Below are positions 1 through 46,801 of a stretch of 46,801 bases of DNA, in pieces. The notes beneath the pieces are model-generated. The model ran no database searches. It was not told the DNA's origin and saw only the letters and a list, made by a program, of their open reading frames with translations. The translations under genes were made by a program, and so were the position numbers. Numbering within the stretch: position 1 is the first letter of the stretch; every line of letters starts with the position of its first letter. Source of the DNA: Pseudobdellovibrionaceae bacterium (lineage in GTDB: Bacteria > Bdellovibrionota > Bdellovibrionia > Bdellovibrionales > UBA1609); contig JABJQG010000020.1 of assembly GCA_018663505.1 (NCBI GenBank), positions 216,152 to 262,952 of the forward strand, written 5' to 3'.

Positions 1-60
1 ATGTTTAAAATTACAAGTTTTTCAGATGTTAAAGGATGTTATTAAATCGCAGGCTAGTGT

Positions 61-1116
61 TTAATAGAACAATGACTGACATGTTACTTTGGCTTCATAG
101 ATATTAAGTTCAGTTCTAGGCTTTGGATTCTGTTTGTTCTTATAAGTTAGGTATATGTTACTCCATTTTTTTAATTTAAAGAAAGCCTCTGCTTGAAGAC
201 CTAATAAAAAACTGAGAACACCTAACTCTTTCAGTGTTTCCGACTGCAAAGGGATGTATGTAGTCACCATTTGGCTTAGGCTCACTGGACTATACATGAC
301 ATCATAGGTATAAACTGCAAGTAGAGACAAAGTTATAAGGTTATAACTACTCCAGCGTAGTAATTTTTCTTTATGAGTCACTTGTTTTAGCTGAAGAATC
401 CTTTGAATATATTTTTGCTGCTCTACTTTAACTTCTTCATCTACACCCGGATAATCGCTAAACCACTGAGTGGGAATTTTTTTGCCACGTAAACCTTTAT
501 AAATAAAGTGATCTTCCACATGATTAAAAATATAATTTTCTAATAACCACGAAAATTGAGCGTTAATTTTTTGTAACTGCAGACCATACTCTTCTTTAAA
601 AAATGCTTTGTGGTTTTGTTTAATAGGCCCCTGAAAATGATCACCGTGAATTTGAAAAAAATGAATTTTTCTTAATTCTTCATTGATATAATATAAATTA
701 TGTTCGCCCGTAAAGCTTACCCTATCGCGAGTGAATGTGGTTGAGCTCTCAATGTATTGCGAGAGTCTATTGTATTCAAAAATTTGATGTAATAACTCAC
801 GTACAAAAAAGCGTCGCCCCCATGGAAGTAATATTACATAGTCCATTTTGTTGGGCAGGTAGCGTATGTCAATGTGGGTGAGTACCTTATAGTTTTCACT
901 CTGCATCAATAAAATTTGATAATGGTTTTCTGACTTCTCTCTAAAATGTAAATGTTGTGTTCCTATGGAGTTTTTAACACTGTCTTTTGCTTGGGCTAGC
1001 AAAAACTGTACAAAATAAAACTGTGCATATAAATATTTTGATTCTTCAGGACTTTTCTCGTTCCCATATAGAAACACATTGGAAAATATTAAAATTAATA
1101 TGACTAACTTTTTCAT
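61..1116 (-). CDS. Exported hypothetical protein, 351 aa
   Basis: I do not recognise a family. The ATG at 1116 is preceded on the minus strand by a purine-rich stretch (AAAGAATGAG) that can serve as a weak ribosome site. The first 18 residues (MKKLVILILIFSNVFLYG) form a signal peptide, so the product is exported. The mature part is rich in aromatic and basic residues, with Trp/His/Tyr scattered throughout. Two hydrophobic stretches around residues 255-275 and 295-312 could be membrane-associated helices. The only Cys is near the C-terminus. The gene is transcribed divergently from the giant lipoprotein gene across a 0.5-kb gap, so the two could share control, but no operator is apparent. Function unknown; confidence is for the gene being real. 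Confidence 0.75.
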   Translation of the reverse strand: MKKLVILILIFSNVFLYGNEKSPEESKYLYAQFYFVQFLLAQAKDSVKNSIGTQHLHFREKSENHYQILLMQSENYKVLTHIDIRYLPNKMDYVILLPWGRRFFVRELLHQIFEYNRLSQYIESSTTFTRDRVSFTGEHNLYYINEELRKIHFFQIHGDHFQGPIKQNHKAFFKEEYGLQLQKINAQFSWLLENYIFNHVEDHFIYKGLRGKKIPTQWFSDYPGVDEEVKVEQQKYIQRILQLKQVTHKEKLLRWSSYNLITLSLLAVYTYDVMYSPVSLSQMVTTYIPLQSETLKELGVLSFLLGLQAEAFFKLKKWSNIYLTYKNKQNPKPRTELNIYEAKVTCQSLFY

Positions 1117-1656
1117 CTCATTCTTTTAAACTAAAAATTTTAAATTTTTTGTATTACATAAGCATAATGTACTTAATGGCTTGAAAATGCAGCTTTTTTA
1201 ACAAGTAAGATAGTATTTACACAGTTGTATTGATTATAAATAAAGTAAATACATCAGGAGCAGGCTCCTCTGTAGATTCATTAGAGTAGAGGCAAAAATA
1301 ACTTTATCTGGGCTGTAGAGTAAAGTATTTCATATGGCTGACCCATAAATTTCTTGTTTTGAGATTTTAAAAAAAATTTGGATGATTTTGAGAATCCCCG
1401 GCTGCTTTAACCAAAGTAATAATGAACCAAAAAAACTAAATAAAGAAATTATTCTAAACTCATATTTTAATGTTAGTAACCTATTGTTTTCCTTGATCTT
1501 AGCCTTATGTCCACACATGAATTCTACAAGTCCCCAACAGTGTTTATTAATGCACTAAAGCCTTTACTATTTTTCTATTCATCCGATAAGCCTAAAGACG
1601 ACACAACTTGATTTAACACCTCAATATCACCGTGATTTGAAACTTTAATTGATAAT
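1117..1656. other. Divergent intergenic region, no convincing gene
   Basis: 540 bases separate the divergent exported-protein gene from the giant gene. The stretch is very AT-rich. A short hairpin, AGGAGC with GCTCCT around two bases, lies at about 1257-1270. A 62-codon minus-strand reading frame at 1330-1518 has no recognisable domain and is not called. I see no well-spaced -35/-10 pair, although both flanking genes should have promoters here. Confidence 0.5.
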
Positions 1657-1677
1657 GTGGAACGTTTAAGGGAATTA

Positions 1678-4600
1678 ATGGGATTAAATAAAATTATTCT
1701 TTTTAATTTAAACTTGGCAAAGACAGTGAGAGCTGTATTTCTAAGCCTTATGCTGTTGCTCATCGCTTCTTGTAGCGGGGCCGGTAATGATGAAATTGCT
1801 AATAGCAATGGAAGCCTAGGTGTTACTTTAATTTCAGCTGCAGGAAATAAGCAGTTCGTAGATCCTGGTCAAAAATTTGAAAATCCAATTATTGTTAAAG
1901 CCGTAGATCCCCTGGGAAGACCTATTCAGGGTGTTGCCATTGAGTTTATTACTGATGGCACCAGTGGTGTATCCATTTTATCTCCCACAGGAATAACAGA
2001 TTCCACGGGAAGTATTGCAACCAATATTATCGCCCCTGGCGAGCTAAATAAAAGCTTTGTTATTTTTGCTCAAACCTCTGACGAAAGTTTTAAAGTTGCA
2101 TTTGAACTTAACACTTACCCAGAGCAACTCTTAATAATTTCTGATGGTCCCACCTATAACTATGAGACTGAAGCCATTGGCTCAACCAGAGCCTATGCAT
2201 TTGCCCTAAGTAATACAGGAAATGTTTCTGCAATAAGTATTCTTGGACAGGTGGATGACCTGCCATTTCACTTTATTGACGGTACTTTTCCAGGAACCGG
2301 TGGCACCTGTACATCCTCTCTGGCAGCGGGAGCCACTTGTTTAATTAACGTGGGTTTTTCGCCAACGTCAGTTGGATTTAAAACTGGTTCTTTTGAGGTG
2401 AATTACAAAGACGGCGATGTGAATCGTGTGGCTACTCGTTCTCTACAAGGCACAGGTGCCAATCTTGGTAAATTAGTTATTTCTGAAGACCCTATTTATG
2501 ATTTTGGTACCATATCCGTGGGTGGCAATGTTAGCCACACTTTTGTTGTGGAAAACACAGGAACTCTTGACGTCTCCTCTGTCACTCCAAATGCTTTTAC
2601 TGCAGATTTTTCTTATATGGGTGGCAGCTTCCCAGGCACTGGTGGTGATTGTGGAACAACCATTACACCTGGAGCTACTTGCAATATTGTTGTACAGTTT
2701 AACCCTATCGCCGCTGGTGTTCTTGTGGATACCATTCGTCTTTCTTATTTTAATGGGGCCGCTGGCGATAATTCGGAACGATCAATAAGTGGTATTGCTT
2801 CCACCCCTGCTTTATTAGAGCTTTCTGACAGCCCAATTTATGATTTCGGTACACAGGCTATAAGTTCAGTGTCTGAACATGTGTTCACTGTGACCAACAA
2901 TGGAAATAGTCCTGCAACAACTGTTGCTGGTGGAACTATTTTAGCTCCATACAGTTTTAAAGATGGACTCTATCCGGGCACTGGTGGGTCTTGTGGATCC
3001 ACTCTTAACAATGCTGCTAGTTGTACCGTCGTAGTCACTTATGCGCCTAGTACAGCTGTTTTACATCCAGGAACAGTAACCATAACTTATGATAATGGTG
3101 CTAGTGCTGATACAGCTTCTCGCAACGTTCAAGGTATGGGCGCTGATTTAGGTTTTTTAAGTATTTCACAGAGCCCACTATATAGTTTTGGAACACAACC
3201 TGTGGGCTCTAGTACAGACTTTACTTTTACAATAACTAACTCTGGAACAGGAACCGCATCTGCAGTTGCTGATGCAGGCGGCCTTTTAGCTCCCTTTGGT
3301 TATAAAGGAGGATCTTACCCTGGTACCGGTGGGAACTGTGGTGTTTCCTTAGCTCCAGCTGCTAACTGCAGTATTGTAGTTACTTATACTCCAACAGTTT
3401 CTGGATCAAATTTTGATACTATTCAAATTGATTATAATGATGGATCGCAAGTTAAAAATGCCTTAAGGGATATTACTGGCGCTGGTGTATCTGCTGCCAG
3501 CTTAGAAATTTCCAATGCTCCACTTTATAATTATGGAACACAAGCTACCGGTACAAATACGGATTTTATTTTTACAGTGACTAATATTGGAGGCGTTAGC
3601 GCATCGGGTATTAGCGAATCAGGTCTGGCCGCACCTTTTGCATTTAAAGGGGGTTCTTATCCAGGTACTGGTGGAAACTGTGGAGCTGGCTTAGTCAATG
3701 CCACAAATTGTACTTTAGTTATTACTTATTCTCCAACGGCTAATGGATTGCATACAGACCAAATTATTTTAGACTATAATGATGGGGCTACAGCTCAACA
3801 GACTGCTCGAAATATTCAAGGCACAGGCACAGATCAAGCGGTTATTAATATTTCTGAGGGACCCACTTTTAATTTTGGAACCCAAGCTCTAAGTTCTGTA
3901 AATGAGCAAACCTTTATTTTAGATAATTCCGGAGGATTAGATGCTACTTCTATTGTTGGTTCTGGCCTAGCTGCACCTTTCTCATTTAAGGGGGGCACTT
4001 ATCCTGGTACAGGTGGTAACTGTGGAGTGACTTTAACAGCCGGCTCTAACTGTAATATAATAGTCACCTATTCGCCAACATCCACAGGTTTACAAACAGA
4101 CAGTATTCAAATTGATTATGATAATGGGGCTTCGGCGCAGATTGCAACTCGAGATATTCAAGGTACAGGTGCTACTTCTGCCACACTATTAATATCTGAT
4201 GCTCCTACTTTTGACTTTGGAACTCAAGCTATCACCTCACAAACAGATCACACTTTTAGTATGAATAATACTGGTGGTGTGGACGCCACCGGAATTAATG
4301 GAATAGCATTAGCAGCTCCCTATAATTATAAAGGCGGATCTTATCCGGGTACCGGTGGTGACTGCGCAGCCACTTTAGTCCCTGCGGCTTCTTGTAATAT
4401 TGTGATCACATTTACGCCCTCAGTAACAGGCATTCAAAATGAAACTTTACAAGTTTCTTTTAATGATGGTTCGGCTCCACAAATAGCAACCAGAGATCTT
4501 ACTGGTACTGGTGCCAACCCAGCATTATTAATAATTTCTGATGGTCCTTCTTATGACTATGGTACTCAAGCTGTTAACTCCAGCGTAGATCATACTTTTA

Positions 4601-7600
4601 GTATTAATAACTCTGGTGGACTTTCTGCAACTAGCATTACCGATTTGTTGGGCTTAGCTGCACCTTTTAATTATAAAGGCGGCGGTTATCCAGGAACAGG
4701 TGGAACTTGTGGTGGGGCACTAGCCGCATCAGCCTCTTGTGCCATTGTTGTAACTTATAATCCTACCTTAGCTGGCACTCATACCGATACAATAGATATT
4801 CAATATTCTGATGGCATGAGTACTACAAATGCAACCCGTGACGTTCAGGGTATTGCCGATGCCTCAGCTGTACTCGCTATTTCTGATGGTCCTATTTTTG
4901 ATTATGGCACCAAGGCTCTTACTTCCAGTACAGATCAATCTTTCACTATTAATAACACAGGTGCCGTCACTGCTACTGCGATTAACGGTCTGGCACTTAC
5001 ACCCCCGTTTAGTTATAAAGGTGGTATTTATCCTGGAACTGGCGGCGATTGTGGTGCTACCCTTGCCGGTGCTGCCAATTGTTTAGTTGTGATTACTTAT
5101 AATCCAACGGCTACAGGCGCTCATAGTGACTCTTTCCAAATGGATTATGATGATGGTACTGGGCCAACCAATACACAAATCACCATCCAAGGTAATGGAG
5201 CTTCAGAGGCACTACTTACTGTTTCTGATGGACTTACTTATGATTACGGCACACAAGCCATGGGATCTAATGTAGATCATATCTTTACTATTAATAACAC
5301 TGGAGGCGTTCCTGCCACAGCCATAAGTGGGGTGGCGCTCACTGCTCCCTATGACTTTAAAGGTGGCGCATATCCTGGAACTGGTGGCAATTGTGGGGCC
5401 ACTCTAGCTGATGGAGCTAACTGTTCCGTAGTAGTGACTTATTCTCCAACTACTGTGGCCACTCACAACGAAACTTTAACTTTTGATTATAATGATGGAG
5501 TGGCTGCCCAACAAGCCACTCGTGATATGACAGGAGTTGGGGCCAATGCCGCATTTCTAGATATTTCAGATGGAGCTATTTTTGACTTTGGATCTCAAGC
5601 ATTAACATCCAATACGGATCATTCATTTACTATTACTAATACCGGTGGAATTTCAGCCTCTGCTATTGCTGATGGATTAGGTCTAGCTGCCCCTTTTCAT
5701 TGGAAAGGGGGAACTTTTCCTGGCACTGGCGGAGATTGTGGTGCTGGTTTAACAGCCTCTGCTACTTGTTCTATTGTGGTTACATACTCGCCAACAATTG
5801 CTGGCCCTCATAGTGATACAATAATTATTGATTATAATAATGGACTTATCTCTGACAATGCCACTCGAGACATTCAAGGTGCAGGTGCCACCACTGCAAA
5901 TATTACTATCTCTGACACTCCAACTTATGATTACGGAACACTATCTGTTGGCGGAAGCGCTGACCATATATTTACATTAAACAATACCGGTGGTGTTTTA
6001 GCCAGTTCACTGATTGCCTCGGGCCTTGCTGCTCCTTATGATTATAAAGATGGAGTGTATCCTGGAACCGGCGGTAACTGCGGTGGCAGTTTAAATTCTG
6101 GAGCCAGTTGTACTATTATTGTTTCCTACTCACCTTCCTCCACAGGAACTCATAACGATACATTAAATATTGATTATAATGATGGTGTGGCCGCTCAATT
6201 AAATTCCGTGGGAGTCACTGGCGTGAGTTCTTCTGCTGCCGTTCTCACAATTTCAGATGGAGCCACTTATGACTTTGGTAGCTTGGCTGTGGGAACAACA
6301 GCTGAATTTACATTTACTGTAAACAACACTGGCGGAACTAACGCAAATTCAATGGCCGGTGGTGGACTTGTGGCTCCTTTTATTTACAAGGGGGGTACTT
6401 ATCCTGGTACTGCAGGAACTTGTAGTACTGCTTTAGTACCGGCTGGTAACTGTACAATAGTAGTTACATATACTCCTACAACTTTAGGTTTAGATACTGA
6501 TACTGTTCAAATTGATTATAATGATGGTGTTACAACTCAGGCATCAATGAGAGATGTACAGGGTACTGGCTTAAGCGCCGCTGTTATAGATATTTCGGAT
6601 TCCCCTCTTTATGATTTTGGCAACATAGCTACAACTTCAACAGTAGAGCATACTTTTGTTTTAACCAATTCAGGACAAAGCTCAGCAACATCCATTGTGG
6701 TAACAGGACTTGCAGCACCTTATGATTTTAAAGGGGGAACTTACCCTGGAACGGGTGGAACTTGTGCGGCTTCGCTAGCACCTTCGGCTACCTGTGACAT
6801 TGTGGTCACTTTTACTCCAACAATCAATGGTGCCCAACTTGATTCACTGATTGTGGATTTCAACAATAGCGTTTCAGCACAACAGTCTACTCGTGATATT
6901 CAAGGTGCCGGGGCCGACCCAGCTACAATTACGATTTCTGATGGTCCTACGTATGATTACGGAGTTAGAGGCGTTGGGTCTTTTACCGATTTCTCTTTTA
7001 CTCTTTCAAACAGTGGTGGCGTTGCTGCCACAGCAATGGCTGATGCTGCGGGCTTACTGGCTCCTTATACTTTTAAAGGGGGAACATATCCTGGAACTGG
7101 TGGAGATTGTGGCGTTACACTTTCAGCATCTGGAACTTGTTCCGTTGTTGTCACTTATGCCCCTTCAGCCACTGGTGTTCACAATGATGTTATTGATATT
7201 AACTACAACGATGGTACTGGAGTTCAACAAGCAAATCGTGCCGTGGTGGGTACTGGTGCCAACTTAGCTTTTTTAACACTGTCTGATGGCCCAACATTTG
7301 ATTACGGCACTCAAGCCATAGGCGCAAACATTGATCATAGCTTTACTATTACCAATACTGGTGGTGTTTCGGCATCTTCCGTTTCTGGTGCGGGACTCGC
7401 TGTTCCTTACACTTTCAAAGGTGGAGGATACCCAGGAACCGGTGGGGATTGTGGTGCAAGCTTAGCTTCTACTGCCAGTTGCACAGTTGTAATTACTTAT
7501 TCACCCACAGCCACTGGAGTTCACACTGATACTATTAACATTAATTATAATGACGGCAGTATCACACAGTTAACTACTGGTGCTGTTACTGGTACTGGAG

Positions 7601-10600
7601 CAAATGTTGCTACACTTGAAATTTCTGATGCAGCTACTTTTGATTTTGGCGTCATTGCAAGTGGTGCCACAAGTGATCATTTATTTACAGTAGACAACAC
7701 TGGTGGCGTTTCTGCCACTTCTATGTCTGATGCCGGAGTGCTAGCTGCTCCATTTAGTTTTAAAGATGGCACTTACCCTGGTACTGGTGGTAACTGTGGA
7801 GCCAGCTTGAACAATGGAGCGCAGTGTACGATTGTTGTTACCTATGCTCCTGTTATCACGGGTTCTCACACAGATACCGTTCAAATAAATTTCAACAACG
7901 GAACTGGGAATGTTAATTCACAAAGAGGTCTTCAAGGTACAGCCACCACTCCGGCTGTCATCACAATCTCTGAAACAGATCCTTATGACTTTGGATCCAA
8001 TGCATTAGGATCCACTTCTGAACATTCATTTACCCTATCAAATACAGGTGGAATTCCTGCAACAACAATTTCTGGTACTGGCTTAGCTGCACCATTTAAT
8101 TGGAAAGACGGAAGCTTTCCTGGGACTGGTGGAACTTGCGGCGGAACTCTTAACAATGGTGCCAATTGTACGGTCATGATTACATATACACCTTCAACAG
8201 CAGCTCTGCATGCTGATACTTTTGATATCAATTATAACAACGGTGTCATCGCTCAAATAAGTTCCAGAGATATTCAAGGAACAGGAACAGCGGCAGCAAC
8301 TCTTGATATTTCTGATGCAGCTACTTACGACTTCGGTGATGTACCTGCGGGCGCCACAGGAGAACATACTTTTGTAGTTACCAATAACGGTTCTGTTTCT
8401 GCTTCATCCATTGCCGACGGCGGCGGATTAGCGGCACCCTACACATTTAAAGGCGGAACCTACCCTGGTACTGGCGGAACTTGTGGTGTTTCTTTAGCTG
8501 CTTCTGGAACTTGCGACATTGTGATTAACTATTCTCCAACGGGTACTGGATTAAATTCTGATATTATTGACATTAGTTACTTTGATGGCGCTTCTGCCAA
8601 CAATGCCCTTCGTAATGTTCAAGGTACAGGCGTTGATCCTGCTGTATTAGCAATTTCAAATGGTCCTTTATATGACTTTGCCTCAAAACCTGTGGGTTCT
8701 TCTACTGACGGAACACTTACAATTACAAACAATGGTGGATTTCAAGCCACTGGAATGGCAGGTTCTGGCTTAGCCGCTCCATATAGTTTTAAAGGTGGCG
8801 GTTACCCCGGAACAGGTGGAGATTGTGGTGCCTCTCTTGCGGCTACGGCTTCATGCACTGTTGTAGTTAACTATCAGCCATCAACTCTAGCCACTCACAA
8901 TGACGCCGTTCTCATTGATTATAATGACGGTGTGATTGTGCAACAAGAAACTAGAAATGTTGCTGGAGTTGGTGTTGCCGGTGCTGCATTAATTATTTCT
9001 GATGCGGCCTCATATGATTATGGGACAAAAGCAATAACTTCAGTTTCTGAACATACCTTTACTATTGATAACACAGGGTCTTCGCAAGCTACGTCTATGT
9101 CTGGTGTGGCATTAGTAGCACCATTTGCTTACAAGGGTGGAACCTATCCTGGAGCTGGTGGAACTTGTGCGGCTTCTCTTAACGCAAGTACACAGTGTAC
9201 TGTTTTTGTAACTTATACGCCTGTAGGAACAGGCATTCATACTGATACTTTATCATTAAATTATGATGATGGATCAGGAATGACCACTGCTGACCGTGAT
9301 ATTCAAGGGACAGGTGCAGCACCTGCGGTTATTGCCATTTCAGACGCAGCGACTTTTGATTTTGGCTCTATGACTGTTAATGGTTCTGTTGATCATACAT
9401 TTACATTAACGCATTCTGGTGGCGTACCTGCAACCAGCTTAGCTGTTTCTGGCTTAGCAGCCCCTTATGATTTTAAAGATGGATCTTACCCTGGTACTGG
9501 TGGCGATTGCGGAACTTCAATTTCTGTTTCTGCAACCTGTACTATTGTGGTTACATTTACTCCAACCATAACAGGAACTTTTAATGATAATATAGTTGTA
9601 GATTACAATGATGGTGCCGCCGTTGCACAAACCACTCGGGACATTACCGGTCAAGGTATAACACCGGCAATATTGGGAATCTCTAATGGCCCAACTTATG
9701 ATTATGGCACTCAGCCTATGGGCTCAAATAATGATTTTACTTATACAGTTTCAAATACTGGTGGCAGTAATGCCAATTCAATAACTGGCACTGGTTTACT
9801 CGCACCTTTTGATTTTAAAGACGGAAGTTACCCTGGTACTGGTGGGTCATGTGGAGCCACTCTTAACGCTTTAAGTAACTGCACCATTGTAGTCACCTAC
9901 TCTCCTATAGCTGCTGTTGTATCCAATGACATCATTGATATTAATTACGATGATGGTTTTGCTGCTCAAACAACTTCCCGGGCTATTCAAGGAACTGGAC
10001 AAAACGCAGCTCTACTTCAAATTTCTGAAACAGATCCTTACGACTATGGAACAAGAGCTACCACTTCAACTTTAGACCATACTTTTACTGTAACTAATAA
10101 TGGTGGGCTACCAGCTTCAAGCATTGCTGATGGCAGTGGTTTAGCCGCTCCATTTGATTGGAAAGATGGAACATTCCCAGGAACAGGTGGTGATTGTAGT
10201 TCTGGTTTATCAGCTTCTGCATCTTGTACTATTGTAGTTTCTTATTCGCCAACAGTTATTGGCCCTCATGGCGACACCATTTTAATTGATTATAATAATG
10301 GTTTAGGTACCACACAGGCCACTCGTGACATTCAAGGTTTAGGCGCAACTCCTGCCTTATTAGCTATTTCGGATGGTGCTACATATGACTTTGCAATTAA
10401 CGGAATCGGTTCTGTCTCTGAATATACTTTTACTATTTCTAATTCCGGTGGAATACCTGCTACAACAATGACAGACCCAGCAAGCTTAGCCGCTCCCTTT
10501 GCATTTAAAGGTGGGGCTTACCCAGGTACTGGTGGAAATTGTGGCGTTACACTGGCGGCTTCTGGAAGCTGTACTGTAGTTGTGACTTACTCACCTACAG

Positions 10601-13600
10601 CTGCTGTAATATCAAACGATATTATTGAAATTGATTATGACGATGGTGTTGGTGCTCAGCAAAGTACTCGCGCCGTCCAAGGTACGGGATCCAACTTAGC
10701 ATTTTTAACTGTCTCACATGGTCCTACTTTTGATTTTGGAACTAATGCCACAGCATCCACTTCGGATCATAATTTTACTGTGACAAATTCTGGCGGAGTT
10801 AGCGCAACAAGTATGATTGGTTCTGGGTTAGTGGCCCCATTTACCTTTAAAGATGGAACATACCCTGGCACTGGTGGCGATTGTGGCGTTTCACTGACCG
10901 CTTCTGGAAGCTGTACTGTTGTAGTTGCCTACTCCCCTTCTGCTGCAGGCATACACAATGATACTTTAACTATAGATTATGATGATGGCAGCGTTGTACA
11001 ACAAGCTTCTAGAAACATAACAGGTTCTGGTGCCGACCCAGCATTACTTACTATTTCTGACGGTGCTACATATGATTTTGGAGTTCTGGCTGTGAACTCA
11101 TCTTTAGATTACACATTTACAGTAGACAATATTGGTGGAACTCCAGCCTCAAGCTTAGTTGGTTTAGGATTAGCGGCTCCATTTACTTTTAAAGACGGAT
11201 CCTATCCTGGAACCGGTGGCTCCTGTGGTGCTAGTTTAAATAATGGAGCTCAATGCACAGTTGTTGTGACTTATGCACCAACCTTAACGGGTTCTCATAG
11301 CGACAGTGTTCAATTGGATTATAATGATGGTACCGCTGTCACAGCAAGTTCTAACCGTGCTGTACAAGGGGTGGCCACGAGCCCTGCCTCTATTTCTATT
11401 TCAGAAACTAACCCTTATGACTTCGGCTCTCGTGCACTAGGTTCTACAACCGAGTATTCTTTTACACTTTCTAATACTGGTGGAGTTACAGCCACCACAA
11501 TTTCAGGCACCGGATTAGCTGCTCCTTTTAATTTTAAAGATGGAGCTTACCCTGGTACAGGGGCAACATGTGGTCTGACTCTAAATAATGGATCTAATTG
11601 TACGGTCATTGTTACTTATACTCCATCAACTGCAGCCTTGCACACTGACACATTCAATATTAATTATGATGATGGAGCAGCAGCTCAAATCAGTACTAGA
11701 AATATTCAAGGAACAGGAGCCTCTTCTGCTTTCTTAGAAATTTCTGATGCCGCCACTTATGATTATGGCGATGTTCCATCTGGTGGATCCGCTGAATATA
11801 CTTTTGTAGTTACTAATACAGGCGCTGTTACAGCTACTTCTATTGCTGACGGAGTTGGTTTAGCGGTTCCTTTTAATTGGAAAGGTGGAACTTTTCCTGG
11901 TACGGGTGGGACTTGCGGTGCATCACTTGCCGCCTCTGGAACTTGTGATGTTGTGGTGACCTACTCACCCACTGCAACGGGCTTACAATCTGATGTTATT
12001 GACATCAGTTACAATAATGGATCCGTTACTGACAATGCACTTCGCGGCGTGCAGGGCACTGGTGTTACCCCGGCTACATTAGCAATTTCAGATGGACCTA
12101 CTTATGATTTTGCAAGTCGAGCTACTAGCTCAAGTACTGATGGCACACTGACTATTACAAATAATGGTGGCTTCCAAGCCTCCAGTATTTCTGGCTCCGG
12201 ATTAGCTGCACCTTATAGTTTTAAAGATGGTGGCTTCCCTGGTACTGGCGGCAATTGTGGAGCTACACTAGCCGCCACTGCTTCTTGTACCATTGTTGTG
12301 AATTATCAACCTTCAACAGTAGCTGTTCATAATGATACTGTTCTTGTGGATTACAATGATGGAATCACTGCCCAGCAAGTGACGAGAGATGTAACTGGAA
12401 CAGGTATTTTAGGTGCATCTTTAAGTATCTCAGATGCAGCTACTTACAATTTTGGAACACAAGCAATAGGTTCTGTTTCTGAACATATATTTACCGTTGA
12501 TAATACCGGTGGAGCCGCAGCCACATCCATATCAGGTGCAGCTCTTACTCCACCCTTTGTTTATAAAGGTGGAGCTTTTCCTGGAACTGGTGGGGACTGT
12601 GCTGGCACATTAAACTCAAGCTTACAGTGCACAATTGTTGTTACTTATTCTCCAGTGGGAGTTGGCAGTCATACAGATACACTCACTATAAATTATGATA
12701 ATGGTTCTGGTGCTGCTACTTCTGACAGAGCTATGGAAGGTGTTGGAGCCCTCCCTGCAACTATAGATATTACTGAAGCTCCTATTTTTAATTATGGAAC
12801 GGTTCCGGCAAATAGCTCCAACGATGCAACAATTCATTTAACCAATAATGGTGGCATTACCGCAAATTCTATAGTTGCAAGTGGATTAGCTGCTCCTTAC
12901 ACTTACAAAGATGGATCTTATCCTGGGACTGGTGGAGATTGCACAACGGGGTTAGCGGCATCAGCTTCATGTACCATTGTGGTCACTTTTGCTCCAATTA
13001 TCACTGGTACATTAACCGATACTTTAAATATTGACTTTAATAATGGGGCCGCTGCTCAACAGTCTACATTAGGCTTTACTTCTATAGTGAGTAACCCTGC
13101 TATTCTTTCAATTTCTGACTCCCCTGACTATGATTTTGGAACATATGCATTAGGTTCAGTGATTGACTACACTCTCACTGTATCCAACACCGGAGCTTCC
13201 AATGCAACTAGTGTAACAGGCTCAGGTTTATTAGCTCCATTTGCTTTTAAAGATGGAACTTACCCAGGTACTGGAGGCACTTGCACAGGCACGATTACCG
13301 CATCTGGTTCTTGTACTATTATTGTCACATATTCTCCATCATCTGCAGTTTTATCTGCTGACAGCATTGAGATTAATTATAATGATGGAGCCGCAGTTCA
13401 GCTGGCCACTCGTGATATTTCTGGTACCGGCGCAAGTGCTGCCGTACTTTCCATCTCTGAAACTAATCCTTATGATTATGGAACAAAAGCTATTGGATCT
13501 AATACGGATCACTCATTTACTATTACAAACATAGGAGATCTTTCTGCTTCAAGTATTGCCGATGCCGGTGGATTAGCTATTCCATTTAATTGGAAAGGTG

Positions 13601-16600
13601 GCACCTTCCCAGGTACTGGTGGTGATTGTGGCGCAGGGCTAGCACCAGCTGCTTTTTGCACAGTTATTGTTACCTTTTCACCTGTGGGTATTGGAACTGT
13701 GCCTGATTCTATTGTTATTAATTACAATGATGGGTTATCTGCACAACAATCCACACGAGATTTACAAGGTACTGGTGTTACGCCAGCCAACATAACAGTT
13801 TCCAACGGACCTACTTATGATTTTGGATCAAAAGGTATAGGTTCCGTTTCTGAATTTACATTAACTTTAACTAACGGTGGTGGAGCTGATGCCACATCTA
13901 TGGCTGACGCAGGAAGCTTAGCCGCACCCTTTGCTTTTAAAGGGGGAACTTATCCTGGAACAGCAGGAACATGTGGAGTCATTTTATCAGCTTCATCCAA
14001 CTGTTCCATTGTAATAACTTACTCTCCAATTGCTGCGGTACTTTCTAATGATACCCTTGATATTAATTATCATGATGGTGCTTCTGCACAAACAACTTCT
14101 CGTGCTGTGGCTGGTACTGGAGCGAACCTTGCTTTCTTAACAGTATCTAATGGCGCTATTTTTGATTATGGCACACAAGCTATTGCCTCTAATACCGATC
14201 AAATTTTTACCATTACAAATACGGGTGGCGTAGGCGCTACTGTAATTTCAGGTTCGGGATTAAGTGCTCCTTTTACTTTTAAAGATGGAACATTCCCTGG
14301 AACTGGTGGTGACTGTGGGGTTTCTTTAGCCTCCTTAGGAACCTGTACCGTTGTTGTCACATATTCACCAACAACGGCAGTGCTTTCTTCTGACCAACTG
14401 GATATTAATTTTAATGATGGAGATTCTGCCCAAGTTGTATCTAGAGATATTCAAGGTACAGGAGCCATTGCTGCACAACTTGTTATTTCAGATGCCACAA
14501 CATTTGATTATGGCACAGTGCCAACTTCAGGTATTTTAGACCATACTTTCACCGTGGATAATACTGGCGGAGTGCAAGCAACGAGTATTGCCGACGCTGG
14601 AGTTCTCGCTGCACCTTATACTTTTAAAGGTGGCACTTATCCAGGTATTGGCGGCGGTTGTGGAGTGAGCTTAGCAAGTGGAGCACAGTGTTCCATAGTT
14701 GTCACTTTTGCTCCCACATTAACTGGCCCGCAGTCTGACACCATTCAGTTAAATTATAATGATGGAGCCATAAGCACAAATACAATACGAGACATACAAG
14801 GTAACGGTGCAAACCCCGCTAATATCACAATTACCGAAGCGCCTATATATGATTTCGGAACACTTACTGTTGGCTCCTCAGTAGATGCCACTATAAACTT
14901 AACAAATAATGGCGGCGTAGCAGCCACCTCCCTTTCTGGATCTGGCCTTGCGGCCCCATATACATTTAAAGGTGGCACTTACCCAGGTACAGAGGGAACG
15001 TGTGGTGCAAGCTTAAATACTTCAACGGCCTGTACTATTGTGGTCAATTTTAATCCAACTAACCCTGGCACACTTACTGACACTCTCCTATTGGATTATA
15101 ATGACGGAGTCATTGCCCAGCAAAAAAATATCGGCTTTACATCTAATGTTACTAGTGCTGCCAACTTAAGTATTTCTAATGGTCCTAGTCTTGATTTTGG
15201 TACTCAGCCATTAAGTTCTGTGAATGATTTTACATTTACTATTACAAATGCTGGAAATACTGATGCAACCAGTGTTAGTGGTACAGGATTAGCGGCACCA
15301 TTTACATACAAAGATGGCACATACCCAGGTACTGGTGGTACATGTACCGGCACAGTCTCTCCAGGAACTTGTACTATTGTTATCACATTTATTCCTACTG
15401 TGGGTGGCCCATACTCAGATACTGTTGTCATTGACTACTTCAACGGAGTGAGTGCTCAATCGGCCTTAAGAGATGTTGCCGGTGAAGGTGCTGCCGCGGC
15501 TATTTTAAATATTTCAGAAACTGACCCTTTTGATTATGGCATTCAATCATTAACATCTAATACCGATTATACATTTATAGTTAGTAATGATGGCGGATTA
15601 TCCGCATCAAGTATTGCCGATGCTGCAGGTTTGGCAGCACCCTTCAACTGGAAAGATGGAACTTACCCTGGTACCGGCGGCACTTGTGGAGCTGGCTTAG
15701 GAATTGGTGCCACTTGTACCATTATTGTGACTTACACTCCAACATTAGTAGGTGCGCACACTGACACTATTGCTCTTGATTACAATGACGGATTAGTTGC
15801 ACAGCAAAGTACACGTGACATTCAAGGTTCTGGTGTGAGTGCTGCACTACTTAATATATCCGACGGTGCCACTTATGATTATGGTACTGTAGCTGTTAAT
15901 TCCTCTTCGGATTACACTTTTACTGTCTCAAATAATGGGGGTGCAACAGCCACATCTATGGCTGATGCCGCAGGCCTAGCTGTACCATTTAATTGGAAAG
16001 ATGGAGTTTACCCCGGCACAGGGGGAGACTGTGCGGCCTCGCTTTCTGCCGCTGGAAGCTGTACCATTGTGGTCACCTATAACCCAACAGGAACTGGTTT
16101 TCATCCAGATGCTATTGAAATTAATTATGACGATGGTGCCACAGCCCAAGTGACGACTCGTGATATTCAAGGTACAGGTTCAAATCTTGGTTTAATCACA
16201 ATCTCTGACACTCCTACTTTTGACTATGGAACAAAATCTATAGCTTCTAGCACGGACTACATCTTCACTATTACAAACACTGGTGGAGTGGGCATCACTG
16301 CTTTAGGTGGTACAGGATTGATTGCCCCATTTACTTTTAAAGGAAGTACTTATCCTGGCACAGGTGGTGATTGTGGAGCAACACTGGCTTCTTTAGGAAC
16401 TTGTACTGTTGTGGTTACCTATAGCCCAACAGGTGCAGCAATTCATAACGACACTTTGGATATCAACTATCATAATGGAGCTTCTCCTCAAACATCTTCA
16501 GTGGGTGTAACAGGCACTGGGGCAACAGCGGCGTTGTTAGTGATTTCAGACAGCGCCACTTATGATTATGGAACCATCGCAACTGGTGGTACGGCAGATC

Positions 16601-19600
16601 ATACTTTCACAGTGGATAATACTGGTGGAGTGGCAGCAACCCTATTAACTGACGGTGGTGGTTTAGCCGTTCCATTTAACTATAAAGATGGCACTTACCC
16701 TGGTACAGGTGGCAGTTGTGGAGCCACTTTAAATAATGGAGCTCAATGTACAATCATTGTGAGTTATAGTCCAATTATTGGTGGATCAGATTCAGATACT
16801 ATACTGTTGGATTATCACAACGGTACAAGCTCACAACAGGCAAACCGAGGGGTACAAGGTACTGCCACAGCTCCTGCAGTTATAGATATTTCAGAAACTG
16901 ACCCTTATGACTATGGTTTACACGCGATCGCTTCTTCCACAGATTATACTTTTACTTTAAGTAACTCTGGTGGAGTTCAATCCACATCCATGGCAGGTTA
17001 TGGTTTAGCGGCCCCCTTTGAATTTAAAGGGGGAACTTATCCCGGAACTGGTGGCGATTGTGCATTAACATTAAATAATGGCAGTAACTGTAGCGTTGTC
17101 ATTACTTATACTCCATCTACTGGGGTTCTACATCCTGACACTTTTAATATTGACTACAATGATGGGGCTGCGGCTCAAACTTCTTCCCGTGACATTCAAG
17201 GTACGGGGACATCTACTGCTATATTAACAATAACTGAAATTGATCCCTACGACTATGGAGATGTTCCCTCTGCGGGATCTTCAGATTATACATTTACTAT
17301 CACTAACACCGGGCCAATAACTGCAAGTGCCATTGCTGGTGGTGGCTTAGCTGCACCTTGGACATATAAAGGGGGCTCTTTTCCAGGTACTGGAGGTAAT
17401 TGTACTACATCACTCGCCGCTTCTGGAACTTGTACAACAGTTGTTACTTTTAGTCCTACTGTTACAGGTCCATCAACAGATACCATTGATATCAGTTATA
17501 ACAACGGAGCTATCCTAGTAAATTCCACAAGAGTTGTTCAAGGTAATGGAGTTACCGCAGCACTGCTCACTCTTTCTCACAGTCCTATTTATGATTTTTC
17601 TCAAAAAGCTCAAGGGTCAATAAGTGAAGCCACTCTCACCCTTGAAAACACGGGAGGCTTTGAAGCCTCTGGGGTTGCAGGTTCTGGTTTAGCAGACCAA
17701 TTTAGTTTTAAAGATGGCGCTTACCCTGGAACAACAGGAACATGCGGAGCTACTTTAGCTGTTAGTACAACTTGTACCATTATAATCACCTATACTCCAG
17801 ACACATTGGCTGTACACAATGACCAAGTTATCATTGATTACAATGATGGAGTATCCGCGAAACAAGTCACACGAAATGCTACAGGAGAAGGTATTACTGG
17901 AGCATTTATTCAGATTTCTAATGCCAGTATTTTTAACTATGGTACTAAAGCTGTAAATTCCGTTTCAGAACATTCATTCACTATCGATAACACAGGCTCA
18001 ACCACTGCAACCACTATTTCAGGCGCTGCCTTAAGCTTACCTTTTAAATATAAAGGGGGAGCATTTCCAGGGGTTGGTGGTGACTGTAGTGCTTCACTAA
18101 ATGCTTTAACTAGTTGTAGTGTAGTTGTGGAGTACGCCCCAACAGCTCTTGGTTTAGCTAGTGATACATTTACGATTAACTATAATAATGGGGCCGCAGC
18201 AGCTGTTGCAAATCGTAACATTGAAGGCATTGGGGCACCTGCCGCCACTCTTGCTATTACTGAAGCTCCCACTTATGACTATGGCACCCTCACTGTAAAC
18301 AGTATGACTAACGCCACAGTAAATGTCACCAATACTGGTGGTGTACCAGCAACTTTTATTGTGGGTTCCGGACTGATTGCTCCCTATAATTATGAGGGTG
18401 GCGCTTACCCTGGAACTACTGGGACTTGTGGAGCGGGTCTTGCCTCTTCAGATTCTTGTACTATTGTTATAACTTTTTCTCCAACAACGACAGGAACTCT
18501 TACAAGTACTTTAGATTTAGATTATAATGATGGGGCGGCAGCTCAACAATCTTCAGTAGGTTTTACTGCTGTTTCCAACTCCCCAGCCCTGTTAAATATT
18601 TCTGATGGAGTCACATATGATTTTGCTTCCCAACCAATTGGTTCCACCAATGAATATACATTTACAGTGACCAATGATGGTTCTTCTCAAGCCACAGCAA
18701 TGGATGGAGTTGGCTTAGTTGCCCCTTACGAATACAAAGATAGTTCTTACCCTGGTACTGGCGGAACATGTGGCTTATCACTGGCTCCAACAGTTTCCTG
18801 TACGATAATTGTCACCTTCGCACCTGGTTCCGCTGGAACATTTAATGATAATATTGAAATTGATTATGATGACGGAGTCACTACACAAACATCTCTTCGA
18901 GCAGTTACTGGAATTGGAGCCTCGGCTGGCGTTATCACTATTTCAGATGGACCAATATATGATTATGGCACCTTTGCGACCACATCCTTCAATGATTATA
19001 GTTTAACTCTTACAAATGCTGGGGATTTAAATGCAAGTAGCATCACTGGTTCTGGATTGGTTGCTCCATTTAGTTTTAAAGATGGAAGCTACCCTGGCAC
19101 CGGTGGAAATTGCGGAGCCACTTTAGTGGGCGGTGGTGGAACATGTACAATTATTGTTACATACAATCCAACATCAGTTGCCCCTCATAGTGACTCTATT
19201 GTTATAGATTATAATGATGGCGTTTCGCCAAAACAAACAACTCGAGATGTACAAGGTATTGGTACAAACCCAGCAAGCCTTACAATTTCAGAAACCGATC
19301 CCTATGATTATGGAATAACAGGGGCCGGTGTTCCCCTAGAGCATACCTTTACAATTGATAATACCGGTGGTGTTGCAGCAACAAGTTTCTCAGGTTCAGG
19401 GCTATCTGCTCCCTTTGATTGGAAAGATGGTACCTTCCCAGGTACTGGAGGCGACTGTACTGCCACACTGGCGGCCAGTGCACAATGTAGTATTGTGGTT
19501 TCTTTTGCTCCAGGCAGTACCGGCGCATATGCGGACACCATTCAAATTGGTTTTAATGACGGTACACCAACTCCAAAGTCAGCCACTCGCGATGTGTCTG

Positions 19601-22600
19601 GAGATGGAGCTAACTTAGCTATAATTTCTGTGTCTGATGGTCCGTCTTATGATTATGGACAAGAAGCCGTTGGTGCCAATGTAGATTTCACTTTCACTTT
19701 AACAAACACTGGTGATGTTCCTGCAACATCTATGAATGGACAAGGATTATTGGCTCCTTTCACTTATTCTGGCGGTGGATACCCTGGCACAGGTGGAACT
19801 TGTGCTGTTACACTTGCTCCCTCTGCATCGTGTACCATTGTTGTCCGATTTTCACCAAATGGTACCGGTACAGTTTCTGATGACATTGATATTGTTTACA
19901 ACAACGGTCAAGCCTCTGTAAGCTCCCAGAGGACGGTAGATGGTGAAGGTATAACCCCTGCTAGTTTGTCTATAGCTGTAGTAAATACAGATTCTTTTAA
20001 CTGGGGCACACGTGCTGTTGGTTCTAGTACAAATATGACTTACGAAATTACAAATGATGGCGACGCCGATGCCACTAATATTGCTGCCACTGCTTTTTTA
20101 AATGAATTTTCTTTTCAAGATGGAACTTACCCAGGAACTGGTGGCGACTGTGGAGCAACATTAGCCGGCGGCTCTTCTACTTGTACTGTAGTTGTCAGTT
20201 GGGACCCCACAAGTACTGGCAGTCAACTTTCTACCTTACGTTTAGACTATGAAAATGGTACCCATAATACCACTCCAACAGCATTAACTGTTAATCTTCA
20301 AGTTGGTGTTCAGGGTTTTGCTAACCCGGCAGCTCTTCTGCAAGCCACTCCTACTTCTCACGATTTTGGGCTAGTGGTTGTTGGCAATACTGTGGAAACA
20401 AATATTACTCTCACAAATAATGGCGGAGTAGATGCTGACAACATGGCTGGCTCCGGCTTAGTGACTCCTTTTCGTTTTAAAGGCGGAACATACCCTGGGA
20501 ATGGCGGTACTTGTGGAGCCACTTTAGCTCCAACTCTGTCATGTGTTGTGGTAGCAAGTTATACTCCCACAGCTGCAGGAGCTGATGCTGGTACTATGAG
20601 TATCACATACAACGATGGTGCTGCCGGACAAGCTGCAACTGTGAATTTTACTGCCACAGCCACTGATGCTGCTGTACTTCTTTTATCAGGTTTAGACCCT
20701 CATGATTTCGGAGTACGTGGTACAAATACAATCACTGTTACTTCATTCACCATATCTAATGCTGGTGGAGCCGATGCCAGCACAGTGAGTGGCGCTGTTC
20801 TTACTGCCCCATTTGCCTGGACTGGTGGAAGTTACCCAGGAACTGGCGGAAACTGTGGCACAGATATATTACAAGGAAATAGTTGCCAGATTGAAATTGA
20901 ATATTCACCAACCACCTCAGGAGCTCATTCTGATACTATTACCATTGATTATAACAATGGTTCAACTTCGGATCAGGTCACAACTGATCTCCTAGCTTCA
21001 GCTTCCAGTCTTGCTTATATTGAAGTATCAAATAGTCCGTCATACTATTATGGATCTAAGATTTTAAGCACAGATACAGATTATGCTTTTACTGTGACCA
21101 ATAATGGGGGAGTAAACGCCACCTCTTTAGATGGTACTGGCCTTGCTGCACCTTTTACTTTTAAAGGCGGTGCCTTCCCAGGTATTGGTGGCAGTTGTAC
21201 AACCGTATTAACACCCTCTAATAATTGCACAGTTGTAGTAACATTTACTCCAACTGGAACAGGGTTGTTTACTGATAACTTAAGTATTGATTTTCACGAT
21301 GGTGCTGTAAGTAATTCTGTACTCAGACAAGTTCGTGGAACAGGTGCCGATTCTGCTGTACTGGATTTTGTTGATGGAGCTGTACATGACTACGGTGCAA
21401 GAGTAACTACTGGCACTTACCAATACATCCTTCAACTTACAAATTCAGGAGGAACAGTAGCCACTGGTATTAATATTACAAATAACATCATAGCCCCGTT
21501 TACTTTCCTCGGCGGAACTTATCCCGGCACAGGTGGTAATTGCTCCACATCTTTAGCGCAAGGTGGAACCTGTAACATGTATGTGGTCTACTCCCCTACC
21601 ACAGTGGGCGCACATTCAGACACATATACTCTTGAGTATAACGATGGTGCTATACCTCAGCAAAGCAGTATCATCATTCAAGGAACTGGAAGCGCTACCA
21701 CTGCTGTGCTTGAAATTTCTGATGGTCCAACCACTTATGATTTTGGCGGTATCATTTCTGGCAATGGTACTATTACTCATGATTTTACAGTGACCAACAC
21801 TGGTGGTTCCATAGTTGATTACACAACAATAGTAGATAGCAGTACCATAACATCGCCATTTGTTTGGGAAGGCGGAACATTTCCTGGAACGGCTTCCAAT
21901 TGTGGTAATGGTCCCTTGGATACTCCTGCAGGAAGTCACATTGCTCCCGGAGGCACCTGTTCACTTAGAATTTCTTATACACCAACCTCAGTTGGAATAC
22001 ATAACAGTACAGTTTCCTTAAATTACTTTGATGGACTAGCCTCTCAAACTACCACTCGCCCAATAACTGGCCAAGGTGAGAGCCCAGCATTACTAAATAT
22101 TAGCAACGGTCCCACTCACAACTATGGTAGTCAATTATTAGGAACTAACAATGATTTCACATTTACTGTGACCAATGATGGGGACGCACAAGCAACAAGT
22201 ATGACTGATGGCACAGGATTATCCGCACCTTATAGTTTTAAAAGTGGAGGCTATCCAGGTACTGGTGGCACATGTGTTGGAGTTCTCAACGGTGGTGCCT
22301 CCTGTACAATCATTGTAACGTATACACCAGCAACGGCTGCCACCCATAATGATACTGTTCTCATTGATTACGATGATGGTAATGGCGGACAAACATCTTC
22401 ACGTGCTCTTACAGGAGTTGGCCTTGATGCCGCCGTATTAAATATTACAAATGTAAGTACAAACGACTACGGGACAGTGGCACGAAACTCTACTTCAGAA
22501 CTATCGTTTACTGTAACCAATAGTGGTGGGCTGGATGCCACAAGTGTCGCTGATGGCTCAGGTTTAGCGCTGCCATATAATTATAAAGGTGGCTCTTACC

Positions 22601-25600
22601 CAGGCACTGGTGGAGATTGCAGCACAACCATTTCTGCTTCGGCTTCCTGTACTCTTGTTGTTACTTACAACCCAACAGTTAATAACACAGATTCGGATAG
22701 TGTATTGATTGACTATAACGATGGTAATGGCTCTCAAACAGCTTCGCACCTAATACAAGGCATTGCTGTTGACCCTGCTTCTGTTACTATTTCAGAAGGC
22801 AACCCCTATGACTATGGAAATGTGGCATTAGATTCATCTACAAATAAAATCTTTACTTTAACCAATGTGGGTGGCGTTCCAGCAACAGGCTTATCAGTAT
22901 CTGGCCTCCTGGCTCCTTATGATTTTACTGGTGGCTCTTACCCTGGTTCCGGTGGAGATTGCGGTGCAAGCCTTAATGGGTCAAGCTCCACTTGTACTAT
23001 TGAGGTCACACTAAACCCTATTTCTGGTGGATTTAAAAGCGATACCATTGTTGTTGACTACAATGATGGAGTTAGCTCTCAACAAACAACACGAGCCATA
23101 GAGGGCACATCAATTCTAGTGGCAGTACTTGATATTTCTGATGGTGCCACATTTGATTATAGTTCAAACACAGTGAACGTTCCTGTGAATAAAACATTTA
23201 CTGTAACAAATAACGGTGGTCTTACTGCCTCTGGAATTGCTGACGGCCTTGGATTAGGAGCCCCCTATACTTGGGAGGGTGGAACATTCCCTGGAACAAG
23301 TGGAGATTGCGGAACAAGTCTCACTTCAACTAGTACCTGTACTGTTACTGTTACCTATACTCCAACAACAGTTGCGGTTCATAATGATTCTATTTTAATT
23401 GATTACAACAATAGTTTAACAGCTCAAACAACAACAAGAGCCGTTACTGGATCAGGTGTTAGCTTAGCTAATATTAGCATTTCAGATGCCGCCACTTACA
23501 ATTATGGATTAGTGGCCGCTAACACAAGTAATGACCATGCGTTTACATTAACAAATAACGGTGCATCACAAGCTTCAGCTATTACCGATGGCATTGGACT
23601 AACAGCCCCTTATGACTGGAAAGATGGTCTCTTCCCAGGAACTGGCGGCGATTGCGGTGCTACATTAAACGGAGGAAACTCAACATGTACTGTAGTTGTT
23701 ACGTATAATCCAACAGCCAATGGCACACATAACGACACCATCTTAATTGATTACAATGATGGGAATTCTGCTCAAGTGGCCAGTCGTGCTGTTCAAGGTG
23801 TTGCTGCTAATCCTGCCGTGTTAGATATTTCTGAAAACCCGAATTATGATTATGGTGACGTAGTCACACTCACAACAAAAGATAAATCCTTTGTCTTAAC
23901 AAATAATGGTGGTGTTAATGCCACAAGCATTGCTGATGACTTGGGCTTAGCTGCACCATTTACTTGGAAAAATGGCACCTTCCCAGGCACTGGTGGTGAT
24001 TGTGGAACCGGTCCAGTTGTTCCCTTGGGTACATGTACCATAGTTGTAACATACTCACCTACTGCGGCAGGACCTCAGTCCGATATCATCTCTGTTAATT
24101 ATCACAACGGAACGAGTACAGTTGTAACTACCAGAGATATTTTAGGCCAGGGTGTTAGCTTAGGTGTGCTGACTATTTCCGAGTCGGAACCATTTGATTA
24201 TGGAGCCGTTGCTACAAACTCAATCACAGATCACACTTTTATTATTACTAATATTGGTACTGGAACAGCCTCCAGTATTTCTGACGGTCTCACTTTAGCT
24301 GCTCCTTTTTCTTGGAAAGGTGGAGGAGCATATCCAGGTGCTGGAGGAGATTGCAACACATCTCTTGCTGGTGGTAACGCTACATGTACTATAGTTGTCA
24401 CTTACTCACCTACTGCCGATGGCTCTCACTCTAATACGATTACAGTGGATTATAATGACGGCGTTAGTGCTCAACAAGTCACTCGTGGCTTACAAGGTAC
24501 GGCATCAGCACCAGCTAGCATATCAATTTCTGATGGAGCTACTTTTGACTTCGGTAGCGTCGCTACATCTACAGTTGTAGAAAAAACATTTACACTTACA
24601 AACAACGGGGATGTTTTAGGTACAACAATGGGTGATGGTTTTGGATTATCTGTTCCTTTTGACTGGAAAAATGGTACCTACCCTGGAACCGATGGAGACT
24701 GTGGACTCACACTAGCTCCATTGGGAACATGTAGCATTGTGGTTACTTATTCACCCACAATTGTAACAACCAGTAATGATACTATCATTGTTAACTATGA
24801 TAATGGAGTGACCGAAGTCGCTGCAACACGCGCTGTTTCTGGAACAGGCGTAAATCCTGCTGTCCTCACCATTTCTGATGGTGCTACTTATAATTTTGGT
24901 AACCAAACCTTGGGAGTCTCTACAGACCACACATTCACAGTTACAAATTCAGGTGGAGATGATGCCACTAGCTTAGCTGGTTCCGGTCTAGCTGCCCCAT
25001 TTACTTGGAAGGATGGCACCTACCCTGGAACTGCGGGAACATGTGACACAGACCTTACTATTGCAGAGTCTACTTGTACTATTGTAGTCACCTACGATCC
25101 AACTGTAGCCATCCTAAGTAATGATCAAATCGTACTGGATTTTAATGATGGAACAGCCTCTCAACAAGCAACAAGAAATATATCAGGCACAGGTTTAGAG
25201 CCCGCTTTATTAACAATTTCAGATGGCCCTTCTTATGACTATGGCACACAAATAAACGGATCCGCAACAGACAAAACTTTTACCATTACTAATAATGGAG
25301 ATGCACCAGCTACGGCTGTTGCAGATGGCTTAGGCTTGGCTCTTCCATACAACTGGAAAGATGGAACCTACCCTGGTACAGGAGGAAATTGTGGAATAGC
25401 TCCTGTGGCTGCTTCGGGAACATGTACTATTGTAGTTACTTACTCACCCACATCTGTAGCCACAAGCCCTGACACTATTATCGTAGACTACAATGACGGA
25501 GTCATTGCTCAACAAACTTCAGTGGCCATCACTGGAACTTCTGTATCCCCTGCTCTTTTAGCAATATCGGGAACTGACTCTATTGATTATGGTTCAACAA

Positions 25601-28113
25601 CAGTGGGTGCACAATCCAATCAAATTATTACTTTTAGTAATAGCGGCGGCACAGTGGCAACATTAGCTGAGCCCTCTTTATCAGCTCCTTACCAATATAA
25701 TGGTGGAAGCTTCCCTGGCACAGGTGGGAATTGTGGTGCTACCATTGCCGCAACAAGTGGGTCTTGTACTATTGATGTAGCATTTGTTCCTACCTCTGGC
25801 GGAACACACAACTTAACCATGACTGTAAATTATGGAGACGGCATCAGTGCTCAAAATACAACTAGAAGCTTCACGGGTTTAGGGGTCACACCGGCCACAT
25901 TGACGGTTTCTGGAGCTAGCCCATATAATTATGGGACTCGTATTTATAATGAAGCCACTGACCATATTTTTACAATTAACAATACCGGTGGAACACAAGC
26001 AACAGGAATTACTGGTTCTGGGTTAGCAGCCCCCTACGATTTTAAAGATGGCGGTGGTTTTCCTGGAAATGGCGGGACATGTACCTCCACTTTGAATGCA
26101 AGTAGCTCTTGTACATTCATTGTTACATTCCTACCTACCTCTGCTGGTGTTCAAGAAGATACCATACTTGTAGATTATAATAATGGTATCTCTGCGCAAC
26201 AAACTTCTCATGGTATAACAGGCTTCCTAGAGGCAAGTGATTATTGCTCAACTCTTTTAGGTAACACCCCATTTGCTGGTGGAACCGGAACTGGCGGAGA
26301 TCCTTATACCATTTGTACACCGGCACAGTTCTTAAATATGGATAATGTACTTTACCTTGGAAGCAACTTCGAGCAAAGAAACAGTTTAAATTTTAGTGGT
26401 GTTAGTTATGACCCTGTTGGAGATAACACCAACCCATTTACGGGTTCTTATAATGGTAAAAACTTTAATATTAATAATATCAGTTTTAATAACAACACCA
26501 TAAGTGATGTGGGTTTATTTGGTCAAAGCTCTGGTGTAATTAAAAACATCAATATATCAAACTCAAGTTTTACGGGTTTAGACTACGTTGGTGGTATCAT
26601 AGGTTCAATGACCGGCGGCAGCCTTTCATACTCTAAGGTCAGCGGAACTGGAATCAACGGAACTGATTTTGTTGGTGGTGCCGTTGGTGAAGCCTCGGCT
26701 GGAACAATTACAAAATCATGGGCTGATATTAATGTCACTGGCGGAGCTGGATCAGATAATATTGGTGGATTTATTGGCTCAAACTCAGCTACAATTTCTC
26801 AATCTTATGTAAGCACCTCTACAATTACTGGAATCAATAAGGTGGGTGGTTTTGTGGGGCTTTCTAGCAGTGGTTCCATCTCTGACTCATACTCTTCTGC
26901 AAGTGTAAGTGGAACAGATATGATTGGTGGTTTTGCAGGATCACAAAATGCCACATTAACTCGAGTTCATTCCACAGGGAATGTTTCAGGAACTACAAAT
27001 CTTGGTGGATTAATTGGGTCAAAAACTGCAGGAACAGAAACAAATGCTTACTGGAATACAACAACCTCCAGTCAGGCAACATCAGCGGGCTCAGAGTCTG
27101 GATTAACATCCACCAATATGGCATTAGTTTCCAGTTTTTCTGCTTGGAACTTTAATGGAATATGGAAACTGGAAAATTCAAATCCTCAACTTAGCTATGC
27201 CAGTTACAACTCTTTTGTAAACCCAGCATCCTATTACTTAGGTGAAACATTTGAAGGTGTAGGTACTGTGGAATCTTGGGGCACAAGCACTGTGACAGCA
27301 GACAACGCATATGCAGTAGATGATACAAATTATGTGACCAACAACACTCCAAGTATTTGGGGCTCAGAATCATTAAGAGTATCAACAGCTAACACTGCTG
27401 CGGATGACACCTCTTATAATAGTCTCAGTTATGCTGCTAGTAAAAATCACAGTTGGACCAGCTTTGATGTGGCCTTCAATACTCTCCCAACACCCGTCAC
27501 TTCTTCAATTTCAGTTTTTGAGTTAACAAATGCCGCCGGTTCATCCACAGCATATAGTTTAGATGTAATTAACGATGGTGGGGCAAACCGCTTCTCTTTC
27601 ACTGTTTACCATGACGGTTCGTCTAACCAATATAAATGGCCAAGCACTGGTAGCGTTCAGACTTCTCAAATATACCGTATAAACTTAAAATGGGATATTG
27701 ATTCAGAGGTTTGGGAAATTGTGATAAACGGTAATTCTGTCCAGTCTGGTACTCTTACTGGTGGCGGAGCCACACTAGCCATAGGTCAAATATTTGCAGG
27801 CTCTACTTTAGGAAATACGGCTATGACTGCAAGCTACGATATAGACAATATCAGAGTCTCAGAGCCACCTGCTGCACAAGCTCTTATTATTGGCACAGAA
27901 ACTAATGTGACTTTATCCACTTCGGGAACCCCAGACTCTTGTAGTGTAAATAATATTGCATATGCCTCAATTACATCTCCTTGTAGTTGTAATGCCGGAG
28001 TATGCTCTGTTGGAATCACTGGTTCAAGCTCCGGAATTGGTAGATTTGACTATACTACCACAACAAACGCTCAAGTGTCTCCACCTGCAGCTATTGAATT
28101 AAGTACTCCTTAA
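1678..28113 (+). CDS. Giant choice-of-anchor-D repeat surface lipoprotein (about 8810 aa)
   Basis: A single uninterrupted frame encodes a predicted surface fibre. A lipoprotein signal ends in the lipobox LIASC (Cys codon at 1771-1773), so the N-terminus should be lipid-anchored. A Big_1-like Ig domain follows (about 1800-2127), then 70 tandem domains of about 115 residues (2128-26220) resembling the choice-of-anchor-D/ASH (HYDIN-like) family. Next come a GLUG-repeat region (about 26221-27190), a concanavalin/jelly-roll-like region (27232-27879) and a tail of about 78 residues with four Cys. Typical unit features are ISDGxxYDYGT, a TNTGG turn, AP(F/Y)xFK, YPGTGGxC, a second Cys before IVVTY, and DYNDG. 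Start: ATG 1678 has AAGGGA four bases upstream; GTG 1657 (in frame, no such site) and GTG 1726 are alternatives. Adhesion or prey contact is inference. There is no C-terminal cell-wall or autotransporter anchor. Confidence 0.93.
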   Translation: MGLNKIILFNLNLAKTVRAVFLSLMLLLIASCSGAGNDEIANSNGSLGVTLISAAGNKQFVDPGQKFENPIIVKAVDPLGRPIQGVAIEFITDGTSGVSILSPTGITDSTGSIATNIIAPGELNKSFVIFAQTSDESFKVAFELNTYPEQLLIISDGPTYNYETEAIGSTRAYAFALSNTGNVSAISILGQVDDLPFHFIDGTFPGTGGTCTSSLAAGATCLINVGFSPTSVGFKTGSFEVNYKDGDVNRVATRSLQGTGANLGKLVISEDPIYDFGTISVGGNVSHTFVVENTGTLDVSSVTPNAFTADFSYMGGSFPGTGGDCGTTITPGATCNIVVQFNPIAAGVLVDTIRLSYFNGAAGDNSERSISGIASTPALLELSDSPIYDFGTQAISSVSEHVFTVTNNGNSPATTVAGGTILAPYSFKDGLYPGTGGSCGSTLNNAASCTVVVTYAPSTAVLHPGTVTITYDNGASADTASRNVQGMGADLGFLSISQSPLYSFGTQPVGSSTDFTFTITNSGTGTASAVADAGGLLAPFGYKGGSYPGTGGNCGVSLAPAANCSIVVTYTPTVSGSNFDTIQIDYNDGSQVKNALRDITGAGVSAASLEISNAPLYNYGTQATGTNTDFIFTVTNIGGVSASGISESGLAAPFAFKGGSYPGTGGNCGAGLVNATNCTLVITYSPTANGLHTDQIILDYNDGATAQQTARNIQGTGTDQAVINISEGPTFNFGTQALSSVNEQTFILDNSGGLDATSIVGSGLAAPFSFKGGTYPGTGGNCGVTLTAGSNCNIIVTYSPTSTGLQTDSIQIDYDNGASAQIATRDIQGTGATSATLLISDAPTFDFGTQAITSQTDHTFSMNNTGGVDATGINGIALAAPYNYKGGSYPGTGGDCAATLVPAASCNIVITFTPSVTGIQNETLQVSFNDGSAPQIATRDLTGTGANPALLIISDGPSYDYGTQAVNSSVDHTFSINNSGGLSATSITDLLGLAAPFNYKGGGYPGTGGTCGGALAASASCAIVVTYNPTLAGTHTDTIDIQYSDGMSTTNATRDVQGIADASAVLAISDGPIFDYGTKALTSSTDQSFTINNTGAVTATAINGLALTPPFSYKGGIYPGTGGDCGATLAGAANCLVVITYNPTATGAHSDSFQMDYDDGTGPTNTQITIQGNGASEALLTVSDGLTYDYGTQAMGSNVDHIFTINNTGGVPATAISGVALTAPYDFKGGAYPGTGGNCGATLADGANCSVVVTYSPTTVATHNETLTFDYNDGVAAQQATRDMTGVGANAAFLDISDGAIFDFGSQALTSNTDHSFTITNTGGISASAIADGLGLAAPFHWKGGTFPGTGGDCGAGLTASATCSIVVTYSPTIAGPHSDTIIIDYNNGLISDNATRDIQGAGATTANITISDTPTYDYGTLSVGGSADHIFTLNNTGGVLASSLIASGLAAPYDYKDGVYPGTGGNCGGSLNSGASCTIIVSYSPSSTGTHNDTLNIDYNDGVAAQLNSVGVTGVSSSAAVLTISDGATYDFGSLAVGTTAEFTFTVNNTGGTNANSMAGGGLVAPFIYKGGTYPGTAGTCSTALVPAGNCTIVVTYTPTTLGLDTDTVQIDYNDGVTTQASMRDVQGTGLSAAVIDISDSPLYDFGNIATTSTVEHTFVLTNSGQSSATSIVVTGLAAPYDFKGGTYPGTGGTCAASLAPSATCDIVVTFTPTINGAQLDSLIVDFNNSVSAQQSTRDIQGAGADPATITISDGPTYDYGVRGVGSFTDFSFTLSNSGGVAATAMADAAGLLAPYTFKGGTYPGTGGDCGVTLSASGTCSVVVTYAPSATGVHNDVIDINYNDGTGVQQANRAVVGTGANLAFLTLSDGPTFDYGTQAIGANIDHSFTITNTGGVSASSVSGAGLAVPYTFKGGGYPGTGGDCGASLASTASCTVVITYSPTATGVHTDTININYNDGSITQLTTGAVTGTGANVATLEISDAATFDFGVIASGATSDHLFTVDNTGGVSATSMSDAGVLAAPFSFKDGTYPGTGGNCGASLNNGAQCTIVVTYAPVITGSHTDTVQINFNNGTGNVNSQRGLQGTATTPAVITISETDPYDFGSNALGSTSEHSFTLSNTGGIPATTISGTGLAAPFNWKDGSFPGTGGTCGGTLNNGANCTVMITYTPSTAALHADTFDINYNNGVIAQISSRDIQGTGTAAATLDISDAATYDFGDVPAGATGEHTFVVTNNGSVSASSIADGGGLAAPYTFKGGTYPGTGGTCGVSLAASGTCDIVINYSPTGTGLNSDIIDISYFDGASANNALRNVQGTGVDPAVLAISNGPLYDFASKPVGSSTDGTLTITNNGGFQATGMAGSGLAAPYSFKGGGYPGTGGDCGASLAATASCTVVVNYQPSTLATHNDAVLIDYNDGVIVQQETRNVAGVGVAGAALIISDAASYDYGTKAITSVSEHTFTIDNTGSSQATSMSGVALVAPFAYKGGTYPGAGGTCAASLNASTQCTVFVTYTPVGTGIHTDTLSLNYDDGSGMTTADRDIQGTGAAPAVIAISDAATFDFGSMTVNGSVDHTFTLTHSGGVPATSLAVSGLAAPYDFKDGSYPGTGGDCGTSISVSATCTIVVTFTPTITGTFNDNIVVDYNDGAAVAQTTRDITGQGITPAILGISNGPTYDYGTQPMGSNNDFTYTVSNTGGSNANSITGTGLLAPFDFKDGSYPGTGGSCGATLNALSNCTIVVTYSPIAAVVSNDIIDINYDDGFAAQTTSRAIQGTGQNAALLQISETDPYDYGTRATTSTLDHTFTVTNNGGLPASSIADGSGLAAPFDWKDGTFPGTGGDCSSGLSASASCTIVVSYSPTVIGPHGDTILIDYNNGLGTTQATRDIQGLGATPALLAISDGATYDFAINGIGSVSEYTFTISNSGGIPATTMTDPASLAAPFAFKGGAYPGTGGNCGVTLAASGSCTVVVTYSPTAAVISNDIIEIDYDDGVGAQQSTRAVQGTGSNLAFLTVSHGPTFDFGTNATASTSDHNFTVTNSGGVSATSMIGSGLVAPFTFKDGTYPGTGGDCGVSLTASGSCTVVVAYSPSAAGIHNDTLTIDYDDGSVVQQASRNITGSGADPALLTISDGATYDFGVLAVNSSLDYTFTVDNIGGTPASSLVGLGLAAPFTFKDGSYPGTGGSCGASLNNGAQCTVVVTYAPTLTGSHSDSVQLDYNDGTAVTASSNRAVQGVATSPASISISETNPYDFGSRALGSTTEYSFTLSNTGGVTATTISGTGLAAPFNFKDGAYPGTGATCGLTLNNGSNCTVIVTYTPSTAALHTDTFNINYDDGAAAQISTRNIQGTGASSAFLEISDAATYDYGDVPSGGSAEYTFVVTNTGAVTATSIADGVGLAVPFNWKGGTFPGTGGTCGASLAASGTCDVVVTYSPTATGLQSDVIDISYNNGSVTDNALRGVQGTGVTPATLAISDGPTYDFASRATSSSTDGTLTITNNGGFQASSISGSGLAAPYSFKDGGFPGTGGNCGATLAATASCTIVVNYQPSTVAVHNDTVLVDYNDGITAQQVTRDVTGTGILGASLSISDAATYNFGTQAIGSVSEHIFTVDNTGGAAATSISGAALTPPFVYKGGAFPGTGGDCAGTLNSSLQCTIVVTYSPVGVGSHTDTLTINYDNGSGAATSDRAMEGVGALPATIDITEAPIFNYGTVPANSSNDATIHLTNNGGITANSIVASGLAAPYTYKDGSYPGTGGDCTTGLAASASCTIVVTFAPIITGTLTDTLNIDFNNGAAAQQSTLGFTSIVSNPAILSISDSPDYDFGTYALGSVIDYTLTVSNTGASNATSVTGSGLLAPFAFKDGTYPGTGGTCTGTITASGSCTIIVTYSPSSAVLSADSIEINYNDGAAVQLATRDISGTGASAAVLSISETNPYDYGTKAIGSNTDHSFTITNIGDLSASSIADAGGLAIPFNWKGGTFPGTGGDCGAGLAPAAFCTVIVTFSPVGIGTVPDSIVINYNDGLSAQQSTRDLQGTGVTPANITVSNGPTYDFGSKGIGSVSEFTLTLTNGGGADATSMADAGSLAAPFAFKGGTYPGTAGTCGVILSASSNCSIVITYSPIAAVLSNDTLDINYHDGASAQTTSRAVAGTGANLAFLTVSNGAIFDYGTQAIASNTDQIFTITNTGGVGATVISGSGLSAPFTFKDGTFPGTGGDCGVSLASLGTCTVVVTYSPTTAVLSSDQLDINFNDGDSAQVVSRDIQGTGAIAAQLVISDATTFDYGTVPTSGILDHTFTVDNTGGVQATSIADAGVLAAPYTFKGGTYPGIGGGCGVSLASGAQCSIVVTFAPTLTGPQSDTIQLNYNDGAISTNTIRDIQGNGANPANITITEAPIYDFGTLTVGSSVDATINLTNNGGVAATSLSGSGLAAPYTFKGGTYPGTEGTCGASLNTSTACTIVVNFNPTNPGTLTDTLLLDYNDGVIAQQKNIGFTSNVTSAANLSISNGPSLDFGTQPLSSVNDFTFTITNAGNTDATSVSGTGLAAPFTYKDGTYPGTGGTCTGTVSPGTCTIVITFIPTVGGPYSDTVVIDYFNGVSAQSALRDVAGEGAAAAILNISETDPFDYGIQSLTSNTDYTFIVSNDGGLSASSIADAAGLAAPFNWKDGTYPGTGGTCGAGLGIGATCTIIVTYTPTLVGAHTDTIALDYNDGLVAQQSTRDIQGSGVSAALLNISDGATYDYGTVAVNSSSDYTFTVSNNGGATATSMADAAGLAVPFNWKDGVYPGTGGDCAASLSAAGSCTIVVTYNPTGTGFHPDAIEINYDDGATAQVTTRDIQGTGSNLGLITISDTPTFDYGTKSIASSTDYIFTITNTGGVGITALGGTGLIAPFTFKGSTYPGTGGDCGATLASLGTCTVVVTYSPTGAAIHNDTLDINYHNGASPQTSSVGVTGTGATAALLVISDSATYDYGTIATGGTADHTFTVDNTGGVAATLLTDGGGLAVPFNYKDGTYPGTGGSCGATLNNGAQCTIIVSYSPIIGGSDSDTILLDYHNGTSSQQANRGVQGTATAPAVIDISETDPYDYGLHAIASSTDYTFTLSNSGGVQSTSMAGYGLAAPFEFKGGTYPGTGGDCALTLNNGSNCSVVITYTPSTGVLHPDTFNIDYNDGAAAQTSSRDIQGTGTSTAILTITEIDPYDYGDVPSAGSSDYTFTITNTGPITASAIAGGGLAAPWTYKGGSFPGTGGNCTTSLAASGTCTTVVTFSPTVTGPSTDTIDISYNNGAILVNSTRVVQGNGVTAALLTLSHSPIYDFSQKAQGSISEATLTLENTGGFEASGVAGSGLADQFSFKDGAYPGTTGTCGATLAVSTTCTIIITYTPDTLAVHNDQVIIDYNDGVSAKQVTRNATGEGITGAFIQISNASIFNYGTKAVNSVSEHSFTIDNTGSTTATTISGAALSLPFKYKGGAFPGVGGDCSASLNALTSCSVVVEYAPTALGLASDTFTINYNNGAAAAVANRNIEGIGAPAATLAITEAPTYDYGTLTVNSMTNATVNVTNTGGVPATFIVGSGLIAPYNYEGGAYPGTTGTCGAGLASSDSCTIVITFSPTTTGTLTSTLDLDYNDGAAAQQSSVGFTAVSNSPALLNISDGVTYDFASQPIGSTNEYTFTVTNDGSSQATAMDGVGLVAPYEYKDSSYPGTGGTCGLSLAPTVSCTIIVTFAPGSAGTFNDNIEIDYDDGVTTQTSLRAVTGIGASAGVITISDGPIYDYGTFATTSFNDYSLTLTNAGDLNASSITGSGLVAPFSFKDGSYPGTGGNCGATLVGGGGTCTIIVTYNPTSVAPHSDSIVIDYNDGVSPKQTTRDVQGIGTNPASLTISETDPYDYGITGAGVPLEHTFTIDNTGGVAATSFSGSGLSAPFDWKDGTFPGTGGDCTATLAASAQCSIVVSFAPGSTGAYADTIQIGFNDGTPTPKSATRDVSGDGANLAIISVSDGPSYDYGQEAVGANVDFTFTLTNTGDVPATSMNGQGLLAPFTYSGGGYPGTGGTCAVTLAPSASCTIVVRFSPNGTGTVSDDIDIVYNNGQASVSSQRTVDGEGITPASLSIAVVNTDSFNWGTRAVGSSTNMTYEITNDGDADATNIAATAFLNEFSFQDGTYPGTGGDCGATLAGGSSTCTVVVSWDPTSTGSQLSTLRLDYENGTHNTTPTALTVNLQVGVQGFANPAALLQATPTSHDFGLVVVGNTVETNITLTNNGGVDADNMAGSGLVTPFRFKGGTYPGNGGTCGATLAPTLSCVVVASYTPTAAGADAGTMSITYNDGAAGQAATVNFTATATDAAVLLLSGLDPHDFGVRGTNTITVTSFTISNAGGADASTVSGAVLTAPFAWTGGSYPGTGGNCGTDILQGNSCQIEIEYSPTTSGAHSDTITIDYNNGSTSDQVTTDLLASASSLAYIEVSNSPSYYYGSKILSTDTDYAFTVTNNGGVNATSLDGTGLAAPFTFKGGAFPGIGGSCTTVLTPSNNCTVVVTFTPTGTGLFTDNLSIDFHDGAVSNSVLRQVRGTGADSAVLDFVDGAVHDYGARVTTGTYQYILQLTNSGGTVATGINITNNIIAPFTFLGGTYPGTGGNCSTSLAQGGTCNMYVVYSPTTVGAHSDTYTLEYNDGAIPQQSSIIIQGTGSATTAVLEISDGPTTYDFGGIISGNGTITHDFTVTNTGGSIVDYTTIVDSSTITSPFVWEGGTFPGTASNCGNGPLDTPAGSHIAPGGTCSLRISYTPTSVGIHNSTVSLNYFDGLASQTTTRPITGQGESPALLNISNGPTHNYGSQLLGTNNDFTFTVTNDGDAQATSMTDGTGLSAPYSFKSGGYPGTGGTCVGVLNGGASCTIIVTYTPATAATHNDTVLIDYDDGNGGQTSSRALTGVGLDAAVLNITNVSTNDYGTVARNSTSELSFTVTNSGGLDATSVADGSGLALPYNYKGGSYPGTGGDCSTTISASASCTLVVTYNPTVNNTDSDSVLIDYNDGNGSQTASHLIQGIAVDPASVTISEGNPYDYGNVALDSSTNKIFTLTNVGGVPATGLSVSGLLAPYDFTGGSYPGSGGDCGASLNGSSSTCTIEVTLNPISGGFKSDTIVVDYNDGVSSQQTTRAIEGTSILVAVLDISDGATFDYSSNTVNVPVNKTFTVTNNGGLTASGIADGLGLGAPYTWEGGTFPGTSGDCGTSLTSTSTCTVTVTYTPTTVAVHNDSILIDYNNSLTAQTTTRAVTGSGVSLANISISDAATYNYGLVAANTSNDHAFTLTNNGASQASAITDGIGLTAPYDWKDGLFPGTGGDCGATLNGGNSTCTVVVTYNPTANGTHNDTILIDYNDGNSAQVASRAVQGVAANPAVLDISENPNYDYGDVVTLTTKDKSFVLTNNGGVNATSIADDLGLAAPFTWKNGTFPGTGGDCGTGPVVPLGTCTIVVTYSPTAAGPQSDIISVNYHNGTSTVVTTRDILGQGVSLGVLTISESEPFDYGAVATNSITDHTFIITNIGTGTASSISDGLTLAAPFSWKGGGAYPGAGGDCNTSLAGGNATCTIVVTYSPTADGSHSNTITVDYNDGVSAQQVTRGLQGTASAPASISISDGATFDFGSVATSTVVEKTFTLTNNGDVLGTTMGDGFGLSVPFDWKNGTYPGTDGDCGLTLAPLGTCSIVVTYSPTIVTTSNDTIIVNYDNGVTEVAATRAVSGTGVNPAVLTISDGATYNFGNQTLGVSTDHTFTVTNSGGDDATSLAGSGLAAPFTWKDGTYPGTAGTCDTDLTIAESTCTIVVTYDPTVAILSNDQIVLDFNDGTASQQATRNISGTGLEPALLTISDGPSYDYGTQINGSATDKTFTITNNGDAPATAVADGLGLALPYNWKDGTYPGTGGNCGIAPVAASGTCTIVVTYSPTSVATSPDTIIVDYNDGVIAQQTSVAITGTSVSPALLAISGTDSIDYGSTTVGAQSNQIITFSNSGGTVATLAEPSLSAPYQYNGGSFPGTGGNCGATIAATSGSCTIDVAFVPTSGGTHNLTMTVNYGDGISAQNTTRSFTGLGVTPATLTVSGASPYNYGTRIYNEATDHIFTINNTGGTQATGITGSGLAAPYDFKDGGGFPGNGGTCTSTLNASSSCTFIVTFLPTSAGVQEDTILVDYNNGISAQQTSHGITGFLEASDYCSTLLGNTPFAGGTGTGGDPYTICTPAQFLNMDNVLYLGSNFEQRNSLNFSGVSYDPVGDNTNPFTGSYNGKNFNINNISFNNNTISDVGLFGQSSGVIKNINISNSSFTGLDYVGGIIGSMTGGSLSYSKVSGTGINGTDFVGGAVGEASAGTITKSWADINVTGGAGSDNIGGFIGSNSATISQSYVSTSTITGINKVGGFVGLSSSGSISDSYSSASVSGTDMIGGFAGSQNATLTRVHSTGNVSGTTNLGGLIGSKTAGTETNAYWNTTTSSQATSAGSESGLTSTNMALVSSFSAWNFNGIWKLENSNPQLSYASYNSFVNPASYYLGETFEGVGTVESWGTSTVTADNAYAVDDTNYVTNNTPSIWGSESLRVSTANTAADDTSYNSLSYAASKNHSWTSFDVAFNTLPTPVTSSISVFELTNAAGSSTAYSLDVINDGGANRFSFTVYHDGSSNQYKWPSTGSVQTSQIYRINLKWDIDSEVWEIVINGNSVQSGTLTGGGATLAIGQIFAGSTLGNTAMTASYDIDNIRVSEPPAAQALIIGTETNVTLSTSGTPDSCSVNNIAYASITSPCSCNAGVCSVGITGSSSGIGRFDYTTTTNAQVSPPAAIELSTP
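7615..11046 (+). repeat. Higher-order cycle A: units 17-26 of the array
   Basis: Ten consecutive units (3432 bases) that align one-to-one with the next ten. Position-specific signatures recur in order: SLNNGAQC (first unit), TLNNGANC with YTPSTAALH (second), YDFGDVPAG (third), GTLTITNNGGFQA (fourth), SVSEHTFTIDNTG (fifth) and ISETDPYDYG with DWK (eighth). The five units before it (5902-7614) match the last five positions of a cycle, and so form a partial cycle. Confidence 0.85.
11047..14478 (+). repeat. Higher-order cycle B: units 27-36 of the array
   Basis: Ten units, 3432 bases, exactly the length of cycle A and with the same order of unit types. Examples are SLNNGAQC in unit 27, TLNNGSNC in 28, YDYGDVPSG in 29, GTLTITNNGGFQA in 30 and SVSEHIFTVDNTG in 31. 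Unit 32 introduces the ITEAP opening and GFTS ending shared with units 38 and 48. Confidence 0.85.
14479..16536 (+). repeat. Shortened higher-order cycle: units 37-42
   Basis: Six units, 2058 bases. Unit 37 is of the cycle-start type (GAQC). Unit 38 is already of the sixth type (ITEAP...GFTS), so four unit types are absent, equal to the missing 1374 bases. Units 38-42 span 1713 bases, the same as units 12-16, and match the last five types in order. The simplest reading is an in-frame loss or gain of four units by unequal recombination. Confidence 0.8.
16537..19965 (+). repeat. Higher-order cycle C: units 43-52
   Basis: Ten units, 3429 bases, again in the order of cycles A and B: TLNNGAQC in unit 43, TLNNGSNC with YTPSTGVLH in 44, YDYGDVPSAG in 45, the GGFEAS unit 46, SVSEHSFTIDNTG in 47 and ITEAP...GFTA in 48. 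Units 50 and 51 are more diverged, and the ISETDPYDYG opening sits one unit later than expected, suggesting local exchange. Confidence 0.78.
26575..27070 (+). repeat. GLUG repeats near the C-terminus of the giant lipoprotein
   Basis: About six short repeats of the GLUG type (pattern [VIL]GG[FIL][IVA]G followed about ten residues later by a Ser/Tyr-rich strand and a V(S/T)GT ending): VGGIIG, VGGAVG, IGGFIG, VGGFVG, IGGFAG, LGGLIG. GLUG repeats are known to build beta-helical stalks in bacterial surface proteins and peptidases. They follow a lead-in (GGTGTGGDPYTICT and a beta-rich stretch ending near VGLFGQSSG) that is typical before such repeats. The region would sit at the far end of the fibre if the N-terminal lipid is the anchor. 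Confidence 0.85.
27232..27879 (+). other. Concanavalin/jelly-roll-like region of the giant lipoprotein
   Basis: About 215 residues starting at YYLGETFEGVG and ending at DIDNIRVSEP. The pattern (ETFEG start, ESLRVS strand, repeated beta strands, WEIVINGNSVQSG, final YDIDNIRVS) resembles LamG/concanavalin-like beta-sandwich modules that bind sugars or proteins. This is fold-level recognition only. No ligand residues can be assigned by eye. Confidence 0.55.
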
Positions 28114-28214
28114 ATTAAAGCACTGCTTTCACCTAGTAAGATCCAGGTTTTCAAATCCTTTTTTTGTTGAAAGCATTAACCGTATCCCCTAGAATTATAC
28201 TGTAGGAGATACAT

Positions 28215-29546
28215 ATGAAAAAAATTATCGCTTTAGTGGTTGTGGTTACCCTTTGCATTTTTGCTTTTCTTAAGCTGGATAAGTCTAAAAAATTAGTACA
28301 AAAGGCGTCACCCAATACATTTTATAGTGGAGCCTTTGTCTATAAATTAAAACCTTTAGAAAAATTGGGTCTTGCTGCTAGAATTTCCAAACAAGATGTG
28401 ACTTACTCAGAATTAAATTCTAAATCTCAGTTCCTCCAAGATTTAATGCTTACTAAATATGAACTTCTTACTGCAGCAGTGAAACATAAAGTGAATGCTA
28501 TCACTAAAACGTCTAAAAAACCCAACGTCATTTTCTACATGAACAAACCTGAGGTGGTTTCTAATATTAATTTTGAAGAAATGGAATTCCAATTAAGCTT
28601 CTCAGAAGAACGTCCAAAAAATGCTTTAATTAAAATTAATGATACAAGATATGGTCGAAAAGAGCTTGCTCTTAATCAAGTACGTTATTCGCAAGTAGGT
28701 ACTGATATTTTTGAAGAAAGGCTAAGAATTCTTTCTGATATTTATACTAAAACTTTATTATTAAAAATTTCAAAAACAAATAACACAACTATCCAAGGTT
28801 TTATCAATAAAAATATCTTAAAAAAACCATTACAAATCAGTGACGATGAAATTAATCATTTTGCGTCTTCCAAAGGTATTGACCTCAAAGACAAAAACCC
28901 AAATTTTAAAAACAGACTGCGAAATATTATAAAAGAACAAAAAACCAAAACAGCTATTGAAAGCTATATCACAGCAAACCACGCCAATGAGGTAGGTCAT
29001 ATTTTTTTTAACCCGCCGTCTTTTCAAGTTCCACTTTTTGCAAATAAAGCCATCATAGAGTCACAAAATGGAACATCTTCTCTTCCAACATATATGGTCT
29101 TTACTAACCTAACTTGTAATAGTTGTGGAGAGCTCGCTGATCACTTAGACGAATTAAGAAAGCTCTATAAGAATAAAATCCGAATTGGATTTGTAAATAA
29201 TTTTTCTGACAATGATTGGAGAAATCAATTAGCTGCTGAAGCCTCTTTTTGCTTAAATCTTCAAAGCCATGATGCCTTTTGGGATTTCTTTAAAAAAATA
29301 GCAAAAACTAAAGATAATTTAACAGAAGCATCCATCATGGCAACGGCAAAATCTACTGGCGTAAACTACGACAATTTTAATAAGTGTTTTGTGACTCAAA
29401 CATATAAAAAAGATGTAAATAAACAAAAAAAATACGCTTTAGATTTAGGTATAAAAATTTCCCCTACAGTGATCTTGGGTACAAAGGTTCTCACAGGAAG
29501 TATCAGTAAAAAGAAACTTGTAAACTCAATTAAGGCAAATCTCTAA
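28215..29546 (+). CDS. Membrane-anchored DsbA-like thiol oxidoreductase with SurA-like region, 443 aa
   Basis: The ATG has a strong AGGAGA site (28204-28209). Residues 1-20 are a signal anchor, so the rest is periplasmic. Residues about 60-265 are helical and charged, with an IND..YGRKEL segment and an ISDDEINHF segment resembling SurA/PpiC-type chaperone N-domains. Residues about 285-443 form a DsbA-like thioredoxin fold (Thioredoxin_4 type) with active-site CNSC at 301-304, a second Cys pair (ASFCLN, FNKCF) common in this family, and a cis-Pro loop (ISPTV) followed by GTKVLTG. The gene starts 101 bases after the giant lipoprotein, whose repeats hold about 140 Cys, so a role as its disulfide-forming foldase is a reasonable inference. 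A close paralogue lies at 35895-37121. Oxidase versus isomerase activity cannot be decided from sequence. Confidence 0.88.
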   Translation: MKKIIALVVVVTLCIFAFLKLDKSKKLVQKASPNTFYSGAFVYKLKPLEKLGLAARISKQDVTYSELNSKSQFLQDLMLTKYELLTAAVKHKVNAITKTSKKPNVIFYMNKPEVVSNINFEEMEFQLSFSEERPKNALIKINDTRYGRKELALNQVRYSQVGTDIFEERLRILSDIYTKTLLLKISKTNNTTIQGFINKNILKKPLQISDDEINHFASSKGIDLKDKNPNFKNRLRNIIKEQKTKTAIESYITANHANEVGHIFFNPPSFQVPLFANKAIIESQNGTSSLPTYMVFTNLTCNSCGELADHLDELRKLYKNKIRIGFVNNFSDNDWRNQLAAEASFCLNLQSHDAFWDFFKKIAKTKDNLTEASIMATAKSTGVNYDNFNKCFVTQTYKKDVNKQKKYALDLGIKISPTVILGTKVLTGSISKKKLVNSIKANL

Positions 29547-29750
29547 CCTGCGCACATTGGTACTTACAATTATACTCAACAACCATATTCGTATGTATTG
29601 ATATTTAAAGGCTCACTTACCCTTCTCAAGGTAATCCTGCATAAGCTCCTTTATTCTAGTTGTGTATATACGTTTCTGCAGTTCGCATTTAAAAAGCTTG
29701 ATAACTGGTTGCCCCTCAGTAACTTCACACATATAAAATATCTTCTCACA

Positions 29751-30053
29751 AACACAGTGGGATCTGGTGTAAATTTATGGATCAATATTATATAAATATC
29801 AGTAAAGGCGAATGCGGCTGCTGAAACACCCCCTTTATTCATAAATTTTTTCAGCCTTATTTACTCACAAGTTGCTGCGCAACTGGTCGAGTGTAACAAA
29901 AACAAAACTTGTTAATTTTATTAGACTCTTTAAAACACGAAGTGCCCTGAAAGGGCGAGTGCAGGAGCACGAGTTTTAAAGAGTTAGAGCCAGGATGGCT
30001 CACTTTTCTTCTGAAGAGCCTAACTCCAAGTATTCACGTCTCCCACAAAAAAA
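29751..30053. repeat. Tandem duplication, copy A
   Basis: Bases 29751-29955 align without gaps to 30056-30260 (offset 305) with roughly 17 substitutions. The later part, 29977-30053, aligns with about 30400-30480 in copy B. Conserved structures include AGTTGC-TGC-GCAACT (29870-29884), ACAAGTT paired with AACTTGT, the long stem at 29925-29984, and GAGCC-AGGAT-GGCTC (29987-30001). Confidence 0.8.
29925..29984 (+). other. Long stem-loop with two nested hairpins
   Basis: ACTCTTTAAAACACG (29925-29939) pairs with CGAGTTTTAAAGAGT (29970-29984) at 14 of 15 positions. Inside it are GCCCT-GAA-AGGGC (29944-29956) and GTGC-AGGA-GCAC (29959-29970). The right arm shares GAGT with a competing stem, GAGTTAG (29981-29987) with CTAACTC (30020-30026), so two alternative folds are possible. 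No T-run follows, so it is not a simple terminator. Confidence 0.6.
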
Positions 30054-30055
30054 CA

Positions 30056-30480
30056 AACACAGTGGGCTCTGATGCAAATTTGTGGGCCAATATCACATAA
30101 ATATCAGTACAAGCGAATGCGGCTGCTGAAACATTTACTTTATTCATAAATTTTTTCAGCCTTATTTACTCACAAGTTACTGCGCAACTGGTCGAGTGTA
30201 ACAAAAACAAAACTTGTCAATTTTATTAGACTCTTTTAAACACGAAGTGCCCTGAAAGGGTGTATAGTCAAGCACATAGGTAACACCTTCTGCCGTTTAA
30301 ATGTCTTATTCTTTTCATCGAGTTACCTATTGGATAAAAGTGGAAATAAGCATTCCAGAGCCCATCTCCTACAGGTTTTAGCCCTAAAAATTCAGTATTT
30401 AAAGAGTTAGAGCCAGGATGGTTCACTTTTCGTTTAAAGCACTTAACTCCAAAATCTCTCTGCTCCCCACAAAAAAACCA
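30056..30480. repeat. Tandem duplication, copy B, with about 120-base insertion
   Basis: This is the second copy of the unit that begins AACACAGTGGG. After GTGCCCTGAAAGGG (30247-30260) the copy-A loop sequence is replaced by about 130 bases absent from copy A. Homology then resumes at TTTAAAGAGTTAGAGCC. The insert carries a perfect 9-base inverted repeat, ATAGGTAAC (30276-30284) and GTTACCTAT (30322-30330). The hairpin GAGCC-AGGAT-GGTTC (30410-30424) survives through a G-U pair. Confidence 0.75.
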
Positions 30481-30772
30481 AGAAACAAAATATTTCCCGA
30501 GCGCTCACTAAACACTGCGTAAAAAAATAATATACAAAAATACTATTGACAGGTTTTTCCCTAAGTTTTGTTTCATACATTGAGATCACTAGTTTGGCTG
30601 CAAAACAAATGTAAAAGCTGTTCAAAGCTGGATCTCTCACTTTATTTGTTAACATAGTCCCGCAAGCTGTCCTTTTATTTAACCGCCATGACAAGACCTT
30701 CTGACAACAAAAAATCCATTTTTAAAACCCATGTTATATATATTTTAAATAAATTTCACGAGGTAAAAGAAA

Positions 30773-31540
30773 ATGAAAATACACAATGAATTATTAGCTC
30801 TCAGAGAAAAAGAAAAACAATTATCATCTTTAATTTTAGAAAAACTACAGATCATGGAAGAACAACGTTTGTATTTAAAATTGGGTTATTCCTCTTTATT
30901 TGATTACCTAGTCCGAGGCTTAGGTTATTCTGAAACCATGGCTTATCAAAGACAAAGCTGCCTACGACTCAGCTTTGAACTTCCTGAAATAAAAGAAAAA
31001 TTGGATATAGGTACCTTAACTCATAGTAATATTTCCCTAGCCTATAAAGCCATAAAAAATCAACCTGTAAATAAAAAGCGAGAAATATTAGAGACCATAG
31101 AAAACAAAACATTCCGTGAAGCTAAAAAAATCTTAGCCCCCATGGCTCCTCCCATTAAAGTGAAACAACAGTTTTTCCAGAACAAGGTGCTTCTAAAGAT
31201 GGAACTTACACATGAAGAGCACAAAAAACTCCATCAGCTTAAATCTTTAAAATTTCATAAACACAATTTAGAATCTTTATTTATGAATCTAGTGGATCAA
31301 GAACTCAAAAAATATACTAAAACAGATTACAAAATTTCAAAGTCTAAAAACCCACGTTATATATCCGTAAAACTAAGAAATAATATTCTCAAAAAGGCAA
31401 AGTATCAATGCCAACACAAAGGTTGTGAGGAGACTCACTATTTACAAATTGACCATATCAAACCAGTGAGACATGGCGGTAAAGCTAATCCAAATAATCT
31501 TCAAGTGCTTTGCTCGGGGCATAACAGGGGTAAAGGTTAA
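30773..31540 (+). CDS. HNH endonuclease family protein, 255 aa
   Basis: The ATG follows GAGG at 30760-30763. Residues about 35-110 form a helical region with GYSSLFDYLVRGLGYSE, reminiscent of the DUF222-like N-terminal part of HNH proteins that occur in many copies in Bdellovibrio-type genomes (family knowledge). The C-terminal 60 residues are a classical HNH nuclease module: CQHKGC metal ligands, the catalytic DH in QIDHIKPVRHGG, the middle Asn in NNLQVLC, and the final His in GHNRGKG. The protein stops only six residues after this last motif, at the very edge of the domain. Such genes are often mobile or repeated; here a duplicated non-coding unit lies directly upstream. Substrate and biological role are unknown. 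Confidence 0.85.
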   Translation: MKIHNELLALREKEKQLSSLILEKLQIMEEQRLYLKLGYSSLFDYLVRGLGYSETMAYQRQSCLRLSFELPEIKEKLDIGTLTHSNISLAYKAIKNQPVNKKREILETIENKTFREAKKILAPMAPPIKVKQQFFQNKVLLKMELTHEEHKKLHQLKSLKFHKHNLESLFMNLVDQELKKYTKTDYKISKSKNPRYISVKLRNNILKKAKYQCQHKGCEETHYLQIDHIKPVRHGGKANPNNLQVLCSGHNRGKG

Positions 31541-31850
31541 ACTGATACTGTGATGGATGAGTGTGAATTTATTTCACGAAAACCGAAGGTTTAGTTCTAT
31601 GGTGTACTTTTTGATAACATCTAGCGCTCCCATCACTGCGTGGTTCTTTAAAAATAGTATTAGAGTTCGTAACAAAGCTCTTTAGGATTTGGAATTTTTT
31701 TACTTCTTTTCAATTCATCACATTTTTTCACATTTTTAAAAGTTTCATGATATCGTTGCCGCATTACTGAGTATTTTCAGCACTCAAATAGAGAATAATC
31801 TCCGAGGGATGCCGGATGTTATACAAAAACAATGTGATAGGAGAATCATT
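31541..31850. other. Intergenic region, no gene seen
   Basis: 310 bases between the HNH gene and the small secreted protein gene. It is AT-rich, with a short AAACC-GAA-GGTTT inverted repeat near 31580. I see no convincing terminator or promoter pair. Confidence 0.45.
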
Positions 31851-32135
31851 ATGAAAAAAACACTTATAAGCTTACTCATCCTTACTACTACTCCCGCTTT
31901 TGCAGCCTTTGACCGTGTGATGTGCCGTACTGCAAATGCCGCCCCTAAACTAGCTGCTCATTATAATAGTTCAGAGAGCACGTCCATTCGTGCTAAAAGT
32001 GAATTAAACAGCGTAATTAAAAAATATAACTTAAAGGCTTCAGCACCTAGTGTTACTATTGTTTATAATCCAATTTTTAAAAGAATGGAGTCAACTATAT
32101 GTGTCTCAGTGACAGAACCTGCTTCTGAGGATTAG
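31851..32135 (+). CDS. Small secreted hypothetical protein, 94 aa
   Basis: I place the start at ATG 31851, six bases after an AGGAGA site (31839-31844). A longer in-frame start at 31809 would add 14 residues before the signal peptide and has no ribosome site. Residues 1-18 (MKKTLISLLILTTTPAFA) are a signal peptide with an AFA cleavage site. The mature protein of about 76 residues has two Cys (VMCR, TICVSV) that could form a disulfide, and a mixed helix-strand pattern. It has no recognisable domain and stands alone between the HNH gene and the converging minus-strand operon. Function unknown. Confidence 0.7.
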   Translation: MKKTLISLLILTTTPAFAAFDRVMCRTANAAPKLAAHYNSSESTSIRAKSELNSVIKKYNLKASAPSVTIVYNPIFKRMESTICVSVTEPASED

Positions 32136-32334
32136 AGTTATTTTTGATGTTCTACCGCAAGTAGCACTCAAAATTTCGAGACCTGGTCATCTTATGTGAA
32201 TGGCACAAGATATCAATATAATCCAAAGCTATTGAGGTGAATGTAACCCATAGTTATTTTGTATTGCTTGGTAATATCAACATTCTATTTTAAATATTTC
32301 AGATCGAATATGAGCCGTCACAAACAAGCATACC

Positions 32335-32946
32335 CTAGTAAAAATAAGTAAGCCCTACCAACATACGCGTAGTGGTCCCTGTAACAGTCACTGTGGAAAA
32401 ACCATAGCCTAAGCCAAGTCCTGCACGGGCTTCTATACCTAGGTTCTCACCCACTTGATATATAGCTCCAGCATTTCCAGACATATCTAACACGGTACTG
32501 TATGTTCCAAGGACTAAACCAAAATCAATTACCAAGACTTGAGCAACCCCAACATTCCAGCCCCAGTAGTATCTTAATTTAGGTGTGTTTTTAAATTGCA
32601 CCCGTTTTTCGGTACGAAAATCTTTTCTTCCTCTGGAGGCAATATAATTTGATTGCCCTATTCCTGCATATGTATAGTTCACTCTATTGGTATCAAGCTC
32701 CATGGCCATTACAGCACGCAAAGTGTATGATTTGACTCTGCTCTGAAATATTTCCATTTCTATATCTATTGTTGTTGGAACGGACCAAGCTCTTGTTTCC
32801 ACACCTGATCCGGCGTAGCTACCGCTAAATAAACCCATACGCGTGTGAACTTGGTATCGGCTCCCCTTATCTAAGGCAAAAACATTTTCATACTGAAATA
32901 AAAATAATGCTACAAATATTATAACACTAAGCTGCTGCATACTCAC
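32335..32946 (-). CDS. Predicted outer-membrane beta-barrel, 203 aa
   Basis: This is the last gene of a three-gene minus-strand operon. Its start lies inside the end of the FliF/FliG-like gene (20-base overlap), so translation is probably coupled. A GAGGAA site (32951-32956) serves either GTG 32946 or the in-frame ATG 32940, two codons later. Residues about 1-24 are a signal peptide ending NVFA. The mature part shows alternating beta strands with many Tyr/Trp and Gly turns and ends in LVGLTYFY, a terminal aromatic as in proteins inserted by the Bam machinery. It is small, about 8 strands. Its place after an envelope motor-like protein suggests an outer-membrane partner, but no homologous named family is recognised. 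Confidence 0.8.
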   Translation of the reverse strand: MSMQQLSVIIFVALFLFQYENVFALDKGSRYQVHTRMGLFSGSYAGSGVETRAWSVPTTIDIEMEIFQSRVKSYTLRAVMAMELDTNRVNYTYAGIGQSNYIASRGRKDFRTEKRVQFKNTPKLRYYWGWNVGVAQVLVIDFGLVLGTYSTVLDMSGNAGAIYQVGENLGIEARAGLGLGYGFSTVTVTGTTTRMLVGLTYFY

Positions 32947-34915
32947 CGGCTTCCTCTATGTCAGCAACGCCATTGTCCTTAAGCCATTTACTTAAAACAA
33001 CTTCCGCTGCATCAGAAACTGCTGTGTCTTTTTTTATTGTCATTCGGGCACTTACAATAAATTTGTTCCAAATTTGACTTTTATTTTTTTGTATTTGCTT
33101 TTTTATTTTATCATTGGATTTAATTTCATCAAGTTCAGAGTCTATAATCTCTCGTAATCTTCCTGTTTCACCAATAGCACTCATAAAAAGCTTTTGCTCT
33201 TCATTAGATCTGGAAAATATTAAATGAGCACGATCCTTAGTTGAAAGACGACTTAATAGAGATTTTATCTGATCTTTAGGAAATTTAGTGATAAGCTGTG
33301 CTGGAAAATATTTTTTCGTAGCCTCTCTAATTTGCTCATGGTCTCCTGATGCTACAAGTAAGCTAAAGACCTGGTGCTCTCTCTCAGCTCCTAATTGGCG
33401 AATTAAATCAATGGATTTATCAATAATTGGCACTCTTAATTTTTGCTTACTTAACCGAACTTGCTCTAGGCTTGATGGTAAGTTTTCTTGCATATATTGA
33501 ACACTGTCGGCATTAAAATTCAAACTGTCTTCAAGTAATTTTGTCACTTCTTCTTCTGATAATAAAGAAAACAATCTTCCCAATTGAGCCGTCTGCAACA
33601 CATTAACAAATCCTGATCCATATGTATCATCCTGACGAATACACTCTACAAACTCTTCCACAGTTGCATCGGCAATAGTTTCTTTTAATTCATCAGGCAA
33701 TGCGATAGTATCCACTAAAAATGTATCCACCAATTGATCAATGATAAAAGTATCGGCCTTTTGAATATCATCAAAACCTACTGTTTGAGAAGATGCTTTT
33801 TTTAACTTTAGTTTTAAACCGTCTTCAAGTCCGCCAATAACTGGCATTAAAGCTTCAACAGGAATCCTCTTTGTTATTGCAGCCAAAGCCCCTTGAGATT
33901 CTTGCGTATTCATATTCAGCCATATTTTCATAAGGTACATAGCTGTCTCTGGGTATTGTTCAGCCATTTTGCGAAACTGATTAATCCCAGTGTCCCCGTC
34001 AGATCCACTGGAAGCCATTGCATTTATATCCACAGGTGATGATGATTCCTCTGGCTCTATCACTTCTTGTATAGCTCCACTTTCTTGTGAAGCTTGCGCC
34101 GCTTGAGCCTGCTGTGCATTGGCCGCTGCCATAAGTGCTACTTTTTGACCTTCAAATGTTTTAAATCCACTGATGCCCAAAAGAAGTAAAATTGTGGCAA
34201 TTACAATTCCTAAAGGTAATTTAAAATTCACCACCCATTCTTGCCAAGTTTTAGGTAAAAGAATTTCTTTTTTTTCTCCATCTAAATTTTTTAACTCTAC
34301 CCCTTGGGTTGCTGCAATTGCTTGGGCAATTTTATCATTACTTTTTAATATGGCATCAGCAACAAGCTTGACACCCTCAATATTTAACTTTGCAACTTCT
34401 ATTTTTTCTTGCATAGTTTCGCCTACAGTTAACATAGGAGATTTATTAATTTTCAGAAATGCTTTTTTCCCGGTATATGACAGTACAGTTTGTGAAACAA
34501 ATGATTTAATTTGTGTTTCTTGAACTCGACCAATTTTTGGGTCAATAAGAATTCTCACATCCACTCTATTTATTCGAGAGAAAATATTATTATTACCAGA
34601 AGCAATTGCCTTTTTAAAGGCTTTACTATTTCTATTCAAACCCAGCTTTTCTAAGGGAAAGCTTTTTTTACTTGTCTTACTTGAGTTTCCAACATTCATA
34701 CGCTTTGATGCTTTTAGTCCAATTTCAATATTCACCAGAAATTTGCCAGGAGGTGCAAAGGACTGTATCCCATGATTTAGTTTTTCCTCAATTTCTTTTT
34801 GAAGTTCAACTTTTTGCCACTCTAATGGTATAGTATAAGCGCCACCTTCTTCAGCCAAGATTTGCACTGAGAAAAGAAATAAAAATAGAGTAATAAGATA
34901 AGACTTCATCCCCAC
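32927..34915 (-). CDS. FliF-FliG-like fusion protein (membrane ring/rotor), 662 aa
   Basis: The N-terminus is a signal peptide or first membrane helix (about 5-20). The periplasmic part, about 22-232, includes VDVRILIDPKIGR, then QIKSFVSQTVL and LKINKSPM, similar to the ring-building segment of FliF. A membrane helix spans about 233-251, followed by an Ala/Gln-rich linker. RKMAEQYPETAMYLMKIWL (about 315-333) resembles the FliF C-terminal helix that binds FliG. The remaining 330 residues look FliG-like: LLSRLSTKDRAHLIFSRSNEE aligns with the FliG C-domain segment that carries the charged torque residues (SKDLA...SEE). FliF and FliG are normally separate proteins. The start is GTG 34915, overlapping the TAG of the lipoprotein gene, or ATG 34909. 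AAGGAAG lies upstream of both. Family resemblance is by eye; the fusion interpretation is inference. Confidence 0.72.
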   Translation of the reverse strand: MGMKSYLITLFLFLFSVQILAEEGGAYTIPLEWQKVELQKEIEEKLNHGIQSFAPPGKFLVNIEIGLKASKRMNVGNSSKTSKKSFPLEKLGLNRNSKAFKKAIASGNNNIFSRINRVDVRILIDPKIGRVQETQIKSFVSQTVLSYTGKKAFLKINKSPMLTVGETMQEKIEVAKLNIEGVKLVADAILKSNDKIAQAIAATQGVELKNLDGEKKEILLPKTWQEWVVNFKLPLGIVIATILLLLGISGFKTFEGQKVALMAAANAQQAQAAQASQESGAIQEVIEPEESSSPVDINAMASSGSDGDTGINQFRKMAEQYPETAMYLMKIWLNMNTQESQGALAAITKRIPVEALMPVIGGLEDGLKLKLKKASSQTVGFDDIQKADTFIIDQLVDTFLVDTIALPDELKETIADATVEEFVECIRQDDTYGSGFVNVLQTAQLGRLFSLLSEEEVTKLLEDSLNFNADSVQYMQENLPSSLEQVRLSKQKLRVPIIDKSIDLIRQLGAEREHQVFSLLVASGDHEQIREATKKYFPAQLITKFPKDQIKSLLSRLSTKDRAHLIFSRSNEEQKLFMSAIGETGRLREIIDSELDEIKSNDKIKKQIQKNKSQIWNKFIVSARMTIKKDTAVSDAAEVVLSKWLKDNGVADIEEAGEYAAA

Positions 34916-35673
34916 TATTTCTTCCTTTTACGCTTTGATTTGCGACGTTTTTTCGAACGTTGCTTTTTAGATTTTTTCTTTTTCTTTTTCTTTTTTGAAA
35001 TTAACTTGCTCGCCGGTAATCGCCCTCTTTCATATTTTTTTGCCAACGCTCTTCCATCAATACCGAGTTGATCTTCCAAGGTTTTTTGCATCTGGGCAAT
35101 AGGAACAGAATTTGGATTGTATTTTTGGGCTAATGAGTAAGCGGCTAATGCATCTTTGTATTTTTTTTGTAAAAAGAATATGCCAGCTCTAAGTTCATAA
35201 ACCGCAGAAAGATATGGCCACTTTTGTTCTATAAAATTAAGCCGGTTCAATGCTTCATTATAACTTTCCAAAGCAATAAACTTTCTTACCTCAAAAAGGC
35301 GGTCAATGGCTTGGTTTAAACTTTGAGAACTCTCCAGGCCTTTCCCAGGACCTTGGCCTTGTTGGTCGTCTACTAATTGTAAGGCAAAATCCAATTTCAT
35401 GTCTGTTGCTGAGGATTCTGTAATTAAAATACTTTCAGTGAGGAAATCATCTTTATGCACTTCCACAATTATAGGTCCCGAGTCCGCTCCAGCAGATTTT
35501 AACTTCTCATTACTAACAACAGTTGGTGTTAAGCCCATCTCAATAAGCTCTCCCCCACCCACTGGACGAATCAATACCCTGGCCTTCTCAGGCACAGAAT
35601 TAACAGTTAAAGAAGCTGATGTACAAGCTAGTAAGCTCAATAACAACATAGCTGCTGTGACAATTTTAATCAT
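34915..35673 (-). CDS. PEGA/TPR-like lipoprotein with polybasic tail, 252 aa
   Basis: The ATG at 35673 has a GAGGA site six bases upstream. The signal ends in lipobox LLAC with Cys17, so it is a lipoprotein. Residues about 20-95 resemble a PEGA-type surface domain (SLTVNSVPEKARVLI... LTPTVV). Residues about 120-205 contain helix pairs of the TPR type (ALNRLNFIEQKWPYLSAVYE; AGIFFLQKKYKDALAAYSLA; AQKYNPNS). The last 27 residues are almost entirely Lys and Arg with a few Ser. This is the first gene of the operon, and its stop codon overlaps the start of the FliF/FliG-like gene by one base. A scaffold or PG/LPS-contact role is plausible but unproven. The coding strand of the tail is a long purine tract prone to slippage. 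Confidence 0.8.
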   Translation of the reverse strand: MIKIVTAAMLLLSLLACTSASLTVNSVPEKARVLIRPVGGGELIEMGLTPTVVSNEKLKSAGADSGPIIVEVHKDDFLTESILITESSATDMKLDFALQLVDDQQGQGPGKGLESSQSLNQAIDRLFEVRKFIALESYNEALNRLNFIEQKWPYLSAVYELRAGIFFLQKKYKDALAAYSLAQKYNPNSVPIAQMQKTLEDQLGIDGRALAKKYERGRLPASKLISKKKKKKKKSKKQRSKKRRKSKRKRKK

Positions 35674-35894
35674 ATATTATCCTCATATACCATTTCGGAT
35701 ATTGCCCTAGATAACTGTAACTATCTGAATACTTGAAAAGTAATCCACACATAGGTCTAAATATAACTATTCTATAGTCCTATTGAGCTCATATTATTAT
35801 TGAAAATAAGTTCATCTGGCACATGCTTCTTTTTTCTATTATAATTATGACAAGCATCTGCCAACCGCTTCATAATAAACTCTAGGAGAATTTC

Positions 35895-37121
35895 TTGAAA
35901 AAAATATTTGCCCTAATTGTCTTAATTGTTGTTTTGGCATTTAGTATTATCGCTTATCGAAGAAGCCTCATAACTCCATTGGTAGATATTGATGAAAACT
36001 ACCGACTAGGTGCAATTAGTTTTCAATCTAAAGCTTTAGAACGTACAGATATTGCCACTAGATTTCTAAATATAAGCTATTCTCATGTGGAACTTATAGA
36101 GAAATCTCCCATTCTACATGAGTTAGCGTTACAAGAATTAAATATGCTAATTGAAGCTTCATCAAAAATAATTAAATCACTTCCCCCTACTCAAAAAAAA
36201 CCTCTAGTGATCATCATGGCTGCCAAACCATCAAAAAAATATTTTTTTGATGCTGTAAAATATGCTTTTGATCTCAATTTTTCAGTTGAACGCCCTTTTG
36301 GACACATTGTGATAATCAATGAAAAAAAATATCTCCGTCAAAATCTACCTATGAATCAAATGAAGTATTCAGAAATCAAAACACAACAATTTAACCAGAG
36401 ACTTAAAGTCATTAAGGGCCTTTATACCAGGCAATTATTACTTAAATTAGCTAAAGAAAAAAATATAAGCATTGGTGAGTTGGTTAAAAACACGGTATCG
36501 CAATCTAATTTAAATACATCAAACTCTGTTGATACAATTATAGCCTCAAGCTTCCCAAATGCCGTGGCTGATATCTTTTTTTATCCTCCTAACTATATTT
36601 TTCCTATGAACCGCAATAAAATAATCACTAACTACCCTAGTGACATAAAAGAAGTTCGGCCCACTCTAATAATCATTGGAAGCTTAAGCTGTAACGGATG
36701 CCAAAAGCTTTTATTGACATTAAAAAACCTGCAAAATAATTATAATGAGGAAATCAGTTTTGGGTTTATACAATTTTTTCAAAACGCCGATTGGCGCCAA
36801 CAGATGGTTGCCGAAGCCTCAATGTGCTTAAACCAGCAAAGTTATGAATCCTTTTGGATGTTTAGCAAAAAACTTTCAAGTAATATGGAACCTATCTCGG
36901 AAGATTTTATAATGAATACCGCAAAAGAAACGGGGGTAAAATTTGATAACTTTAAAAACTGTATGCTTTCTCACTCCTTTAAAGTTGATGTAGAGAAACA
37001 ACTTAAATACTCACATAAAATTGGAACTACAAAGTCCCCAACTGTAATCGTAGGTGGCTCAGTGCTTACCGGCATAATAAGCGAAGAACAACTTATAAAT
37101 GCTATTAAGGGCGACATTTAG
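35895..37121 (+). CDS. Membrane-anchored DsbA-like thiol oxidoreductase, paralogue, 408 aa
   Basis: The start is TTG 35895, five bases after AGGAGA (35884-35889); no ATG fits the signal anchor (KKIFALIVLIVVLAFSIIAY). A TATAAT at 35840-35845 may be its -10 element, without a good -35. The layout matches the 28215-29546 protein: helical periplasmic region, then a DsbA-like fold with CNGC at 266-269, the second Cys pair (EASMCLN, FKNCML), a cis-Pro loop KSPTV and GGSVLTG. It is shorter because the ISDDEIN-type SurA-like segment is missing. It is divergent from the FliF/FliG operon across 221 bases, so it may also serve the proteins of that operon. Redox direction cannot be told from sequence. 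Confidence 0.86.
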   Translation: MKKIFALIVLIVVLAFSIIAYRRSLITPLVDIDENYRLGAISFQSKALERTDIATRFLNISYSHVELIEKSPILHELALQELNMLIEASSKIIKSLPPTQKKPLVIIMAAKPSKKYFFDAVKYAFDLNFSVERPFGHIVIINEKKYLRQNLPMNQMKYSEIKTQQFNQRLKVIKGLYTRQLLLKLAKEKNISIGELVKNTVSQSNLNTSNSVDTIIASSFPNAVADIFFYPPNYIFPMNRNKIITNYPSDIKEVRPTLIIIGSLSCNGCQKLLLTLKNLQNNYNEEISFGFIQFFQNADWRQQMVAEASMCLNQQSYESFWMFSKKLSSNMEPISEDFIMNTAKETGVKFDNFKNCMLSHSFKVDVEKQLKYSHKIGTTKSPTVIVGGSVLTGIISEEQLINAIKGDI

Positions 37122-37161
37122 ATTGATTATCCAAATTGTAGTCTCGGGGTAGCTTTCGAGG

Positions 37162-37884
37162 TTATTTGCGATTTGAAGGTGGGAGCCTTCGACCATCTGG
37201 CTTTGTAGTACTTTTTGCTTGATTAACAATACCTGGAGAAACTACTTTAATTACAACTCTTCGATTTTTTTCTCTATTTTCTCGAATTGGAATATTTCTT
37301 TTATCTCTATTCGGGTAAGCTGGCCGTGAATCCGCATATCCAACTGACACCATCATTTTAGGATCATAGCCCGTGGAAATAAACTCTCTCACAACACTGG
37401 CCGATCGGGCTCCAGACAACTCCCAATTTGACGGGAATCTTCGGGTACTAATAGGAGCATCATCAGTGTGCCCTGCTATAAATATTTCAGCTTTATCTAC
37501 ATTTTTTGAAATCAAACGTGCCATCATAACCATAGTTTTTTTAACATCAGACCGAAGGGTTGCACTACCACTTTTAAACAAAAGATTACTTCTAAAAGTA
37601 ATCTCCATCCCATCTTTTGGTTGCTGTACATCCACCATTTTCATTATCGGATGATCCTCAACTTGTTTTGCTAGCTCATCAGCCAACTCTTCGTATGGAG
37701 GTACATAGCTCCCACCAAAAGACTTGGCTAAACCTTCACGAACCTTCTCCGCGTCGCCAGATTTTGCAGAGGCAAAAACATAAAGAAGCACAAAGAAACC
37801 AAAAAGAAGAGTCATTAAATCAGCATATGAAATTAGCCATAGCTCATCATCACCATGCTCTTCTTCGTGCCCAGAATCATCCAT
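37162..37884 (-). CDS. motB: MotB-type stator protein with OmpA-like peptidoglycan-binding domain
   Basis: MotB anchors the ion-driven stator to peptidoglycan and carries the ion-binding Asp. The single membrane helix (about 16-38) begins WLISYADLMTLLFGF with Asp22 at the position of the essential stator Asp. The periplasmic OmpA-like domain has LLFKSGSATL (101-110), GHTDD (138-142), NWELSGARS (153-161) and the NREKNRRV motif (203-210). At 240 residues it is a little shorter than Escherichia coli MotB. Its ATG overlaps the TAA of motA by one base (TAATG), so the pair is coupled. No other standard flagellar gene is in the window; the nearest motor-like neighbour is the FliF/FliG-like operon. 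The ion used (proton or sodium) is not clear from sequence. Confidence 0.93.
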   Translation of the reverse strand: MDDSGHEEEHGDDELWLISYADLMTLLFGFFVLLYVFASAKSGDAEKVREGLAKSFGGSYVPPYEELADELAKQVEDHPIMKMVDVQQPKDGMEITFRSNLLFKSGSATLRSDVKKTMVMMARLISKNVDKAEIFIAGHTDDAPISTRRFPSNWELSGARSASVVREFISTGYDPKMMVSVGYADSRPAYPNRDKRNIPIRENREKNRRVVIKVVSPGIVNQAKSTTKPDGRRLPPSNRK

Positions 37885-38681
37885 TATGCTTTTGCTCCTT
37901 CTATATTCTTTCTATCCAATCGTTCTTTAGGCAGTAAATATGAGTTAAGTTCTTCAGCAACAAGTATATTATTTTTTTTCTTAGAAATTAGCTTTATTCC
38001 TTCTACAACCATAAGATTCTTAGCTTGAACTTCCCTAGCCCCATCCATAAGGTTTTCAGCAATGGGTAAAATGATTAAATTAGATAAAGCAATACCATAT
38101 AATGTAGCAACAAGGGCAACAGCCATAGCCGGACCAATATTTTCTTCGGCCCCTGGTTGTCCAAGGGTCTGAAGTAGCGCAATCATTCCAAGCACCGCAC
38201 CCATTAAGCCCATTGCGGGAGGAAATTTGCCAATAGCTTTAAACTTTTTTGCATCTTCCATATAGCGATAATTCATTGTCTTTGCTCGTAACTGTAAAAT
38301 ATGTTCTAGCTCTTTTTCATCTAAAAAATCATCCATTAAAATACCCATGGTTTCTTTAATGAAATGGTCATCAGTCTTGTCCACTAAGGATTTTAAATTG
38401 GGGTCATTAGTACGATAAGCCTCAGCTAACACCATTAATTGCTTTATAATTTCAGTAAATTTAATTTTTTGTCCTCTTACAACACGAGTAAAAAAGACAT
38501 GTATCATCAATAAAACCTTATCAAACTGAAAAGAAATTGCTGTAACGGCGATTGTCCCACCAAATACAATCAAACCAGCATGATAATCTATAAAGGCCAT
38601 GGGATTATTTGTTGATGTGAATACACCTACTCCAAAAACAGTAAATGCCATAACAAATGCAATAATGGACATTAAATTCAT
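37884..38681 (-). CDS. motA: MotA-type stator protein
   Basis: MotA forms the channel and torque-generating ring around MotB. Four membrane helices are visible: about 3-22, 33-52, 156-174 and 183-207. The cytoplasmic loop between helices 2 and 3 is about 100 residues, as in the family. Pro154/Pro155 in FPPAMGLMGAVLG correspond to the conserved Pro at the start of the third helix, and VALVATLYGIALSNLI is the typical fourth helix. Length is 265 residues, within the usual range. A very strong ribosome site (GAGGGAGGGG) sits just upstream of ATG 38681. It is the first gene of a two-gene operon with motB. Genomes of this group usually carry several motAB pairs (family knowledge), so this pair may not serve the flagellum. 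Confidence 0.93.
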   Translation of the reverse strand: MNLMSIIAFVMAFTVFGVGVFTSTNNPMAFIDYHAGLIVFGGTIAVTAISFQFDKVLLMIHVFFTRVVRGQKIKFTEIIKQLMVLAEAYRTNDPNLKSLVDKTDDHFIKETMGILMDDFLDEKELEHILQLRAKTMNYRYMEDAKKFKAIGKFPPAMGLMGAVLGMIALLQTLGQPGAEENIGPAMAVALVATLYGIALSNLIILPIAENLMDGAREVQAKNLMVVEGIKLISKKKNNILVAEELNSYLLPKERLDRKNIEGAKA

Positions 38682-38785
38682 AACCCCTCCCTCAACTTTT
38701 GTTTAGTATGCTAAGCATAACAACACATGTCACTTTAAAAATAATTATCAAATAAAATTGTTAGCTTCACAACTTCTTTTAAGAC

Positions 38786-38815
38786 TTGATAAACCAGTAA
38801 AACCTAAAGTATTAT
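38786..38815 (+). promoter_or_regulatory. Candidate sigma-70-type promoter with near-zero leader
   Basis: TTGATA (38786-38791), an 18-base spacer, and TATTAT (38810-38815): each hexamer matches consensus at five of six positions. The expected start of transcription is about 38822, two or three bases before the ATG at 38825, and no Shine-Dalgarno sequence is present there. This points to a leaderless or nearly leaderless mRNA. Confidence 0.4.
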
Positions 38816-38824
38816 TACAACTAG

Positions 38825-39817
38825 ATGAAAAAAACTGATAAATTTTTAATAACCCTATCCCTAATTATATTTGCTGCCGCCATTTTTGCAGTTGCCGACT
38901 ATGACAGACTTTTCAATCGATCCTCAAGCAAAAAAATTATCGCTCGAGTTGAAAGTGTTTCCAAAGATAGTCTAATAAAATCACCAGACGCATTTGAATA
39001 CAAACAATTGAAAGTAAATGACCCCATTACCAACGGAGACAACCTATTTTCTGGAGATGAATCTGAAATTCTAGTGAAATTTATTAATGGCCCGCGAGTT
39101 GTCATTGGCAAAGAAAGCACCATTTCTTTCCGCCAAGTGGATGGCCAACCGGATTTAAAAATTGATAAGGGCAGTTTTTCGGGCACCTTTGAAGAGGGGG
39201 ATATGCTCGATGTATCTACTGACAATGAAGTCATTACTTTAAATGGAAATAAAGATACACAGTTTTCCATTTCTCAAATTAAAAATGGCAACCTAGAAAT
39301 AGGTAGCTTTAGTAAAGACTTACAAGTGGAACATAAAGGAAAAAAAATAACTCTAAAAAATGAAAAAGCCTCTATATCTCCAGGCAAAGGCCTTCAATCC
39401 AATAAAAAGACGAGCTCTACTCCAGTTAAAAATTTAGCTACAGCTAATGAGGTTTCCCTAGATACTCCCAAAAAAAAGAAAACCGGATTAGTTAATAAAG
39501 CCCCATATCCAAAGTCTAATCATATTTTTCTTCACAAAACAGGAGGCACAATACCCGTATATCCTAAAGCACTATGCAAAGGGGCTTGTACGCTAAGTGT
39601 TTCCCTAAATGGGCAACAAACCTTACAAAAAGCATTTCAAAGAGATATGATACCCGTTATGTATTTAAAGGTTAAACCCAAAACCACAGCAAAAGTTGTA
39701 TGGACTTTCAATGATGGTGGCGATGATATCACTGGTGAATTTGAAATATTAATCAATAATCAAGAAAATTTTCAAAAAGCTTTTGATAAAAAATCACCTG
39801 TGGAAGTGATGAATTAA
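38825..39817 (+). CDS. FecR-domain membrane-anchored protein, 330 aa
   Basis: One N-terminal membrane anchor (about 7-25) is followed by a periplasmic FecR-type domain (about 40-180). Its core is ITNGDNLFSGDESEILVKF, then VVIGKESTISFRQ and LKIDKGSFSG, the pattern of FecR beta repeats. FecR proteins classically relay periplasmic signals; here no sigma factor or TonB receptor is adjacent. After a Ser/Lys linker comes a C-terminal domain (about 225-330) with a Cys-x3-Cys pair (CKGAC) that is shared with the paralogue at 43741-44802. The gene is divergent from motA and convergent with the HAMP-protein operon. It has no ribosome site, consistent with leaderless expression. The partner is probably in the neighbouring SpoIIE/HAMP cluster, but this is inference. 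Confidence 0.8.
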   Translation: MKKTDKFLITLSLIIFAAAIFAVADYDRLFNRSSSKKIIARVESVSKDSLIKSPDAFEYKQLKVNDPITNGDNLFSGDESEILVKFINGPRVVIGKESTISFRQVDGQPDLKIDKGSFSGTFEEGDMLDVSTDNEVITLNGNKDTQFSISQIKNGNLEIGSFSKDLQVEHKGKKITLKNEKASISPGKGLQSNKKTSSTPVKNLATANEVSLDTPKKKKTGLVNKAPYPKSNHIFLHKTGGTIPVYPKALCKGACTLSVSLNGQQTLQKAFQRDMIPVMYLKVKPKTTAKVVWTFNDGGDDITGEFEILINNQENFQKAFDKKSPVEVMN

Positions 39818-39843
39818 TCTAAAACTTACAGATACAAAACTAC

Positions 39844-40308
39844 TTAATCTCTTTTCTTCTCATCATTTCGCTCTTGCATTTTTTTCATAGCATCATTAAA
39901 GGCTACGGCTACTTCAGAAAAGTAATCTTTTTCTCGGAACTTCAACTCACGAAACTCGCCAGTTTCCCCAAGCTTGTTAAGTTCAGATTTAAACCGAACC
40001 ATTGGGCCAGCAATACGGTGTGATAAAACGATTCCACCAGTGTACAAAACAGCTGAAGATATAAACAAAGCCACCAAGGTTATATTTCTAAGGCGATCAT
40101 ATTGACCATCAAGAAAATTAAAAAAAACGCCATTTTCATCAAAACCAAATTCCCGAATTTCAGCTATTGTGGTTTCATAACTAAGAAAATGAGCTACAAG
40201 CATAATTACTGTAATTGAAACTGCAAAAAAAAACATATAAGTTAGGAGCATAAATTGCAGTTGGGGATTTACAATATATTTCCTTCGAAAAAATGACTTT
40301 TTAAACAT
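39844..40308 (-). CDS. Small two-helix membrane protein with HAMP-like domain, 154 aa
   Basis: I prefer ATG 40308: AAGGA lies at the right distance, whereas at the in-frame ATG 40314 the AAGG abuts the codon. Two membrane helices (about 18-42 and 75-97) flank a short periplasmic loop of about 30 residues. A HAMP-like segment follows (RIAGPMVRFKSELNKL through FNDAMKKMQ), with the usual Pro after the second helix. There is no kinase, cyclase or methyl-accepting domain, so it would be a stand-alone HAMP relay. It is the last gene of the minus-strand operon with the twin sensors, 21 bases after the second sensor, which suggests it works with them. Identity of the ligand or output is unknown. Confidence 0.78.
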   Translation of the reverse strand: MFKKSFFRRKYIVNPQLQFMLLTYMFFFAVSITVIMLVAHFLSYETTIAEIREFGFDENGVFFNFLDGQYDRLRNITLVALFISSAVLYTGGIVLSHRIAGPMVRFKSELNKLGETGEFRELKFREKDYFSEVAVAFNDAMKKMQERNDEKKRD

Positions 40309-40335
40309 TAACATCCTTATGTATATCTGAATAAT

Positions 40336-41394
40336 TTATTTCAATTTATTTTCAAGCTCATTAACAGCTTCAGTGAGCTCAGCAACTTCATCACTTGAAT
40401 TTATGGGCAATGATTTTCCATAGTTCCCCGCTTTCATTAAATTCACCTTACCACTCAGTTTTTTTAATGAATTCACAATTCCATTTGTTGAAAGAACCCC
40501 AATAAAAATAGAAAAACTGAGCATTGAAATAAGAAATAAAATCGACTTGTACTTTATTTCTTTTACAATTCCCATCACCTTATTCTTTTCAGCTACAGCT
40601 ACTACCAAAAGATCAGAAATTCCCACTTTTGCAAATGATACCAACATTTGCTCACCAGAAAAATTGCTAATTTCAGCAATACCTGTTGGAAGTCTGTTTG
40701 CTAAGATAGGGTCAAAAAAGTTCATATTACCGATTTCAAACTGGTCTGACTTATTTAATCTATATTTTGGACCCATTGATAAAAATTTACTTTTGCTTAA
40801 AAGGAAGTTTTTATACGTTGTGGGAGTTACAAAACTTTCATAAAGTGCAACCGATTGAAACACCGAAAGTGTCAAATAGTCTCTTTTAATCGTTTTTGAT
40901 TTGTGTTTATTCACTAACACAAAAAACCGTTTGTTAGATTTCACCTCCTGTACGGCAAAACCTTTATCCATAGCTTGCATTAAAAGGGCTTCAATAACTT
41001 CGCCACCAGGGGAGAAGCTTCTAACAGTTCTATTTGGCAAATACAGATGATCCATTTCTTGAAAAGACTCACCCGTTGTTGGAAGATAAATATAAATATG
41101 TTCAAGGCGTTCTTGTTTTAGAAAAAAATCACTGGAAGCAGCTGTAAATCGAAATTTATTCTGATCCAGTGATTCCTCAACCGGTTTCAAAATATTTTTA
41201 ATTGCGTCAATTTCCCATCGTACTTGGGTAGCTAAAGTTCTTACAACAATCTCGGAGGAATCATACAGGTATTTTTTTTTGTCATTTAAAAAAGTATTCA
41301 GCGTTACAAAAGCATACGCACTCAGTCCACCTACTGAAACCAATAGAACAACCAATATCATTTTATACTTCAACGAGAAAACTTTCTTAGCCAT
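40336..41394 (-). CDS. Membrane sensor with HAMP, lacking the phosphatase output, 352 aa
   Basis: This is a paralogue of the sensor half of the 41446-43290 phosphatase; the two align from SL(K/R)YK near the start through the HAMP. Shared landmarks are DKKxYxxDSS after helix 1, PTxxKxxLxSKS(K/R)F in the middle, FF(D/N)PIL, and a Gly-Ile/Val-Gly-Asp-Leu motif before the second helix (about 278-300). The periplasmic domain of about 240 residues resembles dCache-like sensors. The HAMP-like tail (about 300-352) ends in NELENKLK, where the paralogue continues into its PP2C domain. The ATG has AGGTG seven bases upstream. It may form heterodimers with the phosphatase and tune it. This twin arrangement is seen in the sequence; the regulatory role is inference. 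Confidence 0.82.
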   Translation of the reverse strand: MAKKVFSLKYKMILVVLLVSVGGLSAYAFVTLNTFLNDKKKYLYDSSEIVVRTLATQVRWEIDAIKNILKPVEESLDQNKFRFTAASSDFFLKQERLEHIYIYLPTTGESFQEMDHLYLPNRTVRSFSPGGEVIEALLMQAMDKGFAVQEVKSNKRFFVLVNKHKSKTIKRDYLTLSVFQSVALYESFVTPTTYKNFLLSKSKFLSMGPKYRLNKSDQFEIGNMNFFDPILANRLPTGIAEISNFSGEQMLVSFAKVGISDLLVVAVAEKNKVMGIVKEIKYKSILFLISMLSFSIFIGVLSTNGIVNSLKKLSGKVNLMKAGNYGKSLPINSSDEVAELTEAVNELENKLK

Positions 41395-41445
41395 AAATAC
41401 ACACCTAGTAAAATTCTATAATATCTGATGTTGATTACAACATTT

Positions 41446-43290
41446 TTATTTATATTGAACCCAGAAGAGCGTGATATCATCTACAAGTGGTGTGTTTTCA
41501 CGGTATGAGTCTAGTGTTTTTTTGTATTTATCTACTTTTCCTGCAATATGAGGGCTTTTTTGTGCCGACTCAAGAATGGCCTTAATCATGCTTCTTTCTC
41601 CAAACTCTTTTCCTTCTGAGTTCTGTAAATCAATGATACCGTCAGTAAAGAAAAATATTGAATCCCCCTCCTGCAATTGATACGTCCCTTCTTTATAAGT
41701 GGATCCTGGAGCCTCTCCTAATCTCTTACCTAAAGCCACATCACATAGTGGCACCAAGTCCTTTTTCTTTAGTCCTTTTTTTGCGGGAATAACATATGGA
41801 AACTCATGAGAAGCATTTGCATATTGAACAGAACCAGTATTAGGGTCTATGGCAGCCAAAAAGAAGGTCATTAAAATTGATCCATGGGCCGTAGAATTTA
41901 AGGCATGATTCATAACCTCTAAGGCATCACTAGGAGACATACCACTGGAAGCCTCTATAATGGCTGCCGCAGACCTTGCTGCACCTGTAATCAGTGCTGC
42001 TGAAGCACCATGTCCCGTAACATCACCAATCCATAAATAAATCTTTTCATCAATGATACAATAATGAAACCAGTCTCCACCACATTCACTAGCAGGTTCA
42101 AAGTGACTCACAATTTTTAAGGGGCCTATTTCCATAGTTTGCTCGGGAAACAGGTTTTCTTGAACAACTCTTACCATTTCTAACTCATTTTCCATTCGAG
42201 CCTGATCTGCAGTGGTCTTTAACAGATTCGAAACTTCTTGAGCCATAGCAACAAATCGCCGTCCTAGCTCACCAAACTCATCTCTAGAACTCACATCTAG
42301 TTCAATTTTAAAATCCCCTTTACTAATTTTTTCAGTAGCTTTTAATAGTTCACCTATTGTGTCAGTGAGCCCCCTTGAAAGCACTACACTTATCAAAAAA
42401 GCAATGCAAACAATGGCTATAAAAAACAACAGAGACTTAAACACTAAACTATCCACCGCAGCAAATGCAGCCGCCTTGTCAACAACAGATGCCACCATTA
42501 AATCCCCCACGCCCACGTTGGAAAAGGAGATTAAGGCAGGATGCCCATCTTTTGTATTTACCTCAGCCGTTCCTTCTGGAACTAGCTGATTCAAAATTGG
42601 ATTAAAAAAATTAAATGCTTCAATTTTGATTTTGTCCCCATGAGTCCTTATAAATTTAGGTTTCATGGAAAAAAATCGACTTTTACTTATAAGGTAACTT
42701 TTAAACATGGTCGGGGTTGCAAAAGCCTCAAAAATCTCTGGCGATCTATAAATAGATAAGGAAATAAAGTGATTTGCACTCTTCACAGGATTATGACTCT
42801 GCATGATTAAAAAAAATCTGGTTTTAACTTTATAGTCACTTATAATAATCCCTTTTGATACAGCAATTTTCTGCATTGTAATTAGCCCATTAGGATCTAA
42901 CTTGGGGCTTATAACCTCTCGTCCGCTAGTCATAAGATGATCAGTGATCGAGTAAAACTCAGACCTTGCCGCTTTTTTATAAATGATTAAATGCTCAATG
43001 CTTGTTTGTGCATTAAAAAAGCTTTTAGACCGTGAGCTTAGTTTTAGATTAGCATAATTAATAGATTCTAATATTGGTTTTGCAATTTTGTTATAGGAAC
43101 TGAGTTCTAGCTTTACCTGACTAGATAAAGCCCTAGCATTAAACACTGAGGAATCAAAAATATATGCCTTCTTATCCTCGTAAAAAAGGTTGATAGCCAT
43201 AACTAAATAGATAGCTAAAAATGAAATGGGAAGGGCCGCCAGAAGAACCAATAACTTATATCGTAAAGAAATTTGAATTTTTGCACCCAT
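41446..43290 (-). CDS. SpoIIE-family PP2C phosphatase with periplasmic sensor and HAMP, 614 aa
   Basis: A serine/threonine phosphatase that typically dephosphorylates anti-anti-sigma (STAS) proteins in partner-switching. Helix 1 (about 11-34), a periplasmic sensor (about 35-284), helix 2 (about 286-305), HAMP (about 306-360), a linker helix ending near QENLFPEQ, then the SpoIIE/PP2C domain (about 390-614). Metal-binding residues are in place: Asp406 in ECGGDW, Asp423 in IGDVTGHGASAA, Asp550 in FFFTDGIID and Asp604/605 in VDDITLFW, so it should be active. The membrane sensor suggests control by an envelope signal. No STAS protein or anti-sigma kinase is in the window. The start at ATG 43290 has no clear ribosome site. 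It may be translated after the 48-residue protein upstream. Confidence 0.93.
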   Translation of the reverse strand: MGAKIQISLRYKLLVLLAALPISFLAIYLVMAINLFYEDKKAYIFDSSVFNARALSSQVKLELSSYNKIAKPILESINYANLKLSSRSKSFFNAQTSIEHLIIYKKAARSEFYSITDHLMTSGREVISPKLDPNGLITMQKIAVSKGIIISDYKVKTRFFLIMQSHNPVKSANHFISLSIYRSPEIFEAFATPTMFKSYLISKSRFFSMKPKFIRTHGDKIKIEAFNFFNPILNQLVPEGTAEVNTKDGHPALISFSNVGVGDLMVASVVDKAAAFAAVDSLVFKSLLFFIAIVCIAFLISVVLSRGLTDTIGELLKATEKISKGDFKIELDVSSRDEFGELGRRFVAMAQEVSNLLKTTADQARMENELEMVRVVQENLFPEQTMEIGPLKIVSHFEPASECGGDWFHYCIIDEKIYLWIGDVTGHGASAALITGAARSAAAIIEASSGMSPSDALEVMNHALNSTAHGSILMTFFLAAIDPNTGSVQYANASHEFPYVIPAKKGLKKKDLVPLCDVALGKRLGEAPGSTYKEGTYQLQEGDSIFFFTDGIIDLQNSEGKEFGERSMIKAILESAQKSPHIAGKVDKYKKTLDSYRENTPLVDDITLFWVQYK

Positions 43291-43332
43291 ACCACAGGCA
43301 TATCGGACAAACCTAGGGGAATCTAAACATCT

Positions 43333-43479
43333 TTAGTCTAGTTCCTCAACAATAATTGTGTTCGATTTACTTTTTGAAAACCTGTCTCGAAGACCAAGAA
43401 CTCCGAAAAATAATATCGCAATGCCAATCAAAAACATGGCAATACGTAAGCCGTTTGTTTTGTTATTACTTTTGTCCAT
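43333..43479 (-). CDS. 48-residue single-pass membrane protein
   Basis: A short frame 42 bases upstream of, and on the same strand as, the SpoIIE phosphatase. It begins MDKSNNKTNGLR, continues with a clear membrane helix (IAMFLIGIAILFFGVLGL), then RDRFSKSKSNTIIVEELD and a TAA. The polar N-terminus, well-formed helix with basic residues on both sides, and acidic tail are typical of a true small membrane protein. The opposite-strand frame across it is compositionally odd. No good ribosome site is visible, which lowers confidence. It could be the first gene of the signalling operon and a regulator of the phosphatase or FecR proteins (inference). Confidence 0.5.
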   Translation of the reverse strand: MDKSNNKTNGLRIAMFLIGIAILFFGVLGLRDRFSKSKSNTIIVEELD

Positions 43480-43740
43480 GCATTTTTGATACTCGAGTTT
43501 TACACAGGTATCAAATTTTGATGCAACACGAGGTACATATTATTAATTTATTATACTTTCCCCCGCCACAAACCCACTTAGCAACATAGACCTATGCCCA
43601 GTAACTAATAAGATGCAAATGAAGCTGGAAGCTACCGTAAGATTCAAATTTCATATTCAAGACTTTAGATGAGTCATATTTGCTCAATAAAACTCAATAA
43701 AATCCGAAGAAGTATATAGGAATGGCGGTAGAAAATAAAT

Positions 43741-44802
43741 ATGACTAAGCTTTGGACAAATTGTAGTACACTGGAGAGAATTTTTATAATTTTTTCTTTT
43801 GTAATTTTGTTTTCATCTATCACAATACTCGTATCCTATGACAATATATTTCGTGGAGCTCAAGTACACCCAGATGACAAAATCGCTGTGGTGGTTTCTT
43901 CAACCAACAGTATTCGAAGAAGAATTCCCATGAGCTATGGATTTAATATATTAAAAGAAGGGGATATCATAGGAAGTGGGGATTCCATTTTTTCTGGCGA
44001 AGGTTCTCAGGTTATGGTTAAGTTTTTAAAGGGCTCACGACTCATCATTGGTGAGCAAAGTTTAGTTGTACTTAGAGAGCTTGATGGAAAAATAGATGTA
44101 AAAATAGAAAAAGGAGGGATTTCCGGAGCTTTAGAAGCGGCAGAGGAAATACAGATTCAAGCTGAGGATGATGCTGTCACTATTAACGGAGAAAAGGAAT
44201 CACAATTTTCAGTTTTTTACAAACCTGGTTTAGGTATGGAAGTCATTGGCTTTGAAAAAAATATTAATGTGAAATTTCGTGGACATGAAGTTAATTTAAA
44301 AAATAAAAAGGCATTTGTTTCTAATAAAACTGGAATGCAAACTTCAAAGAAAAGCTCCAATCCAGATGGTAAAGAAGCTAGAGAACCTGCCTCAAAGAAA
44401 CCTCAAGCCGATCCCCCCCCACCAGCTCTACCAAAAGGAATGGCTGTTGAGAAAGCTAAAAAGCATAGTGCACTTACTCTAGGGGCCCCTTTCCCTTCTG
44501 CCAATCAAGTTTTTCTCCATTCTAAAGGGGGTACAATCCCTGTGTTTCCAAAAGAGCAATGTATTGATAGTTGTACACTTAAAATTTTAATCAATGGAAA
44601 GCCAGGCTTGGTGAAAAGCTTTAAAAAACATACTGTTCCACTCGTGTATTTAAAAATTGAAACAAATATTCAAGCTGAGGTGAGTTGGGTTTTTCAAGAT
44701 GGAAAAGAATCCATAAATGGAAGTTTTAGTGTGTTGCAAAATAATGAAGTCAGTTTTGGCAAAGCCCTTAAAGAAAAACGCCAAATTGAAGTTATAAATT
44801 AA
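43741..44802 (+). CDS. FecR-domain membrane-anchored protein, paralogue, 353 aa
   Basis: Same architecture as the 38825-39817 protein: one anchor helix (about 13-33), a FecR-type periplasmic domain (about 45-190) with SGDSIFSGEGSQVMVKF, LIIGEQSLVVLRE and IEKGGISGALE, a Lys/Pro-rich linker (QADPPPPALPKG), and a C-terminal domain with SKGGTIPVFP, a Cys-x3-Cys pair (CIDSC) and a final QIEVIN. Clear residue-level similarity in both halves shows the two are duplicates. The leader contains a direct 10-base repeat CTCAATAAAA (43683-43702), and the nearest upstream GG-rich site is too far from ATG 43741 to be a good ribosome site. It faces away from the phosphatase operon and converges with the 44813 gene, ten bases away. 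Function is likely envelope signal relay, unproven. Confidence 0.8.
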   Translation: MTKLWTNCSTLERIFIIFSFVILFSSITILVSYDNIFRGAQVHPDDKIAVVVSSTNSIRRRIPMSYGFNILKEGDIIGSGDSIFSGEGSQVMVKFLKGSRLIIGEQSLVVLRELDGKIDVKIEKGGISGALEAAEEIQIQAEDDAVTINGEKESQFSVFYKPGLGMEVIGFEKNINVKFRGHEVNLKNKKAFVSNKTGMQTSKKSSNPDGKEAREPASKKPQADPPPPALPKGMAVEKAKKHSALTLGAPFPSANQVFLHSKGGTIPVFPKEQCIDSCTLKILINGKPGLVKSFKKHTVPLVYLKIETNIQAEVSWVFQDGKESINGSFSVLQNNEVSFGKALKEKRQIEVIN

Positions 44803-44812
44803 GCAATAGGTC

Positions 44813-45556
44813 CTACTTATTTAGGTCAAAGTTATGGCAGCCACTCATGCATCTATATTGAATTTTCAACTTTAGGTATTCATCAAATTGCCAACTACAA
44901 AATTGCAATACATTACTCATGAGATCAATGGTTTGTGGCGGAACTACTATTTGTGAATCCTTAGGCTGAAGTAGAAATAAAAATTTTTTAGCAATGGCGT
45001 CAACTTGGTAAGCAGCCTGTTTAAGGCTTTGATCTTCATTCTTATCCATAACAAACTGAAACCCACTGGCAATAGCATCAATATCATAAATATTTGTTTC
45101 AGGGTATGGAGCCATTGGGTCCGATATAGCAAATTGGAAACTAAGCCCAGCTATGATGGCTTTAAAAAAACCATAACTCCAAACTCCAATAGTAATGCCA
45201 GCACTTTGACCTATAGCTGCCAACATATTTTGATCATCAAAATTTCCACAACGATTAAAGTAATTAGCCCATTGTTGTGAGGCCCCATTAAAACCATACT
45301 TTTCCCATTTCATTTGAGGGTAGGATACGCATGTCTCATTTCCTGAAGAATTTGTATTGCAAACTTTGAATGCACGCCCACCTGATGATGTTGGCAAAGA
45401 TATTATATAACTATTTACATTACTATAATCAAACATACTGGTTGCATGCATGGCAGTGCAAAGCACAAAGGGCACCATGGGTAAAAGTGACTTTATAAGC
45501 CTAATAAGTGGTGCCATGAAAAAATGGAATTGCATATTTTTAAGTAGATGATTCAA
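44813..45556 (-). CDS. Exported hypothetical protein, up to 247 aa
   Basis: No known family recognised. The frame opens with TTG at 45556, four bases after the stop of the upstream gene, with a weak GAG site. ATG codons at 45535 and 45517 are alternatives; the last would give a compact signal sequence (MAPLIRLIKSLLPMVPFVLC). The mature protein has about eight Cys (VCNTN, ETCVSY, NRCGNF, QFCSW, YRCMSGC), suggesting disulfides. A hydrophobic stretch around residues 119-140 (GITIGVWSYGFFKAIIAGL) may be membrane-associated. It forms a two-gene operon with the 45561-46397 gene, so both probably act in the envelope together. Confidence 0.7.
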   Translation of the reverse strand: MNHLLKNMQFHFFMAPLIRLIKSLLPMVPFVLCTAMHATSMFDYSNVNSYIISLPTSSGGRAFKVCNTNSSGNETCVSYPQMKWEKYGFNGASQQWANYFNRCGNFDDQNMLAAIGQSAGITIGVWSYGFFKAIIAGLSFQFAISDPMAPYPETNIYDIDAIASGFQFVMDKNEDQSLKQAAYQVDAIAKKFLFLLQPKDSQIVVPPQTIDLMSNVLQFCSWQFDEYLKLKIQYRCMSGCHNFDLNK

Positions 45557-45560
45557 GTTA

Positions 45561-46397
45561 TTACTCAGCAGAATCCACTAACAGAGCTTCGTGCTGCAAA
45601 ATTAAATCTTTATTAATCATAAGCTCAGTCAAAGAATCATTGGTAGCAAAAATATCATTTACTTGCATAAATAAAACTTGAGATTCTTCTTTTGCCAACT
45701 GTTTTATTAATACCTCTTTGGCATTTTTTAATGTCTTTTTTGTGGCGTCATTATCTAATCCATAGGGCATTTTATTGCCATTAAATGTTTCACCAACTAT
45801 ACCCCCTGTTGCCGCCCCGGTAACACTTCCTACTGCTGTCAAAGACTTGCCATTTAATCCTATAAACTGCATTACTTTAACATATACAGAATCCACAAGA
45901 CCTAATTCTTTACCCGCCTTCTGAGCTTTCTGAGCACTTTCATATTTGTTAGCTAACTGTTTTAGTTTTAAGCTTACATGTTTAGCAATGACTTTGCATT
46001 TTTTTGCCAAAGCACAGAGTGCAGCCCCAGCCACAGGAATAGCCGTTCCAGACAAAACTGATTTTTGCGTAAATTCGCTGCCAATCTTGGCTTCAATAAC
46101 CTTATGCATAGTTTCCAATTCTTCAGCTGAAACCTCATCACCATTTTTAATACAAGTATACGTACCATCAGCAATTGTAAAAGTAGTATAACAAGAATGG
46201 AAGGATATGTTTCCAGAAGCTAATTTTTCAGCTAAAATAAAGGCATGGTTAGCATCAATTTGTGCATCATGAAAAATAACTAAAGTTCCTTCTTGAAGTT
46301 TTAAATTTATATTATCTAAAGGTATAGCTTCTGCCATTATCGTTGATGATGTTAGTGAAATTAAAATAGTAGAAATTATAATATTTATTATCTTCAT
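45561..46397 (-). CDS. Exported hypothetical protein with glycine-zipper-like segment, 278 aa
   Basis: I place the start at ATG 46397, which directly precedes a signal peptide (KIINIIISTILISLTSS...MAEA) and has AGGGG upstream. A longer frame from 46472 would add 25 polar residues before the signal. The mature part has a beta-rich section with two Cys (HSCYTT, YTCIK), an Ala-rich segment with two more Cys (ALCALAKKC), an amphipathic Lys/Ala-rich helical stretch, and GSVTGAATGGIVGE (about 200-214), a glycine-zipper-like membrane-interaction motif. No family is recognised. It is the first of a two-gene operon with the following exported protein. Confidence 0.75.
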   Translation of the reverse strand: MKIINIIISTILISLTSSTIMAEAIPLDNINLKLQEGTLVIFHDAQIDANHAFILAEKLASGNISFHSCYTTFTIADGTYTCIKNGDEVSAEELETMHKVIEAKIGSEFTQKSVLSGTAIPVAGAALCALAKKCKVIAKHVSLKLKQLANKYESAQKAQKAGKELGLVDSVYVKVMQFIGLNGKSLTAVGSVTGAATGGIVGETFNGNKMPYGLDNDATKKTLKNAKEVLIKQLAKEESQVLFMQVNDIFATNDSLTELMINKDLILQHEALLVDSAE

Positions 46398-46801
46398 CTG
46401 TGGGACCCCTTGTGTGTTCAGTTTTTCATTTTGTGATCTGAAACTAACACATGACCCATTTAATAAACTCAAATTATATGGTTTTGTAAATACTACCTAA
46501 ATGCGCCTCTTTCCAAAGGGGCCTAGTTAGGTTTGGATCCACTATCTCATTCTTATGTATGGGTTTAAGGGTTGGGTAGATTTGTAACTTTAGTGCAAAG
46601 TAGATGGTTTTCCATCCATGGGAGATCAGGGGCTAGCCGCCCCTGAAACCCGCAATTCTTCAACATCGTGTTGAAGAATCTATAAATAACTAAATATTTC
46701 TGCTCACTATGAGTTTGTTTTTTTATAGATTCCCCCACACGACGTGGGGGAATTGGTGGGTTCGGGCCGCCTTTAGGCCCGATCTCCCACGGACGGAAAG
46801 A
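46398..46801. other. Hairpin-dense non-coding stretch running off the window
   Basis: No gene is seen in 400 bases, but stem-loops are packed together. They are GATGG-TTTT-CCATC (46603-46616), CAGGGGC-TAGCC-GCCCCTG (46627-46645), ATTCTTCAACA-TCG-TGTTGAAGAAT (46655-46679), GAATCTATAAA (46676-46686) with TTTATAGATTC (46722-46732), ATTCCCCCAC-ACGAC-GTGGGGGAAT (46729-46753), and a nested GTGGG/CCCAC plus CGGGCC/GGCCCG stem (46756-46790). It could be a structured RNA or the end of a mobile element; the window stops before this can be resolved. Confidence 0.55.

Follow-up and report, generated by a model that had tools for sequence, protein, structure and literature searches.

A giant predicted bacterial lipoprotein of 70 Ig-like domains, the middle of which probably grew by ten-domain tandem duplication

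We analysed a 46,801-nucleotide stretch of DNA (the window) from a Pseudobdellovibrionaceae bacterium of the Bdellovibrionales, an order of predators, and found in it a giant gene. Its product is probably a rod of 70 Ig-like (ASH/HYDIN-type) domains, lipid-anchored and stapled by disulfides, the middle of which would have grown by tandem duplication of ten-domain modules through homologous recombination. The gene lies on contig C49 of a 3.78-Mb draft genome; its parts, together with two neighbouring genes, are listed in Table 1 (an ATG at 1678, beginning MGLNKIIL..., is as plausible a start as the GTG). The count of 70 units was obtained by motif spacing and, independently, as 70 NF012200 matches, which have E values up to 4.5e-7 and 36 of which are above the curated cut-off; all 70 such matches in the source genome fall in this one open reading frame (ORF). 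PF22544 (HYDIN_VesB_CFA65-like Ig) matches the four quarters of the protein with E values from 8.5e-28 to 9e-104.

Table 1. The giant gene, the blocks within its repeat array and the DsbA-like genes of the window
Feature	Position	Strand	Details
Giant ORF	1657..28113	+	8,818 codons from first GTG; without internal stop
Signal peptide and lipobox (LLLIAS-C), then weak Big_1-like domain	1678..2124	+	Sequence; Pfam
Array of 70 choice-of-anchor-D / HYDIN-VesB Ig-like units	2125..26235	+	About 114 aa each; two Cys in the same columns
Block E, units 12-16	5896..7608	+	Types 6-10, unit 14 doubtful; 1,713 bases; tree, leave-one-out
Block A, units 17-26	7609..11040	+	Types 1-10; 3,432 bases; identity, tree, leave-one-out, unit lengths
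Block B, units 27-36	11041..14472	+	Types 1-10; 3,432 bases; 65% aa identity to Block A
Block C, units 37-42	14473..16530	+	Types 1, 6, 7, 8, 9, 10; types 2-5 absent; tree, leave-one-out
Block D, firm part, units 43-48	16531..18585	+	Types 1-6; identity, tree, leave-one-out
Block D, tail, units 49-52	18586..19965	+	Unit 49 probably type 7; units 50-52 not clearly types 8-10
C-terminal region	26236..28110	+	GLUG-type beta-helix part, LamG-like part (by eye), Cys-rich end
DsbA-like / Thioredoxin_4 protein	28215..29546	+	First gene downstream of the giant gene
Second DsbA-like protein	35895..37121	+	33% identical to the first

The original prediction described a higher-order repeat of ten distinguishable domain types within the array, and this was partly confirmed. 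Over units 17-52 the mean identity is 0.548 between units ten apart, 0.543 at an offset of 16 and 0.539 at an offset of 26, compared with about 0.47 at other offsets; these peaks are the ones expected from three ten-unit blocks with a six-unit block between the second and the third. Over all 70 units the offset-10 signal has a z score of 7.2, which none of 5,000 shuffles of the unit order reached (99.9% of such shuffles stay below z 4.5 at any offset), and the longest DNA self-match in the array, between copies 3,432 nt apart, is 5,633 nt long and 66% identical. As in other higher-order repeats, units one period apart are more alike than adjacent units (mean identity of adjacent units, 0.45), and none of the 41 units for which a type had been claimed finds its best match in an adjacent unit. 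A maximum-likelihood tree of all 70 units (IQ-TREE) brings units of the same type together, the ten type labels changing 12 times across it (the minimum is 9 and the shuffled mean 30.6; 0 of 200 shuffles were as low); types 2, 4 and 5 form clades with bootstrap values of 98-100%, and the values are 88/96 for type 3, 99/97 for units 15/25/35 (type 9) and 98/89 for units 12/32/38/48 (type 6). Leave-one-out assignment recovered the claimed type for 36 of the 41 units (the failures being 14, 23, 50, 51 and 52), and for 30 of the 41 the single best match among all 70 units falls in the claimed type.

The common ten-type order had been claimed for units 17-26, 27-36 and 43-52; it holds for the first two blocks and for units 43-48, less strongly for unit 49 and not for units 50-52. 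The unit-length pattern is the same at all ten positions of blocks A and B (115 114 115 114 114 114 114 115 115 114). We accept units 43-49, which makes seven of the ten units of the third full block firm, with unit 49 the weaker case (assignment gives type 7, although unit 59 is its closest match); for units 50, 51 and 52, which do not cluster with types 8-10, the claimed types rank second, sixth and seventh, yet units 50 and 51 are of the length expected (115). The claimed type ranks second also for unit 14 (type 8) and unit 23 (type 7), and in the tree the assignments of units 13, 14, 39, 41 and 49-52 are weak. Two of the three predicted block lengths were reproduced (3,432 bases each), the third being 3,435 bases with the present anchors, compared with 3,429 predicted, a value that depends on where the boundary is set. 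Tree and leave-one-out assignment agree with the prediction that units 37-42 form a cycle lacking four consecutive types, and the five-type partial cycle proposed for units 12-16 stands except for the doubtful unit 14, with the same 1,713 bases for units 12-16 and 38-42. Periodicity is confined to units 12-49, units 1-11 and 53-70 being without a period. Tandem Repeats Finder returned no rows for the array, because it handles periods of no more than 500 and the divergence between units is too great.

Amino-acid identity is 65% between blocks A and B, 54% between A and D and 56% between B and D, compared with 47% between unrelated units. The proportion of synonymous differences between blocks (0.68-0.69) equals that between unrelated units (0.68), indicating that these sites are saturated and that any age is a lower bound only. 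The view that the duplications happened long ago is compatible with this, but the synonymous divergence on which it had been based gives no date, and we discarded dating by synonymous change for this reason. That the period is an artefact of assembly or a by-product of composition is extremely improbable: arrays of this kind do break assemblies, and contigs of three related genomes (G004, G045 and G052) end inside theirs, but blocks A and B have diverged at 34% of their DNA positions, with saturated synonymous sites, far beyond assembly or read error, the gene is a single open frame over its whole length, and the period is lost when the unit order is shuffled. A horizontal origin, considered on account of the higher G+C of the array, was also rejected (G+C at codon position 3 is 0.25, as in neighbouring genes, and is raised only at positions 1 and 2, to 0.49 and 0.56, which reflects amino-acid make-up).

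The explanation that we favour is repeated tandem duplication of a ten-domain module in the middle of the array, plus one four-unit deletion, which would have produced the gap (types 2-5) in block C. The probable route is homologous recombination between units of the same type: recombination needs DNA similarity, which is present between same-type units and lacking between different types, so that it would join same-type units and add or remove whole cycles in frame and in register. Such a higher-order repeat may be self-propagating, with its youngest copies in the centre, and changes in the middle of the array would leave both the lipid anchor and the C-terminal region intact. Growth by blocks of about ten domains, and not by single domains, had been proposed from the start; it is well supported for units 12-49 and leaves units 1-11 and 53-70 unexplained. 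The super-repeat and its register are seen directly in the window, and in relatives this process is met at a more recent stage, with much higher identity between copies.

Domains of the NF012200 type are present in 20 of the 47 genomes of the family and, at E values up to 1e-10, in 52 of the 143 genomes of the class, and giant genes of this type are found in four families of the Bdellovibrionia, in most cases with a seven-unit super-repeat. On the basis of N-terminus, C-terminus and unit collinearity we set three ortholog groups: Group I (the source genome and G004), Group II (G045, G047, G019 and G126, of which the last belongs to family f5 and the other three to family f1, as does the source genome) and Group III (G052, G098 and G129). 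The nearest orthologue is that of G004: its N-terminus together with the first unit is 57% identical, its units are collinear from 1 to about 20, and it has two downstream genes in common with the window. It is split by contig ends in the array (L045, L044; contigs C2, C4) with its central part missing from the assembly, and lengths taken from draft genomes are therefore lower bounds. Units 17 and 18 of G004 resemble types 1 and 2, unit 18 being about equally close to window units 18 and 28.

Much more similar copies are found in Group II. The 10,123-aa ORF of G126 has 82 units, with signals at offsets 7, 14, 21, 28 and 35 (z from 21.8 to 4.3) and an identity profile that rises from about 0.5 at both ends to as much as 0.99 in the centre; the 7,385-aa ORF of G047 contains two seven-unit blocks, with units up to 95-100% identical in a patchy profile. 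In G047 and G045 the seven-unit super-repeat covers approximately units 20-36, in tracts of 94-100% nucleotide identity with abrupt drops (at 171-nt resolution). The central copies in G126 and G047 have 96-100% amino-acid identity, fading outwards, and a homogeneous core is clear in these two arrays, whereas similarity in the window peaks in units 17-36, with none at the ends, at only 65% identity. Blocks of G045 and G047 are 0.88 alike within a genome and 0.69-0.72 between the two genomes, which would mean that the copies evolve in concert or were re-duplicated independently. In G052 and G129 identity at offset 7 reaches 0.7-0.77, and a second giant gene of G045 and that of G024 show offsets 3, 7 and 10. 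Judged by these identities, block duplication appears to be old in the window and recent in relatives. Seven-unit super-repeats with near-identical central copies were noted, in different families, at L050 (G045), L048/L049 (G047) and L070/L071 (G126).

A one-to-one, in-phase correspondence links the seven types of G126 to those of G045/G047 (best bijection, p 0.0003 and 0.0017), and another links those of G129 to those of G052. Between the G126/G045/G047 types and the G129/G052 types no correspondence was found, indicating that period 7 is very ancient or else had two or more separate origins; neither set matches the ten types of the window, where the attempted matching gave no coherent run and was abandoned. 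A seven-unit or three-unit period hidden within the ten-unit cycle was also discarded, the cyclic-offset comparison showing only lower similarity between neighbours. A search of viral contigs found no matches.

Domain repeats generally grow by duplication of several domains at once, often in mid-array, as was found by autocorrelation of domain similarity (PMC1553488); nebulin, which grows in sevens, shares with the giant gene this joint copying of several domains, but such cases come mainly from eukaryotes, and here a period of ten units is seen in a giant lipoprotein of a bacterium. The A-band of titin has recurring multi-domain Ig/FnIII super-repeats, duplicated at the super-repeat level, of which the central ones are most alike and look youngest (PMC10665226); titin is a eukaryotic intracellular muscle protein built of other domain families, with a period tied to the thick filament, and we claim no homology. 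Centromere satellites likewise grow by copying whole multi-unit runs. Multi-domain duplication is therefore already known from titin and nebulin, and what appears to be new is its occurrence in a giant bacterial lipoprotein family. Periscope Proteins are also bacterial tandem-domain rods that project a terminal functional domain and whose length is set by repeat number (PMC8201768), but their neighbouring repeats are near-identical, whereas neighbours in the giant protein are about 45% identical and likeness returns only every ten units. The units themselves are choice-of-anchor-D (NF012200) / PF22544 members by HMM, differing from other such proteins in the number of units in one gene and in the higher-order arrangement of types. 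A literature search that left preprints aside found no paper combining 'choice-of-anchor D' with Bdellovibrio. If our reading is correct, super-repeat growth in the style of titin, nebulin and satellites takes place in bacteria, without introns or meiosis, and related genomes present it at different stages: saturated in the window, at about 60-77% identity in G052 and G129, and at up to 99-100% in G126 and G047. Long-read sequencing could then measure how fast blocks duplicate, convert and decay.

It had also been suggested that the retained type order points to a function, which does not follow, because block copying alone preserves order without selection. Amino-acid identity between blocks A and B varies by type from 0.53 to 0.76 (chi-square p 0.007) with synonymous sites saturated in all types, and cyclically adjacent types are the least alike, below what random order gives (z -3.3, p 0.0006); together, unequal constraint and neighbour dissimilarity lend modest support to the idea that domain identity or diversity matters. 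Selection for the order itself, with the ten positions binding different things or the module setting a structural register (compare the titin C-zone), would agree with both observations, and with the finding that the seven-unit cycles of G126 and G045/G047 consist of the same seven types in the same order. The C-zone of titin is thought to match the thick filament. We nevertheless regard selected order as unlikely: inheritance through block copying predicts an identical order in any case, the period varies across the class (10 in the window, 7 in others), and units 50-52 have lost their identity and block C is without types 2-5 while the frame is still open.

Alternatively, selection may act on the diversity of neighbours and not on type identity, given that single-domain duplication would set identical Ig domains side by side and lead to misfolding. 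Divergence of neighbouring homologous domains, probably to avoid misfolding, is already known (PMC4660218), and the neighbour dissimilarity of the giant gene has the same sign in five of six array stretches of relatives. The effect is small, however, and does not appear across all 70 units of the window, and the sign is opposite in G126 (z +1.1), the most homogeneous array; we therefore hold this alternative to be possible but less than probable. Periscope Proteins break the rule of neighbour diversity (PMC8201768), whereas the giant lipoprotein family keeps it and grows by blocks. Finally, super-repeats of certain lengths recur (at least two groups with non-matching types have 7, the window has 10 and a further group 10/7/3), and this could stem from a physical register of the rod. 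A superhelical turn or a lateral lattice contact, for instance, would permit blocks of some lengths and exclude others. We consider this decidedly improbable; if true, it would mean that block lengths are constrained in a surface filament of predator-lineage bacteria.

Returning to the favoured reading of the product as a stapled rod, an AlphaFold2 model of units 17-19 (mean pLDDT 95) consists of ASH/PapD-like domains, and its best matches among solved structures are ciliary central-apparatus proteins, CEP192, the VesB Ig domain and HYDIN. Single domains match the VesB Ig domain with Z 12.2 (rmsd 2.0, 101 residues aligned), the PapD-like domain of CEP192 with Z 11.7 (2.2) and HYDIN with Z 11.1 (2.1), so that the HMM match and the predicted ASH/PapD-like beta-sandwich fold both place the units in the choice-of-anchor-D/PF22544 class. 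Exactly two cysteines occur in every one of the 70 units, always in the same pair of alignment columns, which accounts for 140 of the 147 cysteines of the protein, and the same two are found in 528 of 528 units from 15 array stretches in 10 genomes (window included), a count made with a unit finder that was trained on units with both cysteines and may favour such units. The signal peptide, as in bacterial lipoproteins, ends in a lipobox cysteine, by our reading of the sequence by eye, and a lipobox is seen also in the recovered N-termini of G004, G045, G047, G019, G052, G126 and G098. We predict that the product is likely a lipid-anchored surface rod stapled by 70 disulfides. With an assumed 4 nm per domain its 70 domains give a length of about a quarter of a micrometre, far longer than the periplasm is wide, which makes the putative location on the cell surface the more likely one.

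The DsbA-like protein encoded immediately downstream would, on the evidence of sequence and gene position, form these disulfides. Homologues of this gene directly follow the giant genes of G052 and G098 (three genera with the window), with MotA- or TPR-like genes nearby as in the window; none was detected beside the giant genes of G045 and G047 in the stretches fetched. The two paralogous DsbA-like genes sit between the giant gene and motB/motA. The prediction that emerges is of a quarter-micrometre disulfide-stapled rod on an uncultured Bdellovibrionales cell, tied to a neighbouring DsbA-like gene.

The two ends of the protein are less well defined. The N-terminus is 49% identical to that of G004, and its Big_1-like domain has an E value of 1e-4 against Pfam Big_1, under the curated cut-off. 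The C-terminal region shares 38% identity with the corresponding end of the G004 orthologue; its GLUG part matches Glug with E 1.2e-5 and gave weak matches to IgA1 proteases in a sequence search, and its AlphaFold2 model (mean pLDDT 50.7, from two sequences) is confident only for approximately residues 80-275 and the end. From its position and the GLUG part, our guess is that this region may be a distal binding tip. Elsewhere in the source genome (G000; contig C60, 55467-58121), a 1,701-aa ORF contains about 8 or 9 repeats like the last 90 residues of the giant protein. On the contig of the giant gene, a 353-aa ORF (43741-44802) has a weak match to a LapA-type retention module (E 5e-4, under the cut-off), and a 255-aa protein (30773-31540) has an HNH endonuclease domain and a weak IscB match under the cut-off.

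Follow-up and report, generated by a model that had tools for sequence, protein, structure and literature searches.

The 46,801-nt stretch of a Pseudobdellovibrionaceae genome studied here (the window) raises the question of whether parts of a flagellar motor can form a machine outside the flagellum. The original prediction described a FliF-FliG fusion protein, in the following called FFG, encoded with a lipoprotein and an outer-membrane barrel near motAB, as a candidate non-flagellar motor. We find the five genes (barrel, FFG, lipoprotein, MotB-like, MotA-like) where they were predicted, on the minus strand, with adjoining module genes overlapping by 1-20 bases. The proximity of motAB on the same strand also holds, but a plus-strand thioredoxin-like gene lies in between. 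Respective coordinates are provided in Table 1.

Table 1. Features of the window; residue ranges refer to FFG.
Feature	Position	Strand	Remarks
Repetitive lipoprotein, 8,818 aa	1657..28113	+	
Outer-membrane beta-barrel-like protein, 203 aa	32335..32946	-	signal peptide; C-terminal aromatic
FFG, 662 aa	32927..34915	-	FliF-FliG fusion (profiles, PDB search, models)
FFG signal peptide	residues ~1-21		
FFG RBM3-like periplasmic domain	residues ~31-160		
FFG TM helix	residues ~233-251		
FFG FliF tail/FliG-binding helix	residues ~310-335		
FFG FliG-like part	residues ~340-630		
FFG C-terminal end			Ala-Ala
Lipoprotein, TPR	34915..35673	-	lipobox Cys17 invariant; Lys-rich tail
Thioredoxin-like gene	35895-37121	+	unrelated; between motAB and FFG trio
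Module MotB	37162..37884	-	channel Asp in SYAD; OmpA-type peptidoglycan-binding domain
Module MotA, PomA/MotA type	37884..38681	-	FliG-contacting Arg90 equivalent conserved
Membrane protein	38825..39817	+	family beside module in 7 of the clustered loci
Sensor-part paralogue of the phosphatase below (HAMP, no SpoIIE domain)	40336..41394	-	possible regulator, putatively associated
HAMP-SpoIIE phosphatase	41446..43290	-	probable regulator

Pfam identifies the stator pair clearly (MotA_ExbB 72 bits, MotB_plug 54, OmpA 51). The module MotA has the cytoplasmic torque region, and in MotB both the channel Asp and the OmpA domain are present. For the lipoprotein, which had been described as a PEGA/TPR protein, Pfam reports a weak TPR match, while PEGA (PF08308) is not listed at E <= 1 and reduces to a resemblance in motif at the N-terminus. 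The barrel counterparts from HD100 and Tiberius weakly match OMP_b-brl. Among the further neighbors, the family of the plus-strand membrane protein is FecR-like in one relative. The 8,818-aa repetitive lipoprotein is a possible adhesin or load, its association being suggestive. Giant surface-type proteins also recur beside modules elsewhere.

Next, we studied whether FFG combines FliF and FliG. Searches with the 662-aa sequence against Pfam, NCBIfam, PHROGs and PDB yield neither protein; the sole match is MgtE_N, which has a FliG-like fold, below its cut-off (21.5 vs. 25.9 bits). Family profiles are therefore needed. When the FFG family profile is compared to the whole PDB, FliG ranks first (E 1.6e-19, also 3e-12) and FliF is matched in two colinear stretches (E 9e-4). 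Direct hhalign comparisons give E 1e-7 for FliF, spanning its residues 238-554, and E 4e-7 for FliG, and 0/100 shuffles reach either score. In an earlier version of this control, 1/20 column shuffles scored anomalously high; removing gap columns led to the 0/100 result, so that we read the outlier as a script artefact. The HMM of the FFG family in turn matches real FliF colinearly. The HD100 member passes the Pfam cut-offs of FliG_C (40.2 bits, cut-off 23.3) and FliG_M (32.0 bits, cut-off 25), and FliG_C is matched by one member of the window's FFG family. Both predicted halves thus stand: judged from these profiles, FFG joins the RBM3/S-ring-forming domain, TM2 and FliG-binding C-tail of FliF (hhalign, HMM) to the M and C domains of FliG (PDB profile search; Pfam for the HD100 member) in one chain. 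TM1, RBM1 and RBM2 (YscJ/FliF homology, PF01514) are absent, such that the N-terminus passes from the signal peptide to RBM3 and FFG lacks the part of FliF in which the export gate is housed. PF01514 matches true FliF alone in two genomes (G000, G113).

Residues needed for torque are largely retained. The torque-helix acid (FliG D289 equivalent) is E or D in 35/35 FFG proteins, the R281 equivalent is K or R in 28/35, and the MotA R90 equivalent is kept in 34/38 module MotAs, in which the E98 equivalent is not conserved. The FliM-binding EHPQ motif, found in 19/19 FliG, occurs in 0/50 FFG. AlphaFold2 models, built with 3 sequences, are of limited quality. The full-length model is poor (mean pLDDT 47.5), and it is within this low-confidence model that the RBM3 region has an alpha-beta-beta-alpha-beta order. 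The model of the cytoplasmic part is moderate (mean pLDDT 66.9) and resembles FliG (VIA Z 8.7). Its best eight Foldseek matches are all FliG, but since none passes E 0.001 we use the model as support only.

We then evaluated the conservation of the module. The FFG search matched 142 genomes. Its weakest matches include genuine FliG/FliF proteins, such as frames of 343-353 aa in G055 and G062, so we rely on the about 77 genomes, by our count, with E below 1e-20. The predicted conservation of gene order across the phylum is borne out by the 49 FFG loci examined: the TPR lipoprotein is found at 48 (at 40 within 50 bp), the barrel at 43 (at 31 within 50 bp) and motA within 8 kb at 38. The predicted co-occurrence with motAB is thus far above chance, for which we estimate roughly 1-2% given 3 stator genes in a 3.8 Mb genome. 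Some of the 11/49 loci that lack motA within 8 kb lie at contig ends. Evolutionary distances of FFG correlate with those of MotA (r=0.75) and of the lipoprotein (r=0.93; p 2e-4), and a genome with two modules retains two different MotAs; modules travel as units. In one relative (G107), the syntenic locus still holds MotAB, but no FFG is detectable. Homologues of the HAMP-SpoIIE phosphatase lie within 8 kb at 16/49 loci, including HD100, a PilZ protein lies within the G183 module operon, and VWA, FecR-like and giant repetitive surface proteins recur near modules. A scan of the genome_contigs collection gave 2 loci, a scan of viral sequences none.

The absence of rod, hook, switch and export genes had been part of the prediction. 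This is correct for the window, but the host genome carries fliF/fliG, flhA and canonical motAB elsewhere (C16, C9 and C25, respectively). The same separation is seen in relatives: flagellar genes and a separate canonical stator are located away from FFG loci, and none of the module loci examined adjoins flagellar genes or contains export, rod, hook or switch genes. Module MotA is also far from canonical MotA (branch 6.7). FliF is present in 218/241 sampled genomes. Three relatives without FliG (G183, G029 and G031; 94-99% complete) carry FFG and MotB. Among them, G183 has two full modules with neither FliG_C nor FlhA, and G029 and G031 keep MotB and the FFG trio with neither FliF nor FliG. 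G002 and G034, which lack FliF, FliG and detectable FFG, also have no MotB. Neither of the outcomes named beforehand as refuting the prediction occurred: the two halves do resemble FliF and FliG, and the module stator is not tied to flagellar genes. The non-flagellar context thus holds, and the presence of the module in relatives without a flagellum makes it probably a second rotary machine.

How could such a machine work? The module would be a small, ion-driven rotary machine that descends from the flagellar motor but has neither export apparatus nor switch. In FFG, the RBM3-like FliF domain would bring the subunits together in a periplasmic ring, a single helix would span the inner membrane, and the FliG-like part of the same chain would form the wall of a rotor in the cytoplasm. 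The module MotAB, anchored to peptidoglycan by MotB, would push the FliG-like torque helix. Coupling of the periplasmic side to the lipoprotein and the barrel at the outer membrane may then carry the motion to the cell surface, where it could serve movement or adhesion. Whether the set is complete, rotates and serves gliding or prey contact, as had been proposed, is still inference.

We consider such a rotary motor, linked to the outer membrane and lacking both export and switch parts, the best explanation and a likely one, although the G107 MotAB without FFG, the 11 loci without nearby motA, the variable E98 position and the low-confidence models count against it. So does the work of Morehouse from 2011, in which deleting each HD100 motAB pair, presumably including that of the module, reportedly affects flagellar motility mildly. 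In HD100, the pair that appears to serve the module is MotAB2 (Bd3021/Bd3020), which has until now been assigned to the flagellum; the FFG gene of this strain encodes 577 aa and lies about 4.2 kb from motA2. The flagellar classification, together with the strong expression shift of motAB2 in fliL mutants (PMC11323537) and the fact that most carriers are flagellated, would suit an accessory that supplies the flagellar motor with further stators, or with an additional rotor ring and a bushing in the outer membrane, and so tunes torque or the rotation of the sheath. We regard this as unlikely given that modules persist without FliG and never adjoin flagellar genes in the loci examined, that EHPQ is lost and that module MotA has diverged so far. 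Furthermore, a two-hybrid assay showed binding of FliL-Bd1076 to MotB3 and none to MotB2 (PMC11323537), which favors the separate motor.

Alternatively, FFG might not rotate at all and serve as a clutch or scaffold for MotAB, with the outer membrane being pulled or sensed as by TolQR/ExbBD and signals passing via the SpoIIE phosphatase and c-di-GMP (PilZ) neighbors. A bare FliG-like arm could indeed serve as a clutch, and the phosphatase and PilZ genes near modules fit signaling. We nevertheless think such a static transducer or surface sensor quite improbable, as both the ring-building RBM3 domain and the torque-helix acid are conserved and TolQR/ExbBD systems employ TolA/TonB rather than FliF/FliG parts. 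The purpose of a rotating module is a different matter. Compatible with the same mechanism, and a serious possibility although short of an even chance, is a motor that acts on giant surface proteins by turning or loading them, or that functions in prey attachment or exit, while Agl/Glt drives gliding. This agrees with the giant repetitive, VWA and FecR-like proteins nearby, with the HD100 Agl/Glt clusters (Bd0828-0838) as published gliding candidate (PMC3169522) and with the surface induction of bd1480 aglQ (PMC9140294). There is no direct counter-evidence, but a 2026 review still calls the Bdellovibrio gliding machinery unidentified (PMC13104615). Many Bdellovibrio-like predatory bacteria carry the module, and its job is perhaps surface gliding. 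The full proposal, i.e., a non-flagellar ion-driven rotary nanomachine across Bdellovibrionota with one-piece FliF-FliG rotor, own MotAB and outer-membrane coupling, which in HD100 is built around MotAB2 and drives, fully or in part, gliding that does not depend on the flagellum, is doubtful as a whole.

The findings make a stator pair of HD100, a model predator, that had been assigned to the flagellum probably part of another machine. They also point to the module as a specific candidate for what drives Bdellovibrio over surfaces, in a strain with routine gene deletion. A rotor and stator pared down in this way, with export gate and switch missing, also bear on the origin or dismantling of flagellar motors.

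Finally, we compared the module with known systems. Non-flagellar relatives of MotAB comprise Tol, Exb, Agl, Gld and Zor; to our knowledge, none of them pairs with a FliF/FliG rotor. Zorya (ZorAB) shares a MotB-like OmpA protein, and the window's MotB matches ZorB models. However, module MotA does not match ZorA and the other three proteins match no defence model, so that anti-phage defence was rejected. The Agl-Glt system of Myxococcus, with homologues in Bdellovibrio, is likewise an ion-driven stator-type motor reaching the outer membrane, but uses TolQR-like AglRQS stators and Glt proteins, with no known FliF/FliG rotor (PMC3169522). Our literature search found no description of the FFG module and none of the HD100 genes Bd3014-Bd3019. 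Fusions of FliF and FliG as such are known. An artificial one in Salmonella is compatible with assembly and rotation (cited in PMC4768692), and Vibrio fusion rings have been solved (PDB 8z4d; PMC11481574); unlike FFG, both are engineered, in or from a normal flagellar system. The natural precedent is the Chlamydiaceae fusion (PMC4768692), whose host is regarded as non-flagellated. It differs in its ~330 aa with an RBM2-like and one RBM-like domain and FliG M only, and is accompanied by FliL and FlhA, with no MotAB or outer-membrane trio described. Closest is the flagellar motor itself, whose FliF and FliG show RBM3, TM2, FliG-binding tail and FliG M/C in the same order and whose MotA/MotB stator has the same channel Asp and key Arg. 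In contrast, the module rotor is one chain without TM1, RBM1, RBM2 and EHPQ, and the module has a lipoprotein and an outer-membrane barrel instead of FliM/FliN, export, rod and hook genes.

The window protein FFG and its relatives join FliF RBM3, TM2 and the FliG-binding tail to FliG in one chain, a fusion that was originally predicted and is borne out by family profiles, hhalign and PDB profile search. A Pfam search with the single window sequence finds neither FliF nor FliG, just MgtE_N below the cut-off (21.5 bits), the fold of which is FliG-like. An FFG HMM built from 28 relatives, however, aligns colinearly with genuine flagellar FliF from the phylum (FliF 235-550; RBM3, TM2, FliG-binding tail) and matches genuine FliG across its M and C parts. 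Respective hhalign comparisons of 42 FFG sequences cover FliF 238-554 (probability 94%, E 1e-7) and FliG 16-297 (probability 93%, E 4e-7), while none of 100 controls with shuffled columns scores as high as either (at best 23, vs. 69 for FliF and 59 for FliG). Against all PDB sequences, FliG is the top return for FFG profiles (E 1.6e-19 and 3.3e-12) and FliF is found in two colinear stretches (E 8.8e-4), with unrelated chains far lower. The FFG of Bdellovibrio bacteriovorus HD100 exceeds the Pfam cut-offs directly (FliG_C 40.2 bits, cut-off 23.3; FliG_M 32.0, cut-off 25).

For the cytoplasmic part of the window FFG (model from only 3 sequences; mean pLDDT 67), the eight best Foldseek matches are all FliG, none under E 0.001 (VIA Z 8.7), which supports rather than proves the FliG identity. 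Modelled at full length, the protein gives a poor prediction (pLDDT 47.5), which nevertheless shows the RBM order alpha-beta-beta-alpha-beta at 31-158. FFG lacks TM1, RBM1 and RBM2, i.e., the parts of FliF that house export gate and rod.

Features of the window and of further loci (L###) of the Bdellovibrionota sample
Feature	Length	Position	Strand	Remark
motA	265 aa	within 32335-38681	-	first in transcription order
motB	240 aa	within 32335-38681	-	second
TPR lipoprotein	252 aa	within 32335-38681	-	third
FFG	662 aa	32927-34915	-	fourth
Outer-membrane barrel-like protein	203 aa	within 32335-38681	-	last
Thioredoxin/DsbA-like	408 aa	35895-37121	+	between motAB and lipoprotein-FFG-barrel
Thioredoxin/DsbA-like paralogue	443 aa	28215-29546		third copy near module in L010
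Giant protein	8,818 aa	1657-28113		one open frame; Ig-like repeats of ~100 residues; lipobox-like N-terminus
HNH-endonuclease-like ORF		30773-31540		between giant protein and module; C-terminal CxxxxC...H...H (motif reading only)
Paralogous membrane protein pair		38825-39817, 43741-44802		either side of regulator genes; FecR-like in one relative
PilZ protein (G183)		L160:8263-9327		between motB and lipoprotein
Partial YscJ/FliF protein (G183)	498 aa	L220:915-2411		N-terminal part of domain only; homologues in G107, G135
Stand-alone FliG_C-domain proteins	~142-164 and ~241-263 aa	L116-L125, L167, L171, L172		away from flagellar genes in many Bdellovibrionota genomes

The window (G000:C49:216152-262952; genome of 3.78 Mb, 97% complete) encodes FFG with lipoprotein, barrel and motAB, where motA/motB, lipoprotein/FFG and FFG/barrel share 1 to 20 bases. 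Within the phylum sample, a first FFG profile matches 55/241 genomes. A broader one matches 142, of which about 77 have E < 1e-20; the weak tail includes true FliF/FliG. The conservation of gene order and the co-occurrence with motAB, originally set as checks, were confirmed: the lipoprotein is present in 48/49 FFG loci (within 50 bp of FFG in 40), the barrel in 43/49 (within 50 bp in 31), motA within 8 kb in 38/49 (same strand in 32) and motB in 36/49. A 3.8 Mb genome with three stator genes would give an estimated 1-2% by chance. FFG divergence correlates with that of MotA (r 0.75) and lipoprotein (r 0.93; Mantel p 2e-4), shared species history included. Two-module genomes retain two MotA types; in two of four pairs examined (G015, G209) each MotA is nearest to that of similar modules elsewhere, while for G183 and G226 the nearest neighbours agree just in part. 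Members of the tabulated membrane protein family adjoin modules in 7 of the clustered loci.

In the window's genome, the module is INDEPENDENCE from the flagellum, i.e., fliF/fliG (C16), flhA (C9) and canonical motAB (C25) are on contigs other than the module's. The module motAB is not linked to flagellar genes, and the absence of rod, hook, switch and export genes beside the module, as noted originally, holds in the window and all module loci read. In G183 (94% complete), with its two MotAB-containing modules, FliG_C and FlhA are absent and FliF is just a weak partial match in another frame. G029 (97%) and G031 (99% complete) encode lipoprotein-FFG-barrel and lack FliF and FliG, with MotB about 24-26 kb off on the same contig. 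No MotB is found in G002 and G034, where FliF, FliG and detectable FFG are all absent. G107 departs from this pattern: at the syntenic locus MotAB is kept, but FFG is not detectable in the genome. Compared to the same locus of G183 (L162 vs. L160, same genus), it retains giant protein-motA-motB-PilZ without lipoprotein and FFG, a natural rotor loss with the stator retained. The genus of G183, host of the 498-aa protein, is without FliG or FlhA.

In HD100, the distance between FFG (577 aa) and a motB-motA pair (at 2.919 Mb) is 4.2 kb. Morehouse (2011) reportedly found a mild contribution of each HD100 motAB pair to swimming. From position and strand order, we infer the 2.919 Mb pair to be Bd3020/Bd3021, i.e., MotAB2 of PMC11323537. 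The other pairs, at 0.129 and 3.172 Mb, fit Bd0144/0145 and Bd3254/3253, the latter within the canonical MotA clade, from which a very long branch separates module MotAs. In a two-hybrid assay, FliL-Bd1076 bound MotB3 and did not bind MotB2 (PMC11323537), which is what one would expect of a MotAB2 that works for another machine.

A use of torque is supported by conserved residues at the sequence level. The equivalent of FliG D289 (Glu594 in the window FFG) is acidic in 35/35, that of R281 basic in 28/35 and that of MotA R90 Arg in 34/38 MotAs; that of MotA E98 is not conserved, and the MotB channel Asp is kept wherever the motif was found. The FliM-binding motif EHPQ is present in 19/19 FliG and 0/50 FFG. 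Separately, 44/50 FFG proteins (window and 49 related loci) end in Ala (31 Ala-Ala, 9 Val-Ala), compared to 7% and 2.6% for other ORFs of these loci. The bias resembles a conserved signal at the C-terminus, possibly a proteolysis tag of the ssrA type; the barrel-start overlap may account for part of the excess.

Rotor ring and cytoplasmic FliG wall would thus form one chain, which a MotAB of its own would drive in a motor without switch proteins and export gate, for which lipoprotein and barrel would be the outer-membrane partner pair. This arrangement would imply that the ring assembles, rotates and passes its motion to the surface. A fused rotor is mechanically plausible, since in Salmonella engineered FliF-FliG fusions retain both assembly and rotation (work cited in PMC4768692). 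A HAMP-SpoIIE phosphatase (neighbourhood of 16/49 FFG loci) and, in G183, the PilZ protein suggest motor control; PilZ binds c-di-GMP, and its gene inside the module hints at control by this messenger. VWA and FecR-like proteins are recurrent near modules, as are giant surface proteins with repeats, which adjoin several modules and include the window's 8,818-aa protein; such neighbours might be the motor's load.

Bdellovibrio gliding is independent of flagellum and pilus, and its machinery was called unidentified in 2026 (PMC13104615). The FFG module is a candidate for it. Rivals are Agl/Glt clusters, e.g., Bd0828-0838 (PMC3169522), and aglQ bd1480, which is induced on surfaces (PMC9140294).

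We found no description of the module in the open-licence full-text literature; an earlier one elsewhere is possible. A FliF-FliG fusion as such is already known: that of Chlamydiaceae (PMC4768692) is also natural, but its domains differ from those of FFG and no stator is described with it.
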